Part shown: piece by piece, positions 1 through 64,000 of the stretch | How the letters are laid out: the number at the start of each line of letters is the position of its first letter | Position numbering within the stretch: position 1 is the stretch's first letter | Assembly: GCA_037042915.1 (NCBI GenBank) | Contig: CM073203.1 | Location: forward strand, 1,054,001-1,118,000 | Direction of reading: 5' to 3' | Length of the DNA stretch: 64,000 nucleotides | Source of the DNA: Auricularia sp. M13 | Lineage: Eukaryota; Basidiomycota; Agaricomycetes; Auriculariales; Auriculariaceae | Position numbers and translations under genes: made by a program | Notes under the pieces: generated by a model | The model's input: only the letters and a program-made list of their open reading frames with translations | Databases searched by the model: none | What the model was told of the DNA's origin: nothing

Positions 1-742
1 CTCAGAGAGAGTGAAGAAGGTGAGGGAGAGTCCGAGTTCTTGCTGAGAATCTCAAACTCAAGCTGAGAGATGAGCTACTCAATTGCTAGAGACTCTGGAC
101 ATGAGATAGGGCTTATATACAGGTGAGACGAGGCTATGCATGAGTCCTAGGAGTTCTGGGTCGCTACAGAGTGAGCTGGCAAGAGATGAGAACATGAGCT
201 GGAAAGAGCATATACCCGGAGATAGCAAGATGTCGCGTGCGGCGCAGCGTCTCCCGCGTGGAGATAGCTGACTGAATCGGCTGACTGAGCGCGCGCGCGA
301 TACTGAGCGGAACAGTGGCAGTAGCAAGATGATAAGGCCGAGTAGGAGAGTTGGTCCCCCATACTCCACTGTCAGGGCAGCTCGAGATCTGAAAGATCCA
401 GAGTGCTGCGAGTCGAACAGTGTGCTGTACAGCGTAGTGAGAGAGCGGAGGTGGATAGTCAGCGACGAGGAATTGAGCAAGGAACGGGGGAACTGCCGTG
501 ATAGGAGGCGGCTGTGGAGATGGCCTAGAACCTTCTTCACACACGTTCTCACAGCCGGAGATAGAGCAAGCGTCGTCTGGGAACGCATCCCAGACGTGGC
601 AGAGTTTGTGGCGTGTCTGCGGCGGCGAGGATGCAAGTGCGAGCGCAGGATCAACGGATCGGCAGTGGCTGTGCCGAGTCCGAGGATATGCGTGAGTCGC
701 GTTCAACGGTGTGCGCGATGCCGCCATAGATGCGGCTCGTCA
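1..742 (-). repeat. 3' LTR of element A, partial
   Basis: Matches 19043-19784 base for base except 653 (a versus g19695). The right boundary is the complement of the LTR start TGACGAGCCGC, ending at 742. About 158 bp of the LTR lie beyond the window. A TATATAA promoter box lies on the minus strand near 112-122. Reading frames inside it are LTR sequence, not genes. Confidence 0.95.
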
Positions 743-761
743 TATCCGGGGTAGTTGAAAT

Positions 762-794
762 GATGGCCGTCCTCGGCCATCGCGCTCTATAAAA
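762..794 (+). promoter_or_regulatory. Hairpin and TATA box of the antisense gene in A
   Basis: A perfect 8-bp inverted repeat GATGGCCG/CGGCCATC with a 4-nt loop (762-781) is followed by TATAAAA at 788-794, about 90 bp before the ATG at 883. The same arrangement, on the opposite strand, occurs in B (11251-11283), so it is a conserved internal promoter of the antisense gene. It lies just outside the 3' LTR. Confidence 0.7.
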
Positions 795-882
795 TCCGCC
801 GTTGGGAACTCGAGGTAAGGCATTCACTTCGCCCCCAGCTCTGCTTTTCCCTGCTTGTCACTGCATTCTCATCTTCTGCACC

Positions 883-1981
883 ATGTCGACCTTAGAGACC
901 ACTGCCGCCGACGCTGACAGCGCAACCGTGGACCCGTGGCGCAATGGGCGTCGTTCTCTGTCCGCTGCCGCGGAGTGCGGATCATGCACGCCGCACACAT
1001 TTGCTGGTTGCACCGTTTTTGCAGGGCGCACCCCCGGACCCTCCATCTCCGCCATGCATTTCGCGGAGCCTGACGGGGTCATGTACGACGGTGAGGCCAA
1101 CGTCAAGTCGCCGTATTCGCCCGATTATGGTAAGTGCCAGCAGCTGTATCATTGTGCTCTCAGCGCCTTGAACCCTGGTCGCAGATCGTATGAACGACGT
1201 GAAGCCCGCATGGCCGGTTGTACATGGCAAGGGTGATCCTGACGTCGTCGAAATTCCCCGCCCACCGAGCTGCTTCTTTTGTCCGGCCGAGATGCGAGGC
1301 CATGCGCGGTGTCCATATCAGTGAGCGCATCCAGTCGATGTCTTGATACCGAGGTTGACGTGGTCTAGGCGAAATGTACGGTGGCTCGAAGACCACGAGG
1401 AAGGCCTACAGTGCGACGATCTCACCCTTATTGTGGCGTACGTGCGCGACCTCATTGAGCGCAAGGGCTTTCGTACGGCGGACCCGCTGCTGCTGCTGTC
1501 GCTCGCTGATCCCGCCGCGTTTTGGGCGGAACTTGCGTATATCGCCGACCAGCTCGTCCGTTCTGAACCAGAGGGCATCGTCGAAGGGCAGCTACTGTTC
1601 AACTACTACCAGGATATCGGTGTCATGATGGTAAGCCATTCTTTTCAAATAAACCAAGGAAGGAAACTGATGTGAAAACGGAAATACGCGCAGCGCAGTC
1701 TTCGTGTCTTGACAGAATGCGCTGTGATTGGACCACGCGCGCGGCAGCTCTTCCGACGCGTTGTCAGCTCGTACGACCGCGTTGAGCGACGGTTCGAGGA
1801 GAAAGAGTATTATGACCACGCAGTCGCCTGTGTGGCCAAATTCTACGAAGTGTCCGAGGAGATTATAGGTGGAGTCGAAGTCAGGGTGCTATATGAGCCT
1901 CTTGTGAACGCCAAGGCGGCGATCGAGACGGCGCTCGATGGACTTCGAGCAGCTGTGGATCGTCGCACAGTATACCGCTAG
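883..1981 (+). CDS. Antisense accessory gene of element A (four exons, 310 aa, unknown function)
   Basis: Exons 883-1129, 1185-1320, 1369-1630 and 1694-1981 join in frame (933 nt) with GT-AG introns of 48-63 nt. I do not recognise the protein. Two Cys/His clusters look metal-binding: C32-x2-C35-x2-H38-x4-C43 and C112-x2-C115-x6-H122-x2-C125. The rest is predicted mostly helical, with a conserved block from ECAVIGPRARQLFRR to the end. The gene runs opposite to gag-pol and stops 10 bp from the pol stop codon. A homologue with identical intron positions and phases is in B (10069-11163). The start is chosen because the upstream TATA box and the homology both begin here. A captured host gene or a retroelement-specific regulator are both possible. 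Confidence 0.85.
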
Positions 1982-1991
1982 AGGAGCACCA

Positions 1992-4069
1992 CTAGTATCG
2001 TGCCTCGCCCGTCGGCTCTGCATCGTCGTCGTCATCTTGTAATTTATTTTCGAGTTTATCTATTAGCTCAAGCTGAGCTTTCGATGTTTCGAGGATGTCG
2101 TCGATGTTGTAAACTTGACGGGAGCGAGGAAAGAAGGGAATTACGCGAAAGGCGGCGCAGCGGCGGATCGAGACGGAGCCGTCCAATTCTGCGAGAACAT
2201 ACGAACCGCGGGCGCTGCGCTGAACCACGAGCATTGGACCGTAATACCGGTCATCCACTTTCTTGAGTCCCAGATCTTTCTCAATACGCGTATTGCGCAC
2301 GAGGACCAGTTCCCCAGGTTGGAAGTTGAAATCGCGGACAGAATGCCCGTGGCGGCGCATGAAGTCCGTGACCGCGGCATTGCGAGCAGAACGGACTGCT
2401 TCCCGCACCTTTTCCAAGTCCTCCTCACGGCGCTGCAGCTGCCGAGCGCGTAGTACAATCAAGTCCTCAGTGGTGAGACGTGGTTGTTGAGGTGGAACCA
2501 GGTACGTAGCGTGCGCAAAATCGAGCGGCATCACGGGTTCAACACCATGCGCCATGAAATATGGTGACATGCCAGTGGTCCTGCGGATTGTGACGCGCTC
2601 CGCCCAAAGTACGAAATCCAACGCGTCCGTCCAGCGCGAGATATCGCCGTCGCAAGTTTTGACCAGCGCTTCGCGCACATCATAATGTTTCCGCTCGATC
2701 GCACCGTTTGCTTGCGAGTTGTAACCTGAGATTCGAATGTGCCGTATTCCATACTTCTCCGCGAGGTACTCGATACCCAGAATCATCGGGGGGCCATTGT
2801 CCGAGATAATCTCGCCGCAATATCCCCAGCGACAGAGGACAAGACGGAAAATCGCTTCGCCGATGGCTTTGCCAGTTTCTCGAGCGAGTGCGGCGGCCTC
2901 CGGGAATGAAATGAGAGCGCACCGCATGTGAAGCAAGTACTTCTTCCCTTTCGAAGCGGGGAGGTGCATGGTGTCGATGTGAGTGCGCTGAAACAGTGTG
3001 GCAATGCGCGCCACTGTCGGCGGAATGTGCAGCTTGAATGTTTGACGGCGCTGACAGTCCTCGCATGTCGCGCAGTACCAGCGAACATCCTCAGCGAGTC
3101 CTGGCCACCAGAACCGGTCGCGGATGAGCGCCTCTGTCGGAAATGCGCCTTTGTGTCCTGTGCCATCGTGCGCAGATTCCAAGACTGAGACGCGCGTCTC
3201 AGCGCTGGTGACAACGATCTTGTGCCTTCTGTCATCGCTTCGACGCCAGAGACGGTCGTCGTGGCGAAAGAATCGACCGCATTGTCGGATAAACCAAGGA
3301 ATATGCTTCTTTTCGATGTTCGGCAGCTCGAGAGTCTGCAGGTAGTGGTCAACTTGTAAGACATGTTCATCCTTTCGCAGTAACGCCGGCGAACGCGGTG
3401 GCACAATGATAGTACCATCCTCCAGTTGATTTGCCGGTAACGCGGGCGTGGGCAGCGACTGGGGCTGAGAGACTATTGCTGCCAGTGACGCGGTCTCAAA
3501 CGGTCCATCCGGGGGCGGCATGAGATACCTGCGGTCTCTCGCAGTCGCAGCGCGGTATTCGATCTGATGACCGAGACTGCCGACGGGCGGAAGAGAACGC
3601 GGTGGGCGCGGCAACACGATGGAGAGCCAGAGTCCGAGGGCAGAGTCAAGCCATTCCTCGGCGTCATCCTCCTCCTGAGGGTCGTCTGGAGAGGCTTTAC
3701 GGCGTGAGAGACCGTCTGCAGCAGTGTGTCGGTCCGCGGGTACATGCACCAGCTTGATATTGAATAGCAGGACCCCTGCGATCCAGCGGTTTATGGTCGC
3801 ATTTGGCTGTGTGTCAGGGTTATTCAACATACCCTTGATGTATTTTGCATCGACCTCGACTAGCAAGACCGGTAGACCGAAGATATAAAGCCGCATATTT
3901 CGCAGTGCGCGCCAGAGACCATAGAGCTCGATTTTCGGCTGAGAGTACCGTGATTCAACTTCGTTCCAGGTAATACTGCCGAACCGAGACGGGCAGCGCT
4001 CGCCTTTCTCGCCGAGCTGTATGAGGACAAAACCCACCCCGTAAATAGATGAGTCGACCGCCAGTATAA
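1992..4069 (-). pseudogene. pol: Element A pol, C-terminal part: RNase H and integrase
   Basis: This is the continuation of A's pol, separated from its RT by B. It begins in RNase H (ILAVDSSIYGVGFVL; a Glu in QPKIELYGLWRALRN; VEVDAKYIKG; DGLSRR near the end). Integrase follows: an HHCC finger (HDGTGHK ... CATCEDC), and catalytic Asp/Asp/Glu in HIDTMHLP, ISDNGPPM and NGAIERKHYD. A GPY/F-like stretch (RYYGPMLVVQ) and a C-terminal coiled region complete it. There is no chromodomain. The frame is open throughout, so this part decayed only by separation from the rest. Stop codon at 1992-1994. Confidence 0.92.
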
Positions 4070-4974
4070 TGACGAGCCGCATTCATGGCGGCATCGCGCG
4101 CACCGTCAAACTCGACTCGCGCACATCCTCGGAGACGCACAGCCACCGCCAATCCGTCGATCCCACCGCCGCGCACTTGCATCCTCGACGCCGTGCGCGT
4201 CTGTCGCACTCTGCCACGTCTGGGATACATTCCCAGACGACGCCTTCGCTATCTCCGGCCAGCAGTACGGTCTGATGGAGGTTCTAGGCCGTCACCACAG
4301 CCGCCTCCTATCAGGGTCCGCTGCTCCGTCCCTCGCTCGACTTCTCACTGCTACCTCTCCATCCTCCCGCTCTTACCACGCCGTATTGCACACCATTCGA
4401 CTCGCGCGACGTAGGATCGGCCAGATCTCGGGCCGCCCTGGAGGTAGAGAATGGGGGATGAACTCTCTCACCTGGCCTCGTCACTCTCCTCTCGTCACTG
4501 TTCCGTCTCGAAGCTCGTACCTGGTCAGTCAGCTTGCTATGTCAGCTATCTCCATGCGGGAGACGCTGCGCTGCATGCTGCGGGAGCCCGTTCTGGAGAT
4601 ATGCAGCCTCCAGCTCATGTTCCCATCCTCTGCCAGCTCATTCCTCAGTTACCCTAGTCATTTGAACTCTTGCATAGCCTCGTCTCTTTCGTGTATATAA
4701 GGTCTCTCAGAGGTTCAGGATGAGGGCAATCAAGCAGCTCAGTTCTCAGTTCGAGTTTGAGGTTCTCAGCAAGAATCTCAAGTTCTCCCTCATTTCCCTC
4801 GCTCTCTCTGAGTCAGATTGGCGGCCAACCAACTCTGCACTCCCTTTCCCATCTCTCTCACTCGATTCTGACATTATCAAGGGGATTAAGTCTCTGTTAC
4901 GGCGCTGCGGACTAGTACTCCTACGGTCCCCGACCTCAGCTAGCTCCTCCTCCTCCTACGGAACCTGCGCGTCA
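4070..4974 (+). repeat. 5' LTR of element B
   Basis: 905 bp, TG...CA ends, near-identical to 11303-12208. TATATAA at 4694-4700 is the likely core promoter, placing the transcript start near 4725-4730. The interior begins TTGTGGTGACCACC, which contains a small palindrome; I could not assign a tRNA primer-binding site. Confidence 0.93.
4694..4700 (+). promoter_or_regulatory. TATA box of B LTR
   Basis: TATATAA in a C/T-rich context about 275 bp before the LTR end, repeated at the same place in the 3' LTR (11928-11934) and, in reverse, in A's LTRs. Confidence 0.6.
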
Positions 4975-5041
4975 TTGTGGTGACCACCGCAGGGACCTAG
5001 TAGGTAGGTCCGCACGCAATCAGCGCTCACAGCGAGCATAG

Positions 5042-7838
5042 ACTCTGGCGCCCAAGTGGGATCCGAAAGCACCGCCGGCGAAAGGAACGCGTACTTTATA
5101 TTCTCGTGATACTTCAAATACAATCAAGCGTCCGCGATTGTCGCAGGCCGCATCAACATCTAACGAAGGAGCGTCAACCTCTGCGGCCGTTCCAGCGTCA
5201 GCCCCAAAGCCACCGTCGTCGCGAGCACTTCCGTTTCGGCACGCGCCAACTCCAACCGAGCGCGCGCTTGCGAAACGTCGCGCAACCGTCTCACAGCCTC
5301 CCTCCCCGCGAGTCGCGCCTTCTGTACCACGTCCACGCTCCCGCTCGTCTTCTGAAGGATCTCAGCATCCAGCGCCAAACTCGCGCTCGCGTTCGCCGAC
5401 ACCTACCTGGAATTCGATCCGGAACCCCTCGCCGTCTCGTTCGCGCCGATCTAGTGGCCCATCCGCGCCAGCTGACGCCGAACAACTTCCCGAGCAACCA
5501 ATCGAGCCTTTAGCGCGACCTCTGCAAGCAGAACGAGCCCACTCACCGGTTCGGTCTATAGCGGACATCCTCGCTGCCGCTGCTGCCCGCCTCAGAAGAA
5601 CCTCGCCTCCGCCGAGTCCTCCGTCGCCTCCGCCTCCGTCTCAACCACCGCCTCAAGCGCCACCTCAACCACAACCCAGAATGGCCGATCCAATCCCAAT
5701 GCCAACGCCCGCGGAGCGCCGCGCCCCGAAGTTCGAGGGCGACGGTCGCACCCTCATCCAATTCCTGCGCGATTACAAGCGCTGCGCCGACGCGGCCAAG
5801 TTAACCGATCAAGAAGCAATAGAACAGGTCGTGACTTACGTTTCGAAGGCAGTACGCGCGGACATCGAGCAGTTTGATGAGTACGAAGATGCTGCGAAGA
5901 CGACATGGGACAACTTCAAGAAGCGTTTGCTGAAAGACTATCCCAATGCCGTCGCGCCAAAAGAGTACACGAAAGATGAGTATGCGAAATTCGTCGAGGG
6001 ATGCGCGACACGCACCGTCACAACCGAGGATCAGCTCGCCGAATTCACGCGCGAGTTTCGCCGCCACAGCAGCAAGCTCGTCAAGAACGGTCGCATTACG
6101 GCCGAGGACAGCCAGCGCGATTACTATCTCGTCCTGTCGCGCAATCTCGGACAGCGGCTCGAGTTGAAGCTGATGATGAAGGACAAAGACAAACGCACCG
6201 ATCAGTTTACAATTGACGAGATCTTCGGCGAGTCGCAGACGATTATCAAGAACAATCGTCTGGACAAGGCGTCCATTGCGACGTCGCCTGCAACGCAGGC
6301 ACAAGAGTCATCAGTCAAGAAAGAAGACGCAATGCTCGTGCTACTCACCCAAATCAAAGACGAGCTCGCCCGCCGCCAAGCTCCTCCCGTGCAGCAGAAT
6401 CGATCTGGTGCGCAGGGTCAGTCCACTGGGGGTGCTGCGAATCCGGCGGCGACGTACTCGATGGAGGGCTGCTACTATGATGCTGGCGCGCATCCTATGC
6501 GCTACTGCCCCGCGCTGAAGGCAGACCTCGAGTCTGGGCGCTGCGTTCGGAATGACCGGGGCAAGATCGTCTACCCGAATGGGGAGATGATCAGAGGCGG
6601 CCCGGGAGTCAAGCTGAAGGATCGTATCGACGAGTTCCACAAGCAAAATCCCGACTTCTTGAAGAAAGCTGCGAAACCAGCTGCATCGGCGATGCTGGTT
6701 GAGATCGGCGAGTCTTACTTCGACAAGGCGACTGTAAACGTGCCGCAATTTGAGACTGAGGACGCCGAGAACGCATGGTATGCGGTCATGAGCCAGACGC
6801 TGACGGCGATCGATCAGCGCCCGCGCCGGCCTTGACGGGGATGCGTACTCAGTTGTACAGGGCGAACGCAGGCAATACGGCCTCCGTAGCAAAGGTCCAG
6901 TACCTGGGAACCTAGGAAAAGTGAATCCAACCGCTAAAGATCAACCACCGCACCTCGAGAAGGGGATTGTCGACAAGATGCCACCGCGGGCAGCGACTCC
7001 GGCACCAGCACCGGCCGCAAAACCAGCCACTCGCCCGTCAGCCACTATCGAGGAAGTCCAAGACCAGGACGCACCTGCTGCTGCGCTGATTCCGCGAGTT
7101 CCACTCCCGCATGTGCCTGCTGTTGCGACGCGCCCGCAGTTCAGACTGCAGTCCCAACTCGAAAATGACGGACTCACCAAAATCATCCACGACCGAATCC
7201 TTGAGTCCAAGGTTGTGATGACCGTCGAAGAGCTCCTTGCAATTAGCCCCAGCCTGCGCAAATACTGGAAGGAGCAGTCCGCAACAAAGCGGGTGACGGT
7301 GGGATTTACAGGCACCGGAGCGGAGATTGATCCGGCATCCGGTGCGGAGATTTTCCAGTACCGCGCCACTGGCAGTCTCTCTCCTTCGCGGGATCTAATT
7401 GCGGCCGAGCACGCGCTGCCACTGCGCTACTTGGACTGCGACATCGCGCAATACACGGTCGAGGGCGTCGTCGATAGCGGTGCCATGCTCGTCATTATCA
7501 GCCGCCAGCTCTGGGAAGATTTGGGCAAGCCGATTGACGTCTCGCGCCGTATGTCTCTGGAAGCCGCGAATAACACGACCGCGCGCACGCTTGGTCTCTG
7601 CGCAAATCTCGAGGTCAAGGTCGCCGGCCTGACCTTCTACCTGCAGGCGCACGTCGTCGAAGACGCGCCGTTCTCGCTGCTACTCGGTCGGCCGTTCCTT
7701 TCGCTCGCACAGGCCTGTGAGGAGCATCGTGACGATGGCATGTCCATTATTACGCTCCATGACCCCAACTCAAACCGCGCCGCTCGCATCCCAACTAAAA
7801 CACGCTCGCGTCGCGCTGAGCAAGCTCAGGATTTTTGA
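5042..7838 (+). pseudogene. gag: Element B gag-protease, frameshifted
   Basis: The frame opens right after a TAG at 5039-5041 and has no early ATG; the first good ATG (A at -3, G at +4) is 5681, MADPIPMPTP. The stretch upstream of it is Ser/Pro/Arg-rich but conserved with A. A capsid-like helical region follows, then a degenerate zinc knuckle (CYYDAGAHPMRYC, Asp replacing the second Cys). An extra base near 6815-6825 shifts the frame and stops it at 6833-6835. The downstream frame continues (about 6830-7838) with an aspartic protease: VDSGAMLVIIS and LLGRPF. The frame ends TGA 7836-7838 on a frameshift heptamer. In A the same region is a single open frame. Confidence 0.9.
7829..7838 (+). promoter_or_regulatory. 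Candidate -1 ribosomal frameshift site, B gag-protease/pol
   Basis: GGATTTT at 7829-7835 in the register G GAT TTT is followed at once by the TGA stop (7836-7838). The pol frame is -1 to gag and open from here. The site is identical in A (16043-16049, minus). GGAUUUU is, from memory, the shifty heptamer of dianthoviruses. Confidence 0.65.
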
Positions 7839-10058
7839 TTCGGGAAGGACGACTTGCTACGCACGCTGCATACCCCGATACCGTGCCGTTTCGCCTTCCC
7901 GCTCAAAACCTCTCCGTTTCCGCTAGCTCCACATACCCACATGCCTCCCCCAACTTGTTCCAATATACGCTTGCCGTCTGCCTCGGGTTCTCGGCCTGTC
8001 TCTGCTACTTTCTGCTGCCCGTTGAATATCATGCCCCGCTCCTACTCGTCTTCACTCTCTCCTCTCTACTCTATGCCACTCTCCCAGAATCTTACCATCG
8101 GACTCTGTCTCGAATCTCTTGCGCTTGTCTACTAAATAGTTTTACAGATCGTTACACCGCTACGCAATCTATGACCGGCATCCCTCTGTACTCGTATCGC
8201 GCTACTTCGGCGGCAACTCTGCACGAAACTACGACCCGCAAACGAATCTCAACTGCCCCGGATATGTCTCGCGGTCCCTCTGCACCGCGCTCTGCTCGCC
8301 ACAGCCATGCCGCGCTGTCGCCTGTTTTCACCGGCCCATCCGCGCCCTCCCTCGATTCCTACGGCCCATCCGCGCCGCCGCTGTTCTCCTCCGGCTCATC
8401 TGCGCCTCCACTGTCTCCCTCTGGCTCATCTGCGCCAAATCACCTTATTCACGACTACGCGCAATCACGGACTGGTTCTGCTGCACCTGTGTCCGCTCTG
8501 TTCTATGCTGTTTACTTCGGGCCACCGCAGGCTCGCCCACCGGACTGGCCGCACGTTCCGGATCGTGAGAATGAAGTCGTCTCACCCATCGAGGGTGACG
8601 ACTACTTGTTCTTCATACAGCCCGACGATGGTGTGACGGACGCGCACGCCGCGAGCGCGTACACAGAGATTGCGATCGAGTATGCTGAGAACGGCGCTCG
8701 ACGCGTCCCTCACGGTCCAAAGCCTGATAACGGCCGCCCGAAGAAAAAGTACAAGCCCGTTGCGAAGAAAGTGCGCCCGCTACAAGAACAACTGCCGCAG
8801 GAGTTTCGCATTGAGCGAAATCGCCCCGCGGACTGCATGGACTCTTTACCCGACCTGCCAGTGCTACCTCCGACGTGGGAGCCGACTACTGCGCATCTCA
8901 CGCGCGAACGCATGGACGGATTCAACCTCGGGCGCGATGACTTTCTTTTGCCCGAGGAAATCAAGCTGTTTCAATTCCTCATTGACCATCACCAGGCAGT
9001 ATTCGCCTGGACTGAGACGGAGCGCCGTCGGTTCAAGGAGTCTTATTTCCCTCCAATTCGATATCCAGTCGTGCCACACGAACCGTGGGCGGACAGGAAT
9101 ATTCCGGTTCTCACGCGGTGTGCGCACGCGCTTGATCGAGTTGCTAAAAGAGAAGATCTCAGCTGGTGTCTATGAACCATCCAACTCGGCTTACCGCTCG
9201 GGGTGGTTCTGCGTCGTCAAGAAAGACGGGACGTCGCTGCGCATTGTTCACGACTTACAACGTTTCAACAGCGTTACTATACGCGACGCTGGAACTCTCC
9301 CATCCCCGGACGACTTCTCAGAACGTTGCGCTGGTCGCGCTTGCATTGGAGCTCTCGACCAGTTCAGCTCTTACGACTTGCAGCTTGTACACCCGGACTC
9401 GCGCGACATTACGACCTTCCAGTCTGACGTGGGACCACTGCGCATTGTCTCACTGCCCCAAGGATGGACCAACTCAGTCGCGATACAGCATGGAAACTTG
9501 GTCTTCATTCTAGCACCAGTAATGCCGTTGGACTTCGCGCACGCTACCTATCTCGTTTCGCCGCAACAACCGCGTCTCACCACCGAGGATCTGATTGTCC
9601 TTCGAGCTCGTCAACTGCAGCGTCGTGAGGACGATCTAGAGAGGGTCCGCGATGCAGTCCGCGATGCGCGCTACGCTGCGATTGCGGATTTCATGCGCCG
9701 CCACGGTCACTCTGTTCGAGATTTCAACTTCCAGCCCGGAGAATTAGTTCTCGTACGCAACACGCGCATTGAGAAAGACCTCGGCCTCAAGAAAGTCGAT
9801 GACCGCTATTACGGGCCAATGGTTGTGGTTCAGCGTGGCGCGCGCGGCTCGTATGTGCTTGCGGAGCTCGACGGCTCAGTCTCCATCCCGCTGCGCGCGT
9901 TTCGCGTCATTCCTTTCTTCCCTCGCTCTCGTCAAACTTACGACATCACGGACATTCTCGAAACGGCGAAGGCTCAACTTGAGCTAATAGATAAACTCGA
10001 AAATAAGTTACAAGATGATGGCGAGGACGATGGGTCGATGGACGAAGCACAGAACTAG
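7835..10058 (+). pseudogene. pol: Element B pol, deleted and frameshifted
   Basis: The N-terminal part (7835-9120) has two hydrophobic segments (residues about 41-60 and 68-84), three PSAP motifs (8276-8377), then the start of RT. A +1 change near 9115 moves the frame. RT continues (SGWFCVVKKDG; LPQGWTNS) to ILAP at about 9520, where the frame jumps directly to the integrase C-terminal tail (VMPLDFAHATYL). Compared with A this is a 2064-bp (688-codon) in-frame deletion with ATGCC microhomology at 9522-9526. It removes the RT catalytic Asp pair, RNase H and the integrase catalytic core. Stop 10056-10058, 10 bp from the antisense gene's stop. Confidence 0.9.
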
Positions 10059-10068
10059 CAACTCTGCG

Positions 10069-11163
10069 CTACCGATACACCGTGCGACGATCCACGGCTG
10101 CTCTCAGGCCATCAATTGCTGCTTGGATCGCCGCGCCAGCGTTCGCGAGGGCGTCGTACAAGGGTTTGACTTCGACTGCACCGATCATCTCTTCAGATAG
10201 GTCATAATACTTCGCCACACACGCTACGGCGTGATCATAATACTCTTTGGCCTCAAACCGTCTCTCGATTCGGTTGTATGAGCTGGAGACGCGTCGGAAG
10301 AGCTGCCGTGCGCGCGGTCCGATGACCGCACACTCTGTTAGCACACGAAGACAGCGCTGCCGCAAAATTTCAGTTTTCTCTCTCCAATTATGAACTAATG
10401 TGTACTTACCATCATGGTTCCGATGTCCTGGTAGAAGTTGTACAGGAGCTGGCCCTCGATGACGCCGTCAGGCTCGGAGCGGAGGAATGCCTCGGCAATG
10501 AACACCAGCTCGGCCCAGAACGCGGGAGCCTCTGCAATCGACAGCAGTAGCAGTGTATCGGCGTTTCGGAAGCCCTTGCGCTCGACGAGGTCGCGCAGGT
10601 ATGCCACGATCAGGATCAAGTCGTCGCATTGCTGGCCCTCCTCGTGGTCTTCCAGCCATCGCACGTTTCGCCTACGATGTGTCAGAATCGGAGCAGCGGA
10701 TGCGGCAATAGACACACGGATACGGGCACCTCGCATGACCTCTCATTTCGGCTGGACAGAAGAAACAACTGAGCGGTCGGGGGATCTCCACGACTTCGCT
10801 GTCGCCGATCGTGTCAGCCGTCGACCAGGCTGTCTTGTCGTCGTCCATGCGATCTGAGCTGAGTATCAAACGGTTGCACAGGGACTCAAATGGAGAAATG
10901 CACAAACCTGTCACACTGGAACTGGGCGAATATGGCGACTGCGCAATGGAGTTGATGCCGTACATGACTCCGTCGGGCTCCGCAAAGTGCTTGGCCGAGA
11001 TGGACGGGCCGGGGGTGCGTCCAGCGAAAACGGCGCAGCCAGCGAATGGATGCGGTGTGCACGAACCGCACTCCGCAGCGGCGGACAGAGAGCGGCGCCC
11101 ATTGCCCCAAGGGTCCACGGTTGTGCTGTCGGCATCGGTGGCAGTAGTCTCGAAGGTCGACAT
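10069..11163 (-). CDS. Antisense accessory gene of element B (four exons, 313 aa, unknown function)
   Basis: On the minus strand: exons 11163-10908, 10853-10718, 10671-10410 and 10356-10069 (942 nt, fully open). Exons 2-4 have exactly the same lengths as in A (136, 262, 288 nt); exon 1 is three codons longer. Both Cys/His clusters (CGSCTPHPFAGC and CFFCPAEMRGHARC) are unchanged although many other residues differ. Differences concentrate at exposed-looking positions such as E/A, D/N and V/I, as expected under protein-level selection. Its retention in a copy that has lost RT, RNase H and integrase suggests the gene is useful to a trans-mobilised element, or is simply recent. No recognised homologue. 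Confidence 0.85.
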
Positions 11164-11250
11164 GGTACAGAAGTCGAGAATGGAATAGGAAGCGGGCAAA
11201 ACTGGGCTGTGGGCGAAGTGAATGGCTTACCTCGAGTTCCCGACGACGGA

Positions 11251-11283
11251 ATTTATAGAGCGCGATGGCCGAGGACGGCCATC
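11251..11283 (-). promoter_or_regulatory. TATA box and hairpin of the antisense gene in B
   Basis: On the minus strand, TATAAAT (11257-11251) lies about 90 bp before the ATG at 11163. The hairpin GATGGCCG/CGGCCATC (11264-11283) sits just upstream. It is the same layout as 762-794 in A. The interval between this and the 3' LTR contains no polypurine tract. Confidence 0.7.
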
Positions 11284-11302
11284 ATTTCAACTACCCCGGA
11301 TA

Positions 11303-12208
11303 TGACGAGCCGCATTCATGGCGGCATCGCGCGCACCGTCAAACTCGACTCGCGCACATCCTCGGAGACGCACAGCCACCGCCAATCCGTCGATCCCACC
11401 GCCGCGCACTTGCATCCTCGACGCCGTGCGCGTCTGTCGCACTCTGCCACGTCTGGGATACATTCCCAGACGACGCCTTCGCTATCTCCGGCCAGCAGTA
11501 CGGTCTGATGGAGGTTCTAGGCCGTCACCACAGCCGCCTCCTATCAGGGTCCGCTGCTCCGTCCCTCGCTCGACTTCTCACTGCTACCTCTCCATCCTCC
11601 CGCTCTTACCACGCCGTATTGCACACCATTCGACTCGCGCGACGTAGGATCGGCCAGATCTCGGGCCGCCCTGGAGGTAGAGAATGGGGGATGAACTCTC
11701 TCACCTGGCCTCGTCACTCTCCTCTCGTCACTGTTCCGTCTCGAAGCTCGTACCTGGTCAGTCAGCTTGCTATGTCAGCTATCTCCATGCGGGAGACGCT
11801 GCGCTGCATGCTGCGGGAGCCCCGTTCTGGAGATATGCAGCCTCCAGCTCATGTTCCCATCCTCTGCCAGCTCATTCCTCAGTTACCCTAGTCATTTGAA
11901 CTCTTGCATAGCCTCGTCTCTTTCGTGTATATAAGGTCTCTCAGAGGTTCAGGATGAGGGCAATCAAGCAGCTCAGTTCTCAGTTCGAGTTTGAGGTTCT
12001 CAGCAAGAATCTCAAGTTCTCCCTCATTTCCCTCGCTCTCTCTGAGTCAGATTGGCGGCCAACCAACTCTGCACTCCCTTTCCCATCTCTCTCACTCGAT
12101 TCTGACATTATCAAGGGGATTAAGTCTCTGTTACGGCGCTGCGGACTAGTACTCCTACGGTCCCCGACCTCAGCTAGCTCCTCCTCCTCCTACGGAACCT
12201 GCGCGTCA
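11303..12208 (+). repeat. 3' LTR of element B
   Basis: 906 bp, same sequence as 4070-4974 apart from one extra C. Followed by the TSD copy ATAA at 12209-12212 and then A's RT coding sequence on the minus strand. Confidence 0.93.
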
Positions 12209-12898
12209 ATAACGTCGCGGCCGCAGACGTAGTCGATCGGTTTTAGACAGGGAACCGTTGCGACCGCTTCTTTGAGCTTGATCATCGCCTCATGGCACGC
12301 ATCGTCGAAGTTGAATGGGACGTCCTTCTTGACGAGGTTGGTAAGCGGGCGTGCGATCAGCGAGAAGTTTCGTATCCACATGCGGACCAAGCCCGCGGTC
12401 CCCATGAATGCACGGACATCGCTGACGGATTCACACGCGGGCCAATCGACCACGCGCTGTATGCGATCCTGCATCGGGCGTCGGCCAGCAAATGAGACTT
12501 CGTAGCCCACGACCGTCACAGACGGCGCGCATATTACTGCCTTCTTCCCGGAAATGGACGCGCCGGAATGATTCAGTCGTTGCAGTACGCGGTTGAGAAC
12601 CTGGGCGTATTCCCAGATGAAGCGGCGTATCCCAGCGTTGCCCGGGATAGTCTCGTAGCTGCCATCGGCATTGAAATAGAACGAACGGGGCCCGAGCGGG
12701 TGCACGTCATCCACGAACGCGTCAACATGCTCTGGCATTTCAGGAGCCAGAATGAACACGAGGTTTCCATGTTGGATAGCTACTGAGTTCGTCCATCCTT
12801 GAGGGAGCGAGACAATGCGAAGTGGCCCGACATCAGACTGAAACGTTGTAATGTTGCGCGAGTCCGGGTGCACGAGCTGTAAGTCATAAGAACTGAAC
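12209..12898 (-). pseudogene. pol: Element A pol, middle part: reverse transcriptase
   Basis: Minus-strand RT core: FQSDVGPLRIVSLPQGWTNS, then AFVDDVHPLGP containing the catalytic Asp pair, thumb and connection (FAGRRPMQDRIQRVVDWP; KKDVPFNFDDACHEAM). It runs into RNase H across the B junction and, on its N-terminal side, joins the 14532-16043 segment across M1. Open frame throughout. GAACTGAAC at 12890-12898 is one copy of the M1 target duplication. Confidence 0.92.
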
Positions 12899-12906
12899 GG
12901 ACCCCT

Positions 12907-13135
12907 AGAAAACCGTGCGCAGGGTTAGAACTTTCGTGCGCATGAGTTTAACTTTTGTGCGCAGGGTCCAAATGTCCGTGCGCACTTTTCAAAATCCGTG
13001 TGCAGGGTCCTGGTCATCCGTGCGCATGAAATGTGCTTTCGTGCGCAATTTTCACAATCCGTGCGCAGGCTCCTGATATCCGTGCGCAGTTTTCACAATC
13101 CGTGCGCAAAGTACAAAATCCGTGCGCAGTGTGAA
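12907..13135 (+). repeat. Left subterminal TCCGTGCGCA array of M1
   Basis: About 11 copies of TCCGTGCGCA or one-base variants, separated so that successive units start roughly 20-22 bp apart. The core TGCGCA is palindromic. Confidence 0.85.
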
Positions 13136-13814
13136 AAACATCAAAAATCTTTTGAAGATGTATATCATAGATGTATTTATGGCACTGTGTGCATTAATAG
13201 AGGTGCACATCTCTAGTGTCAACTATTTTAGATAAACTACTGTGCTACATGATTTGTTCGAAATTTCACTTCCACGTTAGTACAGGATCAGAAATATTCA
13301 GCGAGCATGTTGGTTTGTGTTCTAAGCTGATTTCCTGAAGAGGCTCTAAGTAGGTACTCATAACTCAAAAGATGTTACCCTCATACAGTTATGTTATGTT
13401 AGGTTAGATTAAGCTTGCGAAGGTCAGAACTTATGTTATTTTGGTTCATGAATTCAGGAGTAATATCCTTTGCAGCCTGAGTAACCATGATTCACTCATC
13501 TACTAATAGATTCTAAGCCCTGATCCCAGTTTGGTCAAAAAATCTCAAATGAATTGTCTGGGTCAAGGAGAGACGAGACACGTGTTTTGGGCTGTGGAGT
13601 GGACCTGGAACAAGCCAAAGTTTGCTGTGTCTGCTCCACCACCTCTGTACCACAGAGGTGCTCACTTTCCTGCATCACACCAACATCCCGTCCCTTCAGA
13701 TCTTCTTGTTGATTAGATGGGTTCCAACCTCATCCTCACCATGCCATCTCACAGAGGGACTTGCACGCCCACACCATATTATACTCAAGTTGCTAAGATG
13801 TATTTTCTGTAGTT

Positions 13815-13875
13815 TGGACTAGTGGTTAACATGTACATGTTCTTAATGGATTCGAAACACCCTCAGTTCAAATCC
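13815..13875 (+). other. tRNA-like sequence with box A and box B
   Basis: TGGACTAGTGG (13815-13825, box A-like) and AGTTCAAATCC (13865-13875, box B-like) have tRNA spacing. The acceptor stem does not pair convincingly, so this looks like a tRNA-derived internal pol III promoter in M1, not a tRNA gene. Confidence 0.45.
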
Positions 13876-14072
13876 AGTCATAGACATCCATTTTGTGGCA
13901 CTCTACCCGTGTTTACTACATTCTGTAGTGTATTAACAAACTGTACTTGAGCAGTCAATTGCAACAAGACTTATGGAAATTGTTGGTGTTTGTTAATGAA
14001 CTTCAATGAGTTCAATCAAGTCGCCTAAATGTGCCAAAGTGAAAAAAATAATGCAGTTGTGCTTTATACAGA

Positions 14073-14320
14073 ATCCGTGCGCAACACACAAAATCCGTGC
14101 GCAGTGTAAGCATGTCCGTGCGCATGTCTACCATGTCCGTGCGCATGATTCTAACATCCGTGCGCAGGGTCCAAAATGTCGTGCGCACAAAATCACAATC
14201 CGTGCGCAGTCCTCCTTCATCCGTGCGCACAGACTTACAATCCGTGCGCATGATTTCAACTTTCGTGCGCAGTGTGAAAAATCCGTGCGCAGTCCGTGCG
14301 CATCCGTGCGCAACGTGCGC
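14073..14320 (+). repeat. Right subterminal TCCGTGCGCA array of M1
   Basis: About 14 copies of the same decamer in the same orientation as the left array, spaced about 20-22 bp. The 21-bp period makes a spurious repeating reading frame (IRAQ/VRAH units) that should not be taken as protein. Confidence 0.85.
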
Positions 14321-14531
14321 AACATGCGCGCGGAACTTGAAACCAGTAATTTGACAATATCTTGGCCAGTTTTTAAGGTTTGATAGGTTTGTGCACACAG
14401 ACATGTGCGGGTAGGTGTAAGCTACTGGAATGACCTTCAACAATCATTCTAGGATGTCTGAACAGTCTTCTAGGGCAGGATTACTGCTGCGCACGGACCT
14501 CGCGCACGTGCGCACGGTTTTCTCGTGACCC

Positions 14532-16043
14532 GAACTGAACTGATCGAGCGCGCCAATGCAGGCGCGACCAGCGCAACGTTCCGAGAAGTCGTCCGGGGAT
14601 GGGAGGGTTCCAGCATCGCGTATAGTAACGCTGTTCAGACGCTGCAAATCGTGTACGATGCGTAGCGAGGTCCCGTCGTAGCGAGGTCCCGTCCTTCTTG
14701 ACGACACAGAACCAGCCCGAACGGTATGCCGAATTCGAAGGCTCATAGACTCCCGCGGCGATTTTCTCTTTTAGCAGCTCGATTAGCCGCGTGCGCACCG
14801 CGTGCGGAACAGGAATATTCCTGTCCGCCCACGGCTCGTGAGGGACGACGGGATAGCGAATCGGCGGAAAGTATGATTCTTTGAAGCGGCGGCGCTCTGT
14901 CTCGGTCCACGCGAAGACCGCTTGATGATGTTCAATGAGAAACTGAAAAAGCTTGATCTCCTCGGCCCAGAGAAACCCATCGCGTCCGAGATTGAAACCG
15001 TCCATTCGTTCTCGCGTGAGATGCGCTGTAGTCGGCTCCCAGGTTGGCGGAAGTGTTGGTAGCTTTGGTAATGTCTCCATGCAGTCCGCTGGACGATTCC
15101 GCTCGATACGGTACTCCTGTGGCAGCTGCTCCTGCAGTGGGCGCACTTTCTTTGCGACCGGCTTGTATTTCTTCTTCGGGCGGCCAGTCTCAGGCTTTGG
15201 GCCGTGAGGAACGCGTCGAGCGCCGTTCTCGGCGTACTCGATCGCAATCTCCGTATACGCGCTCGCGGCGTGCATATCCGTGACACCGTCGTAGTGCTGC
15301 ACGAAGAACAGGTAGTCGTCACCTTCAACGGGTACGACGACTTCATTCTCGCGGTCGGGGACATCCGGCCAGTCGGGAGGTCGAGCTTGCGGCGGACCGT
15401 AGTACACAGCATAGAAGAAAGTTGGTACTGGTGCGGCAGAACCAGTCCGCGACTGCACGTGGTCGCGATTGTGATGTTTCGGCGCGGATGGGCCAGAGAG
15501 AGAAAGCAGGGGCGCGGATGGGCTGGTCGGAAACAGCAGCGGCGCGGATGGGCCAGAGAAATCGAGCGACGGTAGAGCAGGGTTGTGAGGAGCAGAGCGC
15601 AGTGCAGAGGGACCGCGAGACGTATCCGGGGCAGTTGAGACTTGTATTCGGTTTGTGAAGACATTCGGCGCGCGCGCGGAAAGCGCGCGATACTCGTACA
15701 GAGAGAAGTCGGTTTTGGATTGCATAGCGCGACGATCTGTAAAACTATTTAGTAGACAACTGCGCAGACGAGGCGAGAGTTCGAGAAATTCGGGTAGAGT
15801 GACATAGAGAACAGAGAGGAGGAACGAGACGAGCAGGAGCGGGGCATGGTATTTAACTGGCAGCAGCAAGTAGCACAGGCAGGCCGAGAATCCGAGGCAG
15901 ATAGCAAGTGTAAATTTGAACAAGTCAGGGGAGGCATGTGGGTATGTGGAGCGAGCGGAAACGGAGAGGTTTTGGGCGGGAAGGCGAGACGGTGCGGTAT
16001 CGGGGTATGCAGCGTGCGTAGCAAGTCGTCCTTCCCGAATCAA
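14532..16043 (-). pseudogene. pol: Element A pol, N-terminal part
   Basis: Entered by -1 frameshift from gag-protease. Residues 41-60 and 68-84 are two hydrophobic segments separated by a short charged loop (LPVKYH). Three PSAP motifs spaced 10 residues apart lie at residues 165-188 (15480-15551). A conserved linker (EIAIEYAENGARRVPHGPKP) leads into the RT fingers (YRSGWFCVVKKDGTSLR). A 16-bp tandem duplication (14663-14693, unit TAGCGAGGTCCCGTCG) then breaks the frame; RT continues in another frame to the M1 boundary (GALDQFSS). Confidence 0.88.
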
Positions 16044-16049
16044 AAATCC
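16040..16049 (-). promoter_or_regulatory. Candidate -1 frameshift site, A gag-protease/pol
   Basis: On the minus strand GGATTTT (16049-16043) is directly followed by TGA (16042-16040). Identical in B, where neighbouring sequence has diverged. Confidence 0.65.
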
Positions 16050-18199
16050 TGAGCTTGCTCAGCACGGCGCGAGCGTGTTTTGGTTGGAATGCGTGCAGCG
16101 CGGTTCGAGTTCGGGTCATGGAGGGTGATGATCGACATCCCGTCGTCACGGTGCTCCTCGCACGCTTGCGCAAGCGAAAGGAACGGCCGGCCGAGCAGCA
16201 AAGAGAAAGGTGCATCTTCAACGACATGCGCCTGGAGATAGAAGGTCAGGCCGGCGACCTTGACCTCAAGGTTCGCGCAGAGGCCGAGCGTGCGTGCGGT
16301 GGTGTTGTTCGCAGCTTCTAGGGACATGCGGCGTGAGACGTCAATCGGCTTGCCCAAGTCTTCCCAGAGCTGTCGGCTGATAATAACGAGCATAGCACCA
16401 CTGTCTACGACACCCTCGACAGTATATTTGCCGATGTCGCAGTCCAAGTAGCGCAGGGGCAGCGCGTGTTCAGCGGCAATTAGATCCCGCGAGAGTGCCA
16501 CGTCTGTAGTGGCGCGGTAGGTGAAAATCTCCGCGCCGGATGCCGGATCGAGCTCCGCTCCGGTGCCTGCAAATCCCACCGTCACCCGTTTCGTTGCCGC
16601 CTGGTCTTTCCAGTACCTGCGCAGGTTGGGACTGATTGCGAGCAGCTCTTCGACCGTCATAACGACTTTTGACTCGAGGATTCGATCGTGAATAATTTTG
16701 GTGAGTCCGTCATTCTCGAGTTGGGACTGCAGTCTGAACTGCGGACGCGCTGCAACAGCAGGCACTCCCGGTACTGGAGCACGCGGAATCGGCACAGCTA
16801 GAGGTGCGTCTACATCTCGCACTTCCTCAATCGTAGCTGACGGGTGAATGGCTGGTTTTGCGGCGGGCGCGGGTGCCGGAGTCGGTGCCCGCGGCGGCAT
16901 CTTGTCGACGATTCCTTTCTCAAGGTGCGGCGGCTGGTCCTTAGCGATCTGATCCACTTTTCCTAGGTTCCCAGGTACTGGACCTTTGCTACGGAGGCCG
17001 TACTGCTTGCGCTCGCCCGACGTAACTGCGTACGCAACCCCGTCAAGGCCCGCGCGGCGCTGATCGATTGCCGTCAACGTCTGGCTCATGACGGCGTACC
17101 ACGCGTCCTCGGCGTCCTTCGTCTCGAATTGCGGTGCTTGTACCGTTGCAGCATCGAAATACGATTCTCCGATCTCGACCAGCATGGCCGAGGCGGCAGG
17201 CTTCGCGGATTTCTTCAAGAAGTCGGGGTTCTGCTTGTGGAACTCGTCAATGCGATCCTTGAGCTTGACCCCCGGCCCGCCTCTGATCGTCTCGCCGCTA
17301 GGGTAGACAATTTTTCCACGCTCGTTGCGGATGCAACGCCCTGCTTCGAGATCGGCCTTGAGAGCTGGACAGTCGCGCATGCTATGCGCGCCACCATCGT
17401 AGTAGCAACCGTCCATCGAGTACGTTGCTGCTGCTGTATTCGTAGCACCTCCAGACGACTGACCCTGCATGCCAGATCGATTCTGCGGCACAGGAGACAC
17501 CTGACGACGCGCGAGCTCGTCCTTGATTTGGGTGAGCAACAGCAGCATTGCATCTTCCTTTTTAACCGACGTATCCTGAGCCTGCGCCGCAGGCGAGGTT
17601 GCAATCGATGCTTTATCCAGACGATTGTTCTTGATAATAGTCTGGGACTCGTTGAAGATCTCGTCGATGGTGAACTGATCGGTACGCTTGTCTTTGTCCT
17701 TCATCATTAGTTTCAGCTCGAGACGCTGACCGAGATTGCGCGCTAGGACTAGGTAATAGTCGCGCTGACTGTCCTCAGCAGTAATACGGCCATTCTTGAC
17801 CAGCTTGCTGCTGTGGCGACGAAACTCGCGCGTAAATTCCGCGAGTTGATCTTCAGTTGTCACGGTGCGTGCTGCGCATCCTTCGACGAACTTCGCATAC
17901 TCATCCTTCGTATATTCCTTGGGTGCTACCGCGTTCGGATAGTCCTTGAGGAGTCGAGTTTTGAATTCGTCCCACGAGGTCTTCGCGGCATCTTCGTATT
18001 CGTCGAACTGCTCAATATCCGCGCGCACCGAGGTGGAGACGTAAGTGACAATTTGTTCTATGGCTTCTTGATCCGTTAACTGGGCAGCATCAGCGCAGCG
18101 CTTGTAATCGCGCAGAAACTGAATGAGTGTGCGGCCGTCACCCTCGAACTTTGGAGCGTGGCGCTCCGCAGGTGTTGGCATTGGGATCGGGTCGGCCAT
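16040..18199 (-). CDS. gag: Element A gag-protease polyprotein
   Basis: 719-aa intact frame from ATG 18199 (MADPIPMPTPAERHAPKFEG). A helical capsid-like region comes first (LIQFLRDYKRCAD ... YYLVLARNLGQRLELKLMM). The degenerate knuckle CYYDGGAHSMRDC follows, then a Pro/Ala linker and an aspartic protease (VDSGAMLVIIS, LLGRPF). It ends at TGA 16042-16040 on the heptamer GGATTTT. The frame is also open and conserved with B upstream of the ATG, back to a TAG at 18820-18818, but without an ATG; either initiation is at 18199 or a longer N-terminus is made by splicing or a non-AUG start. Confidence 0.9.
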   Translation of the reverse strand: MADPIPMPTPAERHAPKFEGDGRTLIQFLRDYKRCADAAQLTDQEAIEQIVTYVSTSVRADIEQFDEYEDAAKTSWDEFKTRLLKDYPNAVAPKEYTKDEYAKFVEGCAARTVTTEDQLAEFTREFRRHSSKLVKNGRITAEDSQRDYYLVLARNLGQRLELKLMMKDKDKRTDQFTIDEIFNESQTIIKNNRLDKASIATSPAAQAQDTSVKKEDAMLLLLTQIKDELARRQVSPVPQNRSGMQGQSSGGATNTAAATYSMDGCYYDGGAHSMRDCPALKADLEAGRCIRNERGKIVYPSGETIRGGPGVKLKDRIDEFHKQNPDFLKKSAKPAASAMLVEIGESYFDAATVQAPQFETKDAEDAWYAVMSQTLTAIDQRRAGLDGVAYAVTSGERKQYGLRSKGPVPGNLGKVDQIAKDQPPHLEKGIVDKMPPRAPTPAPAPAAKPAIHPSATIEEVRDVDAPLAVPIPRAPVPGVPAVAARPQFRLQSQLENDGLTKIIHDRILESKVVMTVEELLAISPNLRRYWKDQAATKRVTVGFAGTGAELDPASGAEIFTYRATTDVALSRDLIAAEHALPLRYLDCDIGKYTVEGVVDSGAMLVIISRQLWEDLGKPIDVSRRMSLEAANNTTARTLGLCANLEVKVAGLTFYLQAHVVEDAPFSLLLGRPFLSLAQACEEHRDDGMSIITLHDPNSNRAARIPTKTRSRRAEQAQDF

Positions 18200-18884
18200 T
18201 CTGAGCGGCTGATATCGCGATGCTAGCTGAGAGGGTGCGGATGGAGGCTGTGGGGGTAAAGGAGGACTTGGAGGCGATGCGGTTCTTCGGAGACGAGCAG
18301 CAGCAGCGGCAAGGATGTCCGCTATCGACCGAACCGGTGAGTGGACTTGTTCAATCTGTTCTGGCTGATCAGGAACTTGTTCGGCGTCAGTCGGCGCAGC
18401 TGGGCCACTGGAACGGCGCGAACGGATTGGCGAGGGCGTTCGGATCGAATACCAAGTAGGGGTCGGCGAGCGCGAGAGCGAGCGTGGCTCAGGCTGCTGA
18501 GATCCTTCACGCGGCGATTGTGATCGAGATCGCGGTGCAGATGGCGCGATTCGCGGAGACGGAGGCTGGGAGAGCGCGGCGCGGCGTTTGGCAAGCGCGC
18601 GTTCAGTTGGAGATGGTGCGTGCCGAAACGGAACGGCAAGCGAAGACGGTGGCTTGGGTGCTGATGCTTGCGAGGTCGCAGAGGTCGATGCTCCTTCGTT
18701 CGACGTCGACGCCGCTTGAGAAAGTCGCGGGCGCTTGGACGTATTCGAGGTGTCGTGAGAATATAAAACGCGAGTTCCTTTTGTTACTGGCTTCGGATCT
18801 TTCTTGGGAGCCAGGTTCTATGCTCGCAGTGAGCGTTTATTGCGCGCGGACCTACCTACTTGGTCCCTGCGGTGGTCACCACAA

Positions 18885-19784
18885 TGACGCGCAGGTTCCG
18901 TAGGAGAGCTAGAAGCTGAGGTCGGGGACCGTAGGAGTACTAGTCCGCAGCGCCGTAATAGAGAGTGATAATCCCCAAATGCGTCGGAGTAGAGTGAGAG
19001 AGGATGAGACGAGAGTTCAGAGTTGGTTGGCCGCCAATCTGACTCAGAGAGAGTGAAGAAGGTGAGGGAGAGTCCGAGTTCTTGCTGAGAATCTCAAACT
19101 CAAGCTGAGAGATGAGCTACTCAATTGCTAGAGACTCTGGACATGAGATAGGGCTTATATACAGGTGAGACGAGGCTATGCATGAGTCCTAGGAGTTCTG
19201 GGTCGCTACAGAGTGAGCTGGCAAGAGATGAGAACATGAGCTGGAAAGAGCATATACCCGGAGATAGCAAGATGTCGCGTGCGGCGCAGCGTCTCCCGCG
19301 TGGAGATAGCTGACTGAATCGGCTGACTGAGCGCGCGCGCGATACTGAGCGGAACAGTGGCAGTAGCAAGATGATAAGGCCGAGTAGGAGAGTTGGTCCC
19401 CCATACTCCACTGTCAGGGCAGCTCGAGATCTGAAAGATCCAGAGTGCTGCGAGTCGAACAGTGTGCTGTACAGCGTAGTGAGAGAGCGGAGGTGGATAG
19501 TCAGCGACGAGGAATTGAGCAAGGAACGGGGGAACTGCCGTGATAGGAGGCGGCTGTGGAGATGGCCTAGAACCTTCTTCACACACGTTCTCACAGCCGG
19601 AGATAGAGCAAGCGTCGTCTGGGAACGCATCCCAGACGTGGCAGAGTTTGTGGCGTGTCTGCGGCGGCGAGGATGCAAGTGCGAGCGCAGGATCGACGGA
19701 TCGGCAGTGGCTGTGCCGAGTCCGAGGATATGCGTGAGTCGCGTTCAACGGTGTGCGCGATGCCGCCATAGATGCGGCTCGTCA
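18885..19784 (-). repeat. 5' LTR of element A
   Basis: 900 bp; on the minus strand it starts TGACGAGCCGC at 19784 and ends GCGTCA at 18885. The interior then begins TTGTGGTGACCACCGC, as in B. Confidence 0.95.
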
Positions 19785-20352
19785 GCGCGACAAGACGCTT
19801 GGACACACCGCTCCAACTGCTCCCAGACCAGTGCTAGAGAGCGAGACCGTGCAGGCCCTGCAGGGCTCCGAGGATCTGTTGCCAACGCGCTCGCACGGAG
19901 ACCTCACAGACGACGCGGTCGCTGATGTCGAGCAGATGGTCAAGCACCTGCTCAATGAGCTCACGATGGAGCGCTTCGATGCGATCTCGGACCTCATCAT
20001 TGAGCGGGCGAACGAATCCGAGGACGAAAGGAATGCCAGAACTCTCGTCCGTCGCCGTCGTCCGACTTATTTTCAAGACTGCAACGGACGACGAGTCGCG
20101 GTCGCCTCTGTATGTGTGCCTGTGTCGGAAGATGATGGTGCAGATATCGGACGGCGTCATGGACGAGGGCATCCGCAACACCGAGGGCATCCCCATCAAG
20201 GGCGGCCTGCTGTTCCGCAAGTACCTGCTCAACCGGTGTCAGGAGGACTTCGAGCGCGGGTGGAGCGTGCAGGCGCAGACTGCCGCGGCCGCGAAGGCCA
20301 AGGCCAAGGACGATGCGGCGAAGAAGAAGAGCAACGACACGGCGCAGGCAGG
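19785..20352 (+). pseudogene. eIF4G (translation initiation factor) fragment, N-side of MIF4G domain
   Basis: Encodes the start of the MIF4G domain: a VEQMVKHLLNELTMERFDAISDLIIERANESEDER stretch and, in another frame, VRLIFKTATDDE, LCRKMMVQISDG and LFRKYLLNRCQEDFERGW. These are eIF4G hallmarks; eIF4G scaffolds eIF4E, eIF4A and eIF3 in the cytoplasm. Everything N-terminal is replaced by A's LTR. An indel near 20050-20062 shifts the frame. The coding sequence stops at H's TSD (GCAGGCAGG, 20344-20352). With two insertions and several frameshifts this is a dead copy; a functional eIF4G must exist elsewhere. Confidence 0.88.
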
Positions 20353-20372
20353 TGTAGCTGGATATTGGTGCG

Positions 20373-20580
20373 CACTGGTGCGTCTGGTGCGCAAACCGTA
20401 AAATACATCCTCCTGCTATGAATAGACACTAAAGTGAGTCTATGGGATGGATTTAGGTGTATTATAGTGTATAGAGCTCAGATATGCCAGGGTTAGGCCA
20501 GATAGAAGTCTACTTCACTCAAACAGTAATAGTCGTTGCGCACCAGTGCGCACCAGTACGCACCAGTGCATTCTACATGG
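20373..20580 (+). repeat. Left subterminal GGTGCGCACC repeats of H
   Basis: Units of GTGCGCACCAG and its complement occur near 20373-20395 and 20536-20572, as direct and inverted pairs. Confidence 0.75.
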
Positions 20581-20687
20581 ATATCATGGTGCAAACACCT
20601 TTATAAATTTTCAGGACACTATTACACTCACATCTGAGGCTTAAAAGTTCTTGGAACCATGTTCAACTGGGCCCACAACTTATATTA

Positions 20688-21173
20688 CTGTAGAGCTAAT
20701 AATTATTACCATGGACGTTGGACCGTGACATGTCGGAGACATTACCTTGGGGCACCCGTGACACGTGACATTGCCAGACATACAAGAGAAATTTTGGCTC
20801 AATCAGTGCTTCTCAGCAGAACAAGGCACAACTGGACAGTGAGAAAGAGTATTTACTACAGTTATCTCATTTCTAGGCTGCTTCTGGGGCCTCCTCAGGC
20901 CCTCAAACACTTTATCTGTGCAATACATCGACCATCGGGATGCCGAACACTGTGTTTCTGCAGAGATTCTGTGAGATTTTGTTGTTATGTAACTTCTAAA
21001 ATATGCGCGCCGAAGGCGCGCCGCTCCGGACGGTTACCGGTGAGAAATTCAGTATTCGAACACCGTGACACGCTATTACCATGAGGGGCCCGTGACATGC
21101 TACAAAACGCGTTTATTACCGGGCCATGAGGCCACCGTGACGCGTGACGCGGTAATAATTATTAGCTTTACAG
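20688..21173. mobile_element. mariner-type MITE inside H
   Basis: 486 bp flanked by TA (20686-20687, 21174-21175). Terminal inverted repeats read CTGTARAGCTAATAATTATT on both ends, one mismatch. The interior is full of GTGACAYGTGAC-like short palindromes and has no coding capacity. Confidence 0.85.
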
Positions 21174-21471
21174 TACGAGTAACTGGACTACCACAGAATG
21201 CGACTTTACTAGCCTATTTACAGGCCATGGAGGGTTTCCAAAGGATGATTCAACATATATGAGACATGTTCAAATGCATAGAACTGGAGTGGAACCAGGG
21301 TATCATGTGTAAGGTCAGCCGATGTATATTAGTGAATTTTAAACCCAGCTGAGGCTTGCACCTCAGGGCATTGGGGGAGTAATATGGTAAAACAGAGACT
21401 ACATGATGCGAAATATTACTATTTTATTGCTTGTATTCATTCATGCTGATGCAAGCAAGCATACACCACTT

Positions 21472-21540
21472 GCGCACCAGCGCACCAGCTGGTGCGCACC
21501 AATACGCACCAGTGCGCACCAGTACGCACCAGTACGCACC
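21472..21540 (+). repeat. Internal GTGCGCACCA cluster of H
   Basis: Six to seven units of GCGCACCA/GTACGCACCA with a central GCACCAGCTGGTGC palindrome (21481-21496). Similar clusters lie at 27716-27755, 28172-28230 and 28358-28384. Confidence 0.75.
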
Positions 21541-23113
21541 ACTGCTGCTATAAGTTCAATTCATCTTATTTACTTGTATTATGCTTGGATATGAGCTCTC
21601 TGAGCCATGGCAGAGGTTCTTCAGTCATGGAATTGGTGAGAGCTTCCATTCGGTGTTTGCGCATGGAACTGCGTCAATACATGTTCATCATGCGTGCTCT
21701 TGTCCATCTATTGCATGATTGGAGCTATGTACATAGTGGCAAGGCCATGAGGTAGGCTTCTGGTGTTGAGGATGGATGTGCTTGCATTTGGGTGACCTTG
21801 AATTGAGTTGGAATTTCAAACTCAGCGTTTTGCCTCTTGTTCTCCTACCACCACCATCGTTTCCCTGCTTCCACTCCACCTCAACCTCGTCACCCCTCAG
21901 GGTAAAATCACTTTCTGTGGTTTATCCTTAGTTGCTCTCATTTGAGAACGATTAAAAAATCTGACTGTTCTCATTTGGGAGCGGTTGATCCTACACCTTG
22001 TGGACCGGCTTCCAATTTGTGGTGCTCTGTGCTCATCCCAGACTTTGGCGATTGAGCGCTATATTCCTCATTACTTGGCCTGTTTCTCCGGGCTGGGGAC
22101 TGGGGGCAACCTCCATAGCGCCTTTTCTGAGTAAGTCTTTTTCTACTCCATCCTCACCACATATCCTCCGCCCCCTCTTGTGTCGTCTCGCACAGTTATT
22201 GTGCCACGTCATGGAATAGCCCAGATATCCGCACAGTTATTGTGCCTATCGTAGCTAGCATTGATCTTGTGCAGGTGCGTTGGCTGACTTTGTGTTGGCT
22301 GGCTTCAAACTCACTCCCAATTTGTTGAGTGTGTTTGGACAGCCAGAGTCTAATTTTCTGTTGCTTGTGCTTGCTTGGCTCTAATCTTCTGTTGCTCGTG
22401 CTTGCTTGGCTCATATATTGTGAGTACGAGTTTTAATTGGCAACATGTACAACTGCTGAGTTTATCCCAATATTTAACCTAGGCCCAAGAACATACTCTC
22501 TCGTGGCTTTACGTCTGCTTCTGAAATATAACAGTTACATTCTTGTACCAGGTAAATGGACTAGAATATGTGTTGCACAGTACTAATAATGTTGTAGGCT
22601 CCCCAATGTTTCTCTTTCGTAAAATATTCCAGAAACAATCAACACCTCGCAGTATGTGCTTTCATAGTCCCATATGATTTGCTCATAATTTCTATAGCTG
22701 TGATCAGGCCAGCTCCTGACCATTTTGTCAATATCTTGAATTCCAATGGTAGGTTAGCCTGATTACTATATCTATTGAAAATTAACAGGCTCCAGGCGAT
22801 TTAATAGCTTTCCACCCTGAGCAATATGGTATTCTTCGTCACTATCTATATTCAAGTCTGTTTACGTGGCCTCAGTAATTGATTTTCTCAAAACCAAAAG
22901 TCTTGTGGCCGCCACACTGACGTCATGTAAGTTCTTGTTACTGAGAAATTTATGTTGTTTGATCCTGTAATTTAGCGGTGGCTGTCCTGCCAGAACCTGG
23001 CTTCGCAACCTGTGTCAATGCTCTTGGTATGTCACTTTATCAAGATATGTAGATCCACGGCCTTAGCTTATCTTTGGTTAAAGGTCATTCGCTAGCCATA
23101 CTGTCCTTTGCAG

Positions 23114-26100
23114 ATGGTATGTTGAACACCAAATTTATTTCGTGTCTAACTGCGCAACAGTGGAGAAGCTGCAACACTTCGTGCTTTCACAGGTTGTGGA
23201 TTCGTCTCAAACTCCGACCTTGGACACATCTACATCTTCCCATTCGCATCGCCAACAGTACCAAGTGCCTGTCACCAACAACATATCTGTGGTCATGGGT
23301 CGCTCCCCACCGGCAGGGCCAGACTTGCCCTCAATATCCATTTCGGCTCCACATTCTGGAGAACTTGCGAGCGCTCCTTCCACAGCTCCAGCTTCCTGCA
23401 CTCTGGTGGCTTCTGCCCCACCGAATGTGCCAGCCACACAGCTCCCAGGGCCTGTGCCTCCTACCACCATCTCTGTGCCCAACCCCAACATTCCTGTGCA
23501 CCCTAATGCCTCTGGAGTTCCATGCATCCTGCCCTCGAAATGGACACACTATCCTCAAGGCGAGCTGTACTGCGAAGCAACACATGCTGAATACGAGGCG
23601 ACCAAGGGATTCGAAGTGCACTGGGCCACCCAAGCCCTTGGTGGATACAAGAACCGGAGCAAGGACTCTGAAACTTTTGCTGGTGGTCACGTTATTCGCT
23701 GTCGATGCCTCGGTGTTCTTTCTTGCAGCACTGAGGGCTGCCCAGTTGTTCTTCGGCGGAAAAAACCTCAGAAGAAAAATGATCCTCTGGCTGAACAGCT
23801 ACGATCAGAGCGCTGCTTCAAGTGCAAAGGAACGTTCACTCATGTTGAGTGTCCGATCATCTCCACCATCACTATCTGGAAAGGTGGTGCACGCTACGAC
23901 AACAACGGCCATCACGCTCATCCTCGTCCCCCCAATATTCGCCCTGGCCATGTGGCTCAAGCTCAATTCTTCAAAGTCGTTAATCAGCATCCTGACGCTC
24001 GCCCTTCCCAGTTGCTCACAGGACTTCCTGAGCTTGGAGGGATTGGTCCTTCTGTGTCCACTATCGACGACTACTACTCAAGTAATGATCGTGTTGCCCA
24101 CCAGCGCCGTCAAGTGCTTCAGTCAGTGCGACCTCGAGGTGGAGATTCCTTTCCAGATGCCTGGTCCCATTTCCATACTGTGAATGAGGACATCATCCTC
24201 AGCTCGCATTTTCAACGTCGGGGTCTCCTGATTCTTCAGTCTCCATTTATGGCTGCACAGGCCCTGAATGTGATGCGTATCAAGTCAGACCCTGTCAATG
24301 GCTTTGCTTCTGATGCAGCGCACAAATACTTTGCCTCTGGAGACTTGCTCTTTATGGTGACTGTCTACTCCATGGAGTTCAAGATGTGGGTTCCTATACT
24401 GGCTGCTTACAGCAATTCGAACACTCAAGAGGCGTGGGAGGAGTTTTACGATGCTCTTTTGAACTCTGTGTTCAAGGAGGCCCAGAACCAGGGTTTATCC
24501 TTCAGGAAGGAGGACTGCCCCATGGTTTGTTCATACCTCTAATTTTGTGTAATCATACTGATTTATTACTCAGACCATGGATTTCTCAGGCTCCCAGCAT
24601 GCAGCATACTGTGCATCCTTTGCTCGCTTTTGGCGCTCTAAGGGAGACGAAGCCAGCACAGAGGAGCTGATCAAGTACTGCGAGGAAAACCTTCTCAAGG
24701 GCTGCAAGTACCACTACTGTAATGGTGTGGAAAATATCTCCAAGACCGCTATTGCTGTTCCTGGGGATCAACGTGACGAGTTCAAAAAAGCAGCCTTTGC
24801 CCTTGCGACCATTCAAGATGCAGATAAATTTGTCGATAAGGTCACCTTCCTCGAGACCAATTTCCCAGGTGCCTACAGTTGGCTGTCTTGGTGGCTCAGG
24901 GACAGCATCGCTCCAAAGATATTTCCTGCCTGCCAGACCATGGGCGATGAAGCATGGGCTAGACTCCCTGCGACGAACAATGCAGAGGAGTCCATGCACG
25001 CTCGTTTGTACCTTGCCACTGCTCGCCGTCTATCCATTATTGATGGCTTGGAGCGCCTTGCTGCCTGGCTGAGGAGCTTTGATCGTAAAAATACTGCAGC
25101 AATTGGTAAGCTCAAATTGTATCGTTTCAGAGTTCAGCACTTACAGGCCTTTAAGCTGGGCATCCCTTACGCTATGGTAAAGACCACCTGTCCAAGGCAA
25201 AGTCAACAAAGCGGAAGGCAAAGCAACTCGAGTCTCAGTCTCCAGAACGCCGTACACCTACCAAGCGTGTGCGCTTTGAGAATGATGGTCGATCACCTGA
25301 TACAGCAGCTCGTCTTTCCAAAGCCAAACGAACGACAAGCTCATCTTCGCGTAAACAATCGCTTGCCTCTAGAGGTAGAACACTCACAACTAGGAAGCGT
25401 CCTCATGAGGAGTCATCGGCTTCAGAGTCTGAAGCAGAGGAAACTTCTTCTTCTTGTGACTCCAAGCATTCTCAGCCTAGATCCCAGTCTGCGGCACCTT
25501 TGCGCCAACCATCTCGACGCCTTGCTGTGCAGCATTCTCAACTACCCCAGGCGCCTGTGGAAGCAAAACTAAAGCCAACCTCCTCCGCCGATTCGAGTTT
25601 GCCACAGCCAAAACGCTCTAAACTCCTGCCATCTGCGCCAGATTCTGCTCTCATGGATGTGCCTTCCACTGTGCCAGTGAAGCTGGCTAAAACATGGCCC
25701 ATGAAGTTGCAATGCTTCAAATGGGACAAAAACTCCTGTGCCTGGGACTTGAGCAAGATGCTTCTCCTTGCTGCCATCCAGCGCGACAGGAATAGTTTCG
25801 ACCTGTTCTTCAGCTCGTTGGCTGTGGCACATCAGGAGCATGGCCTCAGGATTCTGCACTTCTCTCTGCAACAAGAGCACACCAACATTTTCGATCCTGA
25901 TTATCCCAGTGCTGAGGATGCTCTTCAATTATCCAGGGAGTCTCTTCGGCATGTTATACAGACTCGACGCCAGACTGAGCAAGGAGGCATTACTGCGAAC
26001 TTTGAGACAGATCAGACTACCCTCTGGGTGAGTTCTTTCCTTAATATTTATTTATCAATGCTAAATGCGTACAGGCATGGTTTTCAATCCTATACAACCT

Positions 26101-27640
26101 GCAGCCCGATGGAACTCAATCCTCGTACCCACGGTACAATGCGTACAATTACTTCCAGGGCATTTATCTTCGCTTTGACGAGTGCCCTGGTGACAATTCA
26201 AGTCCTGCTCACATGCGTCTGAGTCCTCCAACATCTTATACCTTCGACTTTCATCTCCCTGCGGCAACTGCGACAATGAACAACATTGCACGGTACTTCC
26301 AGGACATGTTCACCATCAATTCTGTCTCTGCGAAGGTTTCCACCTGTTATCGCCACAGTGGAGAGACAGGTACACGTTACTGTCATGGTCGATCTACACG
26401 GCGCCACTTCTATGTCTCTTTGCCTTGCGTTCTCTTCATCTCTGTCCCTGAGCAACGTCAGCGTGTGGCATGGAAGGCTCCAATTTCATTCAACCCTCTT
26501 CGGAACAGTACCATCAAGGGTGGAACTTATCGATACCTCGGTACAGCCTTTTACAAACCAGGCAGTCAGCACTATACGGCTCAGTTCTCGCCTGATGGCA
26601 AGGTGCTATACGAGTATGACGACTTGAATGCTGGTGTGGCCCAACGAATGGCTATGAAACTTTCTATGCAACACGTCAATGAAGGCTTGGAGGACAGCAA
26701 TCACCATGCGCATACTTTGGTCTATATTCTGGATGGTGGCTACTCTGCCCACAAGGATATAACGCACCACCAATTATGCAGACTCTATGAGACCTATCAG
26801 GTGGTGGTGCGGATGCCAAATGATCCTCGGCAACCTCCATGTCTTGACGACCTTCAATCTCGCCTTCTCAACCCTTTCTTCGAGCCTCTGGATATTTCCA
26901 GGTGCACTTGGGTGGATTGTGACAGGACATCTCAGGAGTACCAGGCCAAACCTCCTCTCGATGTGTCCCAGCCTGCTGCAGAAGACATACATCCCCTTCT
27001 ACATCAGGACCAGCTAGACCTACCTCTTCTGGACGAGCGACGCTGGCCCAAGACCATCAAGTGGGAAGATGTTGTTCTTCGGCTAGATGCACGCTCAAGC
27101 AAGATGTCCACCTTGGTTGAGAGTGCAGTGAACAGCAAATACTGTGATCTGCTCAGGAACAAAGCCCGCCCCAATCATCGCTTGCCTCTGGAGAGTCTTG
27201 ATTTGCTTCAAAGTGGCTAGTATGTCCTCTTCCAATCCACAATCATTCCAGGACTAATATAACTTACAAATAGCTATGGACCTCAAGGAAAGGCCATCAT
27301 TACACTTTTGGCAGCCGACTATCTGCAACAGCACCCTCTTGACGAAGATCAGCGCAAGCGCATTGCCCCAATGTGCATTGCTGACTTCACAGAACTGGTC
27401 TTTGCACGTGCACTCACCTTACAGCTCATTATGGATGATCAACATTGTGATCACCAGGAGGCTGAGGAAATATTAGAGGCTTCCGAGGAGTTTGGACTCA
27501 AGAACCATCCTGACGAGGACAGGGAGGAGATAGCCATGCACTCACGTGTCAGACGTAATTTGCACAAGAGATGGAGGGATGAACTTGAAGGAATAGCTGA
27601 ATCAGACGGGTTTACTGTTCCCTTTGTGGTTTTTGACTAG
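23114..27640 (+). CDS. MULE transposase fused to USP-like cysteine peptidase
   Basis: Exons about 23114-24524, 24574-25105, 25156-26027, 26075-27219 and 27274-27640 keep one frame of over 1430 codons; upstream exons are likely (acceptor at 23113), so the true start is unresolved. Numbering from codon 23142: a Pro/Ser-rich N-terminus; a GCM/WRKY-type finger (CRCLGVLSCSTEGC ... CFKCKG ... NNGHHAHPRPP); a DDE core with D391 (FASDAAHKYF), D464 (MDFSGSQHAAYCASF) and E599/E600 (TNNAEESMHARLY); a basic Ser-rich linker; then a USP-like papain fold with C833 (DKNSCAWDLSKML), H1095 (GSQHYTAQF) and D1111/D1112 (YEYDDLN). The C-terminal region after the peptidase is unassigned. MULE transposases excise and insert with 9-bp duplications, matching the TSD. 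All key residues are present, so H may be active. The peptidase may cleave ubiquitin or SUMO conjugates; that is inference. Confidence 0.85.
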
Positions 27641-28408
27641 TATATTTCCAGTAATCAATTATACTCTGCCTCATTTTGGCTGAAATATGGGTACACACTG
27701 TCTTGTGTGCAGATGAGCGCTGGTGCGCACCACCAGTGCGCACCAGCATGGAACCTAGATACAGGTGATGTGTAGCATAGTCTGTGGGCTCAGCTGCATT
27801 ATTATCCTGAGGGAAACCCCTGAATAGGTACTGTAAACACTCTAAATATCTGTTGAATGTCTACACTGCTCAGTTAGATTGACTCATTTCTGGGTTTGAA
27901 ATGAAATTCGCACTCCGACTGAAAACTAGTGTGTGCCCACTGAGGAATTGATGTGAGATTGACCTCACCAACCACATCCATAGAGTAGACGCTCATGGAG
28001 CATGAGTTTACCTCCATCCTGGCCCATTGGTTCGAGTCGAGTGAATCATTACACCGAACTATGCACCATACACCTTTTGGTTAACCCAGAGTTCCAATAT
28101 CTCCTGTAACACATATATTGAGCCAAATACACTATATCAGTTATAATCCAGTCATTTCTCAACCTATGAGACACTGGTGCGCCTGGTGCGCACTGGTGCG
28201 TAAACTGGTGCGCGGGAATATGCGCACCTGAGCTCTGTCACCACCATTATAGACAATAATCCAGATAAGAATATGGGGTCTAATAGGCATTACTAAGACC
28301 ATCTAGAATCACTTTAGATCAAGAAAGAATATGCAGTTTTGAGGGAGATATGGCCTGCGCACCAGTGCGCACCAGTACGCACCAAAATCTGGTTCCCCCG
28401 CAGGCAGG

Positions 28409-29637
28409 CGAGGAGGAGCTGTACTCCGACGAGTACTACGCCGCGCAGAAGGCCAAGGGCCGTGGGCTCGGTCTCGTCTGCTTCCTCGGCGAGCTGTTCA
28501 AGCTGCAGATGCTCACGGAGCGCATTATGCACGAGTGCATTAAGAAGCTGTTCAACAATGTCGATAACCCCGGCGAGGAGAATATCGAGTCGCTCTGCAA
28601 GCTGCTATCGACTGTTGGCCAGGCGCTCGACACGGTCAAGGCGCGCTCGCATATGGACATATACTTCAAGCGCATGCGCGACATTTCCGACAATCCGAAT
28701 ATTGATTCTCGTATGCGATCCATGCTCCAGGTTTGTTTTTGGTTTGGTTTGGTTTTCGCGGGCATTGATGGCTTTGTAGGATGTCATTGCACTGCGCGAA
28801 CGCAAGTGGATACAGCATAATGCCATCACAGTCCCGCCGAAGGTCTGTGGGGTGTAACTTTGTGTCTGCAGTTTGGTTAATCGTTGGATAGATGGCGAAA
28901 GAAACTTCTCGTGCACAGGTGTCCAAGGCCAGCGACTTGTCGCAGTTCGGCAAGATCAGCAAGGCTCCGCCAGGTGGGGTCATCCTTGGCTCGTCGTCTG
29001 GGTTTGTCGGCAGGAAGTGCGGCTCGGGTTCCAAGCGCGAGCACACTGCATCACTCTCGCACTCAACCAGCATTAATCCGTTCGCCGCGCTAACGCAAAG
29101 CCCGGGCGAGAATACCACCAACACGCCCAGCATGTCGCGGAGTCACAACCTAGCGTCAACTGGATCCAGTTTGGCATGAGCGATGGCAGTCGACACAAGG
29201 AGCTCTAGTTGCTGCCACGCTTAAAGCCGCTACAGGGAGTCAGCGTGACGCCCAAGGCGACGGCGACATCGGAGGTGTCCGAGGCCCAGATCAGATCGAG
29301 GAGAATACAAAGGAGTTCTTTGTGATCAAGAAGCTTGACGAGAGCGAGCAGCAGGGCGAGCAGAACTTCGAGTCGCTCCCCGACGAAGATCAGCGGCACC
29401 GGTTGGTACGCGGTATTCACCAAGGCGCTAGAGGGCAAGGACGCGGAGGCGACCCTTGCGGGCAGCCTGTTCGCCCGTGTCCTCGAGAAGGGCAAGCTGA
29501 ACACGGATATCTTGGAAAAGGGCTTTGCGGGTACGATAGAGTTCCTGGACGACATCGCTGTCGACACGCCGGATGCGTACGTGCTGACGGCCAAGGTGCT
29601 TCACTTGGTCAAGTTCGACGATGCTCGGGTAAACGTA
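28409..29637 (+). pseudogene. eIF4G fragment, C-side of MIF4G plus MA3 domain
   Basis: Continues the eIF4G frame after H: EEELYSDEYYAAQKAKGRGLG, KLQMLTERIMHECIKKL, then exon end 28730, exon 28780-28842 (DVIALRERKWIQHNAI), a linker with DLSQFGKISKAPPGG, and MA3 sequence (EFFVIKKLDESE; GFAGTIEFLDDIAVDTP). A stop near 29177 and a one-base shift near 29405 disrupt it, and nothing convincing follows 29637. Identified from the family signature; confirms that H and A landed in one eIF4G gene. Confidence 0.87.
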
Positions 29638-30117
29638 TCGGCCCCCATCGCTGTAATTTGGCATCTCCCGTCGCACCACACACACTCATCCTGACATCGA
29701 TACCCTCTGCATTCACGGTCACCGTGCTCTCGTCGCACAGCCATCAATGCATCACTTGTCGTCCCTCCCTGCCCGTCAAAGTACTGTACTGTATCACTGC
29801 TCAACAATTTGTCCTCGAAGATCCTGCCGCGCGATGGTGCCGTTTCCGCGCCCACGACCTCTCTGGCTGATCGGAGCTCGCCAGTGTACCGCGCGTCCGC
29901 TGTCGAGCGCATCCACGGACGGGATAATGACGGGCAGCAGCGGCAAGCCAGATGACAATTCTTGCCCCGATAAGCCAAAACCCGTGCAGCGTCCACACGG
30001 TAACTGCCCCGCTCATGACCATACTCTACCTCAGGTTCTCGCCGCCTACCACTGCTCGTGTCGCGGGACATCGCCGGACCAGCGTCTCATATGGTGTCCG
30101 AACTGTGCATTTAATCC
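29638..30117. other. Unassigned sequence after eIF4G
   Basis: 480 bp with no gene, repeat or element boundary I can support; it may be decayed eIF4G 3' sequence. Confidence 0.4.
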
Positions 30118-30560
30118 GGCGCCCCCCGTCGGCTTATTTTTGTGCCCGTGGTAATACGCCGGGCTCCCGCCGATCCCGTCGTAAGATTGTGCCCCCTCCA
30201 TGTAACAAATTCCTTCCACGTAATAAAATTTCCTTCCACGTAATAAAAATTCCTTCCACGTAACTCAAACTCCTTCCACGTAAGTTTGGCCTTTTGTAAA
30301 TGTGACTCCCGCCGTAAATGTGCCTCCCGTCGTAACTTCCCGGCGTAACTCCCGTCGTAACTTGCTCCCTGCGTAACTTCCCTCCGAAAACTGGACTCCC
30401 GGTGTAACTTTGTCCTGTTGTAACTTCCTCCCGTTGTAACTTGCTCCCGCCGTAAACCTGAGTCCCGGCGTAACTTGCTCCCAGCGTAACTTCCTCCTTG
30501 CATAACTCCCTGCGTAACTCCCTGCACAAGTTCCGCCCGTCTTAACTTGTACGTTTGTAG
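30118..30560. repeat. Degenerate CTTCCNNCGTAA repeat array
   Basis: Starts with about four CTTCCACGTAA units (19-22 bp apart) and continues with some 14 CTCCCGYCGTAACTT-like units at 12-22 bp spacing. It resembles the subterminal arrays of M1 and H, so it may be one end of another non-autonomous element, but I found no partner end. Confidence 0.6.
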
Positions 30561-30739
30561 GCTCCCATTGTGATATGCCAAGGCAGAGTCAGTGACTCAA
30601 ATTCTCTATCATTAAGTGAGATAATGCACACAAAGGATAGCAGATTAGTTGAAACAGATGCATGTTGAGCAGGTCAGAAGTGCGAGGAAGCTGGAAAATC
30701 AAAGCAGATGGACATCAGTGATGGATACTGAGCATAGTG

Positions 30740-31180
30740 AATGCGATTGTGATTAAATTGGAGACAAACAGAGATGTGTACAGCGAGTGGCAAATGGATA
30801 ACAGATCGAAATGATGGATTGGGCAAGACAACGCATGAGAGCTGAGGTTGTGTACATCTCAGTGTTGCTGCTCATTATGATGCTGCTGAGGTGAGTGGGC
30901 TCTGAGCAGATCAAAGGAGAAGACAGGGGAGAGGCTGGGATTTACCGATTGATTCAGACTGTGTCACCAGCTTGAGGTTTCGCCACAAGAACATATTACA
31001 CAGCTCAGATTCCCCCCTGTGTCATCTAATAGCTCCAAACAAACTTTCAATATACATTTTCAGCTCAGTTTACATCACAATACTCGATTCCGGCAATTTC
31101 CGAAACTTGCGCACGCGCGCTTAATTTTGTGCGCAACTTTCGGAATTTGCCGGTATGGGCAAAATTGGCAATTCCTGACT
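30740..31180 (-). repeat. Repeat R, uninterrupted copy
   Basis: The complement of this stretch matches 46765-47075 joined directly to 63872-64000, so this copy is an empty site for element C. It contains a long hairpin at 31092-31159. No coding potential. Its outer boundary near 31170-31180 is where similarity with the second copy ends. Confidence 0.85.
31092..31159. repeat. Hairpin near the end of repeat R
   Basis: Arms of about 25 bp (CCGGCAATTTCCGAAACTTG... and its complement, two mismatches) flank a 15-nt GC/AT loop. The same hairpin occurs in the other copy near 46782-46850. Confidence 0.75.
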
Positions 31181-31316
31181 GAATCAGACAACATTGAGAA
31201 ATAGAACTTACATAACCGAGTCTAAGAGCTAAATATATTCTGCAATCTGTGTCCATGGCCTCCATAATGTCCATGTGAGGCTGAATTGAAACCACAACCA
31301 ATCTTTGCCCCGTATC

Positions 31317-32039
31317 TGTTACGCCCGTGCCCCGGTCCGCGGACCTCACGTGCTCTCGGCATCACTCGGCGTCATTCTACGTCACTCGGCCAACTCGGTC
31401 AACTCGGTCAAGCTCCCGAATACCCGGCTTATCTCCCCTCGTGTTCATATGCTCGGGATATGTTCTCCTCATCGTCCTCTACCTCTAGACCTCTCCCTCA
31501 CTTCTCTAGCTTCTCTCCTTATTCGCATACATCCACCTAACTCGCCTTGTCCCTACTGTATCGATAGTGTTCATATCCGGTTCGCTCCACTCGTCTTAGT
31601 CATTCGCCTCTCGTCATTCGCCCGATCCCCCGATACCTTACCCACTCGCTCTTACTCATCCTATCGGCCGATGACGACGATCTCTATTGATCTGAGGCCC
31701 CTCTCCTTCGTCTCTAGGATACACTCCGAGTACATCGGATCACCTCCCCAGGTATAAAAGACCCTCGACTTTGTATCTAGCTCCCCAGTTACGAAATCGA
31801 CATAGTCGTGCCCCTCGCACACTCTATCTCTCTCTCTCGACTTCGCCTCTGGGTTCTCCCCTCGCCCGACTTACTCGTCTGAGTCCTCTGCTGCTCGCGG
31901 TCCCTTCGGTCGTGCTACTCGACGTAGCCGGTGTGCTCAATAACGCACCGAAGGCTCTAGTTGTTCGTTCGAGTGTTCTCTGCGCCCGGACGTTCGACTA
32001 TCCTTGCAACCAAACCCCCAAGGCACAGCAGGCTTAACA
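31317..32039 (+). repeat. 5' LTR of element E
   Basis: 723 bp, TG...CA. TATAAAA at 31753-31759 gives the core promoter, about 285 bp before the LTR end. A near-identical copy is 44702-45423 and a related solo copy is 36077-36798. Confidence 0.94.
31753..31759 (+). promoter_or_regulatory. TATA box of E LTR
   Basis: TATAAAA after CCCCAGG; identical in the 3' LTR (45138-45144). Confidence 0.6.
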
Positions 32040-32071
32040 GTATTTCGTAACTCGAGCTCCGCTCGAGTTGT

Positions 32072-32989
32072 ATGGCCTTTGGGACTCGACAGAATCTCAG
32101 AAGAAACCAGGAAGAACCTCATCCTCTACTCGACTCCCCCGACGCTATCCTTCGCGAAGCCCGTCGTCAGGCTCGTCTTCGCGACCAACAACCTCCTCAG
32201 CCGGCTACGCCTTCGCCATCAGTCTCGATGTCGGGCACTAGCCGCTTTGGATCATCTCGGCACTCGCAACCGCCGAACGATGATGACGAAATCCTCTCGC
32301 AACACACTCTCTCCGGCTCGCTTCACACCTCGCCTTTCTCGCCGGCCCAGTCCACACTACGCGCGGACCCGAGCGGTTCCTACCCTCCCTCAAGTCACAC
32401 GACGCGATCGCCTTCGCATCCCTCGACTCACTCGCTCGGCTCTCGACACCCTCTTGCGCTCGTTCCGTACACCGGCTCTCGCTCGACTCCTCGTCTTTCG
32501 CAGCACTCCTCGTCGTTCCGCGGCTTCTTCCCATCCGGCACCCCTAACACGCCTCGGCGTGGCGGCGGGGGTGGCGGAGGAGGCGGCAGAGGTGGCGGCG
32601 GTGGAGGCGGAGGCGGCGGAGGCGGCGGTGGCGGTGGTGGTCGTCGAGGTGCTCCCTCGCCCTCGTCGCACCACTCGCACCACTCGCACCACTCGCACCA
32701 CTCGCACGGCTCGCATCCTCCGAACCCTCCTCCCGGAGGTGGCGGCGGTGGGGGCGGTGGTGGCGGTAACGATCCTCCTGGTCCCCCGGGACCTCCCTTC
32801 GACCCTCCGTCGGACGGCTACGACTCGGACGTCGATCGCGAACGACAATTCCACGATCAACACGACAACGTCCCTCGTGTCTACTTCGTCGACCGCGACA
32901 GCGGCTCTCGCATCGACGCCGCCAAACCCGACAAATTCGACGGCGAAAACGCCAACAAACTTCGCGGATTCCTCATCGACTGCCACATA
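32072..32989 (+). pseudogene. gag: Element E gag, N-terminal half
   Basis: From ATG 32072 (MAFGTRQNLRRNQEEPH). Ser/Pro-rich N-terminus, then long glycine runs (about 32564-32640 and 32737-32769) around a His-His-Ser repeat, and the start of the capsid domain (DKFDGENANKLRGFLIDCHI), where G is inserted. The frame closes perfectly with 38448 onward if G and one ACATA are removed. The Gly and His repeats make this N-terminal arm unusual and likely disordered. Confidence 0.88.
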
Positions 32990-33214
32990 TGTAAGCCTCC
33001 CTTCCTCTGGTATACTGGTCCCAAGTCCTCCAGTACTGAGAGTTGGGACCCGAATCCCAGCTTTCATTGGGACATAGGTCCCAACTTCTACTGGAGGTCC
33101 CAACCTCTGGAGGTCCCAAGTTCCAGTGTCCCAGATTCAGTAGTCCCAACTTTCAGGGGGCTCACATGCGACTTAGGAGTGGATTCATCTCAATGCACAA
33201 GTCAAAATGAATTC

Positions 33215-33286
33215 TGACCTGCACGAGATTTGAACCCTCAACCAGCTGCCAGTGCCAAACCCATCCATGCTTTAACCACTAGACCA
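33215..33286 (-). other. tRNA-like sequence near left end of G
   Basis: On the minus strand, box A-like TGGTCTAGTGGTTAAAGC (33286-33269) and box B-like GGGTTCAAATCTC (near 33226-33238). It reads outward toward the left end of G. Stem pairing is incomplete. Confidence 0.55.
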
Positions 33287-34438
33287 GGGAGGAGATGATG
33301 GTGGGCTCCATTGATGGCAATATATTGTAAGACTCAAGCACCTCTGTTCAAAAGAATGCAAATAACATTGAAACTAAGAGGCCAAAAGTTATGAAGTATA
33401 TATGGTTATTGTAGCTCTCAATGGTCTCTATAATATTATGTCTTAGTGGAGATAATATATCCAAGCTAGAGGGGAATACTGGATGCCCAAACATGATTTG
33501 GTATGAAACTGTCACAGCAAAGCACTTCACTCGTGCTCAGACAGGTTCAGCAGGATTCTGGATGGAAAATATGAGCAGTACAACTGATTATATCAAATTA
33601 AGTACACTGAACACAATTCCAAGCAGATACATGTCACAGTACATGGCGATCATGCTCATATGCTCCCACTGGATCTGTTTTGCCACTGTGAACGCTTCTT
33701 CTTGTCATGGCAGAGTGCTCGTCACTCACGAAGACTGACACCCAAGAGAGGAGGTTGGCGCACTGTTTTCCCTTGGACTGAGACTTGGCCAGGGTTGCAC
33801 GCCTCAGGCTGTTTGTCACAGTGTGCTGCATACAGGACCGACCAGGAGGTATAGTCGACCAGGAAGGGTACTCAGGAGGGGAAGGTCAAACACATAATAG
33901 ACCAGATCCAACCTAGGGTACATCCAAGGGCAATCGCCGGTACATATAGTCCGATCAGAGGCCGACCGGATCCGAGCGCTCCGGACGACAGAGGAAGCCA
34001 ACCAACACCAAAGGGAGGTCCAGAAGCAATGGGGAAAGACATTGGGGAAGCCAGTGAAAGCAATGGGGGGTAAAGGGAGTCAAGGGAGGGTCAAGAAAGA
34101 GTGAAGCATTGCGCCAAAAGCGCAGAACGACTCCGGACGAAGGTGATAAAGGATGTCCGTGCCTATGGAGGGTATCGGGTGGGTATCTGAGACAGACCGA
34201 GGTGTCTTTGCATGTATGCACACACCGACACAGGGGGAGAAAGGGGGCCGACGCAATGGCGAGCGCAGCAGTGAGCACAACGCGTTGGCAAGCGCGGTAC
34301 AAGCGCACCACCCAACAATCGAGACTCCCAATGTGTCCAGACGTCCTCCAGACCATAAACAGTGCTGAGCGCGGACCGAGGAGAGTGTGGCGGCCGAGGT
34401 CTGAGGTACCGGAGCGGTCGAGCATCCATGGGACAGAG

Positions 34439-34924
34439 GAGAACCTGACACTGCCCCCTGGTTCCAGGAGGATGCCAGGTGGAATTCCAGTGGAAAACCT
34501 GCTCCAGACAAAATATTTTCTAAGGGGTAAAAAATTATGTTAGACATCAAAAATAAGGTTCAGAGATGCATAGCCGCCTCAGGAAACATGAAAACGTTCT
34601 AGTAACCTAACCTAACCTAACCTAACCTAACCCCTAACCTAACCTAACCTAACCTAACTCCTAACCTAACCTAACCTAACCTAACCTAACCTAACACTTA
34701 ATCATGGTTTTTGATGAATTTCCACATCGTTTCCAGTGGAATTCCACCGGCATTCGGCCATTCTGGCCCATCCGATCCAACAGTCCAGTGGAATTCCACC
34801 CAAATTCCACCTTAGGGGGTATACCATCAAAATATGATGGATTTGACATTCTAACACTTTTTTTTGCATAGTTGCATTTTTCCACCTGGAATCCACCTGG
34901 AATTGGGGGGCACAGTCACTTACA
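34439..34924. mobile_element. F1: MULE-type MITE carrying a (CCTAA)n array
   Basis: 486 bp between 9-bp duplications GGGACAGAG (34430-34438 and 34925-34933). Imperfect inverted ends (CTGACACTGCCCCC versus GTGACTGTGCCCCCC, then TTCCAGG). The interior has repeated TTCCAGTGGAATTCCAC units and the pentamer array. Confidence 0.85.
34604..34694 (+). repeat. (CCTAA)n pentanucleotide array
   Basis: About 18 units of CCTAA with two one-to-two base slips. Telomere-like in composition but internal to F1, so not a chromosome end. Confidence 0.95.
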
Positions 34925-34952
34925 GGGACAGAGGGTGAAGGATGGACGTCGG

Positions 34953-35687
34953 TGTTAAGCGCGTGACCGAACCGACTAGGACACCTCGGATCGACCGATA
35001 GACCGATGTCTAAGACGGGGAGCCAGGCGCGGATGGGGAACCTTGACGGGTGGCCCGACAGATGACCTATGGCCCCCAGAGCCCGTAGTAGGCGAACGGG
35101 GGTGCTCGAGAGGTAATCGAGGTACTCGAGCGTTGATAGAAGGAAGAGTGAGCCGAAGGTGCCGATAGAAAGCGAGGAGAGCGAGGAGAGCGGCCGGATT
35201 GAGTGGCGCGGCTCTAGTGAGGTGAGACGAAGCTAGGCTGTTGCTATTTCGGTTTTCGAACTAGAGTACATCAAAGCGAGGCAAGGATACAAATAGGAAA
35301 GCACAGAATCACATGGGAGACACTCAGGTAACTGCTAGACTGGTCGGATCAACAATAGAAGTACGAAACACAGGAATGCGCAGTGATCGCAGTCAGAGTG
35401 ATGGAGCGGAGTGAGTCAGGATGATGACAGAGTGCTTAGGAAGTGAAAGGGAATGACGGAAGATGATTAGAAATATACTAGAATGTGTTAGAAGGTGATC
35501 CGGGTCGAGCGGAGCGATGCGGAGGCGAGGCGAGACTGATAGGATCGAAGGGAAGCAAGGCAAAAGGAAAGGGAAGCGAAAGTAAGCGAGTGAAAGCGAG
35601 TGACGAATGGATATACTCAAACTGAAGGAAGGGCAAGGCGAGAGAACCGAAGGGTAGAGAAGGGTCGGACGAGCATGGGTCGTAACA
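34953..35687 (-). repeat. F2: solo LTR, E-related family
   Basis: 735 bp; on the minus strand starts TGTTACGACCC and ends GCGCTTAACA, like E's LTR ends. Flanked by GTCGG/GTTGG (34948-34952, 35688-35692), a 5-bp TSD with one mismatch. Confidence 0.75.
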
Positions 35688-36076
35688 GTTGGCAAGATCG
35701 TTGCAGCTTTGCCTGTACTCCCAGCGCGCACCGGCAATGCAGGGCAATGCCCGAGGTGTGATGTGCTGCATATCCGAAGGTGTAGGCCATAATGTGACAC
35801 CAAGGAGACGGACTGACGAGCGGCTACATGCTGGTTGAAAACCAACGCAGCGGTGGTCGACGACAATGGTAATGGCGCATCGCATCCAAGGACCGAGGTT
35901 GACAAGGGTCTGGTGACGCTGAGAGAAGGTATCTGAGGTGCCATCAGTCCAGAGATGCATGCGGGATGGGTATATCGGTCAGACGGAGGGGGTGAAGCAG
36001 CAAAAGAGATCCAACGGAAGCGGTGTATGGGGCGCGATCACCGCGCACCATAACAGTCTGGTCAATTGTACCGCTG

Positions 36077-36798
36077 TGTTACGCCCGTGCCCGGTCCGCG
36101 GATTCCACATGCTCTCGGCATCACTTGGTGTCACTCTATGTCACTCGGCCAACTCGGTCAACTCGGCCAAGCTCCCGAATACCCGGCTTATCTCCCCTCG
36201 TGTTCATACGCTCGGGATATGTTCTCCTCATCGTCCTCAACCTCTAGACCTCTCTCTCTCATCTCTAGCCTCTCTCCCTACTCGCATACATCCTCCTAAC
36301 TCGCCTTGTCACTACTGTATCGATAGTGTTCATATCCGGTTCGCTCCACTCGTCTGAGTCATTCGCCTCTCGTCATTCGCCCGATCGCCCGATACCTTAC
36401 TCACTCGCTCTTACTCATCCTATCGGCCGATGATGAAGATCTCCATTGATCTGAGGCTCCCTCTACTTCGTCTCTAAGATACACTCCGATTACATTGGAT
36501 CACCTCCCCAGGTATCAAAGACCCTCGACTTTGTATCTAGCTCCCCAGTTACGAAATCGACATAGTCGTGCCCCTCGCACACTCTATCTCGCTCTCTCGA
36601 CTTCGCCTCTGGGTTCTTCCCTCGCCCAATTTACTCGTCTGAGTTCTCTGTTGCTCGCGGTCCCTCGGTCGTGCTACTCGACGTAGCCGGTGTGCTCAAT
36701 AACGCACCGAAGGCTCTAGTTGTTCGTTCGAGTGTTCTCTGCGCCCAGACGTTCGACTATCCTTGCAACCAAAACCCCAAGGCACAGCAGGCCTAACA
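36077..36798 (+). repeat. Solo LTR of the E family
   Basis: 722 bp closely similar to E's LTRs (TGTTACGCCC...GCCTAACA) with scattered substitutions. Flanks CGCTG/CGCTT suggest a 5-bp TSD with one change. Confidence 0.9.
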
Positions 36799-36973
36799 CG
36801 CTTGTCTCTTCTTCCTTGTCCCTCTCTCCTCTCTCAGGCATCAGTCTCAGCAAGTGATGAGCACTCTGCCGTGACACTACCACCCCGTAGTCGGATAGAG
36901 GACAGCAATTAAATCATATTGAGAGCTGACCAGCCCAGGATGCACCCCTGGCACATGGTCTGAGGCAGGGAGA

Positions 36974-37779
36974 TACAGTGGGGAAACTTGAGAATGCTGG
37001 TCCATGAATTGCGTATACCACGTAATTTACTGCAGGGAGAACTACGGTGTATATATGGGACTTGTAGCTCTCAAAGAGTTCTATCAGGTGGTATATAAGT
37101 ACTGGCAAAAGGGGGCAATCCGGGGGTGAGAGAGAGGATCCGATGATGAGGTGGAAAATCACATCGCCAGAATCAGGTCCTCCGGATCATTTGAGGTTTC
37201 CCTCTCAATCTATACGTAATTCTGAGGTGAGTTTACTGTTTGAGCCAAAGTGGTTGGATGTCCAATTCTGGAGCCAGTGGACCCACAATTTCTGCTTGCT
37301 CAACCTCTCAACGAGGCAATGGCCTACCTAACTGCATACCCCTGGACTGAGACATAGTCTAGAGTACATTATATGTAGTTTTATGCTCTGAGACGGATTT
37401 TCTGACCCTTGGTTGGCCCCCAAGGTCATTCAATTCCCGGATATGGAAAGCATGGAATCCAGGTTAATTGAGAAATTGCTCCAGAATGGGACATCCAACC
37501 ACTTTGGCTCAAATAGTAAACTCACCTCAGAATTACGTATAGATTGAGAGGGAAACCTCAAATGATCCGGAGGACCTGATTCTGGCGATGTGATTTCCAC
37601 CTCATCATCGGATCCTCTCTCTCACCCCCGGATTGCACCTCTTTGCCAGTACCTATATACCACCTGATAGAGCTCTTTGAGAGCTACAAGTCCCATATAT
37701 GCACTGTAGTTCTCCCTGCAGTAAATTACGTGGTATATGCAATTTATGGACCAGCATTCTCAAGTTTCCCCACTGTAGT
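36974..37779. repeat. FB2: foldback with about 300-bp arms
   Basis: 36974-37275 is repeated in inverted orientation at about 37480-37779 with few differences, around a spacer of about 200 bp. No coding content. TSD not determined. Confidence 0.85.
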
Positions 37780-38151
37780 GCCGAGATTCGCTATACCCAC
37801 CAAAGGTGAATACCAAGGGGAAAGACGATGCCCAAGGGCAAAAGGACATTGCTGAGGTGCAGAGAATACGAGCCAGCACACTAAAGGTGTGTAGCAGAGC
37901 CTGCAATAACTGGGATGACTGCAACAGAGTATTTATTTTTACACTCTCCATCACATCCTTCCTGTCACCTCGAGCTGCATCTGTGCCTCTAGAGAAATAT
38001 ACTACATTATAGAGCCTAAAGAGAGCTTCCAGAATTATATATACACCTTTATGTAATTCACATTTGACTTTATTCACAATTTATTCAACCAATCCTCGCT
38101 CACTGTAATTCTATGTAATGAACAACAACAGCCTGATCGTCATTGGTATCC

Positions 38152-38205
38152 TGGCTTAGTGGTTAAGGTCCTGGTGGTAGAATAGTGGGTTGAGGGTTCA
38201 AGTCC
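38152..38205 (+). other. tRNA-like sequence near right end of G
   Basis: Box A-like TGGCTTAGTGG (38152-38162) and box B-like GGTTCAAGTCC (38195-38205), reading outward. It mirrors 33215-33286. Confidence 0.55.
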
Positions 38206-38447
38206 TTGTTTATCCATCTGTATTTCTGTTTTGGTTTCTCGTGTGCCAAACTTGAATATCATATGGTATTGGTAGTAAACTCGGGACCTGCTAACAGACT
38301 TGGGACTGACCAGAATCTGGGACCTTTAGCTGTGGCACCCTAGCACATGTGTGAATCTTGGGACTCTGGAAACCTGGGACTTGGGGTCCCAGGTTTCTAT
38401 ACTGAGCAACTTGGGACCATTATACCAGATAATGAACACTTAACATA

Positions 38448-39031
38448 GCCCTCGACTGCGAAACCTACTTCCTCGCCAACCCTCGGAAGTACCAGACGTC
38501 CCGCGAGAAGATTCTCTTCACCGCGACCTATCTCTCGGGTCGGGCGAAGGAATGGTGGGGCGGCTACGTTCCTCTCGTCCCGAATCCGCCTCCCGGTTAC
38601 GAGTTCCTCGAAGACTGGAACGAATTCAAGAACGAACTCACGATCACCTTCGGCGTCACGAACGAACGCGAACGCGCCGAAGTCAAGATTCGACGACTGC
38701 AAATGGCCGACAACGGCAAGGTCGCCCGCTACAAGCTCCAGTTCGACGAATACGCCAAACTGCTCGGCTGGGACGACGCTGCACTCGCCTCGCAATTCTA
38801 TCGCGGACTCCCTCGCCGCATCAAATCTGTCTTCGCTGCTCAAGTAGCTCAACGCCCGGCTTCCCTGACGCCACTCGCTGCGCTCGCTCTTAGCATCGAC
38901 GCCAACTACTGGATCGATAAGGACGAGCAAGCTCTCGAGCACGCGAACGAACCCCGCAAAGCGCAGAAGACCACCTCGACCGCGACGCCTCAATCGGGCT
39001 CCCGATCGAACACCAAGACCAACGCGCGCTC

Positions 39032-39062
<31 letters not shown>

Positions 39063-39386
39063 TCGAACAACCACTCGAACTCGAGGGGTCAGTCCTCGAC
39101 CTCGGCCCGCTCGTCTTCGAAGACCACGACCAAGTCGAAGGACGACGTCGCGAAGAACCTCAACTCGAACGGCAAGCTCAACGACGCCGAACGACGCCGT
39201 CGCCTCGATAACAACCTCTGTCTCTACTGTGGCCATGCCGGCCACACCGCGTCCGAGTGCCGCAAGGCCGCTCACAATCGCGAGTCGAAGGGTCGCGCCG
39301 CTAAGGCTCAACCCGCGACTTCCTCGACGCCGGCTCCCGCTCCCTCGGGCGCCGCCGCTTCTGCCCCGGCGGAAGCAAAAAACTAA
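38448..39386 (+). pseudogene. gag: Element E gag, C-terminal half
   Basis: Resumes the capsid (ALDCETYFLANPRKYQTS, AKEWWGGYV, EDWNEFKNEL), then a Ser/Asn-rich linker and a canonical CCHC zinc knuckle CLYCGHAGHTASEC (RNA-binding nucleocapsid). Ends TAA 39384-39386, directly on the heptamer AAAAAAC. Without G the whole gag would be one open frame of about 618 codons. Confidence 0.9.
39377..39386 (+). promoter_or_regulatory. Candidate -1 frameshift site, E gag/pol
   Basis: A AAA AAC at 39377-39383, in the exact retroviral register, is followed by TAA 39384-39386. The -1 frame is open from here into pol (first ATG 39434). Confidence 0.75.
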
Positions 39387-42300
39387 CGGGCAGTTCCCCA
39401 CGGGCATCTAGGGCCAACTGCGTCAAGCCCAAGATGCCTTACACTCGGTTGAACGCTGCCGCGCTCACCGATCAAGACGCTCTCATCGTCGTCCTTTCCT
39501 CCGACGCTGTCCCATCCTTTCGCACACTCGTCGACTCCGGCTCCGAAGATCAGTTCCTCGATACTCAGTTCGCCGAGAGTCTTCGACTCCCTCAAAAGTC
39601 TCTCGATCAACCGCTACGCCTTCGGCTCTTCGACGGCTCCTATCGCGGTGTTATCTCCAAATACGTGTCGCTTCCCGTCCGCTTCCCTTGCGGAACTTCG
39701 ATGATCATCAACTTCCTCCTCACCACTCTAGATCCGACTTGCTCTGCAGTGCTGGGATACCGCTGGTTGGCCCGCTACAATCCTAGGATTGACTGGTTCC
39801 ATCACCGCATCTCTTTCCCCACTCGTGTCTCGCCCTCGGATCCCTCGGGTTTCGTCCCTGGGTTCTCGCTCGACTCGGATCCTCCGACTCCGTCGTCACC
39901 TCCTCCCGCGCCACGTACTCTGCCTCCCGAACCGCCGATGGACGAAACCGCCCTTCGCGCGGCCGCTGCTCGCGTCGACATCAAAATCATCGGCGCCGCA
40001 GCCTTCGACACCTCTCGTCGACTTCGCGGCTCGATGGTCTCGGCCATCTACATTCGAGATCCATCGGTGCCCGCTCGCTCTGCGTCTGCCAACCCGGCCT
40101 CGGAAACCGGCGAAGGCATCCCCGAGTGTTATCACGAGTTCCTCGACGTCTTCTCAAAGGAGGCCTCAAATCGACTCCCTGAACATCGGCCGTACGATCT
40201 CAAGATCGACATGGAAGAAGGCAAGCCTCTCCCATCCGGTCCGATCTACTCGCTCTCCGAGCCCGAGCAACTCGCGCTTCGGGAGTACATTCAGGATAAC
40301 CTCAGCAAAGGACACATTCGCTCTTCGTCGTCCCCGGGTGGCGCCCCGGTTCTCTTCGTCAAGAAGGCCGACGGTTCTCTTCGCCTATGCGTCGATTATC
40401 GTGGGCTCAACAAGATCACTCAGAAGGACAAGTACCCGCTTCCGCTCATCTCGTCCACGCTCGACCGCCTTCGCACCGCCAAGAAGTTCACCAAGCTCGA
40501 TCTTCGTGTCGGATACAGCAACGTTCGCATCGCGGCCGGCGACGAGTGGAAGACTGCCTTTCGAACGCGCTACGGCACCTACGAGTATCTCGTCATGCCT
40601 TTCGGTCTCACGAACGCTCCAGCCGCTTTCCAGCGCTTCATGAACGACATCTTCTCCGACCTCCTCGACGTCACGGTCACCGTCTACCTCGACGACATCC
40701 TCATCTACTCGGACGATCCCTCGAAGCATGAGGAACACGTTCGAGAGGTCCTTCGACGGCTACGGGAGAATGACCTCTTCTGTAAGCCCGAGAAGTGCGA
40801 GTTCCATGCTGACACCATCGAGTACCTCGGGTACATCATCAGCCCCGAGGGCATCAGCATGGACCCGAAGAAGATTGCCACCCTCCTCGAGTGGCCCGTT
40901 CCTCGCAACGTTCGCGACATCCAGTCGTTCCTCGGCTTCGCGAACTTCTATCGACGATTCATCTACGACTACTCCGATATCGTCGTCCCGCTCACTCGTC
41001 TCACTCGAAAGACCGCAACGTGGAACTTCACTCCGCAATGCCTCGCTGCGTTCAACGAGCTCAAGAAGGCGTTCACTTGCGCTCCCATCCTTCACCACTT
41101 CGATCCCGCTCTCCCTCGCGTCGTCGAGACTGACGCTTCCGACTACGCGATCGCGGCGATCTTCTCGCACGTCCTCCCGGACGGCTCTATTCACCCCGTC
41201 GCTTTCCATTCGCGCACGCTCACTCCCACCGAGCTCAACTACGACACGCACGACAAGGAGCTACTCGCGATATTCGAGGCGTTCGAACTATGGCGACACT
41301 ACCTCGAAGGGGCCGAGACCCCAATAGACGTCGTCACGGACCACAAGAACCTCGAGTATTTCTCTACCACGAAGATGCTCACTCGTCGGCAAGCTCGCTG
41401 GTCCGAGTACCTTTCTACCTTCAACCTCCTCATTCGCTTTCGACCCGGTCGACTCGGCGGCAAACCCGATGCTCTCACTCGCCGCCACGACGTCTATCTC
41501 AAAAGGGGGATGGTGGCTACGCCAGCGCAAACCCGCAGAACTTCCGACCCGTTTTTACTTCGGAACAGTTCGCCGCTTCCCTTCGCGCGACGTATGCTGA
41601 AGAGACTTTCCTTCGCGCAGCCACGATCATGGACACTCAGTCCATTCGGGATGACATTCGCGCCTCGTACGACTCAGACGAACTCGCTCTCGACATTCGC
41701 TCGAAACTCGGCACCGATGACGCGATCAACTGGTCGGCCTCGGACGATGGATTCTTGCTGTTCAAGGGCAGGATCTACGTACCGAACGCTCTCGATTGTC
41801 GCCTTCGTATCCTTCGCGAAAGCACGATCACCCGCTCGCTGGCCATCCGGGTCAGAACAAGACACTCAAGATGGTCGCCCGCGAGTACTACTGGCCCGAC
41901 CTGCGCGACTCGATTCGTACCTACGTCCAGGCCTGCGTCACCTGTGGGCGCAGCAAACCTCGACGACACAAGCCGTACGGTCGACTTCAACCGCTCCCGA
42001 TTCCGCTTCGCAACTGGGACTCGATCTCGATGGACTTCATCGAACAACTCCCTGAGTCCAACGGTTACACCGCGATCCTCGTCATTATTGATCGCCTCTC
42101 GAAGCAGGGTATCTTCGTCCCGACCAAGGGCAAGATCACCTCCGAAGAACTCGCGCGTCTCTTCCTCATCCACGTCTTCGCCAAACATGGCGCTCCCTCG
42201 CACGTCTCTACCGACCGCGGCTCCGAATTCGTCTCCCGCTTCTTTCGCGCACTCGGCTCGCTCCTCAACATGACCATGCACTTCACCTCGGGTCACCACC

Positions 42301-43144
42301 CGGAGGCGAACGGTCAAGTCAAACGCACGAACCAGACGCTCGAGCAGTACCTCCGTCTCTACTGCAACTACGAGCAGGACAACTGGTCCGAGCTACTCCC
42401 TCTCGCCGAGTTCACGTACAACAACACCCCGAACGACTCGACTGGTGTCTCGCCTTTCTTCGCCAACAAGGGTTTTCATCCGAACATCTCCGTCTACCCC
42501 GAGCGCGACGTTGCCTCTGCTCGCGCCCGCGACTTCGCTGTCGACATCCACGAACTGCAGGACGTCCTGAAGGAGCAGATCGCTGCCGCTCAGAAACGTT
42601 ACACTGCATCTGCGAATGCTCGACGCACTCCCCGCCTGACTTCAAGGTCGGCGACATGGCCTACGTCCTCTCGGAGCACATCAAGACGACGCAGCCCACT
42701 CGCAAACTCGCCGATCGCTACCTAGGCCCGTTCCCGATCATCGATCAACCTAGCTCGCAATCGTTCACCCTCAGCCTACCCGACTACCTCGCTCGCGTAC
42801 ATCCGGTCTTTCACGTCTCGCAACTCGAACCCCACCCTCGAGAAGCGTTCCCCGGTCAACGTCAAGAACCTCCTCCGCCCGTCGTCGTCGACGGCGAGCA
42901 AGAGTACGAGCTCGAAGTACTCAGCGTACGCATCGACAATCGCCATCGTCACTCGCGCCTTCGTTTTCGCATTCGCTGGATCGGTCACATCGGCACTCCC
43001 GACGACCCCGAGACCACCGAGATGGGCTCCGAAAATCTCGAACACGCGCAAGAAGCAGTTCAAGACTTCTATGCTGCAAATCCCAGCGCTCCCGGCAGTT
43101 ATCAAGAATTCCAGCAGATCCTCAAGAAATTCGAAAACATCTAA
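39384..43144 (+). pseudogene. pol: Element E pol: protease, RT, RNase H, integrase, chromodomain
   Basis: Protease LVDSGSEDQFLD; RT with LDLRVGYSNVRI, MPFGLTNAPAAFQRFMND and catalytic VYLDDILIYS; RNase H VVETDASDYAIAA and VVTDHKNLEYF; integrase finger ending CVTCGRSK and catalytic residues in SMDFIEQLP, STDRGSEF and HPEANGQVKRTNQ; GPF module DRYLGPFPII; C-terminal chromodomain (YELEVLSVRID ... LRFRIRWIG). Three one-base losses (G-run about 41505, A-run about 41820, C-run about 42640) split it into four frames. All lie at homopolymers, so sequencing error is possible. The chromodomain marks it as a chromovirus, which targets modified histones. Confidence 0.93.
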
Positions 43145-43257
43145 GCACTCGTTTTTCACTCGCTATTTCTTCGCTCACTCGCTTTTCACCCGATTCCAAG
43201 AAACAGTCATTTATTACATTTTTGGGCGACTTTGGTCGCACCCGCTACTACTCTATC

Positions 43258-44503
43258 CTATCGCCTACTCGTCCGCGTCCTCGGTCGCTTCCTCGACCGC
43301 TTCCTCGTCCTCCTCCTCGGACTCCTCCTCGACCTCCTCCTCGGCCTCCTCTTCCTCCTCGCTCGAACGGATTGTCGATCGACTCGTCGATCGACTGGCC
43401 GAACTGCTGCGCTTGCCACTGCAGCATCCGGTACAACATCCGCTCGATGTTGTGCACCGAATTGTTCGTCCACAGGGCGTGGTTCTCCACGACCCTGCGG
43501 TGCTCGGCCGTCTTCGCGTGATCCTCGGCCGCCCGCGTCCCCAGCGTCGTCCCTCGACGATCCGCACCTTCTTGGGGTGCTCGGGGCGACGCACTCGGCG
43601 ACGCCGCCCTCTTCTCGCCGCGCGGCACGAAGGGGCTTGCCCGAGTGCGTGCACTTGCCGCGGCTCTGGTTGCACGCGGTGCAAGTGTTCGAGCGGTGTG
43701 CTCGAACGCACGGACCGCCGCGCTTGACGCAAGCCTCGCACTACTCGTCGTCAGTCCCGGCGAGCAAAACACGAACAACCGAAGACTTACCTGGCTCGGG
43801 AACCGCGTCCCGTACGGCACCTCCGGCCACCTATCCGTGAACTTGCCGCCTGCGCGCGGCTTGGGCTTGGGCTTGGGCTTCGCGGCCGGCGCCACCGGGC
43901 TCGCGAGCTCCTCGACCTCGTCGTCGTCCTCGAGCGTCTCGCCCGCCCCGAGCGACGGCGAGCGAGCGACCACGACCGGCGCGGGTTTCGGCGCGACCTT
44001 GCGCGGCGCCTGAGTCGTCTTCGCGCTCTCGACCTGCAAAATAAGCGCACCTTAGCAACGTCCCGCAATCGCGGGAGCTCGACCCATACCTCCATGGCCT
44101 TCCGCCTCTTCGGCGGCGACTCGGTCTCCCTCGCGTCCTTCGCCGGCGCCTTCGTGCTCGTGGTCGGCGCCTTCGCCGGCGACGCCTGGCTCTTCGTCGC
44201 CTTGGCGCCCGCGTCCGCCGCGATCTTGGCCACGCGCTCGGCCAGCATCCCAAAGCGTCGCTGCGCCGCCAGGCGCAGCTCGGCCTTCGCCTGGCGCCTG
44301 CGCGCGCTGAACGCCTCGATCGCGTCGAGGTCCTCCTCGTCGACGGCCTCTTGCTGTAGGCCGCCGAATGTCCGCTTCGCGTCCTCGTGCGCTGCGATCA
44401 GCGCCTCCATCGTCGGGTCGTCCTCGAGCGACCTCATGACGGCGCCGACGGTCTTGCGGTCGTACGCGGTGGCGACGTCCTCGAGCGATTCGTATCGCGG
44501 CAT
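43258..44503 (-). CDS. Antisense Cys-rich accessory gene of element E (three exons, 377 aa)
   Basis: Minus strand, between pol and the 3' LTR. Exons 44503-44090, 44033-43791 and 43734-43258 with GT-AG introns of 56 nt join in frame. The N-terminus (MPRYESLEDVATAYDRKTV) is helical and acidic/basic; exon 2 is Pro/Lys-rich; exon 3 opens with a Cys cluster, CVKRGGPC then CTACNQSRGKC, resembling part of a fungal zinc-cysteine domain. The last 100 codons are Arg-rich; the other two frames there are also open (one acidic, one RGG-rich with a plausible helical stretch), so the true C-terminus may differ by a frameshift. Not related by eye to the A/B antisense gene. A TTAAAA box lies upstream near 44560. 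Confidence 0.7.
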
Positions 44504-44688
44504 GGTGGGCGGCGGGCAGAAGACAAGAGTGGTTCGACGATTCAACTCCCGACCCAACCACTTTTAATCTGCGCCCGACCCGTTCCGACCCGACCCGATC
44601 TTTTGGCCCCATTCGGACTCGAGTGCGTGCTATCTCATTTTTTCGTATTCACCTTGCGTTGCTGCAGTCCTTCGTGGGCTCAGGACGT

Positions 44689-44700
44689 AAAGGGGGGATA
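44689..44700 (+). promoter_or_regulatory. Polypurine tract of E
   Basis: AAAGGGGGGATA one base before the 3' LTR; the plus-strand primer site expected of Ty3/gypsy elements. Confidence 0.8.
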
Positions 44701-44701
44701 C

Positions 44702-45423
44702 TGTTACGCCCGTGCCCCGGTCCGCGGACCTCACGTGCTCTCGGCATCACTCGGCGTCATTCTACGTCACTCGGCCAACTCGGTCAACTCGGTCAAGCTC
44801 CCGAATACCCGGCTTATCTCCCCTCGTGTTCATATGCTCGGGATATGTTCTCCTCATCGTCCTCTACCTCTAGACCTCTCCCTCACTTCTCTAGCTTCTC
44901 TCCTTATTCGCATACATCCACCTAACTCGCCTTGTCCCTACTGTATCGATAGTGTTCATATCCGGTTCGCTCCACTCGTCTTAGTCATTCGCCTCTCGTC
45001 ATTCGCCCGATCCCCCGATACCTTACCCACTCGCTCTTACTCATCCTATCGGCCGATGACGACGATCTCTATTGATCTGAGGCCCCTCTCCTTCGTCTCT
45101 AGGATACACTCCGAGTACATCGGATCACCTCCCCAGGTATAAAAGACCCTCGACTTTGTATCTAGCTCCCCAGTTACGAAATCGACATAGTCGTGCCCCT
45201 CGCACACTCTATCTCTCTCTCTCGACTTCGCCTCTGGGTTCTCCCCTCGCCCGACTTACTCGTCTGAGTTCTCTGTTGCTCGCGGTCCCTCGGTCGTGCT
45301 ACTCGACGTAGCCGGTGTGCTCAATAACGCACCGAAGGCTCTAGTTGTTCGTTCGAGTGTTCTCTGCGCCCGGACGTTCGACTATCCTTGCAACCAAACC
45401 CCCAAGGCACAGCAGGCTTAACA
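44702..45423 (+). repeat. 3' LTR of element E
   Basis: 722 bp, nearly identical to 31317-32039. Followed by the TSD copy GTATC. Confidence 0.94.
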
Positions 45424-45428
45424 GTATC

Positions 45429-45616
45429 TCGACAACCAGTGCTCAAATTCTCTGAATGAGGGCCTCTTTCTGCTTCCCCCAGTGTCCCTAATGTGTGTGC
45501 TCCATTGCAAGTAATCAAAAGTTTGTATGCTGAGAGACAGGAACTGCTATTGCTCGATATTCACACACTCAGCTGCTGTATAACAAGTTCGCACTCGATG
45601 ATAGACACCTCCTGAT
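45429..45616. other. Unassigned flank between E and the hAT MITE
   Basis: No feature recognised. Ends with the 8-bp TSD copy CTCCTGAT (45609-45616). Confidence 0.4.
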
Positions 45617-46192
45617 TAGGGCTGCCACCCGTACCCGTTACGGGTACGGCCGTACAAAAACGGACCGTACACTCGCTGCAGGGCAGCTCTGACGGTACGG
45701 GGACGGGTTCCTGTATGGCCGTATACAGGTTGAGCCCGTATACTGGATGACACGCACTCCGGAAGCAATTTCTCGGGCAGCATGCGGAGAAACGGAGAGA
45801 ATACCGATAAGTATTGCATTCTGAAAGCCCTCCGTAGCTGGGACACGTAAAGCAAAGACCTGGACACTCGTTCAGTGCATCTTTGGCGGCGTGGGAAGAC
45901 TGCATTTACCTCCGTGCAGGACCGCAAGCCCCTTCCTGACCGTATCTTGAGCGTAAGTTCACCTGAAAACACATATATGACGCACTGAACGCACCAAGGA
46001 CAGCTTTTCTGACGGTATCAGCCTCAGGTAGCATCTAAAACCACGAGTAGCACCCGTAACCCGTCTACACGGGTGTACGGCCGTTGGCAAACGGCCGTCG
46101 CAGTACGCGACTTGGAGCCTTGACGGTACGGGTACGGACCCGTACCGTCTGTACCGTATACCCGTTTTGTACGGATACGGGTGACAGCCCTA
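45617..46192. mobile_element. hAT-type MITE
   Basis: 576 bp with perfect 8-bp TSD CTCCTGAT (45609-45616, 46193-46200) and ends TAGGGCTGCCACCCGT/TAGGGCTGTCACCCGT. Many short GTACGGGTACGG-like palindromes within; no transposase. Confidence 0.92.
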
Positions 46193-46200
46193 CTCCTGAT

Positions 46201-46764
46201 GATGAAAAGTCTGAAATGCGAGAATACTGTGGCTCACTAGCCACTCGTGAATCTGATTCCTGGAGGATATATGTCGATTCTCTGGCTCTCCTGCGCCTTT
46301 TATATACGCAATCAGCTCCGAATGAAGTCATTATGAGTCACTGAGGTATCCTAGCTATTGAGAGTCCGGTTCTGTAAATGAGTAAGGTCTGGAGACTGTA
46401 TCTGGCACCAGCGATAGCAACAGAGCTAGCATTGGCTCCATGCACTCTGGGTTGCTTCGCCAGCACAGATATAGCGCTAGGACACAAATAGAACATCTTG
46501 GACTTGCTTGACACATGTGTGATTCATCATACCTAATGTGCAGTCTTTGAAGCTAGGCAATGATCCCATTCGCACTGCTTGGGAGGCTTTGGCATTAGGC
46601 AAATGAGCGCAACCACATGGGATCTTTCACTGAGGCAACCATGCAGGTATCATCTCGGCTTTGCCTGCTTCTTCCACCCTTTTGCTTGAAGTGTGCTTAC
46701 CTGCTTGCAGTGTCACACAGCACCAGGTGCCATCAGTCATAGCCACAGTTCCATTATCTAGCTA
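46201..46764. other. Unassigned flank between hAT MITE and repeat R
   Basis: No gene or element recognised. Short frames exist but lack any family signature. Confidence 0.4.
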
Positions 46765-47075
46765 CAGAATGGCCAATTTTGCCCATACCGGCAAATTCCG
46801 AAAGTTGCGCACAAAATTAAGCGCGCGTGCGCAAGTTTCGGAAATTGCCGGAATCGAGTATTGTGATGTAAACTGAGCTGAAAATGTATATTGAAAGTTT
46901 GTTTGGAGCTATTAGATGACAAAGGGGGGAATCTGAGCTGTGTAATATGTTCTTGTGGCGAAACCTCAAGCTGGTGACACAGTCTGAATCAATCGGTAAA
47001 TCCCAGCCTCTCCCCTGTCTTCTCCTTTGATCTGCTCAGAGCCCACTCACCTCAGCAGCATCATAATGAGCAGCA
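46765..47075 (+). repeat. Repeat R, second copy, left part
   Basis: Inverted match to 30885-31180. Interrupted by element C at the 7-bp sequence AGCAGCA (47069-47075 and 63872-63878); continues at 63872. Confidence 0.87.
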
Positions 47076-48236
47076 CACCCCAGGCAGTCACGACGGAACT
47101 TAAAATACATCCGAAGGGGGGTTTCCCAGTATCAGAACAACCCCCCTTAAATTTGTCCGGCGGCCAGGCTGCGTCGGCCGCTGGCGACGTTGGCCGGCGG
47201 TGCCGTCGTTTAAGCGGCCACCGCCGCGCGCTCGTCGGCCGCCGCCCTCTGCTCATCGGCCATCACAGCCTGCTCACTGGCGGCCGCCCCCTGCTCGACG
47301 GCGGCCACCAGCGCTTCCGGCAACTCCCGGAGCTGGCGCTACTGGCCTCGGGACCGGTCGGAAAGATCCTAAAATTGATCGTCGGGCTGTCCAATGCTTC
47401 GTCGGCCATCATGACCACCGGCGCTTAATTTATTGTTCGCCGGCCAGCCTGGGAACTGGCGCTTCCTCGGCTTCGCCGGCGGCTGGTCGGAAATGACCGA
47501 TACTGGTCGGCGAACATTCTTCTCCTTCAGTGGCGAGCGTGCACACCGGCGCTTAATTTCTGTTCGTCGGCAGTATGCTCACCGGCACTTAATCAGCTTA
47601 GCCAGCGGCCGGCACAAAACGGCCAATGGTGCTTTCAATCCTTCATGAGAAGACAAACACTTAATGCATTTCTCATCAGCCAGCTGTGGACCAGTGACCA
47701 GCACTTAATCAGCTTTGCCAGCGGCTGCTCAGAAACGGCCGCGGAGGTTGTCAAGCCTTCAGCAGCAGCCATGCAGACCAGCCCTTTATGGATGTATTGA
47801 TGGCAGGGCAGGGAATCACACTGAAGGCAAACCTTGGCCACCAGCAAAGGAATGCTTGGCCGCTGGCGAAGTAGGCCGGCGAAAGAGTATTTGGCAGCTA
47901 CACCACTTTTTCCAGCTGTCCAATGCAACAGAAAAGCCGTCAAAGTGTCTATCAGCATAGTTTTTCAGTGCCTGGCAAAGGAACGCTCAGCTGCTGGCGA
48001 AGAAAGGCTTGGCTGCTGAGGAATGCACATACCTCTGCCGGCGAACAAATATGTGGCCGCCGGCGAAGTGTTCAGTGGCGGATGATGGCCAGATATCACT
48101 GAAATGAATCTCTTTGAAACTTCGACTGTATGAACCCATATATACTCACATGGTCCCAGCGAATTATGAGACTCCCAGGCTGTCTGGATAGAGTGCTATT
48201 CATGCTTCAAGTGAGGGATCACAACATGCAAACCAT
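47076..48236 (+). repeat. C left terminal inverted repeat, outer part
   Basis: Inverted match to about 62597-63871, with several short gaps. Continues beyond FB1 at 50064-50330. Rich in CGCCGGC-type repeats (for example 47470-47620). Confidence 0.88.
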
Positions 48237-50063
48237 TGCTCCAATCGTCAGGCTCAAATGATAAAATTGTGCTGTCTGAGATCCCTGAAGGTGTTCCAGG
48301 TTACGCATCGTCAGTAGTTACGTTAGTTGGTCTCTGGTGCGAATGGCCACTTTTTGCTCAACAATGATCAGTTCGCCCAGAGAGGGTTTGTTAATTATAT
48401 CCTTAGCAAATATCGCTGCGGGTTGAAGGACAACATAAAAGATTTTCGAGATATTGTGCAGGTCTGTATATTTTGAAATGATGGTGCAGTGCTCATTTTC
48501 GCCGGCCGGCCTCCCAAGGCCAATAGACCTCAGACTTTGAGGTCAGACATTGCTCCACGCATGCTGATCTATTTGAATGTGTCCATAACATCCAATCCTA
48601 GAGTTTAACTGCAGGGGATGCGGAATTGGTGGAGGAATTGCATTCGCAAATCCGATCCTCAGTTTCTGTCCAGAAGTACCTTCACCCAGAGCGCATTTGC
48701 TAATTATATTCTTAGAAACTTATGGTGCGTATGCCAGAACATCATACAAGATTTTGGAGACAGTTTTCAGGGCTGTATATTTTGAGGCTATGGTGGTGTG
48801 AGCGGTTTATCGCTCCAAGCCTTCCCACCCTCCTAGACCTCAGTACCCGACCTTATAACATGCTCTAAGCCCATGGGACTATTGTATAGTATGCCCACAT
48901 GAACCTCCTGAAGTTTGAATGCAATTGATTAAGAACTGGTGGAGAAATGACATGCGCATGTGGTGGAACTGAGTTGCAGCCAAGTTCACCATGAATTGCA
49001 CATGCAACCTACCCCACTTTCCAGGTCGAGTGTCTCAGCGCCCATATAACACGTTATCTCAAGGATGGCATTGGGTACACTAGTTTTATGCGGTCTCAGT
49101 CCCTGAGAAGCATGGACTGGAGTGTGGTGTGAGTTGCAGTCTGTTCACCAGGATAAGCAGTTGGAACCTACTCCACACTCCAGTCCATGCTTCTCAGGGA
49201 CTAGAACCTCATAGAACCAATGTACCCAATGCTATACTTGAGATAACATGTTATATGGGCGCTGAGACACTCGACCTGGAAAGTGGGGTAGGTTGCATGT
49301 GCAATTCATGGTGAACTTGGCTGCAACTCAGTTCCACCACATGCGCATGTCATTTCTCCACCAGTTCTTAATCAATTGCATTCAAACTTCAGGAGGTTCA
49401 TGTGGGCATACTATACAATAGTCCCATGGGCTTAGAGCATGTTATAAGGTCGGGTACTGAGGTCTAGGAGGGTGGGAAGGCTTGGAGCGATAAACCGCTC
49501 ACACCACCATAGCCTCAAAATATACAGCCCTGAAAACTGTCTCCAAAATCTTGTATGATGTTCTGGCATACGCACCATAAGTTTCTAAGAATATAATTAG
49601 CAAATGCGCTCTGGGTGAAGGTACTTCTGGACAGAAACTGAGGATCGGATTTGCGAATGCAATTCCTCCACCAATTCCGCATCCCCTGCAGTTAAACTCT
49701 AGGATTGGATGTTATGGACACATTCAAATAGATCAGCATGCGTGGAGCAATGTCTGACCTCAAAGTCTGAGGTCTATTGGCCTTGGGAGGCCGGCCGGCG
49801 AAAATGAGCACTGCACCATCATTTCAAAATATACAGACCTGCACAATATCTCGAAAATCTTTTATGTTGTCCTTCAACCCGCAGCGATATTTGCTAAGGA
49901 TATAATTAACAAACCCTCTCTGGGCGAACTGATCATTGTTGAGCAAAAAGTGGCCATTTTCACCGAGCACCGACCAATGCATGTACTCACAATTCACAGC
50001 CTGGACCATCTTCAGAGATGACAAACAGCACACTTTTACCATTTGAGCTTGACGATTGGAGCA
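48237..50063. mobile_element. FB1: foldback element in the C left TIR
   Basis: 1827 bp; ends TGCTCCAATCGTC and complement; probable 2-bp TSD AT (48235-48236, 50064-50065). The same point in C's right TIR (near 62597) is uninterrupted. Inner arms about 48340-49126 and 49173-49975 are almost identical with a 46-nt spacer; the outer 100 bp of each arm are clearly diverged from one another. No convincing gene. Confidence 0.9.
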
Positions 50064-50330
50064 ATCTTCTGTAAAATTTCATGGTGCTCGTGAGCGGTCA
50101 CGGTGTTCACGAGCACGTGAACAAGAATACAACCCCCCCTGCTTATGAACAAGCCTGAACAAGCCCATTTGTTCTCCGTGTTCACGGACTGCTCACAAGC
50201 ACCCTATCGTGTTCACTGAGCGCACAGAGACGGCTGCTGAACAGCTCGACTGGCCTGGGATTGTATTTGCTCTCGTGTTCTCGCTCTCACAGAAAACAAG
50301 TTTGTACAAAAAAAAAAATACAATTTGGGT
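50064..50330 (+). repeat. C left terminal inverted repeat, inner part
   Basis: Inverted, loosely conserved match to about 62330-62596, with GTTCACGAGCA-type short repeats on both sides. Confidence 0.65.
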
Positions 50331-50375
50331 TCTCATGGATACGATACATGCGCGCACACCCTGCACAGCTATTGA

Positions 50376-52457
50376 TTAGGCCTGCCCTGCATTGCCCCTG
50401 CCACTGGAACTAGCTGCTGCCCCCGCCGCTGCCGCCGCTGCCGCCGCTGCCGCCGCCGCCTTTTCCGCTGCCTGTGCACGCTTGGCTGCTTTGAAAGCGG
50501 CCTGATTCTGCAATAATAGCTCCTCGTCGTCTTCATCGTCACTCTGCTCAGCGTCGTCCGAGTCGTAGGCGCCGCAAGATTCCCTATCCGCGAGTCAGAA
50601 AGACGAGAAATGAATCGAATCACTCACATGGCTGCCCTGTACCATTGCGAGCGGTCTTCCGCGAAGCTTGAGACGAGCTCCTCGTCGTCACCAAGGAATT
50701 CGGACAGCTTATCGAATAACTTGTTGTATTTGTCGCGATACGCTTCGGCGCTGAACGCAATCGTCGTCTCCTTGCCGGTCTTCCATTGCTCTAGGGCACA
50801 CTGCAACTTTCGGCAGGTCAGCAGCGTTCGAGTAGACTCGAAGACTCACAGTAACCGCTGAAAGCGCAAGGAGGCGCATAGGTATCGGATCGAACATTGC
50901 TGTGTAAGACTCGTCGCGTCCGAGGTTGTAAGCGGCCTTCGATGACAAGAAGATAGCCTGCACAATGAGAGCCCGAAGGGCCCGATGCTCGAAGATACCA
51001 GACGAGAGCTAGCTGGGCTTAGCGATGCAGAATAGAAGGAGCACCTGGTACGCACTTTGGTCGGGTCCTCGTAAATGTAGGCATGCTTGCGAAGAAGATT
51101 CTTCACAAGAGCACGCCGAGCCTTCGCAGTTTCGCACTCCTTCGGTTTGTAATATTCATTGACGACATTCTTGGCAACCACCAGCAGGTGGTTACGCAGT
51201 GCTGAAGCGCGGTGGAAGGCCTCGCAAAAGATTCAGTTTGTCAGACAGGAGCAAAGCACAGCTACGTACGAGTTTCGCGATGTCACGAATGAACATATCG
51301 TCGTCCATGCGAAGAAACCGCTTCTTGTCCTTGGCTAGACCGTCCTTGGAAGCCGCCTCTATCTCGGGTTTGAGGAATGCGATGGTTTCTGTGAGCGTGG
51401 CAAATCCGTTCTGCGTTAAAATAAACACCAAGTACTTTGGCTTGACCTTCTCGAAGATGGACCGTGTGGCTGGCGAGAGTAGTGATTCGAGAGTTTCGTG
51501 TTTGCGACTCGGATTTGCGCGACGAGCATAGGGCGTGCACACGGGCTGCACAACATTGCCACTGGATGTGGCTGCAGGCTGCGTCTGGGCTGAAGACTGC
51601 GTCGCGGCCGCTCCCTGCGTCGCGGCTGAAGACTGCGTCGTGACTGCTTGCTGCGTTGCGGGAGTTGAGGAAGTCGCTGGGTGGTTCGGAGTCGTGGGCT
51701 GAACGGTCATCGTCGGTGGTGCTGCATGGCGAGAATCTGAACCACGAGGTTTGGGTAGTGGGCGCGACAGTGCAGTACTTTCAGCAACGGTGACCTGCGG
51801 CAACGTCAGAACCTGCAAACGAGAGCACAATGCTTACCGTAGGGACATTGGCGCCCGTACGCTTGCGTTTCTTTGGCGCTGGCGTCTCGGCCTCCGACTC
51901 ACTATCTGCAGGAAACATGAGCGTGTATACAGACAGTGAGAGAACACAAAACTTACCACTGTGTACCCGTTTCCCACGTCGTTTCTTCGCGGCGACCTCG
52001 GACTCAGACTCGATGTCGCTGCCATCACCGTTACCGTCCTCGTCCTCAGACGAACTCTGGTACTCATCGCCGCTAGCGGGAGTGCGGCGCCAATCTTCAT
52101 CTTCTTCCTCGTCGTCCTCGTCGTCCTCCTCATCATCATCTTGCTCGGCCTCGACAGTTGGTGTAAATGCACGAGGCCGTCCGTTCTTCCCGCGCATCCG
52201 CCTAGCCTCCTGCTCTTCTGCCTCTCGCTCCCACTGCTTCAGGGTAGCAGCATTGGCTTTGACGCGCGCGAGGATTTGGGCGTCGGTCAGGGTGGTTGAT
52301 CCTAGGCAGTATGAGCAACAAGCAAAATTCAATCTTGTCGCGCACCCTTTGTTTTCGCTTTGCTGGCCGACTTGGTCGATGTCTTGTTTTTCTGATGCCT
52401 TTTGGACGCCGGCTCTGCTCGCTGCTCTGCCTGTTTCTTCGCTCGTGAAGCAGCCAT
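50376..52457 (-). CDS. DUF6532-like cargo gene of element C
   Basis: Minus strand, ATG 52457 (MAASRAKKQAEQRAEPASK), about eight exons with 45-60 nt introns, stop 50376-50378. N-terminal half is basic then strongly acidic (EEDDEDDEEEDED), with nuclear-localisation-like KKRKR and a Gln/Thr/Ala-rich linker. The C-terminal half (ALRNHLLVVAKNVVNEYYKP, AIFLSSKAAYNLGRDESY, MRLLALSAVT, CALEQWKTGKE ... YRDKYNKLFDKLSEFLG) follows the layout I associate with the fungal DUF6532 family. The tail is Ala-rich. No stops were met inside proposed exons, so it looks intact. It may be a second transposon protein or a captured host gene. Confidence 0.6.
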
Positions 52458-52529
52458 GGCGGTGGAACAAGGAAAGGATGTGAAGAACCACACGACAGTA
52501 AACTCCGCCCATGTTGTGCGATGCGTGGC

Positions 52530-54730
52530 TCACCACGCATCGTAGATCATGTGCACCAAGTCAAGGCTAGAGCGGGATGCAGAAGCACATTGTGGGAACC
52601 ACGACGCCTGCGTCAAGCCGCGAGTTGCGCAGCATCGTGCGGTTCTGCAGTATGAGATCGACACCGTGCTCCGAGCGCGCTCATCTTCGCGGCTCGTCTG
52701 CACAGCTCGCCTCACGCGTCGAGCGACGCGGTGCTGGCATCCTGCCCCGGCCGCCTCCTACCTGCGCCTTGTGGTCCTCTGCGAGCACCGCATCGCTCGC
52801 GCTGTTCGCCGGCTGCTGGTGGAGGTGCTGCTGAGCCATCTTGTCCAGCAACGCCGACAGCGCGACCGCTCGTGCCCTGGCGGTCAGCCACCGTGCGGCG
52901 CAAGATGAGCATGGGGTTGTCGACCAGCACTTCGTCCTGCGCACAGAACATGTACTGGCCCACCCTCCGCTGGCTGTCTCTGCACCTGGACCTTGGCGCG
53001 CGCGGGATTGCTGTGCTCACGCTGTACGAGAACATTGCGTGCACGTCGTAGATCGCCGCGAGCACCACGCGCGAGTTGTCGAAGTAGCCAAAGAAGCTGC
53101 TATCGAAGCAAAGTGTTCAGCCCCTCAGTCAGTCGGACCGCAACGTGAACATGAACGTACTGAGCAAGAAACTCGCCAACATGCGCCTGCACATCGGGCG
53201 GTATGACACCCGGTTTCATTGCAACAGGGAACATTGTCGCCGGCGGGACGGCTGCAACCGCCGCAGCCTCTGCACTGCTCGTGCTAGGCACGTCGAAGCT
53301 GATCTTGCAACACCACACCTTGTGTGCGGCAGGTGGGACTGGAGCGCCCCGACAGCAGCCCGCGGGTCCGAGCCCGTGCGCGGCCTTGTTATGTTGAGCC
53401 GCGAGGATATCATGGGCGGCTAGCGGGGTCGATGAGCGTCAGCACAATTGAAATAAGACAAGACACGAGAGGCAAGACGCAAGACGCACCGCGCCGCTGC
53501 TTCTTCTACTGCACGCAGGCCGCTTGCGCTCGACCTGCATGACATCCACATCTTCATTACTCTGTGACCCTTGAGGACGGTGCTTGCGGTGTAGCTCCAG
53601 AATCGTGTGGACCGTTGCACCGATGTCGACGTTGTGTGAATCAAGACGCTCGCGTAGCTGGGAGCGCTGCAGCTGCGTCCACTTGCACGAGCAAGCTGCT
53701 ATTATGTATATCCACGCCCATGGCAGTCACACAGCAATGCTAGTGTAAGATTCATGGCGCCTGGATGAACGAGCGGCATGCTACGACACGGCGGTCTGCG
53801 AAGCGCGGAGTAAAAGTCGGTCTGGACTTTTACTCCGCGCGACGTGGACTTTTACTCCGCGCAACTTTGCGCGTCGACCTCTTATGCTTTAGCTCACTGC
53901 CACTGCCGTCTGTGGCTCCTCAATGTGGCCTGGCTCTGTCTACCGATTTGCGACATTCTGATGCTTAAGATGCTCGCAATGTTGGCACTCTATGCCCAGA
54001 ACCGAGCCGTGCTCGTGAACTCCTGAACATGGATGATGCTATTCCGTTCGATGCCGTTCAATACAGGATATTGTCCATGTCGTGCGTTCGCTTCATCCTC
54101 CGTCTATCGACACCTGCCGTGTAGCTGCATTCGGTCCCTGGTGAGCGACGCTCCCAGATCCAGTCCAACATTTCGTCTGCCATCTGCAGTGCATCAGCAT
54201 GGCTATACTTCAACTTGCACGGTACTGGCCTTTCCGCTATCTGCCAATAGAGCGTCCTCGAGTTCTTCGAGGGTTATAATGGCATAGCGTATGGTCTTGC
54301 ATCGAAATGACCGATTTTCTTCTCCAGCTCGTCGACTCTGAATCTCGTACGCTGGGCTAACCACTGGGTGGCTGCAGTGACGCTTGGGGAGCAGGAACCG
54401 AAATTCCGTTATAATTTTCCCCTGCGGTCAGTCAGCTACAGTACTGCGTGTCTCGGCGGGGATCATGCATACCTCGCAGTTGTCGAACATTTCGCTGCAT
54501 TCCAGAATCACATCCTCCTCGGTTACCGTTCCATTTGTCAGTGCCTGAAACGCAGGCTTCTGGACGATGTGGATTACGAGGTCATGCTCGGGGCGTTTGG
54601 CGTCAACGAGGTGAAAGATGCGGCGAAGATTAAGCTGTGGGCGCTCTTGCATGATACCGTCATCGTCGGGCACCTGGCGAAGAGCAGGGACGCAGAATCC
54701 GCGCCTGAAGACGGCAAGTAGGCACAACAT
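52530..54730 (-). CDS. Unrecognised multi-exon gene of element C
   Basis: Several minus-strand segments look coding and are linked by plausible short introns: 54730-54480 (start MLCLLAVFRRGFCVP, PEHDLVIHIVQKPAFQAL), around 54230-54060 (DALQMADEMLDWIWERR), 53680-53530 (LRERLDSHNVDIGATVHTI), 53330-53155 (KISFDVPSTSS, PPDVQAHVGEFLAQY) and 53102-52900 (FFGYFDNSRVVLAAIYDVHA). I cannot fix the exon set or name a family. It lies divergently from the transposase, and D sits in the shared promoter interval. A short inverted/direct repeat lies within at 53803-53862, presumably in an intron. Confidence 0.4.
53803..53862. repeat. GACTTTTACTCCGCGC inverted and direct repeats
   Basis: A 16-bp arm (53803-53818) is the complement of 53825-53840, which recurs directly at 53847-53862 (22-bp period). 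Could form a strong hairpin. Confidence 0.85.
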
Positions 54731-54800
54731 GAGCCAGAGGTGTGAGCTTCGGGGTTGAAATCTTGTGGTGCCAAAGAGCCGGTGGTGCGTGGTGCCGACG

Positions 54801-55824
54801 TGTTACGGTGCGCGGCGATCTTGCCCATACGCCGCTTCCGTTGGATCTCTTTCGCCGCTTCACCCGCTCCGTCGGACCGATATACCCGTTCCGCATGCCT
54901 CTCCGGACCGCTGGCACCTCGGCTACCTTCTCTCGGCGTCACCGGACCCCTGTCAACCTCGGTCCTTGGATGCGACGCGCTATTGCCATTGTTGTCGATC
55001 ACCGCTGTGTTGGTTTCCAACCAGCGTGTAGCCGTTCGTCGGTCCGACTCCTCGGCGTCACATTACGGCCTACACCTTCGGAGATGCCGCACACCACACC
55101 TCGGGTATTGCCCTGCATGGCTGGTGTGCGCTGGGAGTACAGGTGAAGCTGCAACGATCGTGCCGACATACATCCTTCCCCCTCTGTCCCCTGGATGCTC
55201 AACCGCTCCGGCACCTCGGACCTCGGCCGCCACACTCTCCTCGGTCCGCGTGCGGCATGGTCCATGGTCCGGAGGCTGTCCGGATGGAGTGGGAGTGTTG
55301 ATTGTTGGGTGGTGCGCTCGTACCTCGCTCGCTGACGCGTTGCGCTCGCTGCTGCGCTCGCCATTGCGTCGGCACCTTTCACCCCTGGTGTCGGTGCGTG
55401 CATACATGCAAGGACACCTCGGTCTGTCTCGGATACCCGCCCGATACCCTCCATAGGCACGGACATCCTTTATCCCCTTCGTCCGGAGTCGTTCTGCGCC
55501 TTCGGCGCGACACTTCACTCTTTCTTGACCCTCCCTTGATTCCCTTTACCCCCCATTGCTTCCACTGGCTCCCGATTACCCTCGGTGACTTCCCCGATGC
55601 CTTTCCCATCGCTTCCGGACCTCTCTTTGGTGTTGGTTGGCTTCCTTTGTTGTCCGGAGCGTTCGGATCCGATTTGCCTCCGATCGGACTATATGTACCG
55701 GCGATTGCCCTCCGATGTACCCTAGGTTGGATCTGGTCTATTATGTGTTCGACCTTCCCCTCCTGAGTACCCTTCCTGGTCGGCTACGCCTCCTGGTCGG
55801 TGGTGTATGCAGCACACCGTGACA
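54801..55824 (+). repeat. 5' LTR of element D
   Basis: 1024 bp, TG...CA. An older relative lies reversed at 33814-36055. Confidence 0.95.
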
Positions 55825-58140
55825 CAAGATCCAACCTACCCCGTCCACTCCGGGTACTCAGTTCCTCCCCCCCTCTATCCTCTTCTATCCGCTCTCTACT
55901 TCCTCCTACCCCCAGCGGAGCTGCGAGTGCCCGCCCCTGCGGTCTCCACGATATCCCCTTCGCTTATACCACCTGGACCTTGGATATAGGACCGATCTCG
56001 CCCACAGAATCCCCTGGCCTCGGTCTCAAGCTTCTGGTGGCCGCCCCCTTGGACCCGAACCCTCCCTGACCCCCTGGCCGCCTCTCGGCCTTCCTTTAAC
56101 CCCATACCGCCCTTAGGCACGCTTCCCAAACCTTACCCTCAAGTTCCGGACCCTTCTGGAGTTGTAGTTTTCCCTTTGGTCGCCCTCGCAACGACGTCCG
56201 GCAAATCCCGCTCGCAGTCCGCACGAATCGCTTCGCCGACGAACACCCTATAGGCCGATGGCTTCCAAACTTTGCCGACACCCTTGCACCACCCCTCCGG
56301 AGTCCCATGCGAAGTTACGAGGCGCTACGCTCGCCGATGCCGCCGTTGCCATGCACCGCCTCGGCCGGACCATTTCCGCTCCCCCTCGCCGGCCCCTGCT
56401 GCGTTCCGCCTGCCCCAAGGCTCGGTCAACGCGTATCAACGTCTCCCACCCATGCGTGCTTGACCGATACCCCGCGCACGCTGTCCTGGCTGCCAATCGA
56501 GCGTTTGGGCGTCCCACGCACTTGCACACCTCGGTCCTTCGCAGCGCGACCCTCGGCACCCATCTACCCTCGGTCCTTGTGCTCCAAGTTCACCTCGGAC
56601 CATTCCACACCTACCGATGTCGGCCGCTGTCAGTTATGCAACGCCGGCAACAGTACAGGTCGCCGTGCGCTCCGCCGAGCTGCTGGACATCTGGTGTTTC
56701 GCACCCTCCGCCGACCTGGATCTTCCGGTGTCGGACGCGTGAGCCAACGCTGACCTACCCCGCCGCTGGACCTTGGAGGTGCTCCCTGACATGGACCGAG
56801 GCCGGAGCCCCGCTGGATCGCATTGGTTTGCTCGGAATATCGGTGCTCACGCGCGCACCCCCTCTTCGGCGTTACAGGATGGAGTACACGAACCGGACAC
56901 GGACCCAATGGTCTCACAGGCTTTTTGTCCATCGCACAGGTGTTTTTGGCAAGGTCTCCGCGGCCGCATGACCCGCCGCCCGTTCGATACAACGCGCCCT
57001 CGGCGATGCTGCCGACTGTCAACCCCCTGTCCGCTCCGCCGTTTATTTCGCCGTCGGGCGTCTTTCCGAATCCCGCGCGAGGTGCCCGTGTCCTCTCCCA
57101 ATTCCTGGCCTTCTATCCGCGGTCGGACCTTGCCAAACGAAGAGGTCCTCGGCAAGATATGTGCATCTGATGTTCAGTGCATCGGTCGTGTACGTCGGCC
57201 GCCCTGACATCGCATCCTGTTGGACCTGTGGACTTCTCTGGTGCATCTGGAACCCCCTCCCGGGACGGACCCGCACTTCGGACCCACCGGCAATGTCACT
57301 GATGAAGTCCGGCTCTGCTTGCGCACTGCACGAGCTCAATTCGGGATAGCTGCTGTTTACCCTCGGACTCGCCGTCGCCTCGGACATCCTCCCCTACACT
57401 CCACCCCTCCTCCCGGGCTGCCACCCCGATGCCGACCGCACTGGCTTACGCTTACGACCGCCATGATTTCGCTTCAAACTCTCGTCGTGCCCTTCACCGG
57501 GGTTGAGGTTGCGATCCACTGGGATGCGCAGTGCTCAGCGTTGTTGGTCGCGGACCAACACTCCGACACCTCCTAGACCTTCGGTCCTGTGCCTCGGGCG
57601 CTATCTCGGTGTACTCGGACCTTCCCCCACCCTTGTACCCCAGCCGGAGATGGTAGGAGTCCGTTCTTGGGCGCAGCGCGTCCTGCTCTCTTTTCCATTA
57701 CGACCTTGACCGCTCCCGCGTTTCGCTCGGCAGTAACGACCTTTCCCGTGTTCCCTCCCGGATGGTAGGACTCCCGGTGGCCGCCGCATATTGAGATGTG
57801 GTGTGGGGACATCCCGAGTAGGTGTCCTTCTCGCTTGGAGCTCGGACCGACTCTTTCCCTTGGACCTGCAATGTTTCCGACGCTGGTGTTGCACCTTGGA
57901 TCGGTGAGGATTGATCGCCGTGCCGTAATAGCCCGTCAGTCCTCACCCCCAATGGGCCTCGCTTTCGCCGTGGACCACTTCGGTCCGAGCAGGGGAGACG
58001 ACCTCCGTGCTTTGGGTCTCGCCCGATGCGAGGGTACACTTCTATTTCGATTCGTCATGAATTTAACGACCTCGGCCACCCCCAATGGCCTCCACCATGC
58101 TCGGTCGCTTTCTGCGGGCTCGCGGCTGGAAGGGGGGTTA
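55825..58140 (+). other. Non-coding interior of element D
   Basis: 2.3 kb, GC-rich with C/T-rich, CCTCGG-type short motifs. Frames up to 237 codons occur on several strands at once, as expected of stop-poor sequence, without any retroelement motif. Mobilisation must depend on another element's proteins. Confidence 0.7.
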
Positions 58141-59164
58141 TGTTACGGTGCGCGGCGATCTTGCCCATACGCCGCTTCCGTTGGATCTCTTTCGCCGCTT
58201 CACCCGCTCCGTCGGACCGATATACCCGTTCCGCATGCCTCTCCGGACCGCTGGCACCTCGGCTACCTTCTCTCGGCGTCACCGGACCCCTGTCAACCTC
58301 GGTCCTTGGATGCGACGCGCTATTGCCATTGTTGTCGATCACCGCTGTGTTGGTTTCCAACCAGCGTGTAGCCGTTCGTCGGTCCGACTCCTCGGCGTCA
58401 CATTACGGCCTACACCTTCGGAGATGCCGCACACCACACCTCGGGTATTGCCCTGCATGGCTGGTGTGCGCTGGGAGTACAGGTGAAGCTGCAACGATCG
58501 TGCCGACATACATCCTTCCCCCTCTGTCCCCTGGATGCTCAACCGCTCCGGCACCTCGGACCTCGGCCGCCACACTCTCCTCGGTCCGCGTGCGGCATGG
58601 TCCATGGTCCGGAGGCTGTCCGGATGGAGTGGGAGTGTTGATTGTTGGGTGGTGCGCTCGTACCTCGCTCGCTGACGCGTTGCGCTCGCTGCTGCGCTCG
58701 CCATTGCGTCGGCACCTTTCACCCCTGGTGTCGGTGCGTGCATACATGCAAGGACACCTCGGTCTGTCTCGGATACCCGCCCGATACCCTCCATAGGCAC
58801 GGACATCCTTTATCCCCTTCGTCCGGAGTCGTTCTGCGCCTTCGGCGCGACACTTCACTCTTTCTTGACCCTCCCTTGATTCCCTTTACCCCCCATTGCT
58901 TCCACTGGCTCCCGATTACCCTCGGTGACTTCCCCGATGCCTTTCCCATTGCTTCCGGACCTCTCTTTGGTGTTGGTTGGCTTCCTTTGTTGTCCGGAGC
59001 GTTCGGATCCGATTTGCCTCCGATCGGACTATATGTACCGGCGATTGCCCTCCGATGTACCCTAGGTTGGATCTGGTCTATTATGTGTTCGACCTTCCCC
59101 TCCTGAGTACCCTTCCTGGTCGGCTACGCCTCCTGGTCGGTGGTGTATGCAGCACACCGTGACA
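58141..59164 (+). repeat. 3' LTR of element D
   Basis: 1024 bp, identical to the 5' LTR but for one base. Its end is 31 bp from the transposase ATG, so readthrough from this LTR could drive that gene. Confidence 0.95.
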
Positions 59165-59194
59165 CGACGCTTCGAAACTTGTTCTCTTGCTACC

Positions 59195-62100
59195 ATGCCC
59201 AAGGCCAAGAAGACTCAGAAAATGACCCCTGCTGCCCGGAAACGAGCCAAAGGCGACAAGGACTTCGAATGCGACCAGTGTACCGGTCGTTTCACGACTG
59301 AAGCCAATCTTCGGCGCCACAAAATGCTCGCTGCTGGCCATACCGAAGGGACACCAGCCGAGGCTGCAGCAGCTATTGCAGAGCCGGATCATGAGCAGCC
59401 TATGAACATTCCTACTCTTTCTGAACAGTTTGACGACATGGGCCTCGGTGATTGGACAGCGGACGAGGTTGCTGAAGAACTTGGCGGGGACGACGCTCGC
59501 GCGCAGCGCGCCGACGAACTCGACGGCGAAGCTTTTATAAAACTCTTTGAAGGAGCAGCCAAGGTCATACGGCATGACCCTCCTCCGCACACCCTTTTCG
59601 ACGAAGCTGCCAAGGCATCCAAGCTCGATAACTGGCCATTCAAATCGGCTCACGACTACAAGTTCGCCCAATGGGTCATGTCCGAGTCGCTCTCGAAGGC
59701 TGCATTGGATCGTCTTCTTGCTATTGACGAGGTGTGCATGGTTTTATTAGCATCTGCTCCCAGCTGACGGGCTTCAGATCAGCGATAGACTTGGTTTGTC
59801 GTTCAAGAACGCGCGCCAGCTCCAGCAAACGCTGGAGAGCATTCCAAGCCAGGCTCCTTTCAAGAAAACGAAGCTCAATGTGCTCGGACTGCCCCACGCT
59901 GCCTATGTCCTTCATCGCGACGCTGCCGCCTGCCTGCGCATTCTATGGGGCCGGCTCGGGTTACTGGGCAAAATCAAGTTTGCGCCGGAGCAGCACTTTA
60001 CGGACGCATCGGAGACAACGCGCAAGTACAGCGCGTACTATACCGCCAATCACATGTGGCGTTGTCAGGTCCGTTCTGTTCGCTATTCAGCTTGGACCGC
60101 CTTGTCTCATAATGTGCCAGATGGAGATTCCCGTCGGCGGAACGGTTGCGTCCATCATCATTTTTGTGGACAAGACCCAGCTATGCAACATTGTGGGCGA
60201 CGCCAAGGCTTATCCCGTCTACATGACGCTGGCAAATATCGATCCCGAGATCAGGCGCAACACGTCCAGCGGCGCTCACATTCTTGTTGGCTATCTGCCG
60301 GTTCTGACCTTCGATGATTGTGATCTCGCAGACAACATTGCGCGCAGTCTTCGCCTCCAGATATTTCATGAAGGCATGGGCGTCATGTTCGAGTCTTTGC
60401 GCCAGGCGTCGCACACCGGCATGGAGCTCACGAGCGCCGATGGCGCTGTCCGCAATTGCTTTCCCATCCTGGCCATCAGCGCGCTTGACTACCCGGAACA
60501 GTGCCAGCACACACTTACGCGCAGCGGTACCGCTTGTCCAAAGGGCAACACCGCGAAGGCCGGCTTCAGCGCGAACCAGCCCTGCGATCCACGCGACCAG
60601 GAGGAAACACTGCGTCTACTTGCGATTGCCGCAGAGCTGGAAGGGCTTGCTGCGAAGCAGGAGTTCCTGAAGCCTTATGGCCTGAACTGGTGTCTGCGGC
60701 CTTATTGGCAAGGATGGGCGCATGTAAACATCCATGAATCAATCGCTCCAGACGTTCTCCACCAGCTGCTCCAAGGCGTCCTCAAACACGTCGTTGCGTG
60801 GCTTACAAAGCACCTCGGTGCCAAGGAAATCGATGCCCGGTTTTCACGTCTGATGCGATGCTTTGGCCTTCGACATTTTGACAAAGGTATATCATGCTTG
60901 CAGCGCGTGTCGGGAAAAGAGCACAAGGCCATCGCAGCGCAGCTTCTCGCGACCATCGCTTCTGTAACCGAGAACAAGAGCATCATTCGGGCGACGCGTG
61001 GTCTCCTCGATGTCCTCTATGTTTCCCAGTTCACCTGCCAGTCCGATGACTCGCTCGACATCGACCTCCGAAGCGCTATCAATATGTTCCTCGACAACAT
61101 GCACGTCTTTATAGACCTGAAAATTTGTGAATGTGAGTACAACGGTCTATTTCCAAGCCTTGATCTGACTGTGTATAGCTCTCGACCTTCCCAAGATTCA
61201 TAGTTTACAGCACTACATCGGCCCAATCAAGCTGTTCGGCGAGGCAAACCAGTACAACACCGAGATTGGCGAGCGCCTGCACATCGATTTCTCGAAGGAC
61301 GCATATGCTGCCACGAGCAAGAAAAAGGATCTGTTCTTGCAGCAGATGTGTGGCTGGGTCCACTGCGGCGAGCTTATGCGCACTGCCAACGAATGGCATG
61401 CACACCGAAACGGCACTGTTTACGACGCAAGAAAGCGCGCTCCGGACAGCCGTGACCACGACGCGATTGAATTTGCGGACAAGCCCACCGGCGGATACCA
61501 TACGCTGGCTGAGCTTTCGAGGACGCATCATGCTTCGGGAATTTTCGCCGAACTTGAGGAGTTCTTTGAACAGGACTGCCGTGAACAATGGCAGGATCGC
61601 TACCCAAACCGTGACCCGCCCGACTTCCCCACGCTCAACCTCAACATGAAGTTCCCTGTCTGGGAGTGCATGAAATTCTATACGCCCGATATCCAGACCG
61701 TCAGTGCTGCCGCGACACGTGATGTTGCCTATGCCAGGCCAGCCCGGAAGCACAGGAATGCCGAGGACCCCGACGACGTTCTCGAAGCGCGCTTCTCGCC
61801 GGTTCTTGTCAAGAAAGACGAGGTCGCAGGCGCCGGTGGAGCTAGTGGTGCGTGCTCCCCGTGCATGCGCATGTTGGCTTGCAATTGACTCGGTATCCCC
61901 AGGTGTCCGCGCTGCTCATCTGCGTGTAATATTCGAGCTACCATCCTCGGTTATCGCGCGCCTGGAAAAGATAGGCCTCGAGGATCCGGGAAAGCTGGCA
62001 TTCGTCCAGTGGTTCTCGAAACTTCGAAATCGTGACGCAGACACCGACATGTTCAAAGTTGCACGCGACATGCGCTTTGTTCCTGGCGCAGGCGCAACCC

Positions 62101-62288
62101 GCGAGCGCGATATTGCCGTCATTTCAGCTCTCGACATTCGGCGGAGCTGCCAACTAGTTCCTCGCCTGCCACGCAATGTCAAGAGAATCCCCCGTCACTT
62201 GACATCCGACAACGTTCTGGAGGAATGGGATGGGGACTTCTGGGTGAACCATTATCATGATAAGCCAATGTATCGATCACTTCTGTAG
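59195..62288 (+). CDS. Plavaka-type transposase of element C
   Basis: Exons 59195-59731, 59778-60068, 60121-61132, 61179-61847 and 61903-62288 join without a break (2895 nt, 964 aa). A C2H2 finger lies at residues about 28-51 (FECDQCTGRFTTEANLRRHK...H). The body has Plavaka landmarks: WPFKSAHDYKFAQWVMSESLS, LGLSFKNARQL, VDKTQLCNIVGDAKAYPVYMTLANID, ILVGYLPV, DYPEQCQHTL, INIHESIAPDVLHQLLQG-like HVNIHESIAPDVLHQLLQG, and PKIHSLQHYIGPIKLFGEAN. It would cut and paste C at its TIRs. All splice sites are canonical and no stop is present, so it may be active. Start chosen at the first ATG before the zinc finger, just after D. Confidence 0.9.
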
Positions 62289-62329
62289 AATAGTTGTGCT
62301 CAGTCGTTCTTGTAACTATATATTATCCG

Positions 62330-63871
62330 CCAAATGACCGTAATGCACACCAGCGCACAGCACATTCAACGACATAGCCGGAGTCAAAGCAGCAAGCCTT
62401 GACTGCACTGTACAGTGCAGGAGAACAGCGTGAACACATGATCCAGAATGGATGAGAGCAGTCTCACGCTCTCTTGTTCTCGCGTTCATGAACACCACTG
62501 AACTGCTCGTGAGCAGTCTGTGAGCACGGAAACGTGTGCACAAGCGAAAACAAACCCTGTGTTCATGAACACCTGGAATTTTACAGAAGATGGTCGACCT
62601 GTTCTGATTCCTCACTTCATGCATGAATAGCTCTCTATTAGGACCATCTTGGAGGCTGATAATTTGCTGGGACCATGTGAGTATATATGGGTTCATACAG
62701 TCAAAGTTTCAAAGAGATTCATTTCAGCAGCATCTGGCCTCCCTCTGCCACTGAACACTTTGCCAGCGGCAGAACGTTCGTTCGCCGGCAGAACGTTCCT
62801 TCGCCGGCAGCCAAGCCTTTCTTCACAAGCAGCTGAGTGTTCCTTTGCCAGGCACTGAAGACGATGCTGATAGACACTTTGAGGGCTTTTCTGTTGCATT
62901 GGACAGCTGGAAAAAGTGGTGTAGCTGCCAAATACTCTTTCGCCGGCCTACTTCGCCGGCGGCCAAGCATTCCTTTGCTGGTGGCCAAGTATTGCCTTAA
63001 GTGCCATTTCCTGCTTCATCATTGATTGATTCGTTAAGGGCGAGTTTGCATGGCTGCTGACAATGGCTTGAAAAGATCAGCAGCCATTTCTGAGCTGCTG
63101 CTGGCAAAGCCAATTGAATGCCAATGACCATTCCACCAACAAAAATAAATTAAACACTGATATGCACAGCTAATGCTGAAGGATTGAGGCCATTGCCCAT
63201 TGATGACCAGCTGCTGGCTAAACTGATTAAGTGCCAGTGAGCATCCTGCCGACGAACAGAAATTAAGCGCCGGTGTGCACGCTCGCCACTGAAGGAAAAG
63301 AATGTTCGCCGACCAGTATTGGCCATTTCCGACCAGCCGCCGGCGAAGCCGAGGAAGCGCCGGTTCCCAGGCCAGCTGACGAACAGAAATTAAGCGCCGG
63401 TGTGCACACTCGCCACCGAACGTGGAAAATGTTTGCCGACCAGTATCGGTCATTTCCGACCAGCCGCCGGCGAAGCCGAGGAAGCGCCAGTTCCCAGGCT
63501 GGCCGGCGAACAATAAATTAAGCGCCGGTGGTCATGATGGCCGACGAAGCATTGGACAGCCCAACGATCAATTTTAGGATCTTTCCGACCGGTCCCGAGG
63601 CCAGTAGCGCCAGCTCCGGGAGTTGCCGGAAGCGCTGGTGGCCGCCGTCGAGCAGGGGGCGGCCGCCAGTGAGCAGGCTGTGATGGCCGATGAGCGGAGG
63701 GCGGCGGCCGACGAGCGCGCGGCGGTGGCCGCTTAAACGACGGCACCGCCGGCCAACGTCGCCAGCGGCCGACGCAGCCTGGCCGCCGGACAAATTTAAG
63801 GGGGGTTGTTCTGATACTGGGAAACCCCCCTTCGGATGTATTTTAAGTTCCGTCGTGACTGCCTGGGGTGC
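62330..63871 (-). repeat. C right terminal inverted repeat
   Basis: Uninterrupted inverted counterpart of the left TIR. It shows the empty site for FB1 near 62597 and dense GCCGGCGAA/TTAAGCGCCGG units between 63250 and 63530. Confidence 0.88.
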
Positions 63872-64000
63872 AGCAGCAACACTGAGATGTACACAACCTC
63901 AGCTCTCATGTGTTGTCTTGCCCAATCCATCATTTCGATCTGTTATCCATTTGCCACTCGCTGTACACATCTCTGTTCGTCTCCAATTTAATCACAATCG
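63872..64000 (+). repeat. Repeat R, second copy, right part
   Basis: Inverted match to about 30755-30890, resuming after C; continues past the window edge. Confidence 0.87.

Follow-up and report, generated by a model that had tools for sequence, protein, structure and literature searches.

A multi-intron antisense gene, conserved and under purifying selection, in Ty3/gypsy elements of Auricularia sp. M13

The window analysed here, a stretch of 64,000 nucleotides from Auricularia sp. M13, contains two elements, A and B, assigned to Ty3/gypsy by their paired LTRs with TSD and by the domain order protease, RT/RNase H, integrase. Element A is on the reverse strand: its 5' LTR is at 18885..19784 (-; one mismatch in 900 against the 3' LTR, TSD GCGC) and its 3' LTR, 900 nt in total, extends 158 nt beyond the left edge of the window and fills positions 1..742 (-). 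The gag-protease frame of A (16040..18199, -; Pfam gag-asp_proteas, 1.6e-8) and the 3' part of its pol (1992..4068, -; RNase H and Integrase_H2C2 by Pfam) lie between them, the Pfam matches following in the order protease, RT_RNaseH, Integrase_H2C2. For the RT core and rve there was no scoring Pfam match in the broken pieces of A and B submitted. Neither element is intact, B being nested in the pol of A, which it splits, and A has a second interruption at about 12904–14530. The LTRs of B (906 and 907 nt; 4069..4974 and 11302..12208, both +) are 99.89% identical, differing at one position, and are flanked by the TSD ATAA at 4065–4068 and 12209–12212. Its gag frame (5138..6835, +) has a knuckle CYYD, with Asp in place of the second Cys, and is followed by the protease frame (6921..7838, +; gag-asp_proteas, 6.8e-9) and the remainder of pol (8670..10058, +), an RT piece and then the C-terminal part of integrase, with about 2.06 kb lost internally relative to A. 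Given the near-identity of both LTR pairs, the two insertions are recent, even though A and B themselves are anciently related.

Between pol and the 3' LTR of both elements, antisense to gag-pol, lies a four-exon gene, and the models confirm what an earlier note on this DNA had described. In A (+ strand), exon 1 (883..1129, 247 nt; an open frame with a GT donor, aligning with exon 1 of B) includes Cys/His cluster 1 (CX2CX2HX4C, 976..1011), and exon 2 (1185..1320, 136 nt) includes the knuckle-like cluster 2 (CX2CX6HX2C, 1271..1312), directly 5' of a phase-2 intron. Exon 3 (1369..1630, 262 nt) and exon 4 (1694..1981, 288 nt including the stop) complete the gene, whose end and the pol stop of the opposite strand are 10 nt apart. 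The exons of B (- strand) are at 10908..11163 (256 nt), 10718..10853 (136 nt), 10410..10671 (262 nt) and 10069..10356 (288 nt including the stop), and both clusters can be read in its sequence (11035..11070 and 10726..10767). Exons 2–4 are thus of identical length, as had been claimed, and only exon 1 is unequal. All six introns are GT-AG, their phases are 1,2,0 in both elements, and both coding sequences are open, with products of 310 aa (A) and 313 aa (B).

The interval separating the 3' LTR from the antisense start holds a conserved 16-bp block, TGGCCGTCCTCGGCCA, at 764..779 in A (+) and 11266..11281 in B (-), together with a TATA-like box upstream of the gene, CTATAAAAT at 787..795 in A (+) and CTATAAATT at 11250..11258 in B (-). 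In the 12 loci listed, the block precedes the start codon (the L042 copy with two changes); with up to three mismatches allowed it is absent from the gene-less loci L031 and L046, and gene-less L043 has it only as a three-mismatch site. Its conservation may reflect plus-strand priming, since a polypurine tract is expected at the same place.

That the gene is a regular part of the family was borne out by other copies: it recurs in 17 out of the 20 loci whose integrases are related, at the same position and antisense to pol. These loci were drawn from 82 integrase matches, kept if the match reached at least residue 486 of 586 at an identity of at least 47%. Matches below about 30% identity were left out, as was a multi-copy family at 42–52% identity (13 loci, 10 of them its copies and three, C10:2297494, C5:725876 and C7:2323476, assigned by identity alone); in four loci of this family (L032–L035) tblastn with A and B queries found no relative of the antisense gene at E 1e-3. 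No acceptable gene was obtained in L031 by a splice-aware aligner with the A and B queries only, nor in L043 and L046 with four queries (frames of L031 and L046 were also read by eye). Five of the 17 genes are damaged (L029, L040), frameshifted at a C run (L030) or modelled in part (L041, last two exons only; L044). Lying downstream of pol and occurring in most copies, the gene is an antisense additional ORF in the accepted sense.

The gene loci form four groups with only about 14–29% protein identity between them. Intron phases are 1,2,0 in group 1, 1,2,0,0 in group 2 and 2,0,0 in groups 3 and 4; all four share a Cys/His cluster closely followed by a phase-2 intron, a phase-0 last intron and the TGGCCGTCCYYGGCCA block adjoining the 3' LTR. 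The antisense and pol stops are 8–59 nt apart in 11 of the 12 loci measured and overlap by 4 in L041 (15 loci entered, with no usable value for L022, L027 and L030). Best blastp E values among the groups range from 3e-21 to 0.003 (14-protein set, composition correction off), and a profile of groups 1–3 matched L025, L042, L041 and L044 with E of 2.1e-24, 2.9e-5, 3.9e-5 and 0.012, the best of 1500 shuffles giving 3.6. The antisense gene co-diverges with pol: over 12 loci the distances of the two are correlated (Mantel r 0.93, reached in 0 of 5000 permutations).

The antisense gene is kept intact by purifying selection. A dN/dS near 1 had been named beforehand as evidence against a conserved gene; the value between A and B is 0.099, with 142.3 synonymous and 86.8 non-synonymous differences (NG86; Fisher p ~4e-48), so that the open antisense frames are not due to chance. 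The pairs compared were A-B, A-L019, B-L019, three in group 2 (0.140, 0.147 and 0.165) and one in group 3 (0.081), all pairs other than A-B lying at 0.08–0.17 and the five damaged or partly modelled loci being set aside; for comparison, pol gave 0.051 (A-L019) and part of gag 0.038 (A-B). Non-synonymous divergence (0.025–0.089) was lower than intron divergence (0.078–0.351) in all four pairs compared (Fisher p 0.003 to 3e-11), and when 229 random changes were placed in the A coding sequence one of 2000 copies remained open.

The earlier note recognised no family in the protein, and Pfam profile searches of the A and B products likewise gave none. For nine members of alignment A1, Pfam returned three unrelated weak families (best SpuA_C, E 0.013, two members), and no zinc-finger family, zf-CCHC included, was matched in A, B or these nine. 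PDB searches gave noise-level matches only (ferritins, LIN-28 and others, E 0.055 and worse; RuBisCO and others in a further search, E 0.078 and worse), the LIN-28 zinc knuckle at a non-significant E of 0.13–0.76. No homologue outside the Auricularia sp. M13 genome appeared in the protein-set searches: in a large protein set the A query gave 3437 candidates, all with E above 0.01, and neither alignment A1 (scored on just the 8000 candidates that shared the most words) nor the last-exon alignment A3 (766 candidates) found one, a weak absence since the number of spliced fungal proteins in the set is uncertain. With an integrase query, two stretches of viral_contigs fitted a pattern, neither a relative. 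The retroviral-type CX2CX4HX4C has its exact spacing in group 2 only, with variants in other groups; CX2CX6HX2C is used by group 1 cluster 2 and by unit L025. The region after the clusters looks helical by eye and, judged from these motifs, the product is a probable nucleic-acid-binding protein.

We consider it fairly probable that this is an old, element-encoded accessory gene, spliced antisense, whose probable nucleic-acid-binding product acts for the element. Its presence in this Ty3/gypsy lineage would predate the separation of the families. In the stretch from the 3' LTR to the antisense ATG, a promoter with the TATA-like box and the 16-bp block would drive expression of a transcript towards pol, from which three or four short introns are predicted to be removed; the product, of 212–370 aa, would carry one or two small CCHC-like clusters and then the helical-looking region. 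The introns would persist because the genomic RNA that is reverse transcribed comes from the opposite strand, on which their splice signals go unread, an explanation offered earlier that fits the phases and positions kept across 14–29% protein identity. Antisense-intron reporters in transposition assays are the artificial counterpart of such a gene, and the present case suggests that retroelements can hold spliceosomal introns long-term if the gene is antisense. We infer that, most likely, the zinc cluster is where the protein contacts nucleic acid and that the protein works in trans, and the gene probably aids survival or spread of the element. As a first guess its role would be positive, either protection from RNA or chromatin silencing or help to the element RNA or cDNA, rather than self-restriction; a silencing suppressor, raised in the earlier note, is possible, the genome having Piwi and RdRP matches above cut-off.

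Self-restriction, in which the antisense RNA or protein would limit the element, for example by pairing with the genomic RNA into dsRNA or by acting on gag in a dominant-negative way, seems to us unlikely. It would suit the position of the gene, the antisense mRNA being complementary to any genomic RNA that extended to the 3' LTR, as well as the Piwi and RdRP matches above cut-off in the genome and the resemblance of the antisense cluster to the gag knuckle of the family (CYYCGGEHRIAQC of group 2 gag and CSFCGAVHEEYGC of the group 3 antisense protein are both CX2CX3HX4C), but control by RNA alone would not preserve a protein sequence at a dN/dS of ~0.1. The gag knuckles of A and B, CYYD, have lost the second Cys, whereas the antisense protein keeps CCHC, and it might thus be a nucleocapsid helper supplying an intact knuckle where that of gag has decayed; we regard this as improbable, given that L037, the one group 2 gag read, keeps its CCHC knuckle and still has the antisense gene. 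Hardly credible is a sense-strand env-like protein of which the antisense frame would be the shadow. Long chance frames are expected in GC-rich DNA, and B does have sense frames of 125–173 aa in the region, but A lacks any of at least 100 aa in 883–1981, A and B align well in exons and poorly in introns, and in exons 2–4 the third antisense codon positions vary most (37/228, 25/229 and 118/229 differences at positions 1, 2 and 3), which brings this reading close to refutation.

Another question is where the gene came from. A fifth group of homologues, with intron phases 2,0,0, is found in the repeated unit L023/L024/L025; its members C2:2562759, C1:5617065 and C1:5655724 (E 0.065–0.068) looked like noise at first and proved to be homologues once their frames were read. 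In this unit tblastn (E up to 1) detected no gypsy pol but for one 28-residue match at E 0.67. The capture of a host gene suggested in the earlier note, a cellular gene with introns inserted antisense at the DNA level and then retained, gains from this homologue without detectable pol and from the predicted spliceosomal introns at conserved positions. On the other side, no single-copy host homologue was seen in the genome: the matches obtained, which are a lower bound, all fell at element loci or within that unit, and the unit itself, its repeated copies being near identical, could represent a relic or a different mobile element. We therefore consider host capture possible but doubtful. Returning to the accessory gene, we offer tentatively a picture in which the whole Ty3/gypsy lineage kept, while its families separated, a multi-intron antisense gene whose zinc-cluster protein would shield the element from silencing or be packaged with it, and in which the stand-alone copy of the repeated unit would be either its offshoot or its source.

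Antisense accessory genes are already known (Grande, Retand, Boty brtn and the spliced HBZ), so the kind itself is not new. Boty-like elements of Botrytis cinerea carry the antisense gene brtn (Zhao 2011, cited in PMC7264820, PMC4227169, PMC8365987, PMC5987419); they too are fungal LTR elements with an extra antisense gene, given in a review as an example of the pol-3' LTR class (PMC7264820), but differ by a CHROMO domain in gag-pol (PMC4227169). In plants, the antisense additional ORFs of maize (Grande gene23), rice (RIRE2) and Silene (Retand) likewise lie between pol and the 3' LTR, in most copies of a family and in distant species (PMC7264820, PMC11963269); according to the review, gene23 is preceded by a promoter of its own and its product is nuclear (PMC7264820). 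The Retand ORFs differ in encoding TRP28 (PF04195) (PMC7264820, PMC11963269), which Pfam did not find in A, B or nine members of A1; the main texts of both plant papers are without the word intron, whereas in the Auricularia sp. M13 gene three to four introns occupy conserved positions, and its product has CCHC-like clusters. HBZ of HTLV-1 and the APH genes of HTLV-2/3/4 are antisense accessory genes whose spliced transcript starts close to the 3' end of a retroid element (PMC10186651). A comparable mRNA is here predicted from DNA, with splice sites, phases and selection in agreement. HBZ, a bZIP regulator, has its start within the 3' LTR (PMC10186651), unlike the present gene with its TATA-like box outside the LTR and its CCHC-like clusters; no Pfam bZIP was found in A, B or nine members of A1. 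The CX2C-X3/4-H-X4-C spacing in groups 2 and 3 recalls the CCHC knuckles of gag and LIN-28, from which CX2CX6HX2C in group 1 cluster 2 and L025 departs, and there is no significant profile match. In plant LTR retrotransposons such genes have long been noted with no assigned function (PMC7264820); what is added here is measured selection, intron positions shared by very divergent families and a motif that may bind nucleic acid, which make gene removal a direct test. If the reading is right, retroelements can own real intron-bearing genes, provided that these are on the strand that is not copied.

Elements A and B, two Ty3/gypsy elements in the window, each carry between pol and the 3' LTR a four-exon gene on the strand opposite to pol, with GT-AG introns in phases 1,2,0; the joined exons read through without interruption to give 310 aa in A and 313 aa in B. 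These gene models bear out the matching phases and open frames described in an earlier note, and the antisense gene is a real finding. Its stop codon lies 10 nt from that of pol in both elements, and 5' of the gene come a TATA-like box and a block (TGGCCGTCCTCGGCCA), then the LTR edge.

The two host elements are nested. Element A, on the reverse strand, is bounded by 900 nt LTRs (window −157 to 742 and 18885–19784; one mismatch, TSD GCGC) and its Pfam matches, aspartic protease followed by RT_RNaseH and then Integrase_H2C2, have the Ty3/gypsy arrangement. Inside its pol lies element B, on the forward strand (LTRs 4069–4974 and 11302–12208, TSD ATAA), whose own pol lacks about 2.06 kb. A is interrupted a second time in pol by an insertion at 12904–14530, which is packed with near-repeats around GTGCGCA (TCCGTGCGCA); similar-looking motif-rich DNA occurs near 20350–20600. 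Elsewhere in the window, an inverted repeat (arms 904 nt, 95% complementary, spacer 23 nt) lies at 48235–50065. The broken pol pieces of A and B gave no Pfam score for the RT core, and the gag-protease frame touched DUF4100 below the curated cut-off (E 1e-3 and 1.5e-4); this match, together with introns of 42–67 nt, points to a probable fungal host. In both elements the second Cys of the gag knuckle is gone (CYYD), while the group 2 gag of locus L037 retains CCHC.

An integrase search of the genome (52.1 Mb, 14 contigs) gave 82 matches, from which we counted 20 loci whose match reached at least residue 486 of 586 at 47% identity or more, outside a multi-copy family at 42–52%. The earlier claim that the gene is a conserved part of the family holds up in this genome: 17 of these 20 loci have it. 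Twelve of the 17 (A, B, L019, L020, L021, L022, L045, L026, L027, L028, L039 and L042) yielded complete open models whose splice sites are acceptable, L026 and L028 requiring a GC-AG last intron; the gene is also present in L029, L030, L040, L041 and L044. No such gene was found at L031, L043 or L046; their integrase matches are, respectively, open, ended at residue 486 with one stop codon, and broken by two stops. The excluded multi-copy family (fetched copies, L032–L035, about 98–99% alike) has a long post-pol region with other antisense frames (e.g. L033 antisense 8947–5995), one with a CX2C...H...C motif (ACYACWRSHGSKRVC); three such frames scanned had no Pfam match.

The antisense proteins fall into four divergent groups, A and B belonging to group 1. 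Identity to A is 20–29%, and between groups 14–29% over the last two exons (distances 0.71–0.86). Best between-group blastp matches (14-protein set, composition correction off) ranged from E 3e-21 to 0.003, groups 2 and 4 being the weakest pair. The groups agree in having, two to about eight residues past a Cys/His cluster, a phase-2 intron followed by phase-0 introns; groups 1 and 2 have an extra phase-1 intron, and group 1 lacks the middle phase-0 intron. Pol and antisense distances are correlated (r 0.93, 0 of 5000 permutations, 12 loci, the protein of B standing in for that of L019). Within group 2 the closest partners differ, L020–L022 by integrase and L021–L022 by antisense protein (both 0.04), which suggests exchange by recombination between these elements.

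A fifth context for the gene is a unit repeated at L023, L024 and L025 (6.3–8.3 kb in common, 99.4–99.7% identity), its copies clustered with pieces on contig C1 at 5.47–5.66 Mb apart from a single complete copy and a short fragment on contig C2 (2.56 Mb). Its homologue of the antisense gene reads as 243 aa in L025 (phases 2,0,0; CPFCPSSSRGHGGC) and matches a nine-member alignment of antisense proteins with an hhalign probability of 98.9; the L024 copy has small indels, one shortening the last exon. Neither gypsy pol nor the 16-bp block that precedes the antisense start codon was found in the three copies, and L023 gave no Pfam domain above cut-off. This unit may be a relic, a mobile unit in its own right or a gene standing alone.

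The dN/dS ratios of the antisense gene (NG86), 0.081–0.165, are far below 1. The unsaturated group 2 pairs (dS 0.15–0.35) gave 0.140, 0.147 and 0.165; with dS near saturation, the values for A–B (0.099; dN 0.135, dS 1.37) and the group 3 pair (0.081) are rough, and that for the nearly identical B and L019 (0.16) comes from three differences alone. For comparison, pol of A and L019 gave 0.051 and part of gag of A and B 0.038. Between A and B, 118 of 180 differences in exons 2–4 fall at third codon positions, and intron divergence, our neutral yardstick, exceeded non-synonymous divergence in all four pairs tested.

Since genomic RNA carries the gag-pol sense, the antisense introns would escape removal and be kept through reverse transcription, a proposal that fits the same intron positions in very divergent families. 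The small CCHC-like cluster argues for a candidate nucleic-acid-binding protein. Were the protein a silencing suppressor, it would find a target in this genome, which has 13 Piwi and 19 RdRP exon-level matches, most above cut-off; equally, antisense RNA could feed silencing. The protein is under selection, so the gene product matters, and with modest confidence we favour a positive accessory role as its proposed function.

Judged from titles and abstract openings in the open literature, the matches listed held no report of fungal gypsy elements with a spliced antisense gene. Published work describes antisense extra genes in LTR elements of plants (PMC11963269) and in Boty (brtn; PMC4227169, PMC8365987, PMC5987419), and spliced antisense accessory genes in HTLV (PMC10186651). 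Sola1 likewise has an opposite-strand accessory gene, but is a DNA transposon and not an LTR element (PMC12477816).
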